Shown here: piece after piece, positions 1-64,000 of the stretch
Position numbering within the stretch: position 1 is the first letter of the stretch
How the letters are laid out: each line of letters begins with the position of its first letter
Assembly (NCBI RefSeq): GCF_001685395.1
Contig: NZ_CP014167.1
Coordinates: 1,245,501 to 1,309,500, forward strand
From: Paenibacillus yonginensis
GTDB lineage: Bacteria > Bacillota > Bacilli > Paenibacillales > Paenibacillaceae
Direction: 5' to 3'
DNA: 64,000 nucleotides
Notes under the pieces: model-generated
The model's input: only the letters and a program-made list of their open reading frames with translations
What the model was told of the DNA's origin: nothing
Databases searched by the model: none
Position numbers and translations under genes: made by a program

Positions 1-429
1 GGCATCGTAGTCATTCTCTTTGGTTTTTATCAAACCGGTGTGGTCCAACTTCCTTTTCTGGAGCGGGAGAAAAAAATCCAGGCCGATTTGCAAAAGACGC
101 GCGGATGGGCGGGAGCCTACATGCTAGGCTTTACGTTCAGCTTTGGCTGGACGCCTTGCATCGGGCCGGTACTGGCTGCGGTGATCAGCTTGTCCGCCAG
201 CGGAGGGTCCTGGCTGCCCGGAGTAACCTATATGGGGATTTATGCCTTGGGTCTGGCCGTTCCTTTCCTGATCCTGTCGTTGTTCTCCAGTCTGCTGCTG
301 ACCCGGATACGCGCGGTTTATAAGCATATGAACAAACTGAAGATCCTGTCCGGGGTTGTTTTGATGATTATGGGACTGCTGCTGGTAACGAACAAGCTGA
401 ATGCGATTACCGCTTATTTTCAATTTTAG
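1..429 (+). CDS. ccdA: CcdA-like cytochrome c biogenesis / thiol-disulfide transmembrane protein (5' partial)
   Basis: The open frame runs in from before the window, so the N-terminus is missing; the GTG at 40 is internal. The visible 142 residues hold several hydrophobic segments and the family motif around Trp-Thr-Pro-Cys-Ile-Gly-Pro. CcdA/DsbD-beta proteins pass electrons from cytoplasmic thioredoxin across the membrane to extracytoplasmic thiol proteins. The gene is followed after 15 bp by a membrane-tethered thioredoxin-like protein and then by an extracytoplasmic MsrAB, so its likely job is to supply reducing power to methionine-sulfoxide repair outside the membrane. The partner assignment is inferred from gene order. 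Confidence 0.88.
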   Translation, partial: GIVVILFGFYQTGVVQLPFLEREKKIQADLQKTRGWAGAYMLGFTFSFGWTPCIGPVLAAVISLSASGGSWLPGVTYMGIYALGLAVPFLILSLFSSLLLTRIRAVYKHMNKLKILSGVVLMIMGLLLVTNKLNAITAYFQF

Positions 430-444
430 AAGGAGTGAAGACAG

Positions 445-1020
445 ATGAACGGCAAACGGAAGAGATGGATATGGGGAGCGGCGGCAGCGGCGGCATTAAT
501 CCTTGTGGCCCTGGGCAGCCAGAGCTTGGGTAAGCCGGGAGGAATCTCCCTGAACCGGTCGGTGAGCGCTGCGGAGACGAGCGGCCAAACGGTGAATCAA
601 GGACGGCCCGCCCCCAATTTTAATCTAAAGGATACAAAAGGCAACGCCGTGTCTCTGGCCGATTTTAAGGGCGAGAAGGTTTATGTGAAATTCTGGGCCT
701 CCTGGTGTCCGATCTGCCTGGCCGGTTTGGATGAAATCAACCAGCTGTCGGGCCAGCAGCATGATTACAAAGTGCTGACCATCGTCAGTCCCGGCTATAA
801 CGGGGAGCAGTCTGAAGCCGATTTTGTCAGCTGGTTCTCCAAACGGGGATACGACAACATGGAGGTGCTGCTGGACGAAGGCGGCTCTTTAGCCAAACAA
901 TTTGGCGTCCGCGGTTATCCAACTTCCTTTTACATCGGTTCAGACGGCGTGCTTGCTAAAAGTGTTCCGGGACATAACCCGAACGACCTGATTGCCCAAA
1001 CGATTGATTCCATTCACTAA
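445..1020 (+). CDS. Membrane-anchored thioredoxin-like (TlpA/redoxin) protein
   Basis: A 191-residue protein. An N-terminal hydrophobic stretch (about residues 8-26, Ala-rich) acts as an uncleaved anchor or signal peptide. A redoxin/TlpA domain follows from about residue 53, with the active site Trp-Cys-Pro-Ile-Cys (Cys88 and Cys91) and a cis-Pro region (Gly-Tyr-Pro-Thr-Ser). The ribosome site GAAGGAG precedes the ATG. In streptococci and fusobacteria such thioredoxins shuttle electrons from CcdA to secreted MsrAB, and the gene order here (ccdA, this gene, msrAB) is the same. It should therefore reduce the MsrAB disulfides at the outer face of the membrane. ResA-like cytochrome c maturation is the alternative, but no cytochrome genes are nearby. 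Confidence 0.9.
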   Translation: MNGKRKRWIWGAAAAAALILVALGSQSLGKPGGISLNRSVSAAETSGQTVNQGRPAPNFNLKDTKGNAVSLADFKGEKVYVKFWASWCPICLAGLDEINQLSGQQHDYKVLTIVSPGYNGEQSEADFVSWFSKRGYDNMEVLLDEGGSLAKQFGVRGYPTSFYIGSDGVLAKSVPGHNPNDLIAQTIDSIH

Positions 1021-1070
1021 TGGACTGTTAATGGGTCGAGATGAACTATAAATGTTGAAGGAGGATTACG

Positions 1071-2222
1071 ATGAAACGAATGAGGCTGGGTTTTGGTTTG
1101 GCAAGTGCTTTGTTTCTGATCATGGCGATTACGGCTTGTTCCCCTTATAATCAAATTAACGGGGCTGCTGAAAGCGTTGCGGCTGCGGCCGGAAGCGCTT
1201 TTGAAAGCAGTCCCCGGGTGACGACGGTTTCGCTGCCTAACCCGAACAAGGATGTGGACTATTCCCACAGCGAGCTGCGTCAAATCTATTTGGCCGGCGG
1301 CTGCTTCTGGGGAGTGGAGGCTTATATTTCTCGGATTTACGGCGTAAGCGATGCTGTCAATGGTTATGCCAACGGTACGGGGGAGAATCCGACCTATGAG
1401 GATGTGGTGAGAGGGGACCGCGGATTTGCGGAAACTGTCAAAGTCACGTATGACCCGTCCCGTGTATCGCTAAAAATGCTGCTGGAGGATTACTTTAAAG
1501 TTATTGACCCTACCAGCGTGAATAAACAGGGCAACGACCGCGGCGTCAATTACCGCACGGGTGTTTATTATGAAGATCAACAGGATCTGCCGGTTATTCA
1601 AGAGGTTGTTGCTGCTGAGCAAGCCAAATACGACAAGAAGATTGTGACAGAGGTTCTGCCGCTGAGCAATTTCTATATGGCGGAGGAATACCATCAGGAC
1701 TATTTGGAGAAACATCCTGACGGCTACTGTCATATCGACCTCGGAATCCTGAAAGATCAAAAGGTAGAGATCGATCCCGCCAAGTATCCAAGACCAAGCA
1801 ACGAGGAATTGAAGCAAAAGCTGACGAAGGAGCAATATCAGGTAGCGGTGCTGGGAGATACGGAACACGCTTTCTCCAATGCTTATTGGGATAACTACGA
1901 TCCCGGTATTTACGTGGATGTTGTGACCGGGGAGCCGCTGTTCTCCAGTGCCGACAAATACGATTCGGGCTGCGGCTGGCCGAGCTTCACGAAACCGATC
2001 ATTCCGGAGGTTGTGAATTATAAGGAAGATACCAGCTTTGGTCTGGTCCGCACAGAAGTAAGAAGCCGCGCGGGAAATACCCATCTGGGTCACGTCTTTG
2101 ACGACGGACCTGCGGATAAAGGCGGCAAGAGATACTGCATCGACAGCGCGTCGATCCGTTTCGTGCCTGAAGCTGATATGGATAAAGAGGGATACGGCGA
2201 TTTGATTAGCCTTGTAAAATGA
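1071..2222 (+). CDS. msrAB: MsrA-MsrB fusion lipoprotein (peptide methionine sulfoxide reductase)
   Basis: A 383-residue fusion with a lipoprotein signal peptide whose lipobox ends Ile-Thr-Ala-Cys (Cys23), so it should be tethered outside the membrane. The MsrA domain starts near residue 72 with Gly-Gly-Cys-Phe-Trp-Gly (catalytic Cys78) and reduces S-methionine sulfoxide. The MsrB domain (about 235-380) has the Cys-Gly-Trp-Pro-Ser-Phe motif and the catalytic Arg-Tyr-Cys-Ile-Asp motif (Cys356) and reduces the R isomer. The two CxxC pairs of zinc-type MsrB are absent, so this is the zinc-free form. The ATG at 1071 has a strong GAAGGAGG site. The gene lies downstream of its probable electron donors and 21 bp before a two-component system. 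Confidence 0.95.
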
Positions 2223-2243
2223 AGTTAAGGAGTCTGCTGGGGC

Positions 2244-3023
2244 ATGTACAAACTGCTGATCGTGGAGGATGAAGAACTCATCCGGAGCGGAATTAAACGT
2301 TTTGTCCCGTTCGAGGAATTAAACATTGCCGAGATTTATGAGGCGGAGAACGGGGAGGAGGGGCTGGTTATTTTTCAGGAGCGCAAGCCCGATCTTGTGC
2401 TCCTTGACATTAATATGCCCCGGATGAACGGATTGGATTTTGCCGCAAAAATCAAAGAATGGAAACCCGGGGTCAAGATCGCGATCATTACCGGGTACGA
2501 TTATTATGATTATGCGGTAGCCGCGCTGAAATTGGGCGTTGATGACTATGTGCTTAAGCCGGTATCGCGTGGCGATGTTTTTGAAGTGTTAGGCAAATTG
2601 GTGCAGAAATTCAAAGATGAAGTACAGCAGGCGGAAGTTCTGGCCCTGCTGAAGGAACTCCAATCAAACGGCAGCCAGCAGGAGGAAGCAGAAACGGGCG
2701 GCGAGAAGAAGCTGATCGCGCAAGTGATAGGAGAGCATTTGGCTAACCCGGAGTTTTCATTAACGATGCTGGCTGAACAGATCGGGTACAGCCCGGGGTA
2801 TATGAGTACGCTGTTTAAAAGACTTTATAATGTATCTTTTCAGGATTATATGGCCCATGAGAGGCTGGAGCGCGCCAAGCTCCAGCTTTTGACTTCAAAC
2901 AAAAAAATTTACGAAATCTCCGAGGAGGTTGGCTTTGACAATCCCAACTATTTCAGCTCCTCGTTCAAGAAGAAATTCGGCATGTCGCCGCTTCAATATC
3001 GCGAAAGGATTAAAGAAGGATGA
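2244..3023 (+). CDS. YesN-type response regulator, receiver + AraC HTH
   Basis: A 259-residue DNA-binding response regulator. The receiver domain (about 1-120) has the acidic pair after Ile-Val-Glu-Asp-Glu, phospho-acceptor Asp55 in Leu-Leu-Asp-Ile-Asn-Met-Pro, and Lys in Val-Leu-Lys-Pro-Val. A short linker leads to two AraC-type helix-turn-helix motifs (about 155-255, ending in the usual Phe-Lys-Lys-Lys-Phe-Gly-Met-Ser-Pro pattern). It lacks the long middle region found in many YesN proteins. Its stop overlaps the histidine kinase start by 4 bp, so the two are translationally coupled. Position directly after msrAB suggests that it regulates this repair operon in response to oxidative damage; that target is an inference. 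Confidence 0.93.
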   Translation: MYKLLIVEDEELIRSGIKRFVPFEELNIAEIYEAENGEEGLVIFQERKPDLVLLDINMPRMNGLDFAAKIKEWKPGVKIAIITGYDYYDYAVAALKLGVDDYVLKPVSRGDVFEVLGKLVQKFKDEVQQAEVLALLKELQSNGSQQEEAETGGEKKLIAQVIGEHLANPEFSLTMLAEQIGYSPGYMSTLFKRLYNVSFQDYMAHERLERAKLQLLTSNKKIYEISEEVGFDNPNYFSSSFKKKFGMSPLQYRERIKEG

Positions 3024-4753
3024 GGCTGTTCGTTCGCTCGCTTCAATTTCGTATCTCCTGGATTTATATCCTGATCAGCATTCTTGGCATAGGAGTTACC
3101 GGTTCCGTGCTGTATGCAGGTATTTCTCGCGTTGTACTGCAGGAATCGGTAGACTCCAGCCAAATGGCTATTTCCAAGGGCGGGACCTATATCGTCATGT
3201 ATCTCGACCGTTTGGAGGTGCTTGCCAAGACGCTGGCTGATAACCCGCAAACCAAGCGTACCTTGGCTTCCAAGGACAAAACCGGTGAGCAGGATGTGCT
3301 CATTTCCATCGACAATGTTAGGAAGACGGACCCTTTTATCAAATCGATTATTGTCATTGGCAAAGACGGCTATGTGCTGTCCAACGAAAAAAGTTTGAAT
3401 ATGACACGTTCATCCAATATGATGAAAGAGCCATGGTATGCAGCAGCCGTTCACAGCAGGGTTCCTGCTTTGACTTCCGCACGGATGCAGAATTTTTCGA
3501 TGAACAAAACGGATTGGGTAATCTCGATGAGCCAGGAAATCCGTGATGACTCAGGTCGAAATCTGGGCGTTGTTCTGCTGGACGTGGAATACAAAGGGTT
3601 TGAAGATTATCTGAACAAGCTGAATCTGGGAAACGAAGGTTATGTCTATATTCTGAACGATCAGAATGAAGTGGTCTATAACAAGGATGTCTCCTATTAT
3701 ACCGATCCTGCCAAACGTCAGCGGTTAATTGCTTTGAAAGAGGGTCCCCAGGGTTACGATAAAGAACAAAACAGGCTTGTTTATCAAACCAGGCTGGAAG
3801 GGACGGACTGGACTCTGGTAGGCGTGAGCTCCTTGGACGGACTTCGGCAGGTCCGAGTTCAGCTGCAGCGGACTTTTCTGATGATAGCTGCTGCTCTGCT
3901 GGTATTGATTCTCCTTACATCCCCTTGGATTGCCAAGGGAATTACTCGTCCTGTCCGGAGACTGGAGTCCGCCATGCAGCAGGTGCAGGGAGGGCTTCTG
4001 GCGATCCGTGTTCCCGAAACGGGAGTCACGGAAGTACAGGGGCTGGCCCGCCATTTCAACGTGATGGTCCAGGAAATCAGGCAGCTGCTGAAGGATAAGG
4101 AAGCTAAAGAGCAGGCATTGCGGCTTCATGAACTGAGCGTCCTGCACAGTCAAATCAATCCGCATTTTCTTTATAATACGCTGGACACAATCGTCTGGAT
4201 GGCTGAATTTCAGGACATGGACAGAGTCATTGCTACAACTAAAGCCTTGGCGGAATTTTTTCAATTGTCCTTGAGCGGGGGCAGTGAATTTACCACCATC
4301 GAGAAAGAGCTGGCCCATGTCTCGCAGTATCTGTTCATTCAGAAGGAACGATACGGAGACAAGCTTTCCTATGAGATCAGCAGTGACTCCTCGGTGAAAG
4401 AAATCACAATCCCTAAACTTATTCTTCAGCCCTTGGCAGAAAATGCGTTATACCATGGGATCAGGGAAAAGAGCGGCCCTGGTCAGATAGAAATCCGGTG
4501 CGGGAAGACGGAAGATGGAAGAATCGAATTCATCGTCAAGGACGACGGAGCGGGATTCGATCCGGCCCGGCTTGGACAGATTTCCGGAAGCTCCAGGCTG
4601 GGCGGCGTTGGCATCCGAAATGTGGATGAACGCTTGAAGCTTTATTATGGTCCCCATTATGGCATTGAATTGCATTCCTCTCCAGGGAAGGGGACAGAAG
4701 TTACCATAAGTATCCCAGATCCGCAAAATAAGAAAGGAGAACTAGAATTATGA
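3020..4753 (+). CDS. YesM-type sensor histidine kinase
   Basis: A 577-residue kinase. TM1 lies at about residues 12-34, followed by an extracytoplasmic dCache-like sensor (about 35-285), TM2 (about 288-308), HAMP, a His_kinase domain with the Gln-Ile-Asn-Pro-His-Phe-Leu-Tyr-Asn motif (phospho-acceptor near His382) and a C-terminal HATPase with Asn-Ala-Leu and Asp-Asp-Gly-Ala-Gly-Phe boxes. The gene overlaps the upstream response regulator and the downstream chemoreceptor by 4 bp each. The sensor carries six Met between residues 128 and 170, which is notable in an operon for methionine-sulfoxide repair. The family commonly senses sugars or cell-envelope cues; sensing of oxidants here is inferred from neighbours. 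Confidence 0.93.
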
Positions 4754-6441
4754 ACGTGAAATCGATTTCTACAACTTTAGATAGCTCTTCTGCCTTGAAC
4801 CGTGTCAAGCTTCCTTTCTGGAGTCTTCCGCGAAAGATTTTATTGATCCTGTTGGCCATGTTTATTGTCATGGTTGCTGTTCTGAGCACGGTGGTCCACC
4901 GCCAGGACCGGGCGCTTATTATGGATCAAAGCCTGGAGCGTGCCGAAACGATTATCCGTACTCTGGACGCGTTAATCAGCGACAGCAGCCAGGTTGATAT
5001 GCTCCAGCCGTATATTCTGGAACAGCTTAAAATGCAGCCCGATATTCGAACGATGTCCATCTATGAAGCAGCAGAAGACGGCAAGGTGATTGCGGCTAAG
5101 GAGCAAGCCATGCTGGGCACTCCGATTTCACCTGAAATTCTGAATGCTGCAACAGCAGATCAGCAAATCCAGAATTACCATTCAAAAGAATTGGAACTTA
5201 TAGCCCCAATACATATTGGCAGTATGCCGGCATATGTCATCCAAGTTCTCTTTTCTTTAGAAAAAGAGTTCAAATCCGCTAATGATTTGTTGGTGGACAC
5301 CATCGTAACAGGTCTTGTAGTGCTGGCTATTTTCGGCCTCTTATTGTTCCTTCTGGTTAAACAGATGGTATCCAATCCGATTCGCCAGGTTATGGTCGTG
5401 GCCCAGGAGATCTCCGAAGGAAATCTGCTGGCTGAAATACCGGACACCCGCAGGAAAGACGAAATCGGCATGCTGTTCCAAACCTTTACGAAAATGACGG
5501 ACAGTCTCCGTTATTTGATCGGAAACGTTCGTTTTGGAACCTCACAGGTCAGCTTGGCGGTGAATCGCCTGGTTGAGAGAGCAGAGACAACCGAAACAGC
5601 TGCGCTTGAAATCTCCGCTAACGTCAAGGAGCTTTCTGCCGGCAGCGATATGCAGCTGGGATTAGCGGAAGACAATGCAGAAGCTATGGAGGAAATGGCG
5701 TCCGGAGTGCTGCGGATTGCCGACTCCTCGCTGCGGGTGGCCGATACAAGCGAAGAGGCAAGCCGGCTGGCCCATAGAGGGGACGAGTCGCTGCAGCACA
5801 ATGTGGAGCAGATGAAACGGATTGGACAAACGGTACAAATGCTGAACCAGGCGCTCCATTCCCTGACTGGCAAAACGCAGAAAATCGAAGAAATCGTGCA
5901 GTTAATCAATGAAATATCCGCTCAAACCAACCTGCTGGCCTTAAATGCGGCAATAGAAGCCGCAAGAGCAGGCGATGCGGGCAGAGGGTTCGGGGTGGTA
6001 GCCGATGAAATTCGCAAGCTGGCTGAACAAACCGAGAACTCGACTCATGAAATCTCCGGGCTGGTTCAATCGATCCGGGACGATTCCGTATCATCCCTGA
6101 ATTCGATGGAAGCCGTAAACGGCGAGGTAGGAGACGGAATTAAGCTGACGGAAGAAGCCGGTGTAATTTTTAAACATATTTTAGAGAAAATTGAAGAGGT
6201 CACGGCCCACATTCAGGAAGTTTCTTCAGCTTCCCAGCAGATTTCCGCCGGAACTGAAGAGACGGCAGCCGCTACCTCCGAAACCTCCAGAATTGCCCGC
6301 GCTGCTTCCGAGAAAGCCCATGTGTCCTCGGACAATGTAGCGGACCAGCTGAACCAAATTAATGAGATCAAGAAATTAACCGACCAAGTTAAAATGCTTA
6401 TGAATAATTTGCGAGAATCAGAGTCTGCATTTAAAATTTGA
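4750..6441 (+). CDS. Methyl-accepting chemotaxis protein
   Basis: A 563-residue chemoreceptor. A basic cytoplasmic N-terminus of about 30 residues precedes TM1 (about 33-52). A small extracytoplasmic sensor follows (about 53-175), then TM2 (about 180-202), HAMP, and a long coiled-coil signalling domain with the conserved hairpin tip [16 protein letters not shown]. The ATG overlaps the kinase stop by 4 bp and has an AAAGGAG site, so it is the last gene of the msrAB operon. MCPs signal through CheA/CheW to the flagellar motor. The coupling to a methionine-repair operon suggests taxis related to oxidants or to the same ligand as the kinase; this is inference. Confidence 0.94.
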
Positions 6442-6455
6442 TGCAGCTTCTGCGG

Positions 6456-6502
6456 CCTGCGGAATCCCGAAACGTTTGGGGACTTCCACAGGTCTTTTTT
6501 TA
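6456..6502 (+). terminator. Intrinsic terminator of the msrAB-MCP operon
   Basis: A long imperfect stem starts 15 bp after the MCP stop: CCTG, GGAA and CCC pair in order with GGG, TTCC and CAGG, with small bulges, followed directly by a run of seven T. This marks the end of the operon. Confidence 0.8.
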
Positions 6503-6609
6503 TTTCGTTATTAGCTTTCCGAGATCTGGTTAAAAATAAAGAAGGATGAGAATCTTAACTCTTTAGGTTGTCAGATTCCGGAGCTCGCGGCTAGAAGGAG
6601 GCGAAAGAC

Positions 6610-8298
6610 ATGAAGGAGCGATGGTGGAAAGAAAGTGTAGTTTATCAGATTTATCCGGTCAGCTTTCGGGATACCAACGGCGACGGCATTGGCGATCTGC
6701 GCGGCATCACGTCCAAATTGGACTATTTGAAGGACCTTGGCGTCGATGTGATCTGGGTATGCCCGATTTATAAATCGCCCAATCATGATAATGGCTACGA
6801 TATAAGCGATTATTGTGACATTATGAAAGAGTTTGGCACTATGGAGGATTTCGACCGGATGCTGCGTGAAATTCATGCCCGCGGCATGAAACTTATGATG
6901 GATCTGGTCTTGAATCATACCTCCGACGAACATCCGTGGTTTCTGGAATCCGCTTCCTCCACAGATAATGCGAAACGGGATTATTATATTTGGCGCAAAG
7001 GCAAAAATGATGGGCCGCCAAACAACTGGGAGTCTTATTTCAGCGGCTCGGTGTGGGAATATGACGACAAGACGGATGAATATTACCTTCATCTCTACTC
7101 GAAACACCAGCCGGATCTCAATTGGGAGAATCAGACCGTAATCGACGAGCTGCACAATATGGTGCATTGGTGGCTGAAAAAAGGGGTGGACGGCTTCCGG
7201 TTTGATGCGATTGCCCATATCGTCAAAGCGCAAGGTTTCCCAGACGCCTTTAATCCGTATAACACCAAAACCGTACGGGCGTACGAGCTTTTTTCCAATT
7301 TGGAGAAAGTACACACGCTGCTTCAGAACCTGAATGATAAGGTGCTCTATTTCTACGATATTATGACGGTTGGCGAAACTTCAGGTCTTGGGCCGGAACA
7401 GGCGCTCGATTATGTGGGGGATACACGGCGGGAGCTCAATATGGTTTTTCAGTTTGAACATATGTTTCTGGACGCCATGTCGGCCGGAAGCGGGAAATGG
7501 GATTATAAACCCTGGAACCTGCTGGATTTGAAGAAAGTCATGAGTCTTTGGCAGACGGTTCTTCATAATAAGGGCTGGAATGCCAACTATCTGAATAATC
7601 ACGATCAGCCCAGATCGGTAAGCCGTTTTGGCAATGACGGGGAATTTCGGGTGGAATCGGCCAAAATGCTGGCGACGTTTATCCATACGCTTGAAGGTAC
7701 GCCTTACATTTACCAGGGGGAAGAGATCGGCATGACGAATGCTGATTTCACCTCCATTGAGGATTACAGGGATGTGGAGACCCTCAACTTCTATCAGGAA
7801 CAGCAGCTGGAGGGCATACCTGAAGAGGAACTGCTGCAGAAGATCAAACGAAAAAGCCGCGATAATGCAAGAACGCCGATGCAGTGGGATGACAGCGAAC
7901 ATGGCGGCTTCACGACCGGGACACCTTGGATCAAGGTGAACGGCAATTATAAGGAGATCAACGTAGCCAAGGCCGTTAAGGACCCGGATTCCATTTACCA
8001 TTATTACCGCAAGCTGATTGCTTTGCGCAAGGAGCATAAAGTGATCGTTTATGGCGAATACAGACTTTTGCTGCCGCTGCATCCGGAGATTTACGCTTAT
8101 ACCCGGACGCTGGAGGAGGATGGACTGCTGGTGCTGCTGAACTTCTTTGACGGAGAGCCAGTGTGTGAACTGCCAGGCGATATCCGGGGTAAGCAGCTGG
8201 AGCTGCTGATATCCAATTACCAGCCGCAGCCGGGAGAGTCTATCGATAAGCTGAGGCTCCGTCCCTATGAAGCCCGAGTCTATAAGTTTAAAGTATGA
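6610..8298 (+). CDS. GH13 alpha-glucosidase (oligo-1,6-glucosidase type)
   Basis: A 562-residue cytoplasmic GH13 enzyme, close to the usual length of oligo-1,6-glucosidase and trehalose-6-phosphate hydrolase. The catalytic triad is visible: nucleophile Asp199 in Gly-Phe-Arg-Phe-Asp-Ala, acid/base Glu256 in Val-Gly-Glu-Thr, and Asp332 in Asn-Asn-His-Asp-Gln. The start region (Trp-Trp-Lys-Glu-Ser-Val-Val-Tyr-Gln-Ile-Tyr-Pro) is typical. It should hydrolyse alpha-1,6 or alpha-1,4 bonds of short imported glucans. No PTS transporter or TreR regulator is adjacent, which favours oligo-glucosidase over TreA. A strong GAAGGAGG site precedes the ATG. The stop overlaps the earliest possible start of the next gene by 4 bp. 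Confidence 0.92.
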   Translation: MKERWWKESVVYQIYPVSFRDTNGDGIGDLRGITSKLDYLKDLGVDVIWVCPIYKSPNHDNGYDISDYCDIMKEFGTMEDFDRMLREIHARGMKLMMDLVLNHTSDEHPWFLESASSTDNAKRDYYIWRKGKNDGPPNNWESYFSGSVWEYDDKTDEYYLHLYSKHQPDLNWENQTVIDELHNMVHWWLKKGVDGFRFDAIAHIVKAQGFPDAFNPYNTKTVRAYELFSNLEKVHTLLQNLNDKVLYFYDIMTVGETSGLGPEQALDYVGDTRRELNMVFQFEHMFLDAMSAGSGKWDYKPWNLLDLKKVMSLWQTVLHNKGWNANYLNNHDQPRSVSRFGNDGEFRVESAKMLATFIHTLEGTPYIYQGEEIGMTNADFTSIEDYRDVETLNFYQEQQLEGIPEEELLQKIKRKSRDNARTPMQWDDSEHGGFTTGTPWIKVNGNYKEINVAKAVKDPDSIYHYYRKLIALRKEHKVIVYGEYRLLLPLHPEIYAYTRTLEEDGLLVLLNFFDGEPVCELPGDIRGKQLELLISNYQPQPGESIDKLRLRPYEARVYKFKV

Positions 8299-8336
8299 GG
8301 ATGGAAATGAATGCCGGATACAGGAGCGAGGGAGAA

Positions 8337-9260
8337 ATGATGTATGATTGCTTGATCATAGGAGGAGGTATGGCAGGGCTGCAGGCGGCCATCCAGCTAG
8401 GCCGCTATTCCGTCCATCGGATTCTTGTGGTAGATGCGGGAAAAGGCCGCTCTACGTTGTGCCGGGAGTATCACAACCTGCTTGGTTTCCCGGACGGGAT
8501 TTCCGGCGAGGAGCTGCGGAGCAGGGGCAGACGGCAGGCCGAGTCATTTGGGGTTGAGTTTGCGGAAGATCGGATTGTGCAGGCCGAGAAGGCCGGGGAA
8601 GGCTTCCGGTTCACCGGGGCTGCAGGCCGCCGCTATGAATCCCGTACCGTACTGCTGGCCACCGGTCTGTTGGACCGTTATCCGGACATTCCTGGGCTGG
8701 AGACAACCTTCGGGCGCAGCGTCTATGTGTGCCCGGATTGTGACGGCTATGAAATTCAGGATCGGGACACGCTGGTTATCGGATCGGGCAATCCAGGCGC
8801 CGACATGGCGCTGCTCATGGCTGAACGGGCCAGAAGCCTGATCTACATTAATCATGAGAAAACCCATGTGGATGAGGAGAAACACCGTCTGATGCATCAA
8901 GCCGGTATTCGTTACATGGAGCAGGAAGTGACCGAGATTATTCATGAAAATGATGGATACATCCAGGGCGCCATGCTGGAAGACGGCTCCTTGGTGGAGG
9001 CCGAGCGGGGGTTCATCGCTTTTGGCGGCAACCATGTCCATTCGGAGTTGGCAGAGCAGCTTGGGGTTGAACTCCATCACAATCGGCACGTGGAGGCGAA
9101 TCCCCGTTCCAAAATGACGAATGTGGAACACGTGTGGGCTGCCGGCGATCTTGGCGTCCATTCCGAGCTCGTTACGGCAGCCATGGGAGACGGGGCTATT
9201 GCGGCGGTCTGGATCAACAAAACGCTTCGCAAGCTGAAGCAGGAACAAACAGGCAGCTGA
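8337..9260 (+). CDS. Thioredoxin-reductase-like NAD(P)/FAD oxidoreductase
   Basis: A pyridine-nucleotide-disulfide oxidoreductase of the TrxB fold. It begins with the FAD-binding Ile-Gly-Gly-Gly-Met-Ala-Gly motif, carries a redox-type Cys132-Pro-Asp-Cys135, an NADPH-binding Gly-Ser-Gly-Asn-Pro-Gly motif, and the C-terminal FAD motif Ala-Ala-Gly-Asp-Leu. The Cys motif replaces the Cys-Ala-Thr-Cys of true thioredoxin reductase, so the partner may not be thioredoxin. The ATG at 8337 is preferred because GAGCGAGGGAG precedes it and the Rossmann motif starts at once. An ATG at 8295 overlaps the glucosidase stop (ATGA) but lacks a ribosome site. Cotranscribed with the glucosidase; the functional link is unclear. 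Confidence 0.85.
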   Translation: MMYDCLIIGGGMAGLQAAIQLGRYSVHRILVVDAGKGRSTLCREYHNLLGFPDGISGEELRSRGRRQAESFGVEFAEDRIVQAEKAGEGFRFTGAAGRRYESRTVLLATGLLDRYPDIPGLETTFGRSVYVCPDCDGYEIQDRDTLVIGSGNPGADMALLMAERARSLIYINHEKTHVDEEKHRLMHQAGIRYMEQEVTEIIHENDGYIQGAMLEDGSLVEAERGFIAFGGNHVHSELAEQLGVELHHNRHVEANPRSKMTNVEHVWAAGDLGVHSELVTAAMGDGAIAAVWINKTLRKLKQEQTGS

Positions 9261-9290
9261 AGGGAGAAACGCCCCATAGAAAATATACAA

Positions 9291-9330
9291 AAAGCCGGAA
9301 ACCGCAAGCACTGCGGTCCGGCTTTTGTTT
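9291..9330 (+). terminator. Intrinsic terminator after the FAD oxidoreductase
   Basis: AAAGCCGGA pairs with TCCGGCTTT and an inner CCGCA pairs with TGCGG, followed by a T-rich tail. It closes the glucosidase-oxidoreductase operon. An A-run upstream could make it work on the minus strand as well, for the small gene at 9405-9593. Confidence 0.85.
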
Positions 9331-9404
9331 ATAGCAGACTGGTTATCTCGGTTATCGATGAATATCAACTTCAGCCTCGGACCATTAACCTCAGGGTCCG
9401 CCGA

Positions 9405-9593
9405 TCAGGTTCTGCGGTTCTCTACGCTTTTCATCCGGTTCTGGTCATCATCCTGACGATCGGTACTGAACTCTTGTCCGGCCTCCACTTCTCCGTCTTC
9501 TGAGACGGCCCTGGCAAAGTTGGCAAATTCCTGTTTCTGCTGAATCAATTCCTGCTTGTGCTTGAGCAACTCATTCGGATCTTGAGTAGTCAT
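9405..9593 (-). CDS. Small acidic/glutamine-rich hypothetical protein
   Basis: A 62-residue protein on the minus strand. A near-perfect AAAGGAGGAG ribosome site lies 6 bp before the ATG, which is the main reason to accept it. The sequence is hydrophilic, rich in Gln, Glu, Asp and Lys, with a predicted helix at about residues 7-30 and no membrane segment or Cys. It reads convergently with the FAD oxidoreductase and could share that gene's bidirectional terminator. I do not recognise the family. Small proteins of this kind in Bacillales are often sporulation- or stress-linked, but nothing here shows that. Confidence 0.6.
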   Translation of the reverse strand: MTTQDPNELLKHKQELIQQKQEFANFARAVSEDGEVEAGQEFSTDRQDDDQNRMKSVENRRT

Positions 9594-9764
9594 TTAGAAC
9601 TCCTCCTTTGAAGTTTCGGTGCACTTTTATTATTACCCGGGGAAGGGCGGGACAAACTTTTCCGGGTGCAGAATGAACGTTTTATGATATATTGGTGATA
9701 TTTAAACCAGCAGCAGGCAAGAGGCCTTACCCCTTGCTTTGACGTGTAGCGGAGGAGAGAAGAA

Positions 9765-10274
9765 ATGTCAGAACTTATTTATGAAATCAAAGACGCTGAG
9801 CTCAGCGATCTGGGGAGAATCGTCGAGATCTACAATTCGACAATTGAGGGGCGTCAGGTTACAGCCGATCTGGAGACGATTACGACCGAGAGCCGGGTTC
9901 CCTGGTTCGAGCAGCACAGTCCGGAACACCGTCCGTTATGGGTGCTGACGATTGACGGGCATATCGCGGCCTGGCTCAGCTTCCAGTCTTTCTATGGAAG
10001 ACCGGCGTATCTGGGAACGGCGGAGATCAGCATATATATTGCCGAAGAATACCGTTCAAAGGGGCTTGGCAGCGTTCTCGTACGTCATGCGATTAACAAA
10101 TGCCCGGAGATCGGCGTACATACCCTGCTCGGATTTGTGTTCGGCCATAACGAGCCAAGCCTGCGGCTGCTTCGCAAATTCGGCTTTGAAACCTGGGGCC
10201 ATTTGCCGAGGGTGGCGAATATGGACGGTATTGAAAGAGATTTGATCATCGTAGGGCTGCGGGTAGCAGAATAA
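9765..10274 (+). CDS. GNAT-family N-acetyltransferase (phosphinothricin-acetyltransferase-like)
   Basis: A 169-residue single-domain GNAT enzyme. The acetyl-CoA loop is seen in the stretch around Tyr-Arg-Ser-Lys-Gly-Leu-Gly-Ser (motif A, R/Q-x-x-G-x-G). The N-terminal pattern Ile-Val-Glu-Ile-Tyr-Asn-Ser-Thr-Ile and the His-Asn-Glu-Pro-Ser segment match the Pat/Bar-like subgroup, which acetylates amino acids or their analogues such as methionine sulfone or phosphinothricin; the substrate cannot be told from sequence. GGAGGAGAG precedes the ATG. It is monocistronic and ends in a strong terminator, directly behind which a group II intron has inserted. Confidence 0.88.
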
Positions 10275-10280
10275 AAAAAG

Positions 10281-10315
10281 AAAACCGTCCGGACCTCTCC
10301 GGACGGTTATTTTTA
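10281..10315 (+). terminator. GNAT terminator, target site of the group II intron
   Basis: AACCGTCCGGA pairs perfectly with TCCGGACGGTT around a 4-nt loop, followed by ATTTTTA. An A-run before the stem makes it bidirectional, so it probably once also served the convergent MFS gene. The intron starts at the very next base (10316), which is how group IIC introns choose sites. Confidence 0.92.
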
Positions 10316-12217
10316 GTGTGACACGCATGGCGATTAACTAGGTGGTGAAAGTCCACTGTGGGGGTTTGTAGTTACCAACCACTAGCCAAGAGCAAGGGTG
10401 TCCACCGCGAGGTGGAATCCAAAGGAAGCTGGAGGCAAACTTCCGGCCCAAGGAACACGAACATCATCAGGCATAGGATACGGGATGAGTCTGCTAAACA
10501 AGACGAAGTCCAATTAACTACACGGACGTACCAATGTAAATGATGTGGGTATATGGAAGGAAAGTGAATCGTCTTACCGTGGGAGGTCTCATGGACGTGA
10601 GGAGATGCACTTCGAATCACGGTTGAAACAAGATTTATCATGAGAAGTCAGCAGACGCCATAGTACCGCGAACAGTCGACGGTTCGAGGGAAGGGCTGAA
10701 CCTTAGGAGGTGAAGTCAATGAAAGTTACCGAAACAGGAGCCAAGGGCAGCCAACTTCTAACGGAAGACTCTTTGCAAAAGAATAGTGCGGAACACGAAG
10801 GATATGCGGGAGTGCACAGTCCTGCGAGGATAACCGAAACCGACGACACCAACGCAACCGAGTCGAAGGACCGGTTGCTTGAGAAAATCGTTAGCAGGGA
10901 CAACTTGAACGAAGCATTCAAGAGAGTCAAAGCGAACAAGGGATCGCACGGAATCGACGGGATGGGAGTAGATGAACTTCTACAATATCTCAGAGACAAC
11001 GGCGAGACCATCAAGCAACTGATCTTGGGCGGCAAGTACCGCCCGAATCCCGTTCGAAGGGTAGAGATTCCCAAAGAGAACGGAAAGAAGAGAAACCTTG
11101 GCATCCCAACAGTGGTTGACCGAGTCATCCAGCAGGCAATCGCCCAAGTGCTTACGCCAATTTATGAGAGGCAGTTTTCAGACAACAGCTACGGATTCCG
11201 ACCCAAACGGAGCGCACACCACGCGATGAAACGAAGCCAACAATACGTGCAAGAGGGATATCGTTACGTGGTGGATATGGACTTGGAGAAATACTTTGAC
11301 ACCGTCAACCAAAGCAAGCTTATCGAGGTGCTTTCAAGAACGATCAAAGACGGACGAGTGATCTCGCTCATCCATAAGTATCTCCGGGCGGGAGTCGTCG
11401 TGAAGCATAAGTTTGAGGACACGGAAATCGGCGTACCGCAGGGAGGGAACCTAAGTCCGATTCTCAGCAATATCATGCTGAATGAATTGGACAAGGAACT
11501 GGAAGCAAGAGGACATCGATTCGTGCGATACGCAGACGATATGCTCATATTCTGCCGGAGCAGGAGGAGTGCGGAGCGTACCCTGACGAAAATTCTCCCT
11601 TACATCGAGAAGAAGTTGTTTCTCAAGGTAAACCGGGAGAAAACGATTGTGGACGATGCGACAAAAGTTAAATTTCTTGGCTTCTCATTCTACCAGAGCA
11701 AAGGGGAAACGCGGGTCAGAATCCATCCCAAATCCGTATCCAAGATGAAAGCTAAAGTGAAAGAGCTAACGTCGAGAAGCAACGGAATGGGCAACACCGA
11801 CCGGGCGCTGAAGCTTAGGCGTTACATCATGGGATGGGTAAATTATTTCAAGCTTGCTGACATGAAACAACTACTCCAAACCACTGATAAATGGATGAGA
11901 AGGCGTATCCGAATGGTCTTCTGGAAGCAATGGAAACGAGTGAGGACGAAACTCGAAAGGCTTATATCGCTCGGAATTCATGAACAGAAGGCGTGGGAAT
12001 ACGCAAACACAAGAAAGGGCTATTGGAGAATCTCCAATAGCCCAATCCTCTCGAAGTCCCTCGGTAACAATAGGCTGAAGAACCTCGGATTCCTTTTCTT
12101 TTCTGATTATTATCGACAAGTTACTGCGCATTCCTAATGGAACCGCCGTATACCGAACGGTACGTACGGTGGTGTGGGAGGTCGGCTGCCCAATTAATGG
12201 GTAGCCTCCTACCCGAT
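10316..12217 (+). mobile_element. Group II intron (class C-like), about 1.9 kb, encoding a maturase
   Basis: The 5' end GTGTG matches the group II consensus (GUGYG) and begins right after the GNAT terminator tail. The 3' part contains a domain V-like hairpin at about 12138-12180 (GGAACCGCCG, a GNRA-like CGAA turn, CGTACGGTGG) and a domain VI hairpin after it. The proposed 3' end ...CCCGAT fits the AY rule. The encoded protein lies between domains I-III (10316-10718) and V, as expected for domain IV. Insertion behind an intrinsic terminator, the 1.9-kb size and the lack of an endonuclease domain in the protein point to class C. The exact 3' boundary (12217) is inferred, not proven. Confidence 0.85.
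10719..12137 (+). CDS. ltrA: Group II intron reverse transcriptase/maturase (LtrA-like)
   Basis: A 472-residue intron-encoded protein. The reverse transcriptase domain (about 60-330) includes the catalytic Tyr-Ala-Asp-Asp motif and the Gly-Val-Pro-Gln-Gly-Gly motif of RT4. The maturase X domain follows, with the Gly-Trp-Val-Asn-Tyr-Phe pattern. The C-terminal Trp-Lys-Gln-Trp-Lys...Lys-Gly-Tyr-Trp-Arg-Ile-Ser segment is typical of class C proteins. No HNH endonuclease with its Cys pairs is present, so mobility should rely on retrotransposition into single-stranded or terminator sites. TAGGAGG lies 8 bp before the ATG at 10719; an in-frame GTG at 10710 overlaps that site and is rejected. The frame is intact, so the element may still be active. 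Confidence 0.95.
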   Translation: MKVTETGAKGSQLLTEDSLQKNSAEHEGYAGVHSPARITETDDTNATESKDRLLEKIVSRDNLNEAFKRVKANKGSHGIDGMGVDELLQYLRDNGETIKQLILGGKYRPNPVRRVEIPKENGKKRNLGIPTVVDRVIQQAIAQVLTPIYERQFSDNSYGFRPKRSAHHAMKRSQQYVQEGYRYVVDMDLEKYFDTVNQSKLIEVLSRTIKDGRVISLIHKYLRAGVVVKHKFEDTEIGVPQGGNLSPILSNIMLNELDKELEARGHRFVRYADDMLIFCRSRRSAERTLTKILPYIEKKLFLKVNREKTIVDDATKVKFLGFSFYQSKGETRVRIHPKSVSKMKAKVKELTSRSNGMGNTDRALKLRRYIMGWVNYFKLADMKQLLQTTDKWMRRRIRMVFWKQWKRVRTKLERLISLGIHEQKAWEYANTRKGYWRISNSPILSKSLGNNRLKNLGFLFFSDYYRQVTAHS

Positions 12218-13462
12218 TCTTAAGCGGCAGAATTTGCCGATTCCGCTTTTTTTTCCTCTCCTGTACAGCATAATAAGTAGAGCGGAGCCGGCAAAAGCGG
12301 CGCTTACCAGCCAAAGCGGGATACGCGGATCAATCGTATAAGCCCAGCCGCCAATAATACCGGCAGGAGAGGTGAGCAGCAAAATAAACACAGAAAGCAT
12401 GGAGAACATCTTGGCCCTCTTCTCATCGTCAATCGCATTCTGGACAGCCGCTTCCAGATAAGGCGAACTGATCATTAGCCCGACTGCCGACAGCACGGTG
12501 CTGATGCCCACCCAAACCAGGCTGCCGGTCGGATAAACCACCAGCATGACATTGGACGCAACGGACAACAAGAAGCCGGCAGTCATGGCCCGCGTCTCCG
12601 CTGAGGATGAAATCTTCGGCATGATCAGCCATAAGGCCAGCAGCATGACGGCCGAAGAAACGGCCGGGAACAGAGATATAATGCCACTTCCAATATGTAG
12701 ATAGTCTGCAAGATACAGGGATAGGTAAGTCGTTTTAAGTGTAGCCTGGAAATTAAACAGGATATAAACCCCGAAGATCAGCAGCAGGCTTCTGCTGCGC
12801 AGAATTTCCCCAATCGATCCCCAGTAATCCATCAGGATTTCTTTGAATCCCAGCTCCCGGGTTTCCTTCATCTTCCGAAGACCGATTTCTGTCTCCCGGG
12901 TCGTCAAATGACGGCCGATAAATTGAATTGTCATCAGGATGCAGGCCAGCACGTACATGATCCGTACGCCGCTCACCAATCCGTAATGGGCGACAAGAAG
13001 TCCGCCCAGCGGAGCAAACAATCCTCCGATTACACTAATAATCTGCAGCAGCGTAAATACATAAGTCCGTTCATGTGGTTTGGAATCCTCGACGATCAGG
13101 CAGTAGAAAGCCGTATTCGGGACACGCTGGAATCCATTCAGCAGTGCAGCAGTGACAAACAGCCAGAAGTTATGCGAGACGGCCCATAGCAGCGTGGCCA
13201 ATGTCCAGCTGAGCAGGTCGAAATACAGAATTGCCCCTTTTCTGCCCATCCGGTCCGTCAAATAACCGCTGATCAGAGAGGAGAAAACCTGCACGATCAA
13301 ACCGATCGTCGTAATTAAACCGATGGCGGTCTCCGTTAATCCCAACTCGTACATATACAAAGTAGCGTAGGTGGTAAACATGCTGTAAGGAATCAGAAAA
13401 AGCGGCTCGAAGGCCAGACTTCCCCGGCTGTTCCCTTTAAGCCGGGTAAAAATAGGTCTCAT
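12209..13462 (-). CDS. MFS transporter
   Basis: A 417-residue major facilitator with about 12 predicted membrane segments. The loop 2-3 motif is Gly-Tyr-Leu-Thr-Asp-Arg-Met-Gly-Arg-Lys, the family A-motif. Substrate is unknown; the closest general type is a Bacillales drug- or sugar-efflux-like MFS. The reading frame ends at 12209, which is inside the group II intron. If the intron ends at 12217, the original gene stopped with TAA immediately after Leu-Arg, and the intron has swapped the natural stop for Ile-Gly-TAG. The change is only two residues, so function is probably kept. A promoter-like pair lies upstream at 13521-13549. Confidence 0.88.
   Translation of the reverse strand: MRPIFTRLKGNSRGSLAFEPLFLIPYSMFTTYATLYMYELGLTETAIGLITTIGLIVQVFSSLISGYLTDRMGRKGAILYFDLLSWTLATLLWAVSHNFWLFVTAALLNGFQRVPNTAFYCLIVEDSKPHERTYVFTLLQIISVIGGLFAPLGGLLVAHYGLVSGVRIMYVLACILMTIQFIGRHLTTRETEIGLRKMKETRELGFKEILMDYWGSIGEILRSRSLLLIFGVYILFNFQATLKTTYLSLYLADYLHIGSGIISLFPAVSSAVMLLALWLIMPKISSSAETRAMTAGFLLSVASNVMLVVYPTGSLVWVGISTVLSAVGLMISSPYLEAAVQNAIDDEKRAKMFSMLSVFILLLTSPAGIIGGWAYTIDPRIPLWLVSAAFAGSALLIMLYRRGKKSGIGKFCRLRIG
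12222..12254 (+). terminator. Plus-strand intrinsic terminator downstream of the intron, inside the MFS 3' end
   Basis: AAGCGG pairs with CCGCTT, with a nested CGGCA/TGCCG hairpin as an alternative, and a run of eight T follows. It would stop plus-strand transcripts leaving the intron. The same bases code for the C-terminus of the convergent MFS protein. Confidence 0.55.
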
Positions 13463-13520
13463 TCGTTAAATCCCCCGGTCAATGAAAGCTGAATTGGTCT
13501 AAGCTGGCAAAACTATGTAA

Positions 13521-13549
13521 ATGTTACTATAGTCTCTCCAAAAGTACAA
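13521..13549 (-). promoter_or_regulatory. Putative sigma-A promoter of the MFS gene
   Basis: On the minus strand TTGTAC and TAACAT are separated by 17 bp, about 60 bp upstream of the MFS start codon. The -10 is imperfect, so the call is moderate. Confidence 0.45.
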
Positions 13550-13623
13550 CCAGCATTTTTAGACATGTTTCCTAAGAAGCCAAAGTTGTTATTGGCCCGT
13601 AACCGGGTAATGTATAACACAGA

Positions 13624-13698
13624 CGAGGAGCCAAGAACAGAAGATGCTGGACGGGAGGTGTTCCTCGGGGCCTGCGTGGAATTAAGGCCCTTGAGGAG
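13624..13698 (+). promoter_or_regulatory. Possible RNA switch in the leader of the first CNNM gene
   Basis: Two mutually exclusive helices can be drawn. In one, CCTCGGGGCC (13663-13672) pairs with GGCCCTTGAGG (13686-13696), hiding the GAGGAG ribosome site of the gene starting at 13704. In the other, CGAGGA (13624-13629) pairs with TCCTCG (13662-13667), which would break the first stem and free the site. This is the layout of a translational switch. I do not recognise a known riboswitch class in it. The second CNNM gene at 33464 has no comparable leader. Confidence 0.4.
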
Positions 13699-13703
13699 AA
13701 TAA

Positions 13704-15032
13704 ATGGACATCATCAAACTAATCACGGTCATTTTGCTTATTTTATGTACGGCTTTTTTTGTAGCATCCGAATATTCGGTCATCCGGGTGCGAATATCGC
13801 GAATCGATCAGCTGGCGGCAGCGGGGAACAAGAAAGCGGCGGCCGTTCAAAACATTCTAAGCAAGCTGGACGAATATCTGTCAGCCTGTCAGCTGGGCAA
13901 CACCTTAACCGCCCTGGCTTTGGGCTGGCTCGGGGAATCTACGATTGAGCATTTGCTTGCGCCGGTCTTCGAGCTGCTGCACGTCCCGGCATCCATTGAA
14001 TCCGTGCTTTCCTTTCTTATAGCGTTTATGCTGCTGACTTTCTTTGAGGTGGTGGTCGGCGAGCTTGTGCCAAAATCTTTTGCGATTCAGATGGCTGAGC
14101 CGATGGCGATGTTTTTCAGCCGGCCGCTCATTATTTTCTATAAAATCACTTATCCGATCAACTGGTTTCTAAGCCGTTCATCCCGCCTGATTACCGGCTG
14201 GTTCGGGGTTAAGCCGGCCGGAGAACACGAAACGGTGCAGACGGAAGCGGAGCTGCGGCTGGCGCTATCTGAGGGCTACAAAAGCGGACAGATCAATCCC
14301 TTTGAATACCGTTATCTGAACAACATATTTGAACTGGACAAACTGGCCGTGCAGGGCATTATGGTTCCGAGAACCGAGATCAAGTCGGTTCCCCGGGATA
14401 TGCGGCTGGCGGATTTCCTGGAAAATGAGAATAGCTCGCGTTTTGCTTATTATCCGGTTACCCTCAATCATGACAAGGACCGGATTGTAGGGATCGTGGA
14501 TACACGCGAGCTGCTCGGAAGTTTTATTCGCAGGCAGTCGGTCGGTTCCGAACTGGTCGGCCAATTCTCCAAACCTGTCATTCATGTGATTGACACAATT
14601 AGAGCCCAGAATTTGCTGCTGAAGATGCAGCAAGAAGGCATCAAAATGGCGGTGCTGCAGGACGAGTTTGGCGGAACGACAGGGATCGTCACCATTGAGG
14701 ATATCATCGAAAGCATTATCGGCGAGATTGGGGACGAGCCTTATTCGCCCGATCAGGAAGATGAGATCATCAAGCTGGAAGAAGGCTTATACCGAATCAA
14801 TCCCAAAGTCCCGCTGCATGAAATCAATAACCGGCTGCATGCAGAACTGGAAACCGGCGAGGCCCATACGCTCGGGGGCTGGATGCTGACCCGGAAATAC
14901 GATATTGCAGCGGGCGGCAGTCTCCGTTCGCGAAAATATATCTTCACCGTCAAGGAGATGGACCGCGGCCAATTAAAGTGGATCGAAGCCCGTCGGTTGT
15001 CTCGAGAGGAGCAGGCCGATATAAGCAAATGA
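13704..15032 (+). CDS. CNNM/CorC-type membrane protein (hemolysin family, UPF0053)
   Basis: A 442-residue protein with an N-terminal DUF21 (CNNM) membrane domain of about four segments (1-190), a CBS pair (about 205-325; Met-Val-Pro-Arg-Thr-Glu before it is typical) and a C-terminal CorC_HlyC domain (about 345-425). Members of this family are linked to Mg2+ or other cation efflux and homeostasis; hemolytic activity is only a historical label. GAGGAG precedes the ATG and may be masked by the leader hairpin at 13663-13696. A paralogue with the same architecture lies at 33464-34822. The transported ion cannot be told from the sequence. Confidence 0.92.
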   Translation: MDIIKLITVILLILCTAFFVASEYSVIRVRISRIDQLAAAGNKKAAAVQNILSKLDEYLSACQLGNTLTALALGWLGESTIEHLLAPVFELLHVPASIESVLSFLIAFMLLTFFEVVVGELVPKSFAIQMAEPMAMFFSRPLIIFYKITYPINWFLSRSSRLITGWFGVKPAGEHETVQTEAELRLALSEGYKSGQINPFEYRYLNNIFELDKLAVQGIMVPRTEIKSVPRDMRLADFLENENSSRFAYYPVTLNHDKDRIVGIVDTRELLGSFIRRQSVGSELVGQFSKPVIHVIDTIRAQNLLLKMQQEGIKMAVLQDEFGGTTGIVTIEDIIESIIGEIGDEPYSPDQEDEIIKLEEGLYRINPKVPLHEINNRLHAELETGEAHTLGGWMLTRKYDIAAGGSLRSRKYIFTVKEMDRGQLKWIEARRLSREEQADISK

Positions 15033-15041
15033 ACCTTCATT

Positions 15042-16007
15042 TCACTGTGCTTGCTGGTCCTGTTCAAAAGCAGCCACGGAATCGGCACTAGGATATACGT
15101 AAGGAATCGAAGGCGGCGCGGCAGCGTTGATGGACGAAGCATCTATTCTTAACACCTGCTGGCCGCTGATTGTCTCCAGGTTGATCTTCCCTGTCACTTT
15201 CACCCAGGTATCCTTGTCAAAGGAAGCGGCATTGGCAGGCGATTTGACCATAACGCCAAACGGAAGCGCATCCGCCGTGCAGCATAAGACAAGGAACCGT
15301 CCGACGGCAAATTCGCCGTCTGATTGTCCGAGCGAATCGTCTTTATACACAAAACCGGTCAAGGAAATCGATTTACCGATGAAATCCTCTTTAAACAGTT
15401 CAATAGCTCCAATCGTCTCGGAGTAAATATCCGGGGTGACGTTAATAACCGGCTCCGCATAAAGAAGAGTCGCAAGCCTGGCAAACTCTTCGTTATATGC
15501 ATCTGGAGCAGCGAAGACCTTGGCCGGTTGAGCTGCCGTTTTGGCAGATTTGGGTTTGGATGCAGCCTGCTGCGCCGCTTCTCCAGCAGCCGGTCTGAGA
15601 GCGGCTTTCTCTTTGCTGACATGCTCATCCTGAAGCGGGGAGGTCAGCGAGAAGCCTTTAGTCGAAGCAGCCGCGCTGCCAAGGGCGCGGTTGGGCAGCA
15701 AAGCGCCGAAGGCGACAGGCAGCAGGAACAGCACATATATAGCGCCTCTCTTAAACGCGGATTTGGGCATCTCGTGATTGCAGCCGCAGACCGCCGGGTC
15801 ATCCTCCGGCGCAATCGCCCGGTAAGCGGTAAATACGGCCATAAGCCCGAGCAGAATCGGACAGAGCAGGATCCATTTTTCCATGCGGGGGGCCAGGTAG
15901 TAATGAAGTGCATCAGTTTTGACCAGACTGCCAATGTAGAAAGCCAAAGCAAACATCAGAACGGCCTGAAAGCCGTCATGCAGTCTGGATGAAGGGGAAA
16001 CGTTCAT
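15042..16007 (-). CDS. TIGR03943 family membrane protein (YcgQ-like)
   Basis: A 321-residue protein. The N-terminal half has about three to four membrane segments and a Cys-Gly-Cys-Asn-His motif in a loop; a low-complexity Ala/Lys/Pro linker follows (about 130-165). The extracytoplasmic C-terminal domain contains the conserved pattern around Gly-Phe-Val-Tyr-Lys-Asp and a Cys-Cys-Thr-Ala-Asp motif. B. subtilis ycgQ has this layout and also pairs with a COG0701 permease. GGAAGGAGG precedes the ATG. It lies 38 bp downstream of the permease gene and is surely cotranscribed. The pair is thought to move or handle a metal or small solute, but the function is not established. Confidence 0.85.
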   Translation of the reverse strand: MNVSPSSRLHDGFQAVLMFALAFYIGSLVKTDALHYYLAPRMEKWILLCPILLGLMAVFTAYRAIAPEDDPAVCGCNHEMPKSAFKRGAIYVLFLLPVAFGALLPNRALGSAAASTKGFSLTSPLQDEHVSKEKAALRPAAGEAAQQAASKPKSAKTAAQPAKVFAAPDAYNEEFARLATLLYAEPVINVTPDIYSETIGAIELFKEDFIGKSISLTGFVYKDDSLGQSDGEFAVGRFLVLCCTADALPFGVMVKSPANAASFDKDTWVKVTGKINLETISGQQVLRIDASSINAAAPPSIPYVYPSADSVAAFEQDQQAQ

Positions 16008-16045
16008 AACGAGCCTCCTTCCGGCATAAAAGAATCATACACGAA

Positions 16046-17062
16046 TTAAGAAATCAGGAACCGGTCCGTAAGCAGACAGCCGACCAGCACCAAGGGAGGG
16101 ACAATCAGCATCAGACCGATCACAAATTTGGTTTTAAAGGCTGAGAGCAGCATCAGCATGTTCTTGAAATCCAGCATAGGTCCAAGCACCAGAAAGGACA
16201 ACAGGGCTCCATGCGAAAAGGTATGCATAAACGTGGAGGCCACGAAGGCGTCCGAGGTAGAGCACAGCGATAAAATAAAGCCCAGCCCCATCATGAAGGC
16301 GTAGGATGCTGCAGGCCCGCTGCTGTAGGCAGCCAGCGCATCGCGTGAGACAAAGGTCTGAAGAGCGGCAGTGATCAAGCAGCCGACGATCAGGTATTTG
16401 CCCGCATCGAGGAAGTCATCAGCGGCATGCTGGAACAAGGCGGCCGTCCGGGTCTTCAGCGAGTGGCCGCCGCCGAACCATTTCACCTCAGTATGCTGAT
16501 GACCGGAGCTGTTTGCCAGCGTGTAGCGGAGCGGATTCTTGCGTACGGTCAAATATAAAATGAAGCCAGCAGCCGAAGCGACGAATAGGGCGATGCCGAG
16601 CCGTGCGTAGACCATCTCCGGGTGCCCCTGGAAAGCCAGGGCGGTCGCGCCAAAGACGATCGGATTTACGATCGGGCCGGACAGCAGAAAAACGGTGGCC
16701 ACATAAGCGGGCATGCCTTTTTGCACCAGCCTTCTGACCAAGGGGATCATGCCGCATTCGCATACGGGAAACAGCGCCCCGAGCAGGCAGGCCATGGCAA
16801 TGCCGGCTGCGGGATTTTTCGGCCATTTGCGCGCCAGGAAATCCTCCGGCATGATAAGATGAATCATAGAAGAAACGAGTGCTCCAAAAAGGATAAAAGG
16901 CACCGCTTCGAGAAATATACCAAGGAAATGATTTTTAAATGTGGCCAAACCGGCGCTGCCGGCCAAGGCGTTTATTTGAGGCGCCATGACGATCAGGCAA
17001 GCCAAAAATAAAGAGAAAGGGAGGAGCAGGGAAACCCGTTTTAAAACCGCAGCAGCATTCAT
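16046..17062 (-). CDS. COG0701-type permease (YcgR/ArsP_1 family)
   Basis: A 338-residue integral membrane protein with about 8-10 predicted segments and the family Cys-containing motif Phe-Pro-Val-Cys-Glu-Cys-Gly-Met-Ile-Pro in an early membrane helix. ArsP_1 relatives export organoarsenicals or unknown solutes; the B. subtilis counterpart is YcgR. It is the first gene of the permease-TIGR03943 pair. No recognisable Zur or Fur box was found in the 330 bp upstream, unlike the zinc cluster later in the window. The substrate is unknown. Confidence 0.88.
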   Translation of the reverse strand: MNAAAVLKRVSLLLPFSLFLACLIVMAPQINALAGSAGLATFKNHFLGIFLEAVPFILFGALVSSMIHLIMPEDFLARKWPKNPAAGIAMACLLGALFPVCECGMIPLVRRLVQKGMPAYVATVFLLSGPIVNPIVFGATALAFQGHPEMVYARLGIALFVASAAGFILYLTVRKNPLRYTLANSSGHQHTEVKWFGGGHSLKTRTAALFQHAADDFLDAGKYLIVGCLITAALQTFVSRDALAAYSSGPAASYAFMMGLGFILSLCSTSDAFVASTFMHTFSHGALLSFLVLGPMLDFKNMLMLLSAFKTKFVIGLMLIVPPLVLVGCLLTDRFLIS

Positions 17063-17390
17063 CCATCCACACTCCGATTAAGCTTTTAGAATTCTTGTCC
17101 TCTATCAATTGTATTTAAGCTCCAGGTCGAATATGACTATCCATTCTAGCATTCTCTTTTTTTGTAAACCAGCCGAATTACTGCCTTTTGATTTGTTCAT
17201 TTGTTAGCTGCCGATTAATGAAAGCACACACAGGTTAAACATCAATATCTACACCTTCGGGCCATAAGGCTCCCCAGTCATGTAGAACAAGGTACACTTG
17301 CCAACCAGACAAACCGGTTGATCTGCGGTTAGGTTCTATGATCCATGGAAAAATTCGAATGCATAAAGAAACTGGAGGAGGCAGGGCAGA
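17063..17390 (+). other. Divergent intergenic region between the permease pair and glgC
   Basis: No gene is seen in these 328 bp. The region must hold both promoters. The best plus-strand candidate is TTGTTC at 17193-17198 with TAATGA 17 bp further (17216-17221), which is weak. GGAGGAGGCAGG before glgC is a clear ribosome site. No operator was recognised. Confidence 0.4.
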
Positions 17391-18554
17391 ATGAAAAAAG
17401 AAGTCGTAGCTATGCTGTTAGCCGGCGGACAAGGGAAACGTCTGAAAGGGTTGACCCGGTCTCTCGCCAAGCCGGCGGTTTATTTTGGCGGCACCTACCG
17501 GATCATTGATTTCCCGCTTAGCAATTGCACCCATTCCGGCATCGACACGGTTGGCGTTCTGACTCAATACGAGCCGCTTGTCCTGCATTCCTATATCGGG
17601 GTAGGCAGCGATTGGGATCTGGACCGCAGGGGAGGCGGAGTTTACGTGCTGCCTCCGCATGAGAGGGAGGACGGAAGCAGCTGGTACCAGGGAACGGCAG
17701 ATGCCATTTACCGGAACCTGAATTTTATCGAGCAATTCGACCCCGAACATGTGCTGGTCCTTTCCGGCGACCATATTTACAAAATGGATTATAACGAAAT
17801 GCTCCGTTTCCATAAGGAGAAGGATTCGGACTGTACGATCTCCGTTATCGACGTAACGGTCCAGGAAGCAACGCGGTTCGGCATTCTGAATACCCGTGAG
17901 GATTTAAGTATTTACGAGTTTGAAGAGAAACCGCAAGCGCCCAAAAGCACGCTGGCTTCCATGGGCATCTATTTGTTCAAGTGGGATGTGCTGAAGCGAT
18001 TTCTGATCGAAGACAAAAAGATTGAGACGTCTTCTTATGACTTCGGAAAGGATATTATTCCGCTCCTGCTGGCGAACCAGAAGAAGCTGTATGCTTATCC
18101 GTTTGACGGCTACTGGAAAGACGTTGGCACCATCCAAAGCCTTTGGCAAGCCAATATGGACCTGCTGTGCGAGGAGCCTGAGCTGAATTTGAACGATCCT
18201 TTCTGGCGCATATATACGAAAAGCCCTAACCAGCCGGCCGAGTTTATCGCTCCGGACGCAAAGCTGAGCAATTGCATGATTAATGAAGGCTGCGTTGTTC
18301 ACGGCGAAGTGAAGCATTCGATCTTATTTTACGGCGTAGAGGTGGGGGAAGGCAGCGTGATCAAAGATTCCGTGATTCATCCGAAAGTGAAAATCGGACG
18401 AAACGTCCGTATTTATAAAGCGATCGTCAATGAGAACATGGTGATTCCGGACGGAACCGTTATCGGTTCTGAAGACTCGGACGAAATCGTGCTGGTCAAC
18501 TCCGATGACCCGGCAGTCAGCCCGGAAGCCGGAAGAGAGGCGATGAAACGATGA
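17391..18554 (+). CDS. glgC: Glucose-1-phosphate adenylyltransferase, catalytic subunit
   Basis: A 387-residue ADP-glucose pyrophosphorylase that makes ADP-glucose from ATP and glucose-1-phosphate, the committed step of glycogen synthesis. The N-terminal nucleotidyltransferase domain has Ala-Gly-Gly-Gln-Gly-Lys-Arg-Leu and the Lys-Pro-Ala-Val motif, then Ser-Gly-Asp-His-Ile-Tyr with the catalytic Asp. A left-handed beta-helix follows (about 280-375). The stop overlaps glgD by 4 bp. In Bacillales GlgC and GlgD form a mixed complex. The usual neighbours glgA and glgB are not in this cluster. Confidence 0.95.
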
Positions 18555-19654
18555 AGGATTTGATCGGTGTCATTAATTTGGACGATGAGCTGGACCAGTT
18601 GAATGAACTGACCTATTTTCGCTGCGGCGCGGCCGTGCCTTTTGCCGGACGTTACCGGCTGATCGATTTTGTGTTGTCCAATATGACTAACGCCGGAATT
18701 GTCGATATCGCTTTGTTTGTCCGCCGGAAATACCGCTCGTTGATGGACCATTTGGGGGAAGGGAAATCGTGGGATCTGGACCGCAATCACGGCGGATTGT
18801 TCATTTTGCCTCCTGACTGGAACGACCCGACGGACATTTCATTAGGGGATCTGCAGCATGTCCACAACAATCTGGATTTCTTCTACCGCAGTTCGGGCAG
18901 CTGTATGGTGCATTCCGGAAGCCGCCATATCAGCAAAGTCAATCTGCGCGAGGTCTATAAGCAGCATAAGGAAAGCGGCGCGGATATTACCCTCGTATAC
19001 AAACCGGTTGCAGAGCTCCGTCCGGAGCACGAAGCCTGCCTCAGGATTGAAGCGGATGAGCAGGGCCAAGTGACCGATATTCATCACGAGCTTAATCATC
19101 CGAACGTGTACATGGAATTGTTTATCATGGACAAATATAAATATTTAGAGCTGGTCAAGGACTGTATCGCCCATGGAAAAAGTCAGTTCTTCCGGGATGC
19201 CATCCAGGAGAACCGGGATCGTCTGAAGATCGGAGCCTACAGATACACCGGCTATCATGCCGTGATCAATTCGGTCGAAAGCTATTTCGCCAACAGCATG
19301 GAGCTGCTGCAGCGGGAGCCCTATGAAGACCTGTTCCGGGAGAACCCGATCCGTACCAAAATCAAATATGAGGTTCCGGCCAAATATCTGGAGCAAGCGG
19401 ATGTCAGAGGTTCGCTGGTAGCGAACGGCTGCATGATTGCCGGCCAGGTCGAGAACAGCATCCTCTTTCGCGGGGTTCAGGTCGGCAAGGGAGCCCGCAT
19501 ATCCAATTCCATTCTGATGCAGAAATGCATCATTGAAGAGAACGCGGTGATTGAGAATGTCATTATGGATAAAGATGTCCATTTGTCCCGTGGAGTAACG
19601 CTTGTGGGAGATTCCAGGAAACCGTTTGTCATTGCGAAGAGCAGCCATATTTAA
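18551..19654 (+). CDS. glgD: Glucose-1-phosphate adenylyltransferase regulatory subunit
   Basis: A 367-residue GlgC paralogue. It keeps the fold and the Arg-Leu-Ile-Asp-Phe-Val-Leu-Ser-Asn segment and the C-terminal beta-helix, but the catalytic N-terminal glycine-rich loop is replaced by Ile-Asn-Leu-Asp-Asp-Glu-Leu-Asp. The catalytic Ser-Gly-Asp-His is also changed (Ser-Gly-Ser-Arg-His), so it is not expected to be active alone. In B. subtilis-type systems GlgD raises the activity of GlgC. Translationally coupled to glgC (ATGA overlap); the start of glgP follows 28 bp after the stop. Confidence 0.94.
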
Positions 19655-19682
19655 GGAAGCGCGCAGTCAGGAGGAATTGATC

Positions 19683-22121
19683 TTGTTCAAGGATAAAGAA
19701 AGTTTCAAGCATGCGTTCACGAGGCAGCTGGTGGGCAAGCTGGGCGTACCGCTGGAGGAAGCGACAGAGTCCGACGTTTACAAAATCCTCAGCGGCATGA
19801 TCCGCGAGCACATCGGCAAGGACTGGGCCCGAACTAATACTGTCTATAAAGAACAACAGGAGAAGCAGGTTTATTATTTCTCCATGGAATTTCTGATCGG
19901 GCGGCTGCTGGGCAACAATCTGCTGAATCTAGGCGTATTGAACATGGTGAGGGAAGGCCTTGCGGAGCTAGGCTACCCTTTCGAGGAAGTCGAAGAGCAG
20001 GAAAGCGATGCAGGACTGGGGAACGGCGGACTCGGCAGGCTGGCGGCCTGCTTCCTTGATTCCCTAGCGTCGCTGCAATATGCCGGGCACGGCACAGGCA
20101 TCCGGTACAAATACGGCCTGTTTGAACAGAAGATTCTGGACGGCAACCAGGTGGAGCTGCCGGACTACTGGCTGCAGAAAGGCAATGAGTGGGAGATCCG
20201 CAGGCCGGATAAACAGGTGGAGGTTCGGTTCTGGGGGAATGTCGTCACTCGCGAGGTTCAGGGGCGCCTGATCTTCGAGACCGTTCAATATGAAGCGGTA
20301 AGGGCTGTGCCGTATGATGTGCCGATTATCGGCTTTGGGCATCCTCACATCAATACGCTCCGTCTCTGGAGTGCCGAATCGATGATGGACCCGTTCCGCC
20401 AACCTTCCAGCCAGGAAGGCAGCTACTACCGTTACCTGGATTACAACCGGTCCGTGGAGTCGATCTCCGAGTTTCTGTATCCGGACGATTCCCATTATGA
20501 AGGCAAGCTTCTTCGGCTCAAACAACAGTATTTCTTGTGCTCCGCAGGTGTACAGAGTGTGCTTCGTACGTTTGGAAAGCTGAATCTGCCGCTGACGGAG
20601 CTGCCGGACAAGGTGGCCATTCAAATCAATGATACCCATCCGACGCTGGTAATCCCCGAGATGATGCGGATCTTGATCGATGATAACGGCTTCGGCTGGG
20701 ATGAGGCCTGGGATATTACAAACAAAGTTGTAGGATACACCAACCATACCATTCTAAGCGAGGCGCTCGAGAAATGGCCACAGCAGATGGTCAAGGAGCT
20801 GCTTCCGCGGATTTATATGATTATTGAGGAGATTGACCGCCGGTTCCGAATCCAGTTGAACGAACGTTATCCGGATCAGCCTGACCGCACAGCTCGCATG
20901 GCGATTATGGAAAATAATCAGATCCGGATGGCTCACCTGGCCATTTACGGGGGGCATTCGATCAACGGTGTAGCGGCGCTGCATACGGACATTTTGAAGA
21001 AACGTGAAATGAAGGACTTTTACGAGCTGTATCCGGAACGCTTCAATAATAAAACCAACGGAATTACGCACCGCCGCTGGCTGATGTATGCGAATCCCGG
21101 CTTGGCTGCTTTAGTGTCCGACTGCATTGGCACCAGGTGGATCAAACATCCGCAGGAGCTTAACAGCCTGATTAAATGCTGCGAGGACAGCGGGTTCCAG
21201 AGCGAAATTGCCCGGGTCAAGAAACGGAACAAAGAGAAGCTTGCCGAGTACATTCTGGAAAAGCAGGGGATCGTGGTCAATCCGGACTCCCTGTTCGATA
21301 TTCAGGTCAAACGGCTTCACGCCTACAAACGACAGCTGCTCAATGTGTTCCACATCATCCATTTGTATAATCAGCTGAAGGAGAATCCGCAGATGGATTT
21401 CGTGCCGCGTACTTTTATCTTCGGCGCAAAGGCCGCTCCAAGCTATTACCTGGCCAAACGGATCATCAAACTGATTAACACCGTAGCGTCGAGGATCAAC
21501 AACGATAAGTCAGTGAATGAGGTTCTGAAGGTGATTTTCCTGGAAAATTATTCGGTCTCCCTTGCCGAGAAAATCATTCCGGCCGCCGACGTCAGTGAAC
21601 AAATCTCGACGGCCAGCAAGGAAGCGTCGGGTACCGGCAACATGAAGTTTATGATGAATGGGGCCTTGACGGTCGGCACCCTGGATGGGGCCAATGTAGA
21701 GATGCATGAAATGCTGGGTGACGACAACATGTTTATCTTTGGACTCAGCGCCGAACAGGTGCAGAATTTCTATCAATACGGCGGTTATTCGGCATGGGAT
21801 ATCTACAACAGCGATTCACGGATTCACGAGGTCATGGACCAGCTGATTACGCCAGGCCCCCTGGGTTTCCAGGAGAACGAATTCCGGGATATCTATCAGT
21901 CGATCCTGGACCATAATGATGAATATTTTGTGCTGAAGGATTTCCCGAGTTATATTGAAGCTCATTTGAACGTCGATCTGGCTTACCGCAATCAACCGGA
22001 TTGGCAGAAGAAAGCGATTCTGAATATCGCTCATTCCGGCAAATTCTCCAGCGACTGCACCGTCCGTGAATATGCGTCCGAAATCTGGAGGCTGAACCCG
22101 GTGCGCAGGAACGTTAAATAA
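19683..22121 (+). CDS. glgP: Glycogen/maltodextrin phosphorylase
   Basis: An 812-residue GT35 phosphorylase that releases glucose-1-phosphate from alpha-1,4-glucan ends. The pyridoxal-phosphate segment Gly-Thr-Gly-Asn-Met-Lys-Phe is visible, as are the N-terminal Tyr-Phe-Ser-Met-Glu-Phe and Leu-Gly-Asn-Gly-Gly-Leu-Gly-Arg-Leu motifs. The TTG at 19683 is chosen because AGGAGG lies 8 bp upstream and the resulting N-terminus (Met-Phe-Lys-Asp-Lys-Glu) is typical; upstream in-frame codons overlap glgD. Synthesis genes (glgC, glgD) and a degradation gene are thus in one operon, while synthase and branching enzyme are absent here. Confidence 0.95.
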   Translation: MFKDKESFKHAFTRQLVGKLGVPLEEATESDVYKILSGMIREHIGKDWARTNTVYKEQQEKQVYYFSMEFLIGRLLGNNLLNLGVLNMVREGLAELGYPFEEVEEQESDAGLGNGGLGRLAACFLDSLASLQYAGHGTGIRYKYGLFEQKILDGNQVELPDYWLQKGNEWEIRRPDKQVEVRFWGNVVTREVQGRLIFETVQYEAVRAVPYDVPIIGFGHPHINTLRLWSAESMMDPFRQPSSQEGSYYRYLDYNRSVESISEFLYPDDSHYEGKLLRLKQQYFLCSAGVQSVLRTFGKLNLPLTELPDKVAIQINDTHPTLVIPEMMRILIDDNGFGWDEAWDITNKVVGYTNHTILSEALEKWPQQMVKELLPRIYMIIEEIDRRFRIQLNERYPDQPDRTARMAIMENNQIRMAHLAIYGGHSINGVAALHTDILKKREMKDFYELYPERFNNKTNGITHRRWLMYANPGLAALVSDCIGTRWIKHPQELNSLIKCCEDSGFQSEIARVKKRNKEKLAEYILEKQGIVVNPDSLFDIQVKRLHAYKRQLLNVFHIIHLYNQLKENPQMDFVPRTFIFGAKAAPSYYLAKRIIKLINTVASRINNDKSVNEVLKVIFLENYSVSLAEKIIPAADVSEQISTASKEASGTGNMKFMMNGALTVGTLDGANVEMHEMLGDDNMFIFGLSAEQVQNFYQYGGYSAWDIYNSDSRIHEVMDQLITPGPLGFQENEFRDIYQSILDHNDEYFVLKDFPSYIEAHLNVDLAYRNQPDWQKKAILNIAHSGKFSSDCTVREYASEIWRLNPVRRNVK

Positions 22122-22177
22122 CAGGAACAGAAGGTTAAGCCGTTTCTTGCTGAATGCTCATAGAAGCTTGAAAGAGG

Positions 22178-22220
22178 GAGGCGCCCGGGGCAGCAAAAGG
22201 CTTCAGGGCAGCCTCTTTCT
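22178..22220 (+). terminator. Intrinsic terminator of the glg operon
   Basis: GAGGC-GCCC pairs with GGGC-A-GCCTC around a 19-nt loop and is followed by TTTCT. It lies about 60 bp after glgP and just before the Fur-controlled promoter of the next operon. Confidence 0.65.
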
Positions 22221-22239
22221 GACTATTGCTGAAAAAAGA

Positions 22240-22268
22240 TTGACGATGAGAATGATTATCAATAAAAT
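22240..22268 (+). promoter_or_regulatory. Sigma-A promoter with a Fur box in the spacer
   Basis: TTGACG (22240-22245) and TAAAAT (22263-22268) are separated by exactly 17 bp. The spacer carries TGAGAATGATTATCA (22246-22260 with one flanking base), one mismatch from the 7-1-7 Fur consensus TGATAATNATTATCA. Iron-loaded Fur should block RNA polymerase here, so the FecCD pair is expected to be induced by iron starvation. Confidence 0.85.
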
Positions 22269-22337
22269 GGAAGCTATATGGTTTATATCAGCTTGTCATA
22301 CTTACATACTGACAGCAGGGCAGATAGGAGCAGATGG

Positions 22338-23408
22338 ATGATGGAAGCAACCTCATCAAGTTATGCGGAGACAGTGCCTGAAGGCACACCGCAGGAGAAT
22401 AAACCGAAAGGACGGCCGCTAGCGGCGGTCACCATTCTGATAGGCGGAGCAGCGTTGCTTGTGCTGGCACTGCTGTTCTCGATTTCGGTGGGATCCATCT
22501 CTATCCCGCTCGGGACCGTTTGGCAAGCTTTGTTTCACTTTAATCCGGATAACATGGATCATCAGGTTATTCGTGAGGTCAGGCTTCCCAGAGCTTTGGC
22601 CGGCGTACTGGTCGGAGCTGGATTGTCCGTGTCTGGAGCTGTCATGCAGGGGATGACCCGCAATCCGATTGCCGATCCGGGGCTGCTGGGGCTGAATGCC
22701 GGGGCAGGTTTTGTGCTTGCGGCCGTGTTTGCCTTTTATCCGAATATGTCTTATACGACTTTGATTTTATATTCCTTTCTGGGAGCAGGCATCGGGGCCG
22801 GGCTCGTATTCGGCATCGGCTCCTTGTCTAAAGCGGGACTGACGCCGATGAGGCTGGCGCTGTCGGGAGCTGCCGTCAGTGCGCTGCTGTCCGCTTTGGC
22901 TGAAGGGATCGCTGTTTATTTCAAAATCGGACAGGATCTGGCTTTCTGGTATGCGGGCGGCCTGTCCGGCATTCACTGGACCCAGGTCAACATAATGTTC
23001 CCCTGGGTGGCTGCCGCTTTGATCGGGGCACTGTGTTTATCCCGTTCGATTACGGTATTAAGCCTGGGAGACGAGGTATCCTCCGGCCTCGGACAGCGCA
23101 ACGGCCTGATTCGTCTGGGCGGTACGCTGGTTGTACTGGTGCTGGCCGGCGCAGCGGTTTCCGCAGTAGGGGCCATCGGCTTCCTTGGCCTGCTGATTCC
23201 ACATATTGTCCGTTATCTGGTCGGTGTCGATTACCGGTGGGTGATTCCGTGCTCGGGAATGTTCGGGGCCTTGCTGATTGTTGTTGCAGATATTGGAGCA
23301 AGGATCATTAATCCGCTGCAGGAAGTGCCGGTCGGCGGTCTGATCGCTATCATTGGCGTTCCCTACTTTCTGTACCTTGTACGGAAGGGAGGCCGCGGAA
23401 TCCGATGA
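22338..23408 (+). CDS. FecCD-type siderophore ABC transporter permease (first subunit)
   Basis: A 356-residue permease with about 9-10 membrane segments. The cytoplasmic N-terminus is long and hydrophilic. The conserved Arg-Leu-Pro-Arg-Ala and Gly-Met-Thr-Arg-Asn-Pro-Ile-Ala-Asp-Pro motifs of the BtuC/FecCD family are visible, and Gly-Leu-Leu-Ile-Pro-His-Ile-Val-Arg is the ATPase-coupling region. ATAGGAG lies 7 bp before the ATG at 22338; a further ATG follows at once. It works as a heterodimer with the next gene to bring ferric-siderophore across the membrane. No ATPase or binding protein is adjacent, so these must be supplied from elsewhere (as with B. subtilis YfiZ/YfhA and YusV). Confidence 0.92.
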   Translation: MMEATSSSYAETVPEGTPQENKPKGRPLAAVTILIGGAALLVLALLFSISVGSISIPLGTVWQALFHFNPDNMDHQVIREVRLPRALAGVLVGAGLSVSGAVMQGMTRNPIADPGLLGLNAGAGFVLAAVFAFYPNMSYTTLILYSFLGAGIGAGLVFGIGSLSKAGLTPMRLALSGAAVSALLSALAEGIAVYFKIGQDLAFWYAGGLSGIHWTQVNIMFPWVAAALIGALCLSRSITVLSLGDEVSSGLGQRNGLIRLGGTLVVLVLAGAAVSAVGAIGFLGLLIPHIVRYLVGVDYRWVIPCSGMFGALLIVVADIGARIINPLQEVPVGGLIAIIGVPYFLYLVRKGGRGIR

Positions 23409-24436
23409 ACATGCCTCCTTACGGGCATCTGGCCCAAAGATCCAAAAAAGCAATCTGGATTGGACTGATCCTGATTGCAGCGATCATCGCCGTGTTTCTG
23501 CTCAGCATGAACCTGGGTGCAGTTCGAATGACGCCCCAGGAGGTCATCCAAACCTTGTTTGGGGGCGGTGATGCCCGGCAGCAGCTTGTCCTGTTTAAGC
23601 TTCGACTGCCGCGGATCGTGATCGCGCTGCTGATCGGGGCAGGGCTTGCCGCCTCCGGGGCCGTTATGCAGGGCTTGACCCGCAATCCGCTGGCCGAGCC
23701 AGGCATCCTGGGAATCAACGCCGGGTCCGGACTCGCCATCATGCTGTATGCTGCCTATTTCCCGGTGGCAACGTTGGGCACGGCGTTTATGATGCCGCTT
23801 TGCGCGCTCGCCGGAGCTGGCCTAACCGCTGTGCTGATCTACAGTTTGGCCTTCAAAAAGTCCGAAGGGCTGTCTCCGACCAGTCTGGTTCTAAACGGTA
23901 TCGGCATTGCCGCCGGCATCAGCGCGGCGATGATCGTGATTGCCGTCCGGCTCACTCCCGAGAAATATCAATCGGTTTATATCTGGCTGGCCGGCAGCAT
24001 CAGCGGGACTACCTGGAATTACGTGCTCGCTTTGCTGCCCTGGATCCTTGTTCTCGTTCCATACATTCTCTACAAAGCCCGCGTGCTGAATGTGCTTGTG
24101 CTGGGGGATAAGACGGCTTTGGGGCTGGGAGCCAATCTGGATAAGGATCGTTTTGGCCTCTTAGCCGCGGCTGTCGGCCTTGCAGCAGCAAGCGTCGCGT
24201 CGGGCGGCGCCATCAGCTTTGTTGGTCTGATCGGTCCGCATTTGGCCAGACGGCTTGTCGGTCCGAACCACAAACAGCTGCTGCCGATATCAGCGCTGCT
24301 GGGCGCTTTGCTTGTGCTGGTCGGTGACACGATCGGCCGCTCGGTGATGCATACCGGTGAAGTTCCGACCGGCATTGTGGTCGCCATCATCGGCGCTCCG
24401 TATTTTCTTTATTTGCTGGCCAAAGCCAAAGCTTGA
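23405..24436 (+). CDS. FecCD-type siderophore ABC transporter permease (second subunit)
   Basis: A 343-residue FecCD permease with about nine membrane segments, the Leu-Arg-Leu-Pro-Arg motif, Gly-Leu-Thr-Arg-Asn-Pro-Leu-Ala-Glu-Pro, and Gly-Leu-Ile-Gly-Pro-His-Leu-Ala-Arg near the ATPase-contact loop. The start overlaps the first permease stop by 4 bp, so expression of both is coupled under the Fur promoter at 22240. Together they form the membrane channel of an iron(III)-siderophore importer; the specific siderophore is unknown. Confidence 0.93.
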   Translation: MNMPPYGHLAQRSKKAIWIGLILIAAIIAVFLLSMNLGAVRMTPQEVIQTLFGGGDARQQLVLFKLRLPRIVIALLIGAGLAASGAVMQGLTRNPLAEPGILGINAGSGLAIMLYAAYFPVATLGTAFMMPLCALAGAGLTAVLIYSLAFKKSEGLSPTSLVLNGIGIAAGISAAMIVIAVRLTPEKYQSVYIWLAGSISGTTWNYVLALLPWILVLVPYILYKARVLNVLVLGDKTALGLGANLDKDRFGLLAAAVGLAAASVASGGAISFVGLIGPHLARRLVGPNHKQLLPISALLGALLVLVGDTIGRSVMHTGEVPTGIVVAIIGAPYFLYLLAKAKA

Positions 24437-24605
24437 CGAGAGAGCAGCAAGGCTTGTCCGCTATTCAAGCCGCCGTTCCGCTTAAGGAATTGGACGGCTT
24501 TACTTTATTTATTCAAGAAATATAGGCTTCAGGAAGAGGTATCGCTGTCCTTTAAGCAGTTCTGCCTGCGAGTAAATTTAACGCCCGTTCCTATTCATTT
24601 TGCAC

Positions 24606-24629
24606 GAAGTGGATATAGAAGTGGATATA
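24606..24629 (+). repeat. Tandem 12-bp direct repeat GAAGTGGATATA x2
   Basis: Two exact adjacent copies of GAAGTGGATATA lie 47 bp before the antiporter start. The second copy ends in a TATAAT hexamer (24626-24631). A TTGCAC at 24600 is 20 bp away, too far for a normal promoter, so the functional -35 is unclear. It may be a duplication that alters promoter spacing. Confidence 0.6.
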
Positions 24630-24675
24630 ATGGAAGAGAGACTTATAAGAGAAAAAGGAGGAGCCTGTCCGTCCC

Positions 24676-26707
24676 ATGGAAATATTTTTTAGCGTTCTGA
24701 TCTTGCTGGGGCTGATCGGCTTATCGAATCTGTTAAACCGGTTTGCGCCATTTGTGCCGGTGCCTTTGTTTCAGATTGCGCTCGGCGCGCTGATCAGCAT
24801 TATCCCGCCTCATCTTCATCTTCCGCTTAATCCGGAATTGTTTTTTGTGCTGTTTATCGCCCCGCTGCTTTATAATGACGGCAAAAAAAACGCCGCGCGA
24901 CGAGCTGTGGAGCCTGCGTGCGCCTATACTGCTCATGGCTTTGGGCCTCGTCTTCGCGACCGTGCTGGTGGCGGGTTATTTCATCCATTTCCGCATTCCG
25001 TCCATTCCGCTGGCGGCGGCCTTTGCGCTGGCGGCGATCCTGTCGCCAACCGATGCAGTGGCGGTCAGCTCGATTGCGAGCAGAATCAAGCTGCCTAGAA
25101 GAATCATGCGCCTGCTGGAGGGCGAATCGCTGATGAACGACGCCTCCGGTCTAGTCGCCTTTAAGTTTGCAGTAGCGGCCGCAGTGACCGGCTTGTTTTC
25201 GCTGGCTGATGCTACGCTGAGCTTCTTCCTGATCGCGCTCGGCGGTCTGCTTGTAGGCGCAGTGCTGGCCCTGCTGATCTTCCGTCTTCAGGGCTGGATC
25301 CGCAGCCTGGGCATGGAGGATGTCACGCTGCTGATGCTGGTGCAGATCCTCACCCCGTTCCTGATTTACCTGATCGCCGAAGAGATCGGGGTTTCCGGGA
25401 TTCTTGCCGTTGTGGCGGCAGGTCTGGTTCATTCGATAGATACGGACCGGATCAGCTCGCCCCATTACCGGCTCCGCATTACATCGGACAGTACGTGGTC
25501 GGTTATTTTATTTCTGCTGAACGGCCTTGTATTTGTCATTCTCGGGCTGCAGCTGCCCGATGTGGGCAGGGTTATTTTCAAGGATCCGTCCTTTAGCAAT
25601 GGGCAGGTTCTCGGTTATATCGTTGAAATCTCTCTGCTGCTGCTTGTCCTGCGTTTTGTGTGGGTATACCTGTTCTGGCGGGTGGGCAACGGCGATAACC
25701 AGGAGCATAACGAGCTGGATAAAAACCGCTTAAAGACTTCGTTGTTAACCTCTCTGTCAGGAGTCCGGGGGACGGTTACTTTGGCCGGTGCCTTTTCCAT
25801 TCCTTTTATGCTGGGCAACGGGAGTTCGTTCCCGGAACGAAACCTGATTATCTTCATTGCGGCCGGTGTGATTCTGTTCTCGCTGCTGACAGCCAGCATC
25901 GTGCTGCCGCTGCTCGCCCGCGATCCGAATGTGGAGGAGGATCAGGAGGAGAAGCAGCAGGAGCTGACGGCCCGGGTTGCACTGCTGCAGAAAGCCATTG
26001 CCGTGACCAAAGAAGAAATGACCACGGACAACCAAAGGGCAGCTATGGAGCTCATTTCCTATTACAATCAGGAAATTCGTGAAATGCAGACCCTGGTTGC
26101 GGATGATATTGATCAATTCCGGGAGACGGAATGCGAGATCCGGCTGCTTGGGGTAAGGGCTGAAAGAGCCGAAATTGAATCGCTGCTTGAGCGAGGAGAG
26201 ATTGAGGAGCAGGTGGCTTCGAAATTTTTTGATATGATTGATGAAATGGAGTATATGCTGACGACCCGCAGGAAGTTCGGCATGAGATTTTCTTTCTTCC
26301 GGCTCCTCTTCCGCCGGCTGTTCAACAAGCTGTTCCGTTCTTCAGCTGTAACGCGGGAGAAAGCGAAGCTGGGAGAATATAAAGAGGCCAAACTCAAAAC
26401 CTGCCAGGCGGCGATCCAAGCCATTTCCAATAATCTGTGCGTTGAGAACCGGACGATCTCCACAGGGGTCATTTCCCGCTATAAGGAACTGATATACCGG
26501 CTCAGTTCTTCCAGGGAGGCTGGTGAATCGCCGGAATTGAAAGCCTATAAGAAAGAGCTGCGAATGAAGGCTGTGCAAGCGGAACGGGATGAGGTGCAGA
26601 ACATGTATGAGAAGGGCAGCATCTCCCGTTCCGTAGCCAACAAGCTCCGCCAGTTCGTGAATATGGTGGAGGCGTCTTTGCTCGATGAAGAGCCGGAGCA
26701 CGGGTAA
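24676..26707 (+). pseudogene. CPA1-type Na+/H+ antiporter, frameshifted at an A8 tract
   Basis: The reading frame from ATG 24676 (site AAAGGAGGAG) codes for the first antiporter helices up to Leu-Tyr-Asn-Asp-Gly-Lys-Lys. It then leaves the family sequence at a run of eight A (24883-24890). The correct continuation (Thr-Pro-Arg-Asp-Glu-Leu-Trp...) lies in the other frame and stays open to 26707. With seven A the two parts join into one protein of about 676 residues: about 12 membrane segments including Pro-Thr-Asp-Ala-Val-Ala and Asn-Asp-Ala-Ser-Gly motifs typical of NhaP/YjcE exchangers, then a long cytoplasmic helical tail. It may be a mutation, a homopolymer sequencing error, or a slippage-controlled gene. 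Confidence 0.85.
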
Positions 26708-26733
26708 GCGGCACGGGTGATCCTAATAAGAAC

Positions 26734-26772
26734 AACAACCGCAGGGCATGACCCTGCGGTTGTTTCTTTTAA
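26734..26772 (+). terminator. Bidirectional terminator between the antiporter and the MFS exporter
   Basis: AACAACCGCAGGG pairs with CCCTGCGGTTGTT around a 5-nt loop and is followed by TCTTTT on the plus strand. The minus strand also has a T-rich tail, so it can serve both convergent genes. Confidence 0.88.
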
Positions 26773-26811
26773 TATACTTGTCCGTGCATTTATTCCCGCG
26801 TATGGATGTTT

Positions 26812-28266
26812 TTACTGCCCGACCTGCTTCTGCTGCTCCAGCACCTTCTTGTGCGAAGGCAAAAGCAGGGACGACAGGACAATGGCAAGACCGATAAAGA
26901 AGATCAAAATAAAAACAAGATGCATGCCATGGGCCAAAGCGATGCTGCTGACCTTATCGTTCACAGTGGAAGTTCCTTCCGCTGCCGGTCGTTCGCTCCC
27001 CAGGACGGCGCTGTTAAAAATCGAGCCGAACACCGCAATCCCGACCGTTTGACCAATCGACCGCATCAGGGTATTGGAAGCGGTAGCCGCTCCCCGCATC
27101 TGCCAGCCGACGGCAGATTGGATCAGCACGGTAGTCGGTGTAGTGGCATATCCCATGCCAAAACCCATCACGATCATGATGCCAACAAAATACCAATACG
27201 GCGAACCGAGCTCCAGAGCCAGCAGCCAGGTGCCTCCAAGAGCAATCAGTACGGAGCCGGCAACGGCGGTCAGCTTGGATCCGATCTTGTACATATATCT
27301 TCCGGCAAACGTAGCCGCCAGAGGCCAGGCGATCGACATCGGCATCAAGGTCAGGCCGGAGCTGGTTGCGCTATGTCCGAGAATGCTTTGAATCCACATC
27401 GGCAGGTATACGTTCACCCCGATAATCACCGCGCTGGACAGGAAGCTGACGAGATTCGAAACCGAAATCACCGGAATCCGGAATAGCGATGGAGGAAGCA
27501 TCGGTTCTTTGACCTTGGATTCGATCAAGCCGAACAACACCAGGAAGACCAGCGCAACCGCAAATAGGGCATAAATTGGAGCGGAGTTCCAGGCATATTT
27601 CTGTCCTTCACCGGCATTCAGCAGCGCATACAAAAGTGATGAAATGCCGATGGTAAACGTAAGAGCTCCCCAATAGTCGATATTTCGGCTTTCTTTCTTC
27701 TCCAATGACTCATGGAAATAGACGATGATGAGGAAGAGGGAGACCAGACCGATGGGCAGGTTGATATAAAAGATCCAGCGCCAGCTGACCTGGTCCACAA
27801 AAAATCCGCCGACCAGCGGACCCAGCAAACCGGCGATTCCCCAGACCGAGCTGAATACGCCCTGCATCTTGGCACGTTGTTCGCCGGGAAAAAGATCTCC
27901 GATGATCGTGAATGTCAAAGGCATCACCGCACCGGCTCCAACGCCCTGCAGGGCACGGAACCAGATCAATTGACTCATCGTTTGCGCAGCGCCGGATAAC
28001 ATTGAACCGGCCACAAATAGAACAACGCCGATGATAAAAATGCTTTTTCGGCCAAATAAATCAGCCAGTTTGCCGTAAATCGGAGTGGTGACTGAAGTGG
28101 TTAAAGTATAGATGGCAAATACCCAGCTGATTAAAGATAATCCGCTGAGCTCGTTCACGATTTCCGGCGTTGCCGTACTGACGACCGTGACGTCGATAGC
28201 AACCAGCAGGATGGCAACCAGCATAGCGAGGGTTACCATTTTACGATTGGTCGTTTTCTTGGACAT
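26812..28266 (-). CDS. DHA2-family MFS drug exporter (EmrB/QacA type)
   Basis: A 484-residue transporter with about 14 predicted membrane segments. It starts in the DHA2 style: [14 protein letters not shown] (motif D1). The A-motif [10 protein letters not shown] follows, then motif C residues ([10 protein letters not shown]). Such proteins export lipophilic cations and antibiotics using the proton gradient; the substrate here is not evident. A clear TAAGGAG site lies 8 bp before the ATG. No regulator gene of the TetR or MarR type is next to it. Confidence 0.93.
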
Positions 28267-28508
28267 GTTCTGCTCTCCTTAGTGCGATTCTGCAGTTCTT
28301 GTTTTCTCCGTATCCGTACGTTACTATTAAGCGGAGAATCATCCCACTTATGATAAGCGGGGAGTTTTTCGATTGTCAATGCTATCCATTTAAGCAGGCA
28401 GGATAGAGAACGATTCTTGGGAAGGAATCAAACCTTGCAGGAGAAGAAAAAAGCAACCCGTCCCGTGCGGCGGGATGCCGCCGAGAACAAGGTGAAATCT
28501 GTCTCGAT

Positions 28509-28829
28509 TTGATTCAGGATCATATTGCAGGTTTGCTTGCAGATATTGAAGCTTATTTAATAAGTAACCGGACCGCTTCCCCGGCAGATAGGATGAAGGG
28601 AGTTCTAAACTTGTTTGCCGGCTTCCGTGAAAATAAAATGCAGCTGCCCAAAGGGGTGGAGACCGCAGCCTTCCCCCCTGACAAGCCGCTGGCCGGAACC
28701 TCGTTCTACCACGATATACACCACATTTTCGTCAGTCTAATAGAGGAAATGGACGGCAAGCAACCGGCTAAAGCCAGCAGCGCTTTCAGGGCCGATCTGC
28801 TGCTCACGGCTTTCCGGAGCGATATATAA
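28509..28829 (+). CDS. Hypothetical protein, 106 residues
   Basis: An open frame with protein-like composition, mixed helices and a motif-like Tyr-His-Asp-Ile-His-His-Ile-Phe segment; no membrane segment, signal peptide or Cys. The only plausible start is TTG at 28509, with AAGGTG about 16 bp upstream, which is a weak site; no ATG lies in frame before it. It is either a small cytoplasmic protein with a poor start or the remnant of a longer gene. It diverges from the MFS exporter. I do not recognise the family. Confidence 0.45.
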   Translation: MIQDHIAGLLADIEAYLISNRTASPADRMKGVLNLFAGFRENKMQLPKGVETAAFPPDKPLAGTSFYHDIHHIFVSLIEEMDGKQPAKASSAFRADLLLTAFRSDI

Positions 28830-29126
28830 GGCTTCCAGAGAGAAGTCCGGAGTATTCGCCGGGGCAGCTGGCCAAGCAGGTTTATTGGACTCTTTTTGAT
28901 TGATAAATCCCCTGGTTTTGTCTGTTCATGGTTCAGATCCCGGCCGTGCCCGGCGTTTCAGTTCAAGAGATCCCGGTTTAAAAAAGCTTGATCCCTTCAA
29001 ACATGAAGTGTTCTTGGGGAATACGTTCTCACTCTGCATGATAATGATCATATTGTGAACAAGAAGGTCTGCGCGAAACTGCCGATCCGGCAGGCGTACA
29101 GCTCATAAAGGGGAGGAAACTCGACA
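28830..29126 (+). other. Intergenic region before the pullulanase
   Basis: No gene is seen. A TGATAATGATCAT stretch at about 29039-29051 matches the first half of a Fur box well but the second half poorly. AAAGGGGAGGAAA (29107-29119) is the ribosome site of the pullulanase. No clear promoter was found. Confidence 0.4.
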
Positions 29127-31082
29127 TTGTCCGTACAGAAGGAAAGGCAAATGACCAGCAATTATGGTGATCCTGTCATTACCGGAGGCGTAAGTGTGTT
29201 TGACCCCGCCTTTGATGGGGCTTATTTCTATGAAGGAAATGATCTGGGGGCCGTTTATACGAAGGAGAGAACCCATTTTCGCTTGTGGGCTCCGACAGCC
29301 GGGGAAGCATGGGTATATTTGTATGACAGCTGGGATTCGGCTGCTGCGGATAAAAGGCGGATGCGCAGGGATGTTCAGGGAACCTGGGTGCTTGAAGCCG
29401 ATGGGAATCTGGCCGGCCTTTATTATACTTATGCGGTCCAAATAGGCGATGAACGGCATGAAGCCGTCGATCCGTACGCAAGAGCGGTAGGCGTCAACGG
29501 AGACCGGGGCTGTATTCTTGCGCTTGAAGATACAAATCCCGAGAGATGGACGGAGGATAAACCGCCTCTTGCTTCGCATCTGGATGCGGTCATTTATGAA
29601 ATCCATGTCCGGGATGCCACCATTCATCCGGCCAGCGGTGTTCTGCATAAAGGGAAATACCTTGGTTTATGCGAAAGCGGCGCTATAGGGCCGGGAGGGA
29701 TTCCGACGGGGCTGGATCATATCGTCCAGATGGGCGTTACGCATGTACAGCTGCTGCCCGTTTATGATTACGCAACGGAAAGCGTTGATGAAACCCGGCT
29801 GGATGAAGCGCAATACAACTGGGGGTATGATCCTAAAAATTATAACGTCCCGGAAGGCTCTTATGCGACGAATCCTTATGATCCGGCCGCGCGGATCAGG
29901 GAACTGAAGCAGCTCGTACAGACCTTTCATGACCGCGGGCTCCGGGTAGTGATGGATGTTGTCTACAATCATGTGTATGACGGCCATTTGATCCATTTCA
30001 GCCAGCTTGTACCGGGTTATTACCTGCGGTATACGGCTGACCGGAAGTTCTCCAATGGTTCGGGCTGCGGCAATGATATAGCTTCGGAGCGTCCGATGGT
30101 GTCCAAATTCATTGTCGATTCAGTTCTCTATTGGGCCAAGGAATATCACATCGACGGGTTCCGCTTCGATTTGATGGGTCTGCTCGATATCGACACGATG
30201 AATGAGCTCCGCCGGCGCCTGGATGAGCTTGATCCGTCGATCTTGCTGTACGGGGAAGGCTGGAATATCCCGACGGAGCTGTCGCCGGAGCGGCAGGCCG
30301 CGATGGCCAATGCCGGCCGTCTGCCGGGCATTGGCCATTTCAGTGACCTGATCCGCAATGCGGTAAAGGGCAACGTGTTTGATCCCCGAGACGGAGGATT
30401 TATAACCGGGACTGGAGGTCTGGAGAATGAAATCCGCAAGGCGGTTGTCGGAAGCATCCCTTACAATGAAGAAATCAAAGGTTTTGCTCTCGAGCCAGTC
30501 CAATCCGTGAATTATGTGGAATGCCATGACAATTATACGATGTGGGATAAAATTGTGCTTGCGACCGGCAGCGATTCCGCTTTGCTTCGGGCCGCCATGC
30601 ACCGTCTGGGCACCGCAATTGTCTTAACGAGCCAGGGACTTCCGTTTATTCATGCGGGCCAGGAGTTCCTCCGCACCAAAGACGGCGTGGAGAACAGCTA
30701 CAACGCTGGCGATCTGGTCAACCGGCTGGACTGGGACCGCTGCAATGTACATCAGGAGGATGTTGCTTATGTGCGGGAGCTGATCGCTTTTCGCAAGGAA
30801 CATCCGGCTTTCCGGCTGCCTAACGCCGATCTGATCCGCCGCCATCTGCATTTTGAGCTTTCGCCATACCACTCTATTGCTTATACGCTCAGGGATCATG
30901 CGGGAGGCGACCCGGATCAGCATTTATTTGTTATTTATAACGCTAATCGAGACAAAATAACGGTAGAATTGCCTGCATGTGGAAAATGGGAGTCCCGCTT
31001 CGGCGAATCGTGGATCTCCAGCCTTTCGGGCACCAGACTTGAAATGGAAGGCATCGGCATGGTGGTGCTGGGCATCCGGTAA
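29127..31082 (+). CDS. pulA: Type I pullulanase (GH13_14)
   Basis: A 651-residue cytoplasmic debranching enzyme that hydrolyses alpha-1,6 bonds of pullulan and glycogen branches. It has an N-terminal CBM48-like domain (about 35-125) and the diagnostic Tyr-Asn-Trp-Gly-Tyr-Asp-Pro motif of type I pullulanases. The catalytic residues are Asp348 (Gly-Phe-Arg-Phe-Asp), Glu377 (Tyr-Gly-Glu-Gly-Trp-Asn) and Asp468 (Cys-His-Asp-Asn-Tyr). No signal peptide is present. The TTG at 29127 has a strong GGGGAGGAAA site 8 bp upstream; an ATG at 29151 is an alternative. With GlgP and the oligo-1,6-glucosidase in this window it could complete glycogen breakdown. Confidence 0.95.
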   Translation: MSVQKERQMTSNYGDPVITGGVSVFDPAFDGAYFYEGNDLGAVYTKERTHFRLWAPTAGEAWVYLYDSWDSAAADKRRMRRDVQGTWVLEADGNLAGLYYTYAVQIGDERHEAVDPYARAVGVNGDRGCILALEDTNPERWTEDKPPLASHLDAVIYEIHVRDATIHPASGVLHKGKYLGLCESGAIGPGGIPTGLDHIVQMGVTHVQLLPVYDYATESVDETRLDEAQYNWGYDPKNYNVPEGSYATNPYDPAARIRELKQLVQTFHDRGLRVVMDVVYNHVYDGHLIHFSQLVPGYYLRYTADRKFSNGSGCGNDIASERPMVSKFIVDSVLYWAKEYHIDGFRFDLMGLLDIDTMNELRRRLDELDPSILLYGEGWNIPTELSPERQAAMANAGRLPGIGHFSDLIRNAVKGNVFDPRDGGFITGTGGLENEIRKAVVGSIPYNEEIKGFALEPVQSVNYVECHDNYTMWDKIVLATGSDSALLRAAMHRLGTAIVLTSQGLPFIHAGQEFLRTKDGVENSYNAGDLVNRLDWDRCNVHQEDVAYVRELIAFRKEHPAFRLPNADLIRRHLHFELSPYHSIAYTLRDHAGGDPDQHLFVIYNANRDKITVELPACGKWESRFGESWISSLSGTRLEMEGIGMVVLGIR

Positions 31083-31125
31083 AGGCCAAGGCCGGGCAAT
31101 GCGGGCATAGGGAAGGAATAATGGA

Positions 31126-32097
31126 ATGATAGAGACAACAAGCAAACCAACCGGCTGCGCCAGCCGGCCGCTGCGGTTAGGCGTATTGGATCTGGTGCCG
31201 CAGGCGGAAGGGGCAGCGGCGGAGCAGGCCGTTGCCGAGGCTGTTTTATTGGCCCGGTTAGCGGAGCAATCCGGTTACGGGCGGTACTGGGCGGCGGAGC
31301 ACCACGATCTTCCGGGTCTGGCCTGCGCCGCGCCCGAAGTGCTGCTGGCCCATATCGGCGCGGTGACCCGCCATATCCGGCTGGGCACGGGGGCGCTGCT
31401 GCTGCCGCATTACAGCCCGTTGAAGGTTGCAGAAACATTTCGTCTGCTATCGGCGCTTCTGCCTGGCCGGGTGGATCTGGGGATCGGCCGGGCTCCAGGT
31501 GGTCCGGCCCATGCCTCGATGGCGCTGAGCGGAAATTTCCTGCAGCGTGTCTATGGCATGGAGCAGTCGGTTCAAGCTTTGATCGAGCTGCTTGAAGGCA
31601 CTTATGTTTATGAAGGCCATCCTGTCCAGGCCAATCCGGTTCCTTCAACCGAGCCTGCGCTGTGGATGCTCGGCACGGCCAGCAAAAGCGCGGTATACGC
31701 CGCACGGAATGGCTGCGGGTTTGTATTTGGCGCTTTTATGAGTGATGAAGAGCCGTCCGAGGTTTTGGCTTCTTACCGGAAGGCTTTTGTCCCCTCAAGG
31801 AGGCTGGCCGAACCCCAAACCCTGGTAGCTGTGAGTCTGCTCTGCGCAGATACGGCAGCGGAAGCAGCTGAACTGGCCAAGGAGAGCCGAAACCCGCGTC
31901 CGGAAGGCTCGGAGCAGCCGCAGCGGAAGCATCAGATTCATGGGACGGCCGAGGAGGCGGCTGCCGCCCTGCAGAAGTGGCAGCGGGAATACGGCAATGA
32001 CGAGTTTCTGGTCATGAATCCGGTTTGGAATTACGAAGCCAGAAGGCGTTCCTTTGAACTGCTGGCGGCTTGCGTTCTTAATCATAACGACAGGTAA
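31126..32097 (+). CDS. LLM-class flavin-dependent oxidoreductase
   Basis: A 323-residue luciferase-like monooxygenase of the MsnO8/alkanal monooxygenase-like subgroup. Visible family motifs are the early Leu-Gly-Val-Leu-Asp, Tyr-Trp-Ala-Ala-Glu-His-His-Asp and Arg-Val-Asp-Leu-Gly-Ile-Gly-Arg-Ala-Pro-Gly-Gly. It probably uses reduced FMN from a separate reductase. The substrate is unknown. The GC content and codon use look a little higher than in neighbours. It begins 43 bp after the pullulanase with GGGAAGGA upstream and may be cotranscribed, but a functional link is not obvious. Confidence 0.88.
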   Translation: MIETTSKPTGCASRPLRLGVLDLVPQAEGAAAEQAVAEAVLLARLAEQSGYGRYWAAEHHDLPGLACAAPEVLLAHIGAVTRHIRLGTGALLLPHYSPLKVAETFRLLSALLPGRVDLGIGRAPGGPAHASMALSGNFLQRVYGMEQSVQALIELLEGTYVYEGHPVQANPVPSTEPALWMLGTASKSAVYAARNGCGFVFGAFMSDEEPSEVLASYRKAFVPSRRLAEPQTLVAVSLLCADTAAEAAELAKESRNPRPEGSEQPQRKHQIHGTAEEAAAALQKWQREYGNDEFLVMNPVWNYEARRRSFELLAACVLNHNDR

Positions 32098-32112
32098 GGG
32101 CAGTCCGAACAA

Positions 32113-32148
32113 AAAAGCACAGGGAAGTTAAGGATCCCTGTGCTTAAA
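32113..32148 (-). terminator. Intrinsic terminator of the trypsin-fold gene
   Basis: AAGCACAGGG and CCCTGTGCTT form a perfect 10-bp stem. The T-run (six T) lies on the minus strand, so it mainly ends transcription of the gene at 32188-33258; on the plus strand the tail is poor. Confidence 0.82.
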
Positions 32149-32187
32149 CTTGCAAATAGGCTAACGACACGCTTGCGGTCCGTTTGG

Positions 32188-33258
32188 TTAATGCTTATGG
32201 GCTCTAAGCACCCGGATGCAGGAATGCTGCTTGGCGCTTAAAGGTTTAATATAGTGGGGTTTAATGATGCAGCGTTTGCGTCTGCCGGGACAGCGGCGGC
32301 CCGGGCGAGCTACCTGCACGCCAAACTTCCGCAGCGCCCGGTCGACAGGGAAGGAAATGGACAGCGTGCCGTTGTCAGAACCGGCAAAGTTGACGGCGGC
32401 AGCGTAGTTCTTTCTCCTGGTCAGCCAAACCGAGCCGGAGTCACCGGCCAGAGACACGGGTTTAACCCCGCGGATAATGCTTTGGTTCTTGAATGGAACG
32501 ACGTCTAGTCCGCCGAAGCCATCGTAAGAAATGTTGACATCCGTATTGACGGATTCAACGGTCCCATAGACGAGACCAGTGGTGCGGCCGATCTTCTTGA
32601 ACCGGTCTCCCACTTTGTAAGAAGTGACGCTGCCCGGAAGCACGCCAAATTTGGCGTAGCGCGGCGACAGCAGGGACCGGCGAAGCGGAATCGACAGCGC
32701 CGCATCAAGATAGTTCGGTCTCTTGCCGCTCAGCTTCACAAAGCGGTAAAGCCTTCCGATTTTATCGTATTTGAGGGTCCCGCCGTCCGCTCCGCCGGGC
32801 TGCAGCGTTGCGGAGAAGCCGGCCGTGTTGTTCCGGTTAAGCACATGGTTATTGCTCAGTACATAGAGGCAGCCTTTCTTGTCTGTTACAATCAGTCCGG
32901 CAGTGCCGGATTCGAGTTCGGTCCCGATGCTGTAGCCGGCAACAACCGGCCGGATGCGCCGCTGAAACGGTGTGCCGGAGGCGTGCATCCGGAAGCGTTT
33001 GGCGTGGACGTAGCGAACCGGAACGGATATTTTTTTTCCGTTGTAGCGGATAGTATGGCTTTGCTTATAAGGCTTCCTGCTCCGTTTGTTCTTTGATGTA
33101 TTGGAGAAAGCTCCAGTATAAACAATAACAGCGGCACCGCGCCCCGGTTTACCCGGATCACTGTAGCCTACTCCGACCCCATGGATGCCCGGCTGCTTTA
33201 AAAGCTGTTTGGATAAACGCTCCTTCAGCCGGTTTGCTGCCCGAAAATCAGCCAACAT
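32188..33258 (-). CDS. Trypsin-fold (S1-like) serine protease without a signal peptide
   Basis: A 356-residue protein rich in Arg and Lys. The middle part looks like a chymotrypsin-fold protease. The candidate triad is His138 in Ser-Asn-Asn-His-Val-Leu, Asp185 in Tyr-Leu-Asp-Ala-Ala and Ser274 in Gly-Asp-Ser-Gly-Ser, all in the right order. The N-terminal 90 residues (Gly-Val-Gly-Val-Gly-Tyr) resemble a small domain often fused to such bacterial proteases. The C-terminal 40 residues are strongly basic with three Cys. No signal peptide or membrane segment is seen, which is odd for a protease of this type. GAAGGTGAT precedes the ATG. Substrate unknown. Confidence 0.75.
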   Translation of the reverse strand: MLADFRAANRLKERLSKQLLKQPGIHGVGVGYSDPGKPGRGAAVIVYTGAFSNTSKNKRSRKPYKQSHTIRYNGKKISVPVRYVHAKRFRMHASGTPFQRRIRPVVAGYSIGTELESGTAGLIVTDKKGCLYVLSNNHVLNRNNTAGFSATLQPGGADGGTLKYDKIGRLYRFVKLSGKRPNYLDAALSIPLRRSLLSPRYAKFGVLPGSVTSYKVGDRFKKIGRTTGLVYGTVESVNTDVNISYDGFGGLDVVPFKNQSIIRGVKPVSLAGDSGSVWLTRRKNYAAAVNFAGSDNGTLSISFPVDRALRKFGVQVARPGRRCPGRRKRCIIKPHYIKPLSAKQHSCIRVLRAHKH

Positions 33259-33463
33259 CTATCACCTTCTTTATGAATGTACTACAGTTTATGAAGGGGC
33301 CGTGGAATGGTGAGGCGAATGTTCTAACATTTTGCGGAGAGAACGGCTGAAGGAAAGGCCTGAAATCGGGTAAAAAAAGATAGATTGAAGATTATTGAAA
33401 CCTTGTTCCGGGCTCATGCGTATTATCTTGTATTTTTAATATTTTGAAGGAGATGTTGTTTTC

Positions 33464-34822
33464 GTGGATAGTGACAGGCTTGGGTTAAAATTAGTTATGG
33501 TCGTTCTGCTGATCGCTTTGTCGGCGTTTTTTGTAGCCGTGGAATTTGCCGCGGTGCGGATGCGCCAAAGCCGGGTGGATCAATTAATAGCAGAAGGCAA
33601 AAGAAATGCTTTATCGGTTAAGAAGGTGTTAAATCATCTGGACGGCTATTTATCGGCCTGCCAGCTCGGCATCACCATTACCTCTCTCGGACTTGGTTTT
33701 CTCGGCGAGTCCACGGTAGAGAAGCTGCTGCATCCTTTGTTTCACGCGATGCACCTGCCGGATTCGGTAAGCAGCGTTATTTCGTTGATTTTGGCTTTTG
33801 CCCTTATTACGTATTTCCATGTCGTTGTTGGCGAGCTTGCTCCAAAGACAGTAGCCATTCGCAAAACGGAAACCATCATGCTGCTTACGGCAGGTGCGAT
33901 TATCTGGTTTAACCGTATCATGTTCCCGTTTATCTGGCTGCTCAACGGTTCGGCTAACCAGCTCGTCAAGCTGTTTGGAATCAAACCGGCTTCCGAGCAC
34001 GAAGAAGCTCACTCGGAGGAGGAGCTGCAAATTATTTTAAGTGAAAGTTATGAGAGCGGGAAAATTAATCAAGCCGAATACGGGTATGTCAGCCGGATAT
34101 TTGCTTTCGATAATATGCTGGCCAAAGAAATCATGGTGCCCCGTACGGATATGATTTGTTTATATACAAACTTGAGCCGTGAAGAGAATTTAAGCATTAT
34201 CAAGGAGCAGCAGTATACCCGGTTTCCGGTGGTCAAGGACAACAAAGACCATGTGATCGGGATCATCAATACGAAGCAGTTTTTCCTTAAATATGACGAT
34301 CAGCCGGATTTGGACGTTTCGACCCTGATTCAGCCTGTATTGTCCGTTGCTGAAACGATACCGATTAACGACCTGCTGAAGAAGATGCAGAAGGAGCGAA
34401 CCCATATTGCGATTCTGATTGATGAATATGGCGGAACTTCGGGGATGGTAACGATTGAGGACATCCTGGAAGAGATCGTCGGTGAGATCCGTGACGAGTT
34501 TGACGGTGAGGAAGAAGAAACCGTCCGTATTCTGGATCATGATCATATTATCGTGGACGGCAAACTTTCCTTGAACCAGCTTTCGCGTTATCTGCCGATT
34601 GAGCTGGGTGATGAGGAGTGGGACACGGTCGGCGGCTGGCTGTATGCCCATCACGAAATGCTGGAGGAAGGCGAACAGTTCCAGCATGATGGTTATCTCT
34701 TTACTGTTCTGGAGCGCGAGAATACCCGCTATCTCCGGATTGAAATCCAGGCAAAACGGATAGAAGAAGAGGAAGAGGAAGCTGAAGCCGATTCGAGCAG
34801 GAATAGCAGGAATAACGAGTAG
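33464..34822 (+). CDS. CNNM/CorC-type membrane protein (hemolysin family), second copy
   Basis: A 452-residue paralogue of the protein at 13704-15032: N-terminal DUF21 with about four membrane segments, the Met-Val-Pro-Arg-Thr-Asp hinge, a CBS pair (about 205-325) and a CorC_HlyC domain. The C-terminal tail is very rich in Glu (residues about 430-452), unlike the first copy. The start is GTG at 33464 with GAAGGAGA 10 bp upstream. The two copies share the architecture but differ in leader and tail, suggesting different regulation. Cation homeostasis is the family role; the ion is unknown. Confidence 0.92.
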   Translation: MDSDRLGLKLVMVVLLIALSAFFVAVEFAAVRMRQSRVDQLIAEGKRNALSVKKVLNHLDGYLSACQLGITITSLGLGFLGESTVEKLLHPLFHAMHLPDSVSSVISLILAFALITYFHVVVGELAPKTVAIRKTETIMLLTAGAIIWFNRIMFPFIWLLNGSANQLVKLFGIKPASEHEEAHSEEELQIILSESYESGKINQAEYGYVSRIFAFDNMLAKEIMVPRTDMICLYTNLSREENLSIIKEQQYTRFPVVKDNKDHVIGIINTKQFFLKYDDQPDLDVSTLIQPVLSVAETIPINDLLKKMQKERTHIAILIDEYGGTSGMVTIEDILEEIVGEIRDEFDGEEEETVRILDHDHIIVDGKLSLNQLSRYLPIELGDEEWDTVGGWLYAHHEMLEEGEQFQHDGYLFTVLERENTRYLRIEIQAKRIEEEEEEAEADSSRNSRNNE

Positions 34823-34855
34823 GACTTTTACTTTTGAACTTCATATAAAACTTGG

Positions 34856-34907
34856 AAAAGCGGCATGCCCGGTTGGTAAGATTCACGGGTGTGCCGCTTT
34901 TCTGTGT
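34856..34907 (+). terminator. Bidirectional terminator between the CNNM and ABC permease genes
   Basis: AAAAGCGGCA pairs with TGCCGCTTTT, with inner CCCG/CGGG pairing, between convergent genes. T-rich tails exist on both strands. Confidence 0.85.
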
Positions 34908-34951
34908 TCACTGTCGTTTTATAGCCCCGTTATAAGCGCTGATATACCGGG

Positions 34952-35782
34952 TCAGCCTTTAACGGCGCCGGCCACAACGCCTTTGACAATGTATTTTTGC
35001 AGGAAAATAAACACGATGATTGAAGGCAGCACCGCCATCACCATAGCTGTCATGGCATACTGCCAATCGGACGTGTATTGTCCGACAAAGGTGTAGGCGG
35101 CAAGCGTAAGTGTTTTCGTATCCGGCGAGCCGTTAACCATGAGGAGCGGGAGCAGGAAGTCGTTCCAGATCCACATCACGTCGATGATGATTACCGTCGT
35201 CGTCACGGATTTCAGCAGCGGGAAAATAACCGAAAAGAACAGCCGGAACCCCGAGGCCCCGTCAATTACGGCGCTTTCGTCGATCTCCTTCGGAATGCCT
35301 TTCACAAACCCGTGATAGATGAACATAGCGAGCGGAGCGCCGAACCCCCAATACATAAGCCCAAGGCCCCAGGTGCTTTCGGATAGGTGCAGGTTTTTGG
35401 CCATTTGCAGTACGGTCAGCATGATCGACTGAAACGGAATGAGCATCGGCATGATGCACAGGAAATAAATCAGCGCACTCCATTTGGTCTTGGTCCGGGC
35501 AAGCTTATAGGCCCCGATCGAAGAAACAAAAATGATCCCCGCAAGGCCAAGAATTGTGATGACTGCATTGTTCAGGAACAGACGAGGGTAATTGATATAT
35601 TTCCAAACGTAAGAATAGTTTTCGAACGCCAGATTTTTCGGCAGCGCGATCACGTCGGTCATCAGCTCGGAGAAGCTTTTCAGCGAATTAATGAGCGTAA
35701 GAAACAGCGGGTACAGAAACAGCAGCGACAAAACGACCATGATGATTTCGAGCGCAATACGCCCCGTCTTTCTTTTCGCCAT
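34952..35782 (-). CDS. Sugar ABC transporter permease (MalG/LacG-like)
   Basis: A 276-residue permease with six predicted membrane segments and the EAA loop near Ile-Asp-Glu-Ser-Ala-Val-Ile-Asp-Gly-Ala-Ser-Gly, where the ATPase docks. Typical carbohydrate uptake transporter-1 (CUT1) inner subunit. It overlaps the end of the other permease gene, so the two are coupled. The operon has only the two permeases; the likely binding protein is at 40518 on the other strand beyond a two-component system. No ATPase gene is present, as often seen when a shared MsmX-type ATPase serves several systems. Confidence 0.92.
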   Translation of the reverse strand: MAKRKTGRIALEIIMVVLSLLFLYPLFLTLINSLKSFSELMTDVIALPKNLAFENYSYVWKYINYPRLFLNNAVITILGLAGIIFVSSIGAYKLARTKTKWSALIYFLCIMPMLIPFQSIMLTVLQMAKNLHLSESTWGLGLMYWGFGAPLAMFIYHGFVKGIPKEIDESAVIDGASGFRLFFSVIFPLLKSVTTTVIIIDVMWIWNDFLLPLLMVNGSPDTKTLTLAAYTFVGQYTSDWQYAMTAMVMAVLPSIIVFIFLQKYIVKGVVAGAVKG

Positions 35783-36669
35783 CAGGCTTCAACCTCCCTG
35801 CGTTTAAAGATCGTCAGCTGCAGAATCGTAATGATCAGCACGGCCACAAACAGAATAAGCGCTTTCGCTGTCCCGTAACCGTAAAGGTTATTCTGGAACG
35901 TATCCCGGTAGATGTCGTAAGCCACGCTGTAGGTGGTTCCGCCGGGTCCGCCGCCGGTCAAGGACAAGATGACGTCAAACACCTTAATCGAGTTGGTCAG
36001 GGCCATAAATACCGAGATCGTGACGGAAGGGGCAAGCAGGGGCAGCGTAATGTTGAAAAATCTCCGGACAGGACCCGCCCCGTCCACCGTTGCGGCCTCC
36101 TTGAGATCATCCGGCACGCTCTGCAGGCCGGCGATATAAATCACCATATAAAAGCCGATCGACTGCCAGATCGAAACGGCCAGGATCGAAACAAAAGCCA
36201 GTCCAGGCTCCCCAAGCCAGCTGAGGCCGAATATTTTCCAGCCCGTGCTGTCTCCAAGCGATTCAAAGCCCTGCATAAAGATAAACTTCCAGATGAAACC
36301 GACGATCACCAGGCTGAGGATATAGGGGATAAAAAAGGCTGCCCGCAGCCAGGCCGAGGTCTTCAGCTTCATGTCGAGCACTACGGCGAGCAGGATCGCC
36401 AGCACATTGATAATTACAATGTACAGAACCGCGTATTTCAAGGTAAACCAGGCGGCGCTGCTGAAGTTGGAATCCCCCATAAAAATATCTTTGAAATTAT
36501 CCAGTCCGATAAATTTCGGATGTTTGGAAATGCCGTTCCATTTCGTCAGGGAATAACGGATCGTCATAACGAAAGGAACATAGAAGACTACTGCGACACA
36601 GATCAGAACCGGCAAAGTGAACAGGCCGAATTCCAGCTTCTCCGACCATTTTCTGCCCAGGTTGCGCAT
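35782..36669 (-). CDS. Sugar ABC transporter permease (MalF/LacF-like)
   Basis: A 295-residue permease with six predicted membrane segments and the EAA loop around Leu-Lys-Glu-Ala-Ala-Thr-Val-Asp-Gly-Ala-Gly. First gene of the two-permease operon; AAAGAGGTG precedes the ATG. Given the neighbouring GH36 alpha-galactosidase, raffinose/melibiose-like sugars are the most likely substrate. It diverges from the histidine kinase, so the 174-bp gap 36670-36843 should contain both promoters and probably the AraC-type regulator's binding site. Confidence 0.92.
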   Translation of the reverse strand: MRNLGRKWSEKLEFGLFTLPVLICVAVVFYVPFVMTIRYSLTKWNGISKHPKFIGLDNFKDIFMGDSNFSSAAWFTLKYAVLYIVIINVLAILLAVVLDMKLKTSAWLRAAFFIPYILSLVIVGFIWKFIFMQGFESLGDSTGWKIFGLSWLGEPGLAFVSILAVSIWQSIGFYMVIYIAGLQSVPDDLKEAATVDGAGPVRRFFNITLPLLAPSVTISVFMALTNSIKVFDVILSLTGGGPGGTTYSVAYDIYRDTFQNNLYGYGTAKALILFVAVLIITILQLTIFKRREVEA

Positions 36670-36843
36670 GTTGACACCTCTTTCTCCAGACTTCGGCGAC
36701 AGGCGGCTCCGGAGGGAGACCGCTCTGTTGACTCTTGCTTTTCATTTACAATGATTATAGATTAGGGGTATTAAGCGACCAATGGATTTAAGAAATCAGT
36801 TAGGGGTAAAAAGGTGAACTGAGGGCAGAGGGTGTGACAAAAG

Positions 36844-38733
36844 ATGAAAGCGTTTAACAATCCGCTGGTAAAAGGAATTGTGGAGGTAAGGGAGCGAATA
36901 AGGCGAAGATTAGTCCATAAGCTGGTGCTGGTATTTACCTTGATTATCGTGCTGCTCGTCGGGTCTTTGTCCGTCATCTCCTATCAGATGATTCAGCGCG
37001 AATCAGTGGGCAGCAGCGTTGCCAGCACGTCGAACAATTTGCTGCTGGTCAACCGGAATTTGGAGGCGTTTCTATCCGGAATAGAAGAGCTGTCGCTGCC
37101 GAAAATTCAGTACGACCAGCTGATCAACGCCGTGCTGACCGAACAAACGGAGTATTCCTCCAGACTGTATTTGGAGCAGTATTTAAAAAATCTGTTCTTC
37201 GCCCGCAAGGATCTGGAGGCGATTAATATGTACATCCCGTCTGACCGCAAATATTATTCGATCACCCGGGAGCAGTATGATACTAGAGTCCGAGCGGTGT
37301 ACGATGATAAGGTTCCGGACCAGGCCTGGTACCGACGGGCTATGGACAGCAGGGAAAACCGGCTGTTTCAATCGTTTGTGGCTGGTGGAAGCGATGGCGG
37401 TACAGGGGCAGAAGAAAGGGAAAAGGAAAACTATGGGAGCGCATACGATTCTTTTGCCAAAACCAGCTTTATGGCGTATCACCGCGTGCTGCGTTCTATT
37501 TCGACCCGCCAGCCTCAGGTTGTTTTTTCGTTCTATTTCAACACGAAAGCCGCTGATGAAATCATGAAGGATATTCCTTTCGCCGAAGGGGAACATTTGC
37601 TGCTGCTAGGACCGGACGGCACGCCTTTTTATACCGACAATTCCGCCTATTACCGCGGGCTGAGACAAGGAAACCTGCTGGAACGCATTCCAGGCACAGG
37701 CTCAGGTCAGCTGACCTGGCGTGAGGCGGACAGCAAATATCTGGTTGTCTACAACGTAGGGGAGCAGTACGGCTGGAAGCTGGTTAAACCTATCCCTTAC
37801 AGCATGATTTACGAAACGGCGAACCAAACAAGGAATCTGAGTTTGGGCATTGGTCTGATTTTATTTATGATCGGAGTTGTCCTTGTTGTAATCATTACCA
37901 ATGCGATTACAAGACCGCTGAAGAAGCTCGCGTTTCAGATGAGGAGATTTAGCGAAGGCTCCTTTGACGCGGAGACAGAGGTCAAGGGCCGGGATGAGGT
38001 GGCTTATTTGAGCCGGCATTTCAATATGATGGTCCGCAGGACCAATGATCTGATTAACGAACGGTACAAAATGAAGCTGACAGAGAAAAACGCTATTCTT
38101 AAAGCTCTTGAGGCGGAAATCAATCCGCATTTCCTGTACAATGCGCTGCAGGCAATTTCCACAAAAGCATTGAAAAACGGCATGTTTGATATCTCCGATA
38201 TGGTGGAGGCGCTGGCGCTGACGCTGCGCTACTGTATCAGCGGCCGCGACATCGTGACGGCACGTGAGGAGCTGGAGCATGTGGAACGTTATTTAACGCT
38301 GCAGAAAGCACGTTTCGGCAGCAGGCTTGAGGTGGAGGTCCGCTGGGCGGAAGAACTGCTGGAACTAAACCTTCCAAAGCTGTCCTTGCAGTCTCTTGTC
38401 GAAAATTCAATTAAACACGGCTTGGAGCGTGTCCGGGATCATGTCCGGATTACAATTGAAGCATCGGCGAACGAAGAGGAGGCCCTAATTTCGGTCACGG
38501 ACAACGGCCCGGGAATGACCGGAGACAGACTGAACCAGGTGCTGCAGTCTCTGGAGACCGACTGGGAAGAACGCGATGGGGGGAGCATTGGCTTAAAAAA
38601 TTTGAACACAAGGCTTAAACTCCTGTTTGGTGAAGCTTCGGAGCTTGCGATTGAATCCGGCGTTGGGCAAACCAAATTGACGATGCGGATACCGGAGGGG
38701 GGCAGCGGATATGTACAAAGTGCTGATTATTGA
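36844..38733 (+). CDS. YesM-type sensor histidine kinase of the alpha-galactoside locus
   Basis: A 629-residue kinase with TM1 at about residues 26-48, a large extracytoplasmic sensor (about 50-330, dCache-like), TM2 (about 332-355), HAMP, a His_kinase box with Glu-Ile-Asn-Pro-His-Phe-Leu-Tyr-Asn (phospho-acceptor near His429) and a C-terminal HATPase (Asn-Ser-Ile-Lys-His-Gly and Asp-Asn-Gly-Pro-Gly boxes). Its 3' end overlaps the response regulator by 23 bp. Such pairs control sugar ABC importers in Paenibacillus and relatives; here the likely cue is an alpha-galactoside, possibly through contact with the binding protein. Confidence 0.93.
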   Translation: MKAFNNPLVKGIVEVRERIRRRLVHKLVLVFTLIIVLLVGSLSVISYQMIQRESVGSSVASTSNNLLLVNRNLEAFLSGIEELSLPKIQYDQLINAVLTEQTEYSSRLYLEQYLKNLFFARKDLEAINMYIPSDRKYYSITREQYDTRVRAVYDDKVPDQAWYRRAMDSRENRLFQSFVAGGSDGGTGAEEREKENYGSAYDSFAKTSFMAYHRVLRSISTRQPQVVFSFYFNTKAADEIMKDIPFAEGEHLLLLGPDGTPFYTDNSAYYRGLRQGNLLERIPGTGSGQLTWREADSKYLVVYNVGEQYGWKLVKPIPYSMIYETANQTRNLSLGIGLILFMIGVVLVVIITNAITRPLKKLAFQMRRFSEGSFDAETEVKGRDEVAYLSRHFNMMVRRTNDLINERYKMKLTEKNAILKALEAEINPHFLYNALQAISTKALKNGMFDISDMVEALALTLRYCISGRDIVTAREELEHVERYLTLQKARFGSRLEVEVRWAEELLELNLPKLSLQSLVENSIKHGLERVRDHVRITIEASANEEEALISVTDNGPGMTGDRLNQVLQSLETDWEERDGGSIGLKNLNTRLKLLFGEASELAIESGVGQTKLTMRIPEGGSGYVQSADY

Positions 38734-40399
38734 TGACGAAGAGCCGTTAAGAGAGGCCATCCGAATCTTGGGGGAATGGGACTCCTTAGGCGTGGATACG
38801 ATCCTGGAGGCGGAAGACGGGGAAAGCGGTCTGCTTTTGCTGCGGCAGCAGCAGGTAGATCTGGTGATGGTAGATATGAAGATGCCAGGCATAAGCGGTC
38901 CCGAGCTGCTGCAAATTCTGGAACAGGATTTCCCGGATTTGCCGAGCATAGTGATCAGCGGGTATAACGATTTTGAATTTACCCGGCAGGCGATTAAGTC
39001 CAAGTCGGTAGACTATCTGCTCAAACCGGTAAACCGGGGAGAGCTGAACCAGGCGATGCACAAAGCAGTCGAGCAGCTGGAGGCCAGACGCAGAAGCGAG
39101 AACGACAACATTAACCGGGGGATCAGGCTGAATATGTCCCTGCCCAAATTGAAGGAGAATATTTACCTGTCTTTGCTGGATAGGACCTTTCATCCGGCAG
39201 GCAAGCAGGATCTGCTGGCTATGATCGGCGCGGGGAAGGCGGACAGTATTTATGGGGTCGGCGTTATCCGCATCCTAAATCTGGATGAAACGGCGAACAG
39301 CCGCTTTCACGGTGAAATCGGGCTGCTGCATTTCGCTGTTTCCAATATGGTGAACAATGCTTCCGGACCCGGGCTGCAAAGCTTCTGCTTTGCCAATCCG
39401 CGGCAGATGCGGGAAATGATCACCGTGTTTAATATGGAAAAGGGGACCGAAGCGGACCTGGCATTTCAATCAGAGCTGCTGCTTAAGCAGATCCACGCCG
39501 CGCTGCGGGATCTGCTTGGAATCCGGTCCGTTATGGGGGTGGGCCGCCCCTGCAGGGACATGTTCCATATGGCCGATGCCTTCGAAGCTGCAAAGGCCGC
39601 CGTGCTGCAGATGAATTTCCAGCAGGCGGCCGGAGCGGCGAATGCCATTTTTACATCTGCACCTGTACCTACGTCTGCACCTGGAACTTCATCAGGATCG
39701 CCGGGGAGAACCGAGCAAACGCCCGAGGTGCCGTCTCTCATCAGCAGGCTGCCTCTGCTTCGCAGCGCGCTGGAGGCCGGAAACCTGAATCAGGCGAAGA
39801 CGGTGCTGGCCGATTTTCTGCGTGCCCTTGGGGAGCGGAAAAGCTGCCGTCTGGGTGACGCCGACCGTGCTGTCCAGGACTTTCATCTCCTGCTTCGGGA
39901 TACGGCGCTTTCGCTGGGCGTTTCGCCTGACAAGCTTCCCCGAGAGGGAGAAGAGAAGTTCAGCTTTGGCGGATTCAGCCGGGATTACTCGAATTTTACG
40001 GAGTTTGGGGAATTGCTGGAGCGGATGCTGGAGTATTATGTTGGCGTTATCCGCGGTCAGGCTGGCGTCCAGGGGCGTTTTGACGCTGAGGATATCAAGG
40101 CTTATATCGATACCCATTACTTCGAAGATTTCAAAATTTCGTTGTTTACCGAAAAATATTATTTAAGCCGCGAATACCTCATGAAGCGTTTCAAGCAGCA
40201 GTTCGGCTGCGGCATTCATGAATATACGCAGAAGGTGAGAATGGAGAAAGCGAAGGAAATGCTGGGCGATCCTTCTTTAAAGATCCAGGAAATCTCGGAA
40301 ATGCTCGGCTATCGTGATAAGAACTACTTCAGCAAGGCTTTCCGCAACTATTACCGGATGTCCCCGACAGAGTTCCGGCTGTTCAGCTCTTCAAAATGA
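38711..40399 (+). CDS. YesN-type response regulator, receiver + AraC HTH
   Basis: A 562-residue regulator. The receiver (about 1-125) has Asp55 in Met-Val-Asp-Met-Lys-Met-Pro and Lys in Leu-Leu-Lys-Pro-Val. A long middle region (about 130-440), typical of this family, carries a Ser/Thr/Pro/Gly-rich linker near 315-340. The C-terminal AraC domain (about 460-560) ends Met-Ser-Pro-Thr-Glu-Phe-Arg. It should activate the divergent permease operon and the downstream binding-protein and galactosidase genes. ATG at 38711 with GGAGGGGGG just upstream; translation is coupled to the kinase by the overlap. Confidence 0.93.
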   Translation: MYKVLIIDDEEPLREAIRILGEWDSLGVDTILEAEDGESGLLLLRQQQVDLVMVDMKMPGISGPELLQILEQDFPDLPSIVISGYNDFEFTRQAIKSKSVDYLLKPVNRGELNQAMHKAVEQLEARRRSENDNINRGIRLNMSLPKLKENIYLSLLDRTFHPAGKQDLLAMIGAGKADSIYGVGVIRILNLDETANSRFHGEIGLLHFAVSNMVNNASGPGLQSFCFANPRQMREMITVFNMEKGTEADLAFQSELLLKQIHAALRDLLGIRSVMGVGRPCRDMFHMADAFEAAKAAVLQMNFQQAAGAANAIFTSAPVPTSAPGTSSGSPGRTEQTPEVPSLISRLPLLRSALEAGNLNQAKTVLADFLRALGERKSCRLGDADRAVQDFHLLLRDTALSLGVSPDKLPREGEEKFSFGGFSRDYSNFTEFGELLERMLEYYVGVIRGQAGVQGRFDAEDIKAYIDTHYFEDFKISLFTEKYYLSREYLMKRFKQQFGCGIHEYTQKVRMEKAKEMLGDPSLKIQEISEMLGYRDKNYFSKAFRNYYRMSPTEFRLFSSSK

Positions 40400-40517
40400 T
40401 GCGCCACTTTTTTACCCTCAACTCATCACATAACTGCATTTTGTAACTCAGCAGGCTTTAATACAATAATCTACGAAATGCAAATAAATCCAAAGTCATT
40501 GAAACGGGGGCGTATTC

Positions 40518-41840
40518 ATGTTTAAGAGATTGACGGCGGTAACGGCCAGTCTTGTGCTCATGACGGGGCTGCTTGCGGCCTGCGGAGGCGGTTCCAATAA
40601 TGTTGGCAGCAGCAGCGCAGGGAACGCATCGAATAACGGAGGAGCCGCGGATTCTTCCAAACCGGTTACGATCAATATGTTTACGGCATCACCAGAGTAT
40701 ACGGATGCTTTTAACGCGTATATTGAAGAGTACAAGAAAGTGAAGCCCAACGTAACGATCAACCTCGAAATTATGCAATCCGATTATAATACCGTTTTGA
40801 AATCCAGAATAGCCGCAGGCAGTACGCCGGATGTGTTCCAGACGACGGCTGGCGGGGACATCGACACTTTTGCCGACTACAGCGCGGATTTAACGAATGA
40901 ACCTCTGGCGCAGGCGATGACCGACGCGGTCAGAAGCAACATGACCTCCTCCGACGGAAAAGTGCTTGGCCTTCCTGTCAAAGGCAACTTGTTTGCCCTG
41001 ATCTATAACAAAAAGCTGCTGGCTGATGCGGGCATAACTTCCGTTCCAAAAACGACGGCCGAGCTGGAGGAAGCCATTACCAAACTGGAGGTCAAAGGCA
41101 TTACGCCATTTGCAAACGCATACAAGGAATGGTGGGTGTGGAAGCATATCTTCCAGCACTTCGTAGATGCGGCAGCGGAAGATGCAGGCACCAGCGCCAA
41201 GGATTTAGTCCAAAGCTTCATCGACGGTAAAACGACCTTTAAAGACCACCCTGTGCTGTACGACAACTTCTTTAACTTCATCGACCTGACCGTCAAACAC
41301 GGAACGGACAAACCGCTGGAGCGGGACAGCAATGCAGAGGTCAGCGATTTTGCGGCAGGCAAAGCGGCCTTCATGACGGGTAAAGGCGCATGGGACGAAG
41401 AAGCGATCAAGAAGATCAACCCCGACATCGAGATCGGTATTGCAGGATATCCGGTGAGCGATAAACCAGAGCAGTCCGTTATCATTACAGGCGCTGACCA
41501 GGCGCTGCGCATCAACAAGGATTCCAAGGTGGTTAAAGAAACAATCGAATTCTTCAACTGGCTCTATACTTCGGATTACGGTAAAAACTGGTTCTCCCAA
41601 GTTGCCAAGGTAATTCCACCTATTAAAGACGCTCCTTTGCCGGACCTGGATATGCCGAAGCAAATGGATGAGATCCTGAAGACGGAGAAATCCGGCGATT
41701 TGTCCATCAACTATTCACTCGATACGTTCCATCAGAAGTTCGGTGAAATCATGCAGGCCTACATTGGCGGGAACAAAACGAAAGACCAGGCTGTCGATGA
41801 AATTCAAAAAGCTTGGCAGCAGTTCGGCTCTGCCCAATAA
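40518..41840 (+). CDS. Sugar ABC transporter substrate-binding lipoprotein
   Basis: A 440-residue extracytoplasmic solute-binding protein of the CUT1 class. The signal peptide ends in the lipobox Leu-Leu-Ala-Ala-Cys (Cys22), followed by a Gly/Ser/Asn-rich linker to about residue 50 and a two-lobed binding domain. It should capture the sugar for the permeases encoded on the opposite strand at 34952-36669. GGGGGCG precedes the ATG. It is followed by a stem-loop without a T-run and then by the galactosidase, a layout that usually allows more binding protein than enzyme to be made. Confidence 0.92.
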   Translation: MFKRLTAVTASLVLMTGLLAACGGGSNNVGSSSAGNASNNGGAADSSKPVTINMFTASPEYTDAFNAYIEEYKKVKPNVTINLEIMQSDYNTVLKSRIAAGSTPDVFQTTAGGDIDTFADYSADLTNEPLAQAMTDAVRSNMTSSDGKVLGLPVKGNLFALIYNKKLLADAGITSVPKTTAELEEAITKLEVKGITPFANAYKEWWVWKHIFQHFVDAAAEDAGTSAKDLVQSFIDGKTTFKDHPVLYDNFFNFIDLTVKHGTDKPLERDSNAEVSDFAAGKAAFMTGKGAWDEEAIKKINPDIEIGIAGYPVSDKPEQSVIITGADQALRINKDSKVVKETIEFFNWLYTSDYGKNWFSQVAKVIPPIKDAPLPDLDMPKQMDEILKTEKSGDLSINYSLDTFHQKFGEIMQAYIGGNKTKDQAVDEIQKAWQQFGSAQ

Positions 41841-41869
41841 TTCTGCTCGATATTCCTATCCTTTCTCAC

Positions 41870-41901
41870 CTGACTCAGCACGGCTTGGCGTGCTGGGTCA
41901 G
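41870..41901 (+). other. Intercistronic stem-loop between binding protein and alpha-galactosidase genes
   Basis: CTGAC-T-CAGCACG pairs with CGTGCTG-G-GTCAG around a 6-nt loop, about 30 bp after the binding-protein stop. There is no T-run, so it is more likely a 3' mRNA stabiliser or partial attenuator than a full terminator. Confidence 0.7.
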
Positions 41902-41938
41902 TATGCTATTCAGATCAAAGAGAGGAGCTAGAACCCTT

Positions 41939-44155
41939 ATGCCAATCCATCAGGATATTCCATCTTTATCATCCCCAGGATTGTTATTCTTCAGCGAAAA
42001 CGGTCTTGCCCTGCAGCTGGAAATTACGGACAGCAAAGATGTCCGCCTGCTTCACTTTGGGCGTCTGCCCGCCGCTCCCGATACGTCCGCAGAGGACGAA
42101 GACCTGGCTCGGAGCAACGGGCAGCCTGCTGTCCATTCAGAACAGCTTCTATTATATGAACGACTATCGGATGTACAGAAGCCTTTCTGCAGGCTGCTGG
42201 AGCTTCAGCTTACCGGAGAGGACAGGGCCGAATACCACGGCCGGACCCACCGGGCATCCTATCCGGGGCTCCGGATGGAATATGCAAGCCACGCGGATTA
42301 CAGAAATAAGCAGGGCCGCAAGCTGGAGTTCGTGCTGCTCGATCCAGTTACGGAACTTAGAGCCACACAGCATTTTCAGTTTCTGGACGGTGTCAGCCAT
42401 GTCGTGCGCTGCTGGACGGAGCTTCAGAATGAAGGGAAAGACGCTGTCTCCGTGGAGTATATTTCGTCGTTTGCTTTCTCGGGGTTGGATCAGGAGGGTA
42501 CTGCGGCGCGAGACGATAAAATGTGCCTTACCTTGGCATACAACGGCTGGCAGAGCGAGCTCCAATGGCGGACCTATACCCTGCCCGAGCTGGGGATGCC
42601 GCAGATGACCGACCGCAGCTCCAAAAGGATAACAGGAAGCAATACGGGTTCCTGGTCTGCTGCCGAGCTGATTCCTATGGCCGTGCTGCAGAACACGGAC
42701 TCGCACACCGCCTACTTCTGGCAGATTGAACACAATGGCTCCTGGCACTGGGAGCTGTTCGAACAGGGCAACCTGCTGAGCCTGCTTGCAGGCGGACCAA
42801 ATGAACATGACAACCATTGGTGGAAAAAGCTTGAGCCCGGCGAAAGCTTCGCCAGCGTCGTGGTGGCAGCCGGCTCGGTCTGCGGCGGCTTCGAGGAAGC
42901 AGCACAGCGCTTGACGGAATACCGCCGCCGCATCCGCCGGCCTAACGAGGACAACCGGCTGCTGCCTGTTATTTTTAACGATTATATGAACTGCCTCTGG
43001 GGAAAGCCGACGACGGAACAGCTGCTGCCGCTGATCGACAGCGCCGCTGAAACGGGCTGCGAGGTATTTTGCATCGATGCCGGCTGGTATGCAGACGGGC
43101 TCTGGTGGGATGAAGTCGGCGAATGGCTGCCGTCCCGGGAGCGGTTCCCGGAAGGGCTGCCGTTTGTCCTGAAAAAGATCCGCGATAAGGGGATGGTGCC
43201 GGGACTGTGGCTGGAACTCGAAGTAATGGGCATTAACAGCCTGAAGCTTGCGGATACCGACGACAGCTGGTTTTTTATGCGTCATGGCAAACGGGTAAAA
43301 GACCGGAGCCGTTATCAGCTGGATTACCGGAATCCGGAGGTTCGCGCGTATGCAGACAGGGTTATCAGCAGGCTCGTAGAGGAATACGGAGTAGGATACA
43401 TTAAAATGGATTACAATATCAATTCGGGCGTTGGGACGGAGCTTGAGGCCGACAGCTTCGGCGATGGTCTGCTGGCGCATAACCGGGCATATCTGGCGTG
43501 GCTGGACGGCGTATTTGCCAAATATCCGGACCTGATTATCGAGAACTGCTCCAGCGGCGGCATGCGGATGGACTATGCGATGTTAAGCCGCCACAGCATC
43601 CAGTCTACCAGTGACCAGGAGAACTATTTAAATTATGCTCTCATTGCGGCCGGATGTCCGGGTGCGCTGACGCCGGAGCAGGCAGCTGTCTGGTCTTATC
43701 CGCTCCGGGAAGGGGATGATGAGGAAGTTATTTTTAACATGGTCAACGCCATGCTGCTCCGAATTCACCAAAGCGGCCATTTGGCCGAGCTCAGTCCGGA
43801 ACGCAGAACACTCGTCCAAGAAGGGATTGATTATTATAAAAAGATTCGTGGTTTCATACCCGAGGCTCTTCCTTTCTGGCCGCTCGGCCTGCCCGATCCC
43901 GGTGCGGCGTATGCCAGTCTGGGGTTAAAAGCTGGTGATCGTATGTTTATCGCAGTCTGGCAGCTGAAGGATACTGAAGAAGCCTGCCTCCTCTCGCTGC
44001 CGGGCTTGTACGGTCAAGATGTGCAGCTGTTCAAGTGCGCTTACCCAAAGCAAGCGGCCGATACGGTGTATACGTGGGATCATGAATGGAATCGCTTTAT
44101 GGTTCAACTGCCTGGTGCGGGCACAGCAAGATTGTTTGAATTCGTAACAGGCTGA
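41939..44155 (+). CDS. Alpha-galactosidase (GH36)
   Basis: A 738-residue cytoplasmic GH36 enzyme that removes alpha-1,6-linked galactose from melibiose, raffinose and related sugars. The N-terminal beta-supersandwich (about 1-330) leads to a TIM barrel with nucleophile Asp491 in Ile-Lys-Met-Asp-Tyr-Asn and acid/base Asp559 in Ser-Thr-Ser-Asp-Gln-Glu-Asn. The Glu-Asn-Cys-Ser-Ser-Gly-Gly motif lies between them. The ATG at 41939 is preferred because GAGAGGAG lies just upstream; in-frame codons before it overlap the binding-protein gene. It works on the sugar brought in by the adjacent ABC system. Confidence 0.94.
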   Translation: MPIHQDIPSLSSPGLLFFSENGLALQLEITDSKDVRLLHFGRLPAAPDTSAEDEDLARSNGQPAVHSEQLLLYERLSDVQKPFCRLLELQLTGEDRAEYHGRTHRASYPGLRMEYASHADYRNKQGRKLEFVLLDPVTELRATQHFQFLDGVSHVVRCWTELQNEGKDAVSVEYISSFAFSGLDQEGTAARDDKMCLTLAYNGWQSELQWRTYTLPELGMPQMTDRSSKRITGSNTGSWSAAELIPMAVLQNTDSHTAYFWQIEHNGSWHWELFEQGNLLSLLAGGPNEHDNHWWKKLEPGESFASVVVAAGSVCGGFEEAAQRLTEYRRRIRRPNEDNRLLPVIFNDYMNCLWGKPTTEQLLPLIDSAAETGCEVFCIDAGWYADGLWWDEVGEWLPSRERFPEGLPFVLKKIRDKGMVPGLWLELEVMGINSLKLADTDDSWFFMRHGKRVKDRSRYQLDYRNPEVRAYADRVISRLVEEYGVGYIKMDYNINSGVGTELEADSFGDGLLAHNRAYLAWLDGVFAKYPDLIIENCSSGGMRMDYAMLSRHSIQSTSDQENYLNYALIAAGCPGALTPEQAAVWSYPLREGDDEEVIFNMVNAMLLRIHQSGHLAELSPERRTLVQEGIDYYKKIRGFIPEALPFWPLGLPDPGAAYASLGLKAGDRMFIAVWQLKDTEEACLLSLPGLYGQDVQLFKCAYPKQAADTVYTWDHEWNRFMVQLPGAGTARLFEFVTG

Positions 44156-44174
44156 AGGGAAAAAATAAAGTTTA

Positions 44175-44226
44175 AAAACAAGCCTCGCTTCTTCTGGCAT
44201 GAAGTGGCCGGGGCTTGTTTTCTTTC
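44175..44226 (+). terminator. Intrinsic terminator after the alpha-galactosidase gene
   Basis: AAACAAGCC pairs with GGCTTGTTT across a 28-nt loop with inner pairing, followed by TCTTTC. It closes the alpha-galactoside operon. Confidence 0.8.
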
Positions 44227-44403
44227 ATGGATACCGCAAGACCGGCGAAAGAGGATAAAGAAGAGGGTATGGAGCGGTCAAGAATAGGGTAATGAATGAA
44301 TAGCATATACTAATTAAACCGGGCGGTACTGTCTTTGGGGCCGCTGTGTTAAATTGACAATGAAAAAGGCGACCCTAAAAGGATCACCTGAAATATACAC
44401 ATA

Positions 44404-44432
44404 TTGTACTCATATAAAAAATATGTTATAAT
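44404..44432 (+). promoter_or_regulatory. Sigma-A promoter of rpoD
   Basis: TTGTAC (44404-44409) and a perfect TATAAT (44427-44432) are separated by 17 bp. It lies about 140 bp before the rpoD start codon, giving a leader of about 130 nt. Confidence 0.75.
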
Positions 44433-44498
44433 GATGGATAGCGATAAAAATACCGTCTGAATCACTGCTTTATTTTCCATCATCATACCATATTTTAT

Positions 44499-44541
44499 GC
44501 GGTTTTGTCAAACGGTGACTTTAGAAATCCGCTTTTTATTG
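44499..44541 (+). promoter_or_regulatory. Terminator-like hairpin in the rpoD leader
   Basis: GCGG (44499-44502) pairs with CCGC (44529-44532), TTT with AAA inside it, and an inner GTCA/TGAC helix closes a 5-nt loop. TTTTTATT follows directly. This sits between the promoter and the AGGAGGAGGGG ribosome site, where an intrinsic terminator would act as an attenuator. Two internal bulges make the stem imperfect, so the call is tentative. Confidence 0.5.
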
Positions 44542-44570
44542 TTCTCATTCAGGAGGAGGGGAGCCTGCCA

Positions 44571-45674
44571 ATGGCTAACGATCAACATATAGAATCCGAA
44601 TTGACCCTTGAACAGGTGAAAGAACAACTGATTGAACAAGGCAAATCGTCCTCTTCGATAACTTCCAAAGAGATTGCAGACAAATTGGCTCCGTTTGATC
44701 AGGAACAAGAACAAATTGATGAATTTATGGATCAGCTGTCCGAAATGGGCATCGATGTTGGCGGCGAGCTCGAAGAAGAATCCGGATCGGAGGATACCGA
44801 GCTGGAAGACTTCAAGATCGATGACTTGAATCTGCCTCCGGGGATGAAGATCAATGACCCAGTCCGGATGTACCTGAAAGAAATCGGCCGCGTGCCCCTT
44901 TTGTCGGCTCAGGAAGAAATCGAGCTTGCCAAACGGATCGATCAGGGCGACGAGGAAGCGAAACGCAGGCTTGCCGAAGCGAATCTGCGTCTTGTAGTCA
45001 GCATAGCCCGCCGCTATGTGGGACGCAGCATGCAGTTCCTGGATTTGATCCAGGAAGGCAACATGGGATTGATTAAAGCGGTTGAGAAGTTCGACTATTC
45101 GAAGGGCTTTAAATTCAGTACGTACGCTACCTGGTGGATTCGTCAGGCCATTACGCGCGCCATTGCTGACCAAGCCCGGACGATCCGGATTCCGGTCCAC
45201 ATGGTGGAGACGATCAACAAGCTGATTCGGGTGTCCCGCCAGCTGCTGCAGGATTTGGGCCGCGAACCGACGCCGGAGGAAATTGCCAAAGAGATGGACT
45301 TAACGCCGGATAAAGTCCGTGAGATTATGAAGGTTGCGCAGGAACCGGTATCGCTGGAAACGCCGATCGGCGAAGAGAACGATTCCAATCTGGGCGATTT
45401 CATTGAGGACTCCGATGCGCCTGCCCCAGCCGATGCAGCGGCTTATGAGCTGCTTAAGGAGCAGCTGGAGGATGTGCTCGACACGCTGACAGAACGCGAG
45501 GAGAATGTGCTCCGCTTGCGGTTCGGCCTCGATGACGGCCGTACCCGTACCCTGGAGGAAGTCGGCAAGGAATTTGGCGTAACGCGCGAACGTATCCGGC
45601 AGATCGAAGCGAAAGCGCTTCGTAAGCTGAGACATCCAAGCCGCAGCAAACGGCTCAAGGATTTTCTGGAATAA
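44571..45674 (+). CDS. rpoD: RNA polymerase primary sigma factor RpoD (SigA type)
   Basis: A 367-residue sigma-70, near the usual length of SigA in Bacillales. Region 1.1 (about 1-90, acidic) is present. Regions 1.2-2 contain Asn-Asp-Pro-Val-Arg-Met-Tyr-Leu, Asp-Leu-Ile-Gln-Glu-Gly-Asn and Tyr-Ala-Thr-Trp-Trp-Ile-Arg-Gln; region 3 follows; region 4 has the helix-turn-helix Val-Thr-Arg-Glu-Arg-Ile-Arg-Gln-Ile. All core motifs look intact. The ATG at 44571 has AGGAGGAGGGG upstream; an in-frame extension back to 44505 is rejected. rpoD usually follows dnaG; here it follows an alpha-galactosidase gene and has its own promoter and leader, so it may be a second copy. Confidence 0.95.
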
Positions 45675-45705
45675 CAGCTCAAGATAAGACAAAAAAGCGG
45701 AATTT

Positions 45706-45750
45706 AAAACGGCATGGGAAAACAATCCTGTGCCGTTTGTTTTTTTGTTT
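45706..45750 (+). terminator. Intrinsic terminator of rpoD
   Basis: AAACGGCA and TGCCGTTT form a stem with inner GGGA/TCC pairing, followed by a run of seven T. It ends the monocistronic rpoD transcript. Confidence 0.85.
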
Positions 45751-45814
45751 GGGGCTCACGCGGGTTGCGGTTAAGAGGTTTATCTTCTGCAAACCAGACC
45801 TAGTCCTGAAAGGT

Positions 45815-48048
45815 TTATCCATCCAGCAGACGCAGTTCCTGTGCAGCAATCAGGCCTGCGTGCGTGAGGAAACGTTCAGCTTGCCGTACACCCGCGAGAG
45901 ATAGACGCGAACAGTCCCTTCCGAAAGAGCCAGCGCTTTGGCGATTTGCTTATTGGTGGCTCCCTGGCGAAGCATGATCAGCAGATCCATTTCGCTGCGG
46001 TTCAGAGGTTCGAGCAAGCCAGGTTTCCTTGTCCTTGCTTCGTTCTCCGCCTCAGGAACCGGGAACAGGCCGAATGGTCTACCGCTCTATTGGCATATCC
46101 GCATTTAAATTCAAGCAAAGCCTGCAGCGCGGATATTTCCACAAGGCTTGCGAGCTGCTGCTCTCTCTCGGCCTGGGGCTTCAGCAGTTCAAGCAGTTGA
46201 AGCCCTTCCTTCTCCTTGCGCTGTTTGCCAAGCAGACGAACCAGCGTCAAATATTGAAATTCCAGGCTGTAGACAGGTTTGTCTTTGGCGGAAATCCCCA
46301 ATAGGCTGACTGCTTGCTTGGCTTCCGCCAGCTTGTTCTGCTGCAGATACAGCCTTGCCCGCTGCGCCTGCAGAAAGGGAAGCCAGGCCGTTCCAGACAA
46401 GTAGATTGATCAAGGAATCGTGCCAGCCGCGGGCTTCAAGCACTCCCGTAAAACGGGTGCCGACCGTTTCCGTCGTTTTGGAAAGCATGCCTTTCATCCC
46501 CATGGAGGTTTTTCTTACCAAGGGTTCCCGGCGGTTATAATCAAACCCGAAATACAGCGGATTTCGGGGCACAAGATGCTCTATAATACTTTCGCTGAAG
46601 GAAAGCCACTTCTGAAGGTCTCCGTCCATAAACATAAGATTGGAGCGCACGAATAACACCCCGCTCAGCAGTTCTTCCCGCCGTGATGGCTCCTCCAGTT
46701 TCCTGCATGTCCTTTCAAGCTGCTCCAACAGGTCTCCGGCCTGCCTGAGCCCCTCTGTCAGCACAAGCACAAAAGCGTGATACAAAGCCAGCTCCAAAGA
46801 GGTTTTGTGCTCTTCGGGAATTCTTTCCATACAGCCCAGCAAGGTGGAAAGCTCGCCCAGTTCTAGTGCGGCTGGAAAATGCTGCTCGAGATACTTCTCG
46901 GCCAGCACGTATGCTCTCCCGGCGAGGGCTTGGTCGATCGCTTCGTCCATCAATCCATGGTCTGCAAAAGCCCGGGCGGCTTTCAACCGCAGCTGGACAG
47001 CACCTTCCGGGTTCTCATGGACAAGCCGGTCCTGCAGAAACCGGGCGAACAGGTGGTGGTAACGAAACCAGCGGCCTTGTTCGTCAAGAGGAACGAGGAA
47101 CAGATTCATCTGCTGTACGGTTTCAAGCAACTGCCGGCTGCCGGGCTGCCCGGTGATTCGCATGCAAATGGCCGCGTCCATACGCGGCAGGATTGACGTG
47201 CTCAGCAGAAATGAACAAATCGAGTCCGGCAGCTTGGAGAAGACTTCATGAATAAATAATCGGATACCTGCCGATGGTTCTCCGGGAAATCATAATCAGG
47301 CCGCTGCAGTCTTGTTTCGTAGCGCAGCGCAAGCGAAGCCAGCTGCATGCCCGTAATCCATCCCTCTGTCTGCCCAGCCGCTCCAGCTACTGCTTGGCTT
47401 GAACGGTAAGCTCGCTGGGAAGCTTCATAACCTCCTGGTAATAAAGCGCAGCTTCCGCTTCGTTGAACTGCAGTTCGGTCATTGAAATTTCGGTCAGCTG
47501 TGCTTTGGCCGTCCATTTAATGGTCGGGAACGGCAGCTGGGTGCGTGTCGAAATGAGCATATGAATCTGTTCGGGCAAATATTGCAGAAAATAAGCTAAA
47601 CCTTACTGAACGGTCTTGTCCATAATCAAATGAAAGTCATCCATAACCAGCACAACGGGTTTATTTTGTTCCGTCAGCGCATTGATCAGCGCATCAAGGA
47701 ATACTTCCGGCGACAGATCTGGCACACTCCCTGCCAATTGCATCAGCTTCCGGTCAGGCGGATCGGAGTAGGCCACAGCCAGAGTATAAGCGACATAACG
47801 CCAAAAGCGGCGGGATCGTTGTCTCTTTCATCCAGCGAGATCCAGGCGCTGGCTTGTCCGCTGGAGCGAACCCACTCAGCCATCAGCGTCGTTTTTCCGT
47901 AACCTGCAGGGGCATGAATGAGTGTAAGCCGACCGTTTGTGTTTTCCTGGAGGACTTGCAGCAGCCGCTTGCGTTTGACCAGATTATTTTTTAGAACCGG
48001 TAAAGCGATTTTTGTTTTAAGAAAAAGAGAATCGGCAGAAAGCGACAT
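45815..48048 (-). pseudogene. MalT-like LuxR-family ATP-binding regulator, multiply broken
   Basis: Pieces of one large regulator lie in order on the minus strand. From ATG 48048 (site GAGGGGAAAA) come the P-loop His-Ala-Pro-Ala-Gly-Tyr-Gly-Lys-Thr-Thr, then Walker B Val-Leu-Val-Met-Asp-Asp, a winged-helix/TPR region, and a complete LuxR helix-turn-helix (Thr-Asn-Lys-Gln-Ile-Ala-Lys-Ala-Leu) near 45880-45980. The frame is lost at about 47804 (one base missing), stopped by an in-frame TAA at 47603-47605, and shifted near 47395, 47252, 46400, 46075 and 45854. About seven lesions mean the gene is dead. It diverges from the broken RCC1/SLH gene, so it may once have regulated it. Confidence 0.9.
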
Positions 48049-48221
48049 AATTTTTCCCCTCACTGTCCGTTTGCTTATTCATTTCTATCATAATATGAAA
48101 AATTGACGAAAAGTTAACGTTTGTCAATCGTTTGCTGCCTTTTCTTCTGTTAGCATGTGCGTTGTGCGCTTCATCGTAGGGGCAATTGCTAGAACAGGCA
48201 TTGAAAGGAGAAAACGGACAA

Positions 48222-50925
48222 ATGAGACGATGGATGCAAACAGCTGTATGCGCGGCATTGGTTATTATGCTGACTATTCAGGATGTGGGGGTGTTGACGC
48301 CTGGTCCTGTTTCTGCGGCTGCTGCCACGGAAGCTCCAACGGCTCCCCAGCTCAAGGCAGGCTACTATCATAGCGTATCGCTGGTCAGCGGAGGGACGGT
48401 TTATACCTGGGGACAAGACAGTTACGGCCAGCTGGGCAACAATTCTACGGTCTCGGGAATAGCTTCGCCAGTGGGGGTTAAAAAGTTGACAGGAATCGTC
48501 GATGTGGACTCCGGTGTGCGCAGCTCCATAGCATTAAAGCAGGACGGGACCGTTTGGATGTGGGGAGGCAACATGAACGGCCAACTTGGAATCGGTTCGA
48601 CGGCAATTTCATCCGTGCCTGTTCAGGTACCTGGTTTGCGTTCTATTTCCGCCATTTCTGGAGGCATCGGGTACCACAGTATGGCGCTGGCCAGCGACGG
48701 CACTGTGTGGACCTGGGGCGAAAATAAATATGCCCAGCTTGGCGATGGCACAAGAACGAACTGGACAACTCCCGTACAAGCGTCCAATCTTGAGCATATA
48801 ACGGCTATAGCTGGTGGGGGTTACCACAGCTTGGCTTTGGACGACAACGGAAATGTCTGGGGCTGGGGAGACAACAGTCAGGGACAGCTTGGCCAAGGCA
48901 ACAAAACGTTGACTACCCGCCCTTTGCAGGTGGCCGGCATCACCGGTGTTAAGCTGATAGCCGCCGGCGGCTTTCATAGTTTGGCGATGCGCAAGGACGG
49001 TGTAGTCTGGGGCTGGGGCCTGGTTTATTACATTGAAATTGATCCCGGCGCATTTACGGCTGAAGAAGGCAAGGATTATGACGGCATGCAAGGTGTGGAC
49101 GGCTGGTCCTTTACGACAGCCTCCGATGAAACGGACCCCGGCAGTCCGGGGACAGGCCCTTTTGATACGGCGTTAAGCTCGCTTCGCTTGACATCGGTTT
49201 CGGATTCTGTAAGGCTTGATCCGGCATTTGAACGGAACCGTTATCAGTATTCGGCCGATGTAGCGTATTCTGCCGCTGCTGTAACGATAGCCGGAGAGGT
49301 TTAGGATAACCGGGTTTCCGTGACGGTCAGCGTGTACAGCGGCAGCGGGAGTGTGGAGCCGACAGCCGGACCGGTCGGAATGGTTCCTGGCGTGCCAAGC
49401 CCGGCTTTCCCGATTGCGGTGGGCGCTAACCGGATCGAGCTGACCGTTGCCGCGCCTGACACATCAGTATCGAAATATACCATTTTCCTTACCCGGGCCG
49501 CGGAGGCAACACCGGATCAGCCGCCGGTTGTCCTACCTCCGTCCGGAGGCGATCCGGTTCCTGAAAGAAGTGCTCCGCAGCCGCCACCGATCGCAGAACC
49601 GCAAGACGTTCAGATTTTGCTAGACGGAAGTCAAACGCCTGAGCTCGGCGGGTTAGCCTCTGGCAGCATTGCGGAAGTGGACGGGCGAACGGTTGCAACC
49701 GTTAAGCTGGATGCCGTCAAGCTGCAAGGGGTATTGAACCAGCTGGGGACGGCGGAGAATCCGGAGGTGGCCGTTGCCTCTGTGCAAGCTGCGGATCAAT
49801 TCCGGTTCGAGCTTCCCAAAGCTTTGCTGGCGACTTTGCGGAGCTGGCACGGAGGAACGATGGAGCAGGAGACGCCGCTTGGCGGCTTGCGACTTCCATT
49901 CTCGGAGCTCGGCACGTTTGGCCGGGACAACCTGCAAGAAGGAGCGGAAGTCTCATCGGGAGGCGGAGTCACGGTGCTTCTATCCCGGAGCGCTCAAGAT
50001 ACGCTGGAACGTATGCAGAGGGCAGCCGGGCCTTGCGCATATACGTCAGCCCTTGGATGTTGCCGTGCAGTTCTCAAGCGGGAGCGGGACGGCCTCGCTT
50101 TCCGGCTTTGGCGCTTATGCTGCGCTGGAAATTCCGCTTTTGGACGGAGATGTCGTAGGTGGAATAAGCGGCCGGAACGAAACGGATGGCCCCGCCGCTC
50201 CTACAGCTGCCGTAAAATTGCAGCCGGATGGCTCTTTATTACCGGTGCCTCTGTTCATCAGCGGGGATGCGGCCAACATCAGCAGCTTGAGTACGGGAAG
50301 CTTCATGCTGGTGCAAAAACGAGTGGAGTTCTCCGATGTCCCGGCCGGCCATTTTGCGGAAAAAGCTGTTTATGACTTAGCGTCGCGCCTAATCCTGCAA
50401 GGCTATCAAGTGAATGAACCGATTGCCGGATTGTCGGAGGGGGCTGATCGGTTTGAGCCGGGCCAACCCGTCACAAGAGCCGAATTTGCGCAAGTTATGG
50501 TTCGTGCGCTCGGTCTTGCAGGGGAAGCCCCGCAGAGTTCGTCCTTTGCGGATGTGGAACCCGGAGCCTGGTATGCTGCAGCGACCGACCTGGCTCAGCA
50601 ATACGGGATTTTGCAGGGGTACGCGGATGGAACTTATCATCCCGGAAATGTTCTTACACGCCAGGAAGCGATGGCGATCATCGCGCGCTCCATGAAATTG
50701 GCCGGGGTGGAGATTAAGGCTGAGGCGCAGGAGTTGGACGGTTTTGCGGATGGCAAGCTGGTTTCGGCGTGGGCGCAGCCTGCAGCAGCAGCATTGGTGA
50801 AGGCAGGAATTATAGCGGGGAACGGCTCCGAGCTCCAGCCCTTTGATCCGATAACAAGGGGAGAACTGGCGGTTATGATCCGGCGGCGGCTGATTCAAAC
50901 CTCGCTTATCAATGGGGATGACTGA
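48222..50925 (+). pseudogene. RCC1-repeat / cadherin-like / SLH surface protein, broken
   Basis: A secreted S-layer-type protein. A signal peptide comes first (about 1-35, ending Val-Ser-Ala-Ala). Then come about five RCC1 repeats (recurring Trp-Gly-x-Asn/Asp...Gly-Gln-Leu-Gly), the tail of an SbsA-type Ig-like domain, a cadherin-like beta-sandwich domain, a Pro-rich linker, and three C-terminal SLH modules (about 50330-50900) for cell-wall binding. Lesions are an in-frame TAG at 49302-49304 inside the cadherin-like domain and a one-base insertion near 50030. The RCC1 repeats also join the Ig-like tail abruptly near 49020, as if a segment was deleted in frame. GAAAGGAG precedes the ATG at 48222. 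Confidence 0.88.
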
Positions 50926-51003
50926 ATTTTTTTTGTCCCCCAGCGTCCCCCTTTTCTGTTTTGCGATAGCAGCAGTGGGAGCGCAGGTCCGGATTTAAAG
51001 CGG

Positions 51004-51049
51004 AAAAGCCTTCAAAGCCACGTTCTAGTGGGGTTGAAGGCTTTTTTGT
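51004..51049 (+). terminator. Intrinsic terminator after the SLH gene
   Basis: AAAAGCCTTCAA pairs with TTGAAGGCTTTT, with inner CC/GG pairs, and is followed by six T. The site is about 80 bp after the SLH stop. Confidence 0.85.
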
Positions 51050-51154
51050 CAGGATTATAATTTGCAATTTGGTTCAATTGGTTCAAATGGAAAAAATTTT
51101 TTTCGACCAAGCTGTCGGCGCCTTGATGTCAGGCTTCAGCGTAGCACCGTCCTT

Positions 51155-52441
51155 CTAAGTTTCATCGTTAGAACGGTCCCGGCCTGCAAGGTTTTGGTCT
51201 GAAGGTTTCGAATTGGAGGAGGACGAGTCTGAGCGTTTTGATTTTGAACGTCTGAGACGAAATCTCTCGGACAGGGTCCCTTTAACCTGCAGGGTGTTCT
51301 CATTTGCAGCTCGCTGCTTCTCCTGTTCGAAGCTTCCCGGATTAAACGGCGGCACTACAAATTCTTCCTGCGGCAATGTAATCCATTTCTGCAAATAGCC
51401 CTGCTGAATCAGCTCTTTAATTAAGATCAGCAGGATGGGCGAAAGAATAAGTCCTGCTACCCCAAACAAAGACATAGAAACAATGGCAAAGGACAACATC
51501 AGATAAGCGGATGAAACTCCGATCGAATTGCCGGTGACCTTGGGTTCAAGCAGTTGTCGGACAACCAGCACGATCGCAAGCAAAACAATCAGGCCGATGG
51601 CCAGCGGGGTATTTCCGATAATAAACAGATAAATGATCCAGGGCACAAGTATGGTGGAAACGCCCAGCAGCGGGAGAATGTCAAATACAGCGCAGATAAG
51701 CGCCATAGTTAACGCATTGCCGGAGCCTAAAATAAACAATCCGATCAACACGAGCACAAAAGTAATGGACATCAGAATGAATTGAGCTTTCAAATAAGAT
51801 CCAATCGCCCGGAAGACATGTGCGCGCAGAAAATCAAAGGCGATTTTGATGGTTTTAGGTGTCTTCTCATAGGCGATACGACGCCAGTCTTTAATCTCCA
51901 TGCTTAGGAAAAAAGCCAAAATGATGGCGATGCCAAAGTTGGCCATAAACGAAGAGAAGGATCCCAGCGTATTAAAGAGATAGGACAACATCACCTTCAA
52001 CCATTTGGTCAAAAGGTTGGTGGCGTCTGCAAAATAGCCGTTCAGCTTGTCCGTTACGCCTGGTGGGAGCCCGTTCAGCCTGTCCTGCAAATAGGCGGTT
52101 GTGCTCTGGAAGTGATCCTGAAGCATGGCTGCATAGCTTGGAAGATTGTCGTACAAATGGTTGATTTGAATGGCGATCAGAAAGCCGGCTCCAAACAGGA
52201 GGCCCAGCAGCACGACGAGGAACAGAATAACGGAAATCGCTGAAGCAAAAGGTTTCTTCATCCCTTTCCGGTTCAGAAACCTAGCCAAGGGTTCGATCAG
52301 CATAAAGACAAAGAAAGACAGGAATACCGGTGCCGCCAGCTGGTACAGTTTGCTGAATAGAAACATGACCAGATATACAGTAAGCACAATTAAAGCAATG
52401 TCAAAGATGGTACGCCAATATTTTTTATATAAGGGCAGCAT
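51155..52441 (-). CDS. AI-2E family transporter
   Basis: A 428-residue membrane protein with about eight predicted segments in the AI-2E/UPF0118 pattern (two N-terminal helices, a long extracytoplasmic loop at about 75-150, then a bundle) and a hydrophilic C-terminal tail of about 70 residues rich in Ser, Lys and Arg. Members export autoinducer-2, act as Na+/H+ antiporters, or have unknown roles; the sequence does not decide. The ATG at 52441 is chosen; an in-frame TTG at 52456 abuts the AAGGAG site. The gene stands alone. Confidence 0.88.
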   Translation of the reverse strand: MLPLYKKYWRTIFDIALIVLTVYLVMFLFSKLYQLAAPVFLSFFVFMLIEPLARFLNRKGMKKPFASAISVILFLVVLLGLLFGAGFLIAIQINHLYDNLPSYAAMLQDHFQSTTAYLQDRLNGLPPGVTDKLNGYFADATNLLTKWLKVMLSYLFNTLGSFSSFMANFGIAIILAFFLSMEIKDWRRIAYEKTPKTIKIAFDFLRAHVFRAIGSYLKAQFILMSITFVLVLIGLFILGSGNALTMALICAVFDILPLLGVSTILVPWIIYLFIIGNTPLAIGLIVLLAIVLVVRQLLEPKVTGNSIGVSSAYLMLSFAIVSMSLFGVAGLILSPILLILIKELIQQGYLQKWITLPQEEFVVPPFNPGSFEQEKQRAANENTLQVKGTLSERFRLRRSKSKRSDSSSSNSKPSDQNLAGRDRSNDET

Positions 52442-52618
52442 ATTCCTAATTTCCAACTCCTTAGGCGGTATTGTTCTTTATTGTACACGATCTAAATTGG
52501 AAAAGCATTCCCAAAGGGAAAAACTTGGCGGCAGTGTGATGTAACGCATGGATAGACGCAATTTTAAACATTTATATTTAAAAGGAAGAAGAACTTCAGA
52601 ATCAAAGGGGCGGACATC

Positions 52619-53044
52619 ATGCTGAAGATTAAAAAGGCGGATTGGTTATTGATCGCGATTGTCCTGCTGGCAGTGGCCGGTTATTTTGGCGGGAAAGCGC
52701 TGTTTGAAAGGGCCGATGCTTACGCCGGAGGGAAGCTGGAGGCCCGGATTACGGTGAACGGAGAACTGTACAAGCAGGTTCCCTTGACGCAGGAAGAACA
52801 AATTATTGATATGCAGACCAAATACGGACATAACGTTCTAAAGGTCTATGATAACGGAATTCGCATGACGGTATCGGACGCTCCGCTTCCCATTGCTTTG
52901 AAAATGGGCTTTATCTCCAAGCCGGGCGAACGGATCATTTGCGTGCCCAACCGGGTGCTGGTTGAAATCGTTGCCGCAGGTGCAGATCCAAGCAGCGGAG
53001 GAACGGATGAGCCGGGGAACGGACTGGATGCTGTCGTGAATTAA
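52619..53044 (+). CDS. NusG domain II-containing membrane-anchored protein
   Basis: A 141-residue protein. An N-terminal membrane anchor (about 8-28, Leu/Ile/Val-rich) is followed by a small beta-rich NusG_II domain (about 40-120) with the characteristic Gly-Phe-Ile-Ser-Lys-Pro-Gly-Glu and Ile-Ile-Cys-Val-Pro-Asn segments. The C-terminal tail is Gly/Ser/Asp-rich. In Firmicutes this family often sits with genes for polyprenyl or redox proteins, but here it is alone. Despite the name it is not the transcription factor NusG. Function unknown. Confidence 0.85.
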   Translation: MLKIKKADWLLIAIVLLAVAGYFGGKALFERADAYAGGKLEARITVNGELYKQVPLTQEEQIIDMQTKYGHNVLKVYDNGIRMTVSDAPLPIALKMGFISKPGERIICVPNRVLVEIVAAGADPSSGGTDEPGNGLDAVVN

Positions 53045-53065
53045 CCGGAGACTTTGAAAAAAGAG

Positions 53066-53097
53066 CAGGCCGCATCGTGAGGATGCGGCCTGTTTGT
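53066..53097 (+). terminator. Intrinsic terminator after the NusG-II gene
   Basis: CAGGCCGCATC pairs perfectly with GATGCGGCCTG around a 5-nt loop and is followed by TTTGT. Confidence 0.85.
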
Positions 53098-53104
53098 CGT
53101 CCGG

Positions 53105-53161
53105 TTGACAAAAACAACCGGAGTGACGTATATTTCTATTTAATCGTAATAATTACGATTA
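53105..53161 (+). promoter_or_regulatory. Promoter and Zur box of the first COG0523 gene
   Basis: TTGACA (53105-53110) and TATATT (53129-53134) are 18 bp apart. Just downstream, 53141-53161 is a near-perfect 21-bp palindrome with TCGTAAT and ATTACGA half sites, matching the Bacillus Zur operator. It covers the expected transcription start, so zinc-loaded Zur should repress the gene. Confidence 0.93.
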
Positions 53162-53254
53162 AGACTTAGAAGTCTCAGCCCGGTTTTGCCGGGATGGGAA
53201 CTATCCGTTTTTTTAGCTAATCAAGCAAGAGAAGAAAGGAGCTTCCTAACAAAC

Positions 53255-54469
53255 ATGAGTGTATTATTAGAAACGCAGGCCAAGAGGGGGACCCGGGTAC
53301 CGGTCACTGTGTTAAGCGGCTATTTAGGTTCAGGCAAAACAACGGTGCTGAATCATGTTCTGCAAAATCGTAAGGGTCTGAAGGTTGCCGTGATCGTCAA
53401 CGATATGAGCGAGGTCAACGTGGATGCGGCGCTCGTGCGCGGCGAAGGCCATTTATCGAGAACCCATGAGAAGCTGGTCGAGCTTTCTAATGGCTGCATT
53501 TGCTGCACCCTTCGGGAAGACTTGCTCCGAGAGGTCAAAGAACTGGCCGAATCCGGTCGGTTTGATTATATTCTGATCGAATCGACCGGCATCGGCGAAC
53601 CTGTGCCGGTGGCTCAGACTTTCACGTACGCGGACGAGGAGCTGGGCATCGACCTGACTTCGCTGGCGAAGCTCGATTGCTTGGTTACCGTTGTGGATGC
53701 TGCGCGGTTCTGGCATGACTTCGGCTCGGGTGAAAGCCTACTGGATCGGGGGGAAGCGGCAGGGGAAGAAGATACCAGGGATGTGGCGGATCTGCTGATT
53801 GACCAGATTGAAACCTGTGATGTGCTGCTGCTGAACAAATGCGACCTGGTGGCAGAAGAGGACCTTGTCAAACTTGAGCGGGTGATTCGGAACCTTCAGC
53901 CGAACGCCAAGCTGATTCGTATTGTGCGCGGGGAGGTGGACCCGGGGGAAATTCTGAACACGGGTCTGTTTGACTGGGAAACCGCAAGCCAAAGTGAAGC
54001 CTGGCAGGAAGAGCTTGTTAAAGAAAACCATGTGCCGGAAACGGATGAATACGGGATCGGTTCGTTTGTGTACCGGCGCAGAAGGCCGTTTCACCCTGAG
54101 CGGCTCGCGGCTTTTATGAGCGAATGGCCTCAGGAAATCGTAAGGGCGAAAGGGACGGTATGGCTTGGAGCTAAGGAGGATATGGCCGCGATGTTAAGTC
54201 AGGCGGGGCCTTCAATCCAGTTTGGACCTGGCGGTTATTGGGTTGCCGGATTACCGGAAGGAGAACGGAGGGAGATGCTGGAGACCGAACCGGAGATTTT
54301 GCAGCACTGGGATGAGGTCTGGGGAGACCGATTGACCGAGTTGGTGCTGATCGGGATTGGATATGACCGCTCGGAAGTCGAAGCCCGATTGGATCAATGC
54401 TTGCTGACAGAGCTGGAAATGGGACAGGACTGGTCCACTTTCATTAATCCTCTTCCATGGAGCAGTTGA
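53255..54469 (+). CDS. zagA: COG0523 (CobW/ZagA-like) GTPase metallochaperone
   Basis: A 404-residue G3E-family GTPase. Walker A is Gly-Tyr-Leu-Gly-Ser-Gly-Lys-Thr (about 22-29). The metal-binding Cys-Ile-Cys-Cys is at residues 81-84. The Walker B/Glu-Ser-Thr-Gly switch and Asn-Lys-Cys-Asp nucleotide motif are visible, and a CobW C-terminal domain ends with Trp-Ser-Thr-Phe-Ile-Asn-Pro. B. subtilis ZagA (YciC) is a Zur-controlled protein of this type that delivers Zn to the folate enzyme FolE under zinc limitation. The strong Zur box upstream supports the same role here. The ATG at 53255 is chosen; in-frame codons upstream overlap the Zur promoter leader. Confidence 0.92.
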   Translation: MSVLLETQAKRGTRVPVTVLSGYLGSGKTTVLNHVLQNRKGLKVAVIVNDMSEVNVDAALVRGEGHLSRTHEKLVELSNGCICCTLREDLLREVKELAESGRFDYILIESTGIGEPVPVAQTFTYADEELGIDLTSLAKLDCLVTVVDAARFWHDFGSGESLLDRGEAAGEEDTRDVADLLIDQIETCDVLLLNKCDLVAEEDLVKLERVIRNLQPNAKLIRIVRGEVDPGEILNTGLFDWETASQSEAWQEELVKENHVPETDEYGIGSFVYRRRRPFHPERLAAFMSEWPQEIVRAKGTVWLGAKEDMAAMLSQAGPSIQFGPGGYWVAGLPEGERREMLETEPEILQHWDEVWGDRLTELVLIGIGYDRSEVEARLDQCLLTELEMGQDWSTFINPLPWSS

Positions 54470-54501
54470 CATCGAATGAGGGTTCGGCTAATATAAGTAA
54501 G

Positions 54502-54530
54502 TTGAATTCGTAATTATTACGATTATTATA
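54502..54530 (+). promoter_or_regulatory. Promoter and Zur box of the rpmG-znuCB operon
   Basis: A TTGAAT (54502-54507) and an ATTATA/TTATAT hexamer about 17-18 bp later flank a Zur operator at 54505-54525, with TCGTAAT and ATTACGA half sites spaced by one base. Zur bound here would sit between the -35 and -10. Confidence 0.88.
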
Positions 54531-54572
54531 TGAAGATATGCGGAAGTTTAAAATTGTGAGGAGGCGACCATA

Positions 54573-54722
54573 ATGCGAGTGACTGTTACTCTTGCTTGCA
54601 CCGAATGTGGGGATCGTAACTATACGACCACTAAAAATAAAAGAAATCATCCTGAGCGCATGGAGCTGCGCAAATATTGCCCGCGTCTCAAGAAATACAC
54701 GATTCACCGGGAAACCCGCTAA
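54573..54722 (+). CDS. rpmG: Alternative 50S ribosomal protein L33
   Basis: A 49-residue L33 with the family sequence around Arg-Val-Thr-Val-Thr-Leu-Ala-Cys and the C-terminal Lys-Tyr-Thr-Ile-His-Arg-Glu-Thr. The usual zinc-binding L33 has two CxxC pairs. Here the first pair (Cys-Thr-Glu-Cys) is present but the second is reduced to a single Cys (Tyr-Cys-Pro-Arg-Leu), so zinc binding is doubtful. Zinc-free L33 paralogues are Zur-controlled in Bacillus and replace the zinc-binding form to save zinc. GTGAGGAGG precedes the ATG. It lies between the Zur box and znuC and is probably the first gene of that operon. Confidence 0.93.
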
Positions 54723-54749
54723 ATCAATTCAGAAAAGAGTTGAACCGTT

Positions 54750-55460
54750 TTGATCCTGTCATCTATGCGCAATGTGGTTTTTGGTTACGGAAATGAACCT
54801 GTCGTTGAAAATATATCGCTGGACATCATGGCCGGGGAGTTCCTCGGCATTACCGGTCCAAACGGCGCGGCCAAGTCAACTATTCTCAAGCTCCTGCTTG
54901 GCTTGCTCAAGCCGTGGAGCGGGACCGTTCAACTCCACCCCGAGGTTCTGGAGGAAGGCAAGCTGGTCATCGGCTACGTGCCTCAGCAGGTAGCCTCCTT
55001 TAACAGCGGGTTCCCCAGCAAGGTGATCGAGCTCGTTCGCTCCGGCTGTTACTCCCGGCTGGGGCTGTTTCGCAGATTCAGCAGCGAACAGGAAGCTATC
55101 GTTGAGAAAAGTTTGAAGCAGGTCGGCATGTGGGAGCACCGCGACGCCCGCATCGGCGAGTTGTCCGGCGGGCAGAAGCAGCGGATCTGTATTGCAAGAG
55201 CACTGGCGCAGCAGCCGAACGTGCTTATTTTGGATGAGCCCACTACGGGGATGGACCTTCAAAGCCGGATCGGGTTCTACGAATTAATGAAGCATTATGT
55301 GAAGGTCCACCGTCTTACGGTCATCATGGTTACTCATGGCCTGGACGAGATGAGCGCCTATCTGGACCGGGTAATCTCGCTGGAGCGAAAGGAAAGTGAA
55401 GAGTGGAAATGTTTGACTACGAGTTCATGCAGCGTGCGTTTTGGGCCGGAGGTTTCATAG
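54750..55460 (+). CDS. znuC: Zinc ABC transporter ATP-binding protein
   Basis: A 236-residue ABC ATPase. Walker A reads Gly-Pro-Asn-Gly-Ala-Ala-Lys-Ser-Thr (36-44), with Ala in place of the usual Gly before Lys, a variant that I recall from AdcC/ZnuC proteins of Firmicutes. The Q-loop region Val-Pro-Gln-Gln-Val-Ala-Ser-Phe-Asn, the signature Leu-Ser-Gly-Gly-Gln and Walker B Leu-Ile-Leu-Asp-Glu-Pro are intact. The TTG at 54750 is the probable start (AGAAAAGAG upstream), with ATG 54765 as an alternative. It overlaps znuB by 58 bp and follows rpmG by 27 bp under Zur control. It powers Zn2+ import. Confidence 0.92.
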   Translation: MILSSMRNVVFGYGNEPVVENISLDIMAGEFLGITGPNGAAKSTILKLLLGLLKPWSGTVQLHPEVLEEGKLVIGYVPQQVASFNSGFPSKVIELVRSGCYSRLGLFRRFSSEQEAIVEKSLKQVGMWEHRDARIGELSGGQKQRICIARALAQQPNVLILDEPTTGMDLQSRIGFYELMKHYVKVHRLTVIMVTHGLDEMSAYLDRVISLERKESEEWKCLTTSSCSVRFGPEVS

Positions 55461-56242
55461 GGATTATAGCCCCGATTCTGGGCGTTTATTTGATGCTTAG
55501 AAGGCAGGCGCTCATTGCGGACACGTTGTCGCACGTTTCCTTGGCCGGGGTGGCACTCGGTTCGGTGCTTCATTTAAATCCGGTAGTGAGCGGTTTTGTT
55601 GTGGCTATTGCCGGCGGTTTGGTGATCGAGCAGCTGCGCCGAACCTATCTGACTTACAGTGAAGTGCCGGTCGCCATCATCATGACTTCGGGTTTGGCGC
55701 TGGCCGTCCTGTTAATGAGCCTCAAGAGCAATTTGAATAAAAGCTTCAGCGCTTATTTGTTCGGCTCAATTGTGGCCGTTAATGAACAGCAGTTATGGAT
55801 TATCGGTTTTGTTGCTTTGATTGGCCTTATTTTCTTTATCGTCTTCCGGCGCCCGTTGTACAACTTAACCTTTGATGAGGAAACAGCACAGATTGGCGGC
55901 GTGCATGTTCGCCTGTTATCCTTCTCCTTCTCGGTACTGACGGGGATGACGGTTGCTTCCGCCATGCCGATCGTTGGAGTGCTGCTTGTTTCTTCCTTAA
56001 TGGTGCTGCCGGCCGCATTGGCCTTAAAGATTTCAAGAGGATTTCTATCCGCGGTAATCATTGCGGTTGTAGCAGGGTTGACCGGCATATTCAGCGGACT
56101 TTCGGCTTCCTATTATATAAACACCCCTCCGGGGGGGACGATATCCTTGATTCTGCTTCTGTTCTTCCTGGCCGGATTGGCCGTGCAGAAGATTCTTGTC
56201 CGCTCCAAACGGCGCAGACGGGTTATCAGATCTTCCTCTTAA
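55403..56242 (+). CDS. znuB: Zinc ABC transporter permease
   Basis: A 279-residue metal ABC-3 family permease with about seven to eight membrane segments. The start Phe-Asp-Tyr-Glu-Phe-Met-Gln-Arg-Ala-Phe is typical of ZnuB/AdcB, and Ile-Ala-Asp-Thr-Leu-Ser-His-Val-Ser-Leu-Ala-Gly is the coupling motif. GTG 55403 or ATG 55409 are both possible; GTG has the better spacing to AAAGGA. It overlaps znuC by 58 bp, so translation is coupled. The substrate-binding lipoprotein (ZnuA/AdcA) is not next to it and must be elsewhere. The C-terminus is strongly basic. Confidence 0.92.
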   Translation: MEMFDYEFMQRAFWAGGFIGIIAPILGVYLMLRRQALIADTLSHVSLAGVALGSVLHLNPVVSGFVVAIAGGLVIEQLRRTYLTYSEVPVAIIMTSGLALAVLLMSLKSNLNKSFSAYLFGSIVAVNEQQLWIIGFVALIGLIFFIVFRRPLYNLTFDEETAQIGGVHVRLLSFSFSVLTGMTVASAMPIVGVLLVSSLMVLPAALALKISRGFLSAVIIAVVAGLTGIFSGLSASYYINTPPGGTISLILLLFFLAGLAVQKILVRSKRRRRVIRSSS

Positions 56243-56288
56243 GTATAGATAGGATAGGGCGAACTTTTTTACTTTGAATTTGAAAAAT

Positions 56289-56327
56289 AAAGCCTTACCC
56301 GTTGCAACAACGGGATAAGGCTTGTTT
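56289..56327 (+). terminator. Bidirectional terminator between znuB and the second COG0523 gene
   Basis: AAGCCTTA-CCCGTT pairs with AACGGG-A-TAAGGCTT around a 5-nt loop, followed by GTTTG; the minus strand has TTATTTTTC. It can close both convergent transcripts. Confidence 0.82.
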
Positions 56328-56380
56328 GATTTGCGCCACAGCGCCACGGCCGCTGAACCTGGCGGAAGACTTGCTGATGC

Positions 56381-57445
56381 TCAAGAACGTATGCGGTCCT
56401 GACGGATCAGAGCTTCCCATTGTTTGACCGATTCATCGGGCTGCACATGGAGACCGATAACAACAATATAACCTGAACCGGGATAACGGGAAGCCTCATA
56501 AGAGAACCGTCCTCCAGCATATTGAACAAGCATTGTTCCCAGGCCGTCCAGCTTTACATAACCTTTGGCGCGGACAATTTGTCCGGGAAGCCCGGAAAGG
56601 AAATGCTCCAGCTCCTCCCGTGAGAAGTAGCGGTCGCCTGTGCAAGGAAGCGTAAAGGTTTGAACCGCGGAGAAAGAAGCGTTAGCGGATTCGGAGCCGC
56701 CGGCTTGATGCTCATGCTGATGGTCATGGTTATGGGCATGCTGGTGCTGAGGAGGGGGCTGAACCACATGGAAATGTTGGATTGAATGGGGAAGGGAATT
56801 CCCCGGCTGCAGCTGTGGCGTGGGCACCATACCCTCCAGCAGCTTGCGAACATCCAGGTCGGCCTTTTGGGTCTTGTGCACGGCAGCCGTGGCATTGCAG
56901 CGGCGAACCATGTTTATCACTTTGGCGAGCTGAGCTTCAGAGGACAAATCCGTTTTGTTGACAAGGATTAAATCAGCTGATTCGATCTGCTGGCGCAGCG
57001 TCCGGACAAGCTGTTTGTCGGATGCAAAAACACTGCTGTAGTCCAGTGCATGCTCAGCATCCAGGATGGTAATGCTATGTTCGATTGTTAAACGGTCGGC
57101 AAATGCAGGCTGTGACAATAGCTCGGCAATTTCAACGGGATTGGCGACGCCGGTCAGCTCGATGAAGAGAATATCGGGACTGCTGCTTAGCAAAGTGAGC
57201 AAGCTGCGGGCCAGATCTTCTTTTTTGCTGCAGCAGATACAGCCGTCCAGCAGCTTTTCAATCGGGAAGCGGGTTTGCTCATTCAGCAGAATTCCGTCTA
57301 CATCCTGCCGTCCCAATTCGTTCATCAGAATACCGGGCTTTAAAGCGCGCCGCCGAGCTTCCATCAGCAGTTTGACCAGCAGGGTTGTTTTCCCGCTGCC
57401 CAGAAAGCCGCTTAATAAAATTACTGGCGTTTTGTTCTCCATCAT
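56381..57445 (-). CDS. COG0523 (CobW/YjiA-like) GTPase with a His-rich loop
   Basis: A 354-residue G3E GTPase, a different branch from the gene at 53255. Walker A is Gly-Phe-Leu-Gly-Ser-Gly-Lys-Thr (13-20) and the metal motif Cys-Ile-Cys-Cys is at 69-72. Between the GTPase and the CobW C-terminal domain lies a His-rich stretch (about 224-250; His-Gln-His-Ala-His-Asn-His-Asp-His pattern), a likely metal-storage or transfer site. It is convergent with znuB. A weak Zur-like palindrome lies upstream at 57496-57512. Two COG0523 proteins in one zinc cluster suggest separate client enzymes. Confidence 0.9.
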   Translation of the reverse strand: MMENKTPVILLSGFLGSGKTTLLVKLLMEARRRALKPGILMNELGRQDVDGILLNEQTRFPIEKLLDGCICCSKKEDLARSLLTLLSSSPDILFIELTGVANPVEIAELLSQPAFADRLTIEHSITILDAEHALDYSSVFASDKQLVRTLRQQIESADLILVNKTDLSSEAQLAKVINMVRRCNATAAVHKTQKADLDVRKLLEGMVPTPQLQPGNSLPHSIQHFHVVQPPPQHQHAHNHDHQHEHQAGGSESANASFSAVQTFTLPCTGDRYFSREELEHFLSGLPGQIVRAKGYVKLDGLGTMLVQYAGGRFSYEASRYPGSGYIVVIGLHVQPDESVKQWEALIRQDRIRS

Positions 57446-57495
57446 TGATGATCTCCTGTCTTTGGTTTTCTATTTCCGAGTTCTCTATTCATTTA

Positions 57496-57512
57496 TACGT
57501 AACCTTTACGAA
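57496..57512 (-). promoter_or_regulatory. Weak Zur-like palindrome upstream of the second COG0523 gene
   Basis: The plus-strand sequence TACGTAACCTTTACGAA contains CGTAA and TTACG arms with the 3-nt spacing of the Zur core, but the outer and central bases differ from the two strong boxes. It lies about 50-67 bp before the start codon. Plausible but unproven. Confidence 0.45.
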
Positions 57513-57621
57513 TAAAATGTTATTTTTTATTCTCCATAAAAAAGCTTACGTGTCGTTAGCTGAAGCTATATCATTTCTCACTATATGAAGAATTAAATGT
57601 GTCAAAAATTAGACATTTCGA

Positions 57622-57650
57622 TTGACGAATTTTGACTGAAGGTGTAAGAT
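57622..57650 (+). promoter_or_regulatory. Sigma-A promoter of zwf
   Basis: TTGACG (57622-57627) and TAAGAT (57645-57650) are separated by 17 bp, about 90 bp upstream of the zwf start. GTGGAGG precedes the ATG. Confidence 0.65.
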
Positions 57651-57740
57651 AACTAAGTCGGATACGCAATAACGATACGTAACCTGATATCATAAATATA
57701 GTTACTATAGAGCTATAGAGAGAGTGGAGGTAAAAATAGA

Positions 57741-59192
57741 ATGGACGCTATGACTTTTGTTTTGTTTGGCGCGACTGGGGATTTGGCGAAACGTAAAATC
57801 TATCCTGCGCTGTACAATCTTTTCCTGGATGGCAAATTGGCTTCGTCATTCACAGTTATTGGTCTGGGCCGTAGAGAAATAGCAGACCCAGATTTTCAAG
57901 CTAGTGTGAAAGACTCGCTGAAGAACTTCTCCAGAAAACCGATTGATCCAAGCCATATTGATTCTTTCCTTAGTGCTTTCCATTACAGTGCCTTGAATGT
58001 CAACAATGTGGATGACTTCAAGAAACTGCTTGGTGTTGCGCAAAAGTATGAAAGTGAATTGGGAATTCCTGAAAACCGTCTTTTCTATCTTTCGGTTGCT
58101 CCAGAATTTTTTGAAACGATTGCTGACAACATCAAAGCCAGCGGTCTTGGAGATACTAAAGGCTGGAAACGCCTCATTATCGAAAAACCTTTCGGTCACG
58201 ACCTCGAATCGGCTCGTTCGCTTCAAGCGAACCTGAACCGTTCTTTCGAAGAAGAAGAAGTGTTCCGTATTGACCATTACTTGGGCAAACCTATGGTTCA
58301 GAACCTCGAAGTTCTTGGTTTTGCTAACCCTGTGCTTCAAGCGCTTTGGAACAACCGTTATATCGCCAACGTGCAGATTACGGCCAATGAGCTTGTAGGG
58401 GTAGAAGACAGAGCCGGTTACTACGATACTTCCGGTGCCATTCGCGATATGTTCCAGAACCACATGATGCAGCTGCTCATGATGGTTACGATGCATCTTC
58501 CTCACCGCAGCACGCCTGAAGAAGTTCGTGCGAAGAAGAAAAACATCATCAAATCGCTTCGCCCGATCAGCAAGGATAAAATCAATACCCAAATCATCCG
58601 CGGCCAATATGGACCAGGCTTTGTTAAAGGCGTGGAAGTTCCAGGCTACAGAGACGAGAACGGTATTGGACCGGATTCCCATAATGACACTTACGTTGCC
58701 GCTCGTCTGAAGCTGGAAACGCCTTTCTGGGAAGGAGTTCCTTTCTACATCCGTACCGGCAAACGCACGGGTGAGAAATCGACTCGTATTGTCATCGAAT
58801 TCAAAGAGCCGCTTAAGGCTTCGACATTCCCGGATGAAGTGATCCCTCCAAACCTGCTTACTATTGAGGTCAATCCTGAAGAAAGAATTACGCTTCAGCT
58901 GAACATGAAAGATAAAAACAATTCTAAACATCTTGAGCCAGTTGTGATGGAATTCGGTGGAAGCTCCAAAGAAACTCCTGAAGCTTACGAGAATCTTATT
59001 TATGATGCGCTGCTTGGCGACTCCACCTTCTTTGCGCATTGGGACGAAGTGGAATTGTCCTGGGCTTGGGTACAACCTGTCCTCGACGCTTTTGCAGCCA
59101 ATGAGGTACCGCTTCATTTCTATCCTGCCGGCAGCGACGGCCCGGACGCGGCTCACGAACTGCTTGCGCAAGACGGCTACAAGTGGTGGTAA
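57741..59192 (+). CDS. zwf: Glucose-6-phosphate 1-dehydrogenase
   Basis: A 483-residue enzyme that oxidises glucose-6-phosphate to 6-phosphogluconolactone with NADP+, opening the pentose phosphate pathway. The dinucleotide motif Gly-Ala-Thr-Gly-Asp-Leu-Ala lies at about residues 9-15 and the active-site motif Arg-Ile-Asp-His-Tyr-Leu-Gly-Lys is visible; the following Pro (usually Glu in Gram-negative enzymes) is normal for Bacillus. Codon use (many CTT, GTT, GCT) differs from neighbours and suggests high expression. It is followed 86 bp later by gnd, so the two oxidative steps are together; the lactonase is not here. Confidence 0.96.
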   Translation: MDAMTFVLFGATGDLAKRKIYPALYNLFLDGKLASSFTVIGLGRREIADPDFQASVKDSLKNFSRKPIDPSHIDSFLSAFHYSALNVNNVDDFKKLLGVAQKYESELGIPENRLFYLSVAPEFFETIADNIKASGLGDTKGWKRLIIEKPFGHDLESARSLQANLNRSFEEEEVFRIDHYLGKPMVQNLEVLGFANPVLQALWNNRYIANVQITANELVGVEDRAGYYDTSGAIRDMFQNHMMQLLMMVTMHLPHRSTPEEVRAKKKNIIKSLRPISKDKINTQIIRGQYGPGFVKGVEVPGYRDENGIGPDSHNDTYVAARLKLETPFWEGVPFYIRTGKRTGEKSTRIVIEFKEPLKASTFPDEVIPPNLLTIEVNPEERITLQLNMKDKNNSKHLEPVVMEFGGSSKETPEAYENLIYDALLGDSTFFAHWDEVELSWAWVQPVLDAFAANEVPLHFYPAGSDGPDAAHELLAQDGYKWW

Positions 59193-59278
59193 GCTAATCC
59201 CCTTGCGGGTAATTGCTAAATATAGATGTTTTTCTTTAGCTAGCCAATTTATTTAACATATTTAGGAGGTTTCTTCAA

Positions 59279-60172
59279 ATGAAAGTAGGATTAGTCGGAC
59301 TAGGTAAAATGGGCTTGAACCTTGGTAAAAACCTGATGGACCACAAACATGAAGTAGTTGCTTTTGACCTGAACCAGGCAGCAATTGCTGAAATGGTTGA
59401 ATATGGCGCCAAAGGGGCTTCCACGATTGCTGAACTGATTGCGGCTATGCCGACACCACGCGTATTGTGGGTTATGGTTCCGCATCAGGTTGTAGACAAT
59501 GTATTGGACGAAGCTGCTCCGCTTCTGAGCGCCGGCGACATCATCATCGAAGGCGGCAACAGCCATTACAAAGAATCCAAAGCTCGTTATGAGAAACTGA
59601 AAGCTTCCGGTATCCATTTCATGGACGCAGGTACTTCCGGCGGTATGGAAGGCGCTCGTAACGGCGCTTGCTACATGATCGGCGGCGACCCAGAGGCTTG
59701 GGAAGTTGTTGAACCGATCTTCCGTGATACGGCTGTAGAAAATGGTTACCTGTATGCAGGTCCATCCGGCAGCGGGCACTTCCTGAAAATGGTTCACAAC
59801 GGTGTCGAATACGGCATGATGGCCTCCATCGGCGAAGGCTTCGAAGTTCTTGAGAAGAGCAACTACGAATTCGACTACGAAAAAGTTGCCCGCGTTTGGA
59901 ACAACGGTTCCGTAATCCGCTCCTGGCTGATGGAACTGACTGAAAAAGCGTTCTCCAAAGACAGCAACTTGGATGAGCTTAAAGGTGTTATGCACTCCTC
60001 CGGCGAAGGCAAATGGACGATCGAAGAAGCGCTTGACCTTCAAGCGGCTACTCCGGTTATCGCAATGTCCCTGCTTATGCGTTACCGTTCCCTGGAAGCC
60101 GATACGTTCCAAGGCAAAGTGGTTGCGGCCCTGCGCAATGAGTTTGGTGGCCACGCTGTAGAGAAGAAATAA
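59279..60172 (+). CDS. gnd: 6-phosphogluconate dehydrogenase (decarboxylating, short type)
   Basis: A 297-residue enzyme of the short, YqeC-like class that turns 6-phosphogluconate into ribulose-5-phosphate and CO2. The N-terminal Rossmann motif Gly-Leu-Val-Gly-Leu-Gly-Lys-Met-Gly and the Gly-Gly-Asn-Ser-His-Tyr segment are visible, as is the catalytic region Lys-Met-Val-His-Asn-Gly-Val-Glu-Tyr. Short-type enzymes often prefer NAD+. TTAGGAGG precedes the ATG. It has the same high-expression codon pattern as zwf. Confidence 0.94.
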   Translation: MKVGLVGLGKMGLNLGKNLMDHKHEVVAFDLNQAAIAEMVEYGAKGASTIAELIAAMPTPRVLWVMVPHQVVDNVLDEAAPLLSAGDIIIEGGNSHYKESKARYEKLKASGIHFMDAGTSGGMEGARNGACYMIGGDPEAWEVVEPIFRDTAVENGYLYAGPSGSGHFLKMVHNGVEYGMMASIGEGFEVLEKSNYEFDYEKVARVWNNGSVIRSWLMELTEKAFSKDSNLDELKGVMHSSGEGKWTIEEALDLQAATPVIAMSLLMRYRSLEADTFQGKVVAALRNEFGGHAVEKK

Positions 60173-60182
60173 AGAATAGGCA

Positions 60183-60223
60183 AAAAAACGGCAGTCCCTC
60201 TATGGAGGGGCTGCCGTTTTTGC
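60183..60223 (+). terminator. Bidirectional terminator after gnd
   Basis: AAAACGGCAG and CCCTC pair with GAGGG and CTGCCGTTTT around a 4-nt loop, with T-runs on both strands. It serves gnd and the convergent histidine kinase gene. Confidence 0.92.
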
Positions 60224-60257
60224 ATGTATTCAGCATGAGTCAGGGGCGAAAGAAGGC

Positions 60258-61793
60258 CTACAAGGGGAGATGTACACTAAACGTAGTGCCTTCGCCGACA
60301 CGGGTCTGCACCTTGATTGTACCGCCGTGGGCTTCAACCATGGACAGGCTGATCGCAAGGCCCAGGCCGGCTCCTCCGCGCTTGCGCGCTCTGGAAACGT
60401 CGCTGCGGTAGAAGCGTTCAAAGACATGCGGCAGATGTTCTTCTTCGATCCCGGGACCGTTGTCGCTGACGGACAAAACGGCTTCCTGGCCGGATCGGCG
60501 CAGCCCTACGTGAATCGTTCCGGTTTCGGGATCCGTATGCTGCACGGCGTTCTGAAACAGGTTAAGCACCACCTGCTTCAGCTTGTCTTTGTCTACATAA
60601 CCCTGAAGGCCGGGGGCCAGAGAGAAGGAAACCTCTCTTTGACCGGACAAAATGCGAAGGTGGGGTTTCATTTCCTGCACCAGCTCGTCCAAGAAAGTGC
60701 CGGTTAACGTTAATTCCGGCGCCCGATCCAGCTTGGCCAGCATAAGCAGATCCTCGATCAGCTTTTTCATCCGGATGGATTCGCCATGCATGCTGTTCAG
60801 TGCTGAAGTGAGCTGCTCGGGACGGAGGGAGGAAGAGCGCAGAAGCACTTCCAGAAAGCCGTGAATGGAAGTCAGCGGCGTCCGCAGTTCATGGGAAGCG
60901 TCAGCCGTAAAGCGGCGCATTTGCTCTTTGGCTTCCCGTTCGGCTTCAAAGGAGAGCTCCAGCCGCTCCAGCATGCCATTAAAAGAGGAGGACAGCCTGT
61001 CGATTTCCTCCTGACCCAGCTGTTCGGGAACACGCTGCTTCAGATTGCCCGCATCGGTAGCGGCCACTGCCCGAATAATCTGATTCAATGGAACCAGCGT
61101 CCGGCGGATTAGCGGCATGTACAGCAGCAGCCCTCCGGCCATGGCTAGCAGGGAAAGGACCAGAAAGATTACCAGCTGGCGCATGGCCACGTCCACCAGC
61201 GGACCTGTTTCCGTGCCCATTTGGACCAGCCCGGTAATTCGTTCCCCCTCCGTGCTTCCACCCCCTTCCGGCGCCCCGCCAAAGCCCCCTCTTCCAGGAA
61301 TGACCGGGCTGTCGGCAGGCCGGAATACAACCAGCTGGTCATTGCCTCTGGAGTCCCTGACGATCCGATATTTGATCTTCTCCCGGGATTTCCATTGCTT
61401 GAGGATACTTTCGTATTCGGAAGCGGACAACACGGGGTAGCCTGTTTCGGTAGACTGCGTAAGGCTGACATAAGAACCGTCTTCCTGAATGTAGCCAAGC
61501 GAGGTATCCGTCGGCGTAAACAGGATAGGACGGTAATTTCTTGTCTGATTCTGATTAGGCGGCTGCTTCTGCTGTTCCCGTTTAACGAGCAGATCAACCG
61601 GCATGGAGCGAAGCTGGTTCTCCATCGTCTCCGCGCGGCTGTTGTATAGAAAGTTCTTCATCACCAAATATTGTACCCCGCCGATCAGCAGCAGGAGCGT
61701 CGCCAGAATGAACAGCGATCTCGCCAGCAGCTGCGCTCTGAGCGAAGCGGGCGAAACGATCCGTCTCAACCAAGCCGGTCCGGGCAGCCTCAT
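60258..61793 (-). CDS. Sensor histidine kinase (HAMP, HisKA, HATPase)
   Basis: A 511-residue kinase. TM1 (about 24-45) and TM2 (about 205-228) flank an extracytoplasmic domain of about 160 residues that includes a Gly-rich stretch near 165-180. HAMP is followed by HisKA with Ala-Ser-His-Glu-Leu-Arg-Thr-Pro (phospho-acceptor His301) and a HATPase ending with Gly-Ala-Gly-Leu-Gly-Leu-Ala-Ile. The ATG overlaps the response regulator stop by 4 bp. The stimulus is unknown. Its genomic partner across the divergent promoter is a GT39 glycosyltransferase, suggesting a cell-envelope cue. Confidence 0.94.
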   Translation of the reverse strand: MRLPGPAWLRRIVSPASLRAQLLARSLFILATLLLLIGGVQYLVMKNFLYNSRAETMENQLRSMPVDLLVKREQQKQPPNQNQTRNYRPILFTPTDTSLGYIQEDGSYVSLTQSTETGYPVLSASEYESILKQWKSREKIKYRIVRDSRGNDQLVVFRPADSPVIPGRGGFGGAPEGGGSTEGERITGLVQMGTETGPLVDVAMRQLVIFLVLSLLAMAGGLLLYMPLIRRTLVPLNQIIRAVAATDAGNLKQRVPEQLGQEEIDRLSSSFNGMLERLELSFEAEREAKEQMRRFTADASHELRTPLTSIHGFLEVLLRSSSLRPEQLTSALNSMHGESIRMKKLIEDLLMLAKLDRAPELTLTGTFLDELVQEMKPHLRILSGQREVSFSLAPGLQGYVDKDKLKQVVLNLFQNAVQHTDPETGTIHVGLRRSGQEAVLSVSDNGPGIEEEHLPHVFERFYRSDVSRARKRGGAGLGLAISLSMVEAHGGTIKVQTRVGEGTTFSVHLPL

Positions 61794-62470
61794 GTCAGGT
61801 CAACCCGGTATCCGGCCCCGCGGAGCGTCCGAATCAGGCGGTGTTCCTTATCGCCGAGCTTGTCCCTTAACGAGCGGATATAGACCTCCACGATATTTTC
61901 TTCTCCGCCGAAGTCGTAACCCCATACCTTGTCCAGAATCAGGGTTTTGCTTAGCACTATGCCATGATTCAGCACCATATACCGAAGCAGCTCATGCTCG
62001 GTTGGGGACAGCTCCAGCACTTTGCCCTGGAATCCGATTTCCTTGCGTTTATCATCAATCCGAAACGGGCCGATCGCGACTTCTCCGAATAAAGTTGGGA
62101 ACTGGTTGCGAAGCCGGGCTTGAATGCGGGCCAGCAGCTCTTCAAAGCTGAAAGGCTTGACGACATAATCGTCGGCGCCCAGTTTGAGGCCTTTGACTTT
62201 GTCATCGACCTCGTCTTTGGCGGTCAGCATGATCACGGCAGCCTGGCTGCCGTTTTTCTTCAGAATCCGGCAGACTTCAAATCCGTCCATCCCCGGCATC
62301 ATGACGTCAAGAATGACGATATGAGGGGAGAACGTTTCAGCAGCTGCTACAGCCGTTATTCCGTCAGGCGCCGTGGCAACCTCGTACCCTTCATTCACAA
62401 GCCCCATCTCCAGAAACTGCAAAATGTGGGGCTCGTCGTCCACCAGCAGAACTTTAATTTCTTTGTCCAT
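61790..62470 (-). CDS. OmpR/PhoB-family response regulator
   Basis: A 226-residue two-domain regulator. The receiver (about 1-115) has acidic Asp-Asp-Glu-Pro near the start and phospho-acceptor Asp43 (Val-Ile-Leu-Asp-Val-Met-Met-Pro-Gly). The C-terminal winged helix (about 130-225) ends with Arg-Thr-Leu-Arg-Gly-Ala-Gly-Tyr-Arg. The ATG at 62470 is chosen (GAAGGTGA upstream); ORF extension to 62506 has no ribosome site. The three 11-bp-spaced repeats at 62586-62616 upstream are good candidate binding sites for it. Confidence 0.93.
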   Translation of the reverse strand: MDKEIKVLLVDDEPHILQFLEMGLVNEGYEVATAPDGITAVAAAETFSPHIVILDVMMPGMDGFEVCRILKKNGSQAAVIMLTAKDEVDDKVKGLKLGADDYVVKPFSFEELLARIQARLRNQFPTLFGEVAIGPFRIDDKRKEIGFQGKVLELSPTEHELLRYMVLNHGIVLSKTLILDKVWGYDFGGEENIVEVYIRSLRDKLGDKEHRLIRTLRGAGYRVDLT

Positions 62471-62585
62471 ATCATTCACCTTCAGTTGGATTCTTACTAA
62501 CCACACCTCTAATACTTCTATTATGAAGCCTGGCGCTGAGTTCTGCCTTAATCGAAACTGAAAAAATGCTGAATAAAACGTCTTT

Positions 62586-62616
62586 CTTTCAGCTAACTTT
62601 CAGCTTTCTTTCATAT
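62586..62616 (+). promoter_or_regulatory. Three 11-bp-spaced direct repeats (CTTTCAGCT type)
   Basis: CTTTCAGCT, CTTTCAGCT and CTTTCATAT start at 62586, 62597 and 62608, exactly one helical turn apart. This is the usual layout of OmpR/PhoB-family binding sites. They lie in the gap between the response regulator and the glycosyltransferase gene, so they may control both directions. Confidence 0.65.
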
Positions 62617-62727
62617 GCGCCTCAGGTAACAAAGGCACAATGGAAACTGCCGGGCCGACCCGTCTAAACATGGTCTGAACAGGCTCTAATACAAGTTGAT
62701 TATCTGCATAAAGAAAGAGGTCAAGCT

Positions 62728-64000
62728 ATGGAGACAATGAAAGAAAGAAGGAATTCAACACGAAGGGTGGATTATTTCCTGCTGGCCAGCATGCTGGTTG
62801 CAGCTTTTCTGAATATCTACCTGATTTGGACAGATAAATATGCTAATACGTATTATACGACAGCGGTAGCCAGCATGATGAAAAACATGCATAACTTCTT
62901 CTATGGCACGCTCGACAGCGGCGGATTTGTCACTGTGGATAAACCGCCTTTGACGTTTATGATTCAGACGATTTTTGCTTTTATCTTCGGACTGCATGGC
63001 TGGAGCGTCATCTTGCCACAAGCGCTCGCCGGCGTGGGCTCGGTGCTGCTGGTTTACCTGCTTGTTAAGCCAAACTTCGGGAGCGGGGCGGCCAGAATCG
63101 CAGCTTTGGTCATGGCCTGCACGCCCGTAGCGGTATCGGTCAGCAGAACAAATAATATCGACAGTATGCTTGTTTTTGCGCTGCTGCTCGCAGTATGGTT
63201 CCTGTTTAAAGGCGTCAAGCAGCATAAAAGGTGGGCCGTGATCGTCGGCTTCGGACTGGTCGGCGTTGGTTTCAACATCAAGATGCTCGAAGCTTACATG
63301 GTTCTTCCGGCTTTTTATTTCTTCTACATACTGGCCGGAGCCGGAGGCTGGAGGAAAAAAGCGGTCACTTTAGCTTTGTCTACAGTCGTTTGTGCTGTGA
63401 TTTCCTTATCCTGGGCGGTGATTGTGGATTCCGTGCCGGAAGATCAGCGCCCTTACATCGGCAGCAGTGAAACCAATTCGGTCCTGGATCTGGCCTTTGG
63501 ATATAATGGGATATCGCGTTTAACGGGCGACCGCAGTCCCGGCGGGGGCGGGGGCCGATCGGACCGGGGACTGGAGTTTGGCCTAGGGACGGGAACGGGG
63601 ACGGCGGATGGATCGGGCTCCGGCGGTTTTGCCGGAACGAGGGCCGGCATTAGGAGCGGTGAAAGCCGTAATGGTTCTGCCGGTGTAGAAGGCGGGCAAT
63701 CAGACGGCGGACGCGGTTTCGGCGGCGTAAACGGAGGCGATTTCGGGAATCCCGGCTTTACCGGGGAGAGACCGACCATGAATTTTGGCGGAGGCGGAGC
63801 GTTTAATACCGGAACAAAAGGGCCGCTGCGTTTGTTTCAGTCCGAGCTATCGGGACAAGCGAGCTGGATGCTGCCCTTTGTGCTGTTCGGCTGTACGGCT
63901 TTGTTTGCAAGCTTCCGGATTCGGCATATGAGCTGGAAACATAAAGAGGTTTTGTTTTGGCTGGCCTGGCTGATCCCGGTGATGGGATTCTTCAGCATGG
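62728..64000 (+). CDS. GT39/ArnT-like membrane glycosyltransferase (3' partial)
   Basis: The frame starts at ATG 62728 (AAAGAGG upstream) and stays open to the window end, 424 residues. It begins with a membrane helix, then the PMT/ArnT-type luminal motif around Thr-Val-Asp-Lys-Pro-Pro (an Asp-Lys-Pro pattern), several further helices, and a hydrophilic loop (about residues 265-360) that is very rich in Gly with repeated Gly-Gly-Gly and Arg/Gly patterns. Such proteins (YkcB-like in B. subtilis) transfer sugars from a polyprenyl carrier to envelope molecules. The rest of the protein lies beyond the window. Probably regulated by the divergent two-component system. Confidence 0.88.
   Translation, partial: METMKERRNSTRRVDYFLLASMLVAAFLNIYLIWTDKYANTYYTTAVASMMKNMHNFFYGTLDSGGFVTVDKPPLTFMIQTIFAFIFGLHGWSVILPQALAGVGSVLLVYLLVKPNFGSGAARIAALVMACTPVAVSVSRTNNIDSMLVFALLLAVWFLFKGVKQHKRWAVIVGFGLVGVGFNIKMLEAYMVLPAFYFFYILAGAGGWRKKAVTLALSTVVCAVISLSWAVIVDSVPEDQRPYIGSSETNSVLDLAFGYNGISRLTGDRSPGGGGGRSDRGLEFGLGTGTGTADGSGSGGFAGTRAGIRSGESRNGSAGVEGGQSDGGRGFGGVNGGDFGNPGFTGERPTMNFGGGGAFNTGTKGPLRLFQSELSGQASWMLPFVLFGCTALFASFRIRHMSWKHKEVLFWLAWLIPVMGFFSM

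Follow-up and report, generated by a model that had tools for sequence, protein, structure and literature searches.

A gene split by a single base raises the question of whether it has died, is regulated, or has been misread. Such a gene lies in the window, by which I mean the whole 64,000-nt stretch of Paenibacillus yonginensis DNA that was analysed (G000:C1:1245501-1309500, G000 standing for this genome). Within it, the frame of a predicted Na+/H+ antiporter gene changes at a run of eight A's, at 24883-24890.

That one extra A in this run splits the antiporter frame, as the first-pass annotation claimed, is confirmed: the frame that begins with ATG ends at 25098, and the other, open since TTG 24845, continues to 26707 (Table 1). 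The first of these, ORF 24676-25098, encodes 140 amino acids. Its first 71 residues, which include two Lys codons within the A run, are in the antiporter frame, and the following 69 are out of it. The run begins 207 bases past the ATG, early in a gene about 2 kb long. By itself the 3' frame exceeds the cut-off for a-CPA1 Na+/H+ antiporters (TIGR00831, 327.4 bits against 279.6) as well as that for PF00999 (188.1 bits against 26.2). The 5' ORF by itself matches no Pfam family and reaches 36.7 bits at positions 22-70 of TIGR00831, under the cut-off; what it supplies is the N-terminus. Together the two frames are predicted to encode one a-CPA1 Na+/H+ antiporter, unlike the others in that the A run interrupts its frame.

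Table 1. Features of the split antiporter gene, in window coordinates
Feature	Position	Strand	Remarks
Likely ribosome-binding site, AAAGGAGGAG	24654..24663	+	12 bases 5' of the ATG; read from the sequence
5' coding part of the antiporter	24676..24882	+	69 codons ahead of the run, ATG included; aligns with the beginning of TIGR00831
A8 run, frame change	24883..24890	+	A7 in G020 and two other genus homologues
3' coding part of the antiporter	24890..26707	+	605 codons and stop; no further lesions
Out-of-frame continuation of the ATG ORF	24891..25098	+	ends at TAG 25096-25098
ATG in the 3' frame	25106..25108	+	seven bases past the stop of the ATG ORF; possible but poor restart
Terminator-like hairpin 3' of the gene	26734..26764	+	13 pairs, then T-rich

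The run itself is not above chance. The window contains four A8/T8 runs, against 6.84 expected, and 79 of 100 shuffles gave at least four; it is the split in the frame that stands out. As for signals, a scan for promoters found none by its rule (1.8 expected), and terminator-like hairpin sites in the stretch number eight, against 2.8 expected.

The closest relative, G020, has seven A's and reads through the same place. Its protein spans both frames of the window, with identities of 94% and 90%. The joining of the two frames into one gene stands. A search of the genus found a match (E <= 0.001) in 32 of 40 genomes, with 27 loci (L002-L028) that could be aligned across the site; two more, L029 and L030, are distant exchangers with no match there. 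All 27 continue in one frame across the site. None of them has A8, three have A7 (L002, which is G020, L009 and L010), and in the others the run is interrupted; where the run in G000 reads as eight, relatives encode Asp-Gly-Lys-Lys-Thr-Pro. The first-pass annotation had proposed a comparison of homologues; in all 27 the gene is intact across the site, and the run itself is not kept.

A wider search of the family, with the G020 protein as query, gave a match (E <= 1e-60) in 195 of 295 genomes. Among the matches listed, that of G000 starts at query residue 67 and the 149 others all start at residues 1-3. The two-frame arrangement was found at none of the 27 genus loci and in none of these 149 other matches. 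To judge from these alignments, relatives preserve neither the run nor the change of frame, and the case is a singleton frameshift in the GeneTack sense, confined to one genome with homologues intact at the site. It resembles the singletons described in the available part of the GeneTack survey (PMC3711429) in that one genome, one base, a homopolymer and intact homologues are involved, and no difference was found; frameshifted genes that do not cluster are put down there to indel mutation or sequencing error. The split is of an ordinary kind.

Some other antiporter loci deserve mention for themselves. The copy in G031, a genome 93% complete, is split elsewhere, at query residues 133-134 (L042, near 8130, minus strand), and not at an A run of the kind seen in G000. 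G020 also has pieces of another antiporter, less closely related (56-57% identity), whose frames overlap at G020:C1:791745-792354. Upstream of the antiporter gene of G020, between it and an iron-permease gene, lies about 1.8 kb that is absent in G000 (L034-L037).

How long has the frame been broken? A three-branch codon model (G000, G020, and G021 as outgroup) was fitted to the 5' and 3' parts of the gene separately. For the 605 codons of the 3' part, dN/dS is 0.043 on the G000 lineage, 0.074 on that of G020 and 0.058 on the outgroup branch, and one ratio for all branches fits equally well (2 delta lnL 1.24). Setting the G000 lineage to 1 costs 15.2 lnL. The upper limit is near 0.074 (at 1.92 lnL, interpolated), from which I infer that at most some 3-6% of the G000 branch is left for neutral drift. 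Most of the power comes from the membrane part (dN/dS 0.025, with 1 worse by 14.2 lnL). The tail of 258 codons is by itself weakly informative (0.081, with 1 worse by only 2.2 lnL), and the 69 codons of the 5' part (0.040, with 1 worse by 1.96 lnL) are too few to exclude 1. Neighbouring genes gave values of 0.015 to 0.163 on the G000 branch, in the 22 of 27 control genes fitted; outside the 22 are three genes that lack an orthologue in both genomes, one unfitted gene, and the antiporter, fitted separately. Because the 3' part evolves like its neighbours and a value of 1 is rejected, the lesion is very young or else not in the DNA, and the antiporter gene was working until very recently, or still is.

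It might be argued that the split frame is the relic of an antiporter lost long ago. Three other PF00999 loci in the G000 genome could replace the antiporter, and truly decayed genes are present in the window. An old pseudogene is scarcely credible nonetheless, with no second lesion in 605 codons and with the low ratio and upper limit just given for the G000 branch. The suggestion in the first-pass annotation that the gene is not dead is borne out in this sense, that it does not behave as a long-dead pseudogene.

The decayed genes lie further along the window. A homologue of a 1317-residue G020 gene, which I take to combine RCC1-like repeats with an SLH-type C-terminus, occupies 48180-50922 (+), broken by an in-frame stop at 49302 and an 8-base deletion near 50030; it has also suffered an internal deletion of about 0.9 kb. 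At 45853-48078 (-) an 887-residue G020 ORF, presumably a large regulator, is found in several pieces, with deletions of 4 bases, 1 base and 215 bases. The stretches 34751-44278 and 10315-12224 have no match in 80 kb of G020, and much of the former matches G021; both were probably lost or moved in G020.

The antiporter gene has company. A G000 sample of 1.264 Mb was compared with 1.28 Mb of G020, taking 963 G020 genes in G000 and 975 G000 genes in G020. From 38 candidate rows in G000, those were kept, by hand and after viewing, in which the junction lay inside the gene and there was one lesion. This left eleven +1 and two -1 clean frameshifts. The eleven, a set chosen by hand, affect the a-CPA1 Na+/H+ antiporter (A8 vs A7), a ComM-like Mg-chelatase (T7 vs T6), a GNAT acetyltransferase (T8 vs T7), a sodium:neurotransmitter-type symporter (T7 vs T6), a lipoyl-ligase-family protein (A6 vs A5), a solute-binding protein (A7 vs A6), an epimerase (G4 vs G3), a fliJ-like gene (A7 vs an interrupted run), a short-chain dehydrogenase, a LUD-domain protein and a 442-residue protein with no Pfam match. 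The two with -1 are a GerA protein and a NUDIX-like gene whose second part is weak. Names are from Pfam matches, apart from the two genes that I take to be ComM-like and FliJ-like. The ComM-like row was flagged as having multiple lesions, from a variable stretch, and its run difference is known from smaller samples. Dropped as doubtful in G000 were rows 692259, 662975 and 817774 (+1), 765788 (-1) and 626312 (-2); other rows were dropped that lay upstream of the likely start, were large deletions, had their lesion in G020, were decayed genes with several lesions, or fell in an operon with in-frame stops. The reverse comparison, of 32 rows read in the same way, kept three lesions in G020 (-1, +2 and -4), none of them +1; here 1694286 (-1) is doubtful, as is 1718518, which is +1 in G020 or -1 in G000. 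The antiporter frameshift belongs to a background of such lesions in G000.

One-base coding indels number 5 in 71.4 kb at an identity of at least 98%, 8 in 102.0 kb at 95-98% and 17 in 226.5 kb at 90-95%. Substitutions per kb in the same three bins are 11, 35 and 78. In the top identity bins, the G000 copy is the open one in two of five indels, and the symporter site was masked as non-coding. Below 90% the count is 328 in 623.4 kb, to which alignment noise contributes. Between 90 and 100% identity, then, indels per kb remain flat as substitutions rise sevenfold, as expected of errors or of short-lived mutations. Two further features of the sample may be recorded. A7 and T7 runs together number 313 in the 1.264 Mb of G000 and 248 in the 1.28 Mb of G020, and blocks at least 99.5% identical between the two genomes (13.5 kb of the sample, e.g. 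G000 1552000-1560000) lie amid sequence mostly below 95%, reflecting either recent exchange or unequal divergence.

I propose that the antiporter split is, very probably, a non-programmed one-base change in the length of the A run, in a gene otherwise intact and selectively maintained. Two origins would account for it. By the first, to which I give slightly less than an even chance, slipped-strand replication would have added one A, taking A7 to A8 in the sequenced clone. Translation from the ATG would then leave the antiporter frame past residue 71 and stop at 25098, and the clone, if A8 is real, would make only a truncated product. Of the twelve hydrophobic segments counted in G020 that product retains three, and it should be inactive. 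By the second, which I rank close behind the first as a serious possibility, the DNA has an in-frame run, and the consensus reads one A too many.

The case for error begins with the bias of G000 lesions towards +1. Published rates of run switching favour loss: in the part of PMC2831843 available, swrA is put at about 1e-4 for loss (9 to 8) and 1e-5 for gain (8 to 9), and flhA at 3e-4 (T8 to T7) and 7e-6 (T7 to T8). For this reason the bias counts against mutation and for error. Long-read assemblies tend to break genes at runs, though it is deletions, not insertions, that an excerpt of PMC12007338 ties to homopolymers. Against error is the quality of the assembly, a single contig of 4,985,901 bases with a completeness of 99.98. 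Systematic over-calling of runs in G000 is not seen between genes, where A/T runs of at least 5 are longer in G000 11 times and in G020 14 times, a comparison of little power (about one error expected). The corresponding counts in coding sequence are 9 for G000 and 5 for G020, several of the checked sites being upstream of a start or outside a gene. No mutator was found, mutS and mutL, the two repair genes looked at, both being full open frames in G000, and this too counts against mutation.

The case for mutation rests on other lesions in G000 that no run-length error would explain, the two multiply broken genes of the window among them. A second copy of trpS (G000:C1:1574227-1575221; L175, L176) is split by a short insertion that is not a homopolymer, and the stretch 5' of it resembles what I take to be a T-box leader. 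Were this the only trpS, a broken essential gene might be offered as proof of error, but a full-length trpS at 3197763-3198731 rules that out. In a germinant-receptor operon (G000:C1:1378589-1382478), two genes contain in-frame stops and a third changes frame, relative to G020. Lesions not of the run-length type would point to real recent loss in G000, and finding them in the same sample shifts the balance of the two origins slightly towards mutation, their sum staying the same.

The first-pass annotation suggested that the gene might be regulated, as a phase-variable gene or one tuned by slippage. As a switch, the run would flip between A7 (on) and A8 (off) by replication slippage, as in swrA of B. 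subtilis, and the sequenced clone would be one that was off. The run falls within the first tenth of the gene and one unit shifts the frame; any A7/A8 run is somewhat reversible, and in other bacteria runs this long switch at 1e-5 to 1e-3, according to the portion of PMC2831843 at hand. The swrA gene, flhA of C. coli and vaa of M. hominis (same portion) are alike in having 7-9 A/T near the 5' end, where one base sets the frame, but the antiporter run is not preserved in relatives. The off state at this site is seen in none of the 27 genus homologues and none of the 149 other family matches among those listed, and unrelated genes of G000 carry the same type of lesion. I consider a switch improbable. 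A literature search for an antiporter with a slipped run, or for homopolymer phase variation in Paenibacillus, found nothing relevant among the papers listed.

Rescue during expression is an equally long shot. Transcriptional slippage (-1 A or +2) or +1 slippage of the ribosome might yield some full-length antiporter, which would suit the normal constraint on the 3' part, and to judge from the sequence a +1 slip would leave the Lys tRNA able to pair with AAA again. Runs of more than seven A's are listed as known slippery sequences in an excerpt of PMC3711429, and A8 runs may slip in IS elements of Deinococcus and Nostoc; the usual threshold for slippage is nine, the length at which selection against slippery runs becomes visible in many genomes (excerpt of PMC1088944). 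Two frames also meet at an A run in Shigella mxiE, Thermus dnaX and IS elements (same excerpt), but the antiporter run is shorter than nine, its two-frame arrangement was found in one genome only, and rescue would need the less favoured direction. On that direction, less than 1% of transcription deletions in E. coli began in uninterrupted runs, while in Buchnera deletions in runs increase with run length (PMC5574713, in part). Insertions are at least twice as efficient as deletions on A7-A11, a stem-loop can favour deletions on T6-T9, and in one test the E. coli enzyme showed no detectable slippage on poly(A) (PMC6260861, in part). Tolerated frameshifts, moreover, should accumulate with divergence, whereas the one-base coding indels are flat, and this arrangement is again absent from all 27 genus homologues and the 149 other family matches among those listed. 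The same absence argues against a programmed frameshift. A -1 event in particular is rejected: A AAA AAC is in frame, but the -1 frame stops at 25133 and is not that of the antiporter. Nor does a restart at ATG 25106 help, for no good ribosome-binding site is seen by eye, and the ATG occurs in intact relatives too (L003, L006, L007 and L008; the motif in 13 of 27 loci). The restarted product would be without five of the twelve hydrophobic segments (G020 count) and without the SPTDAVAV segment, which presumably matters in an antiporter. With the run not kept, no relative examined frameshifted at the site, and the lesion of a kind with its background, the regulatory reading has several points against it and no positive evidence; phase variation and slippage rescue are conceivable, but nothing supports them.

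When one homopolymer base splits a gene under strong constraint, the cause is most often a very young mutation or an error in run length. If A8 is real here, the three other PF00999 loci could soften the loss of the antiporter. There is a slim chance that slippage at short runs, in replication or in transcription, gives this lineage a loose on/off or dosage control over its antiporter, the two run lengths coexisting in the population, and the same reading extends perhaps to other genes with +1 in an A/T run, such as the fliJ-like and comM-like genes. If the run truly varies in the population, a gene of ion homeostasis would join the known phase-variable genes of Gram-positive bacteria, and about ten further loci would become candidates.
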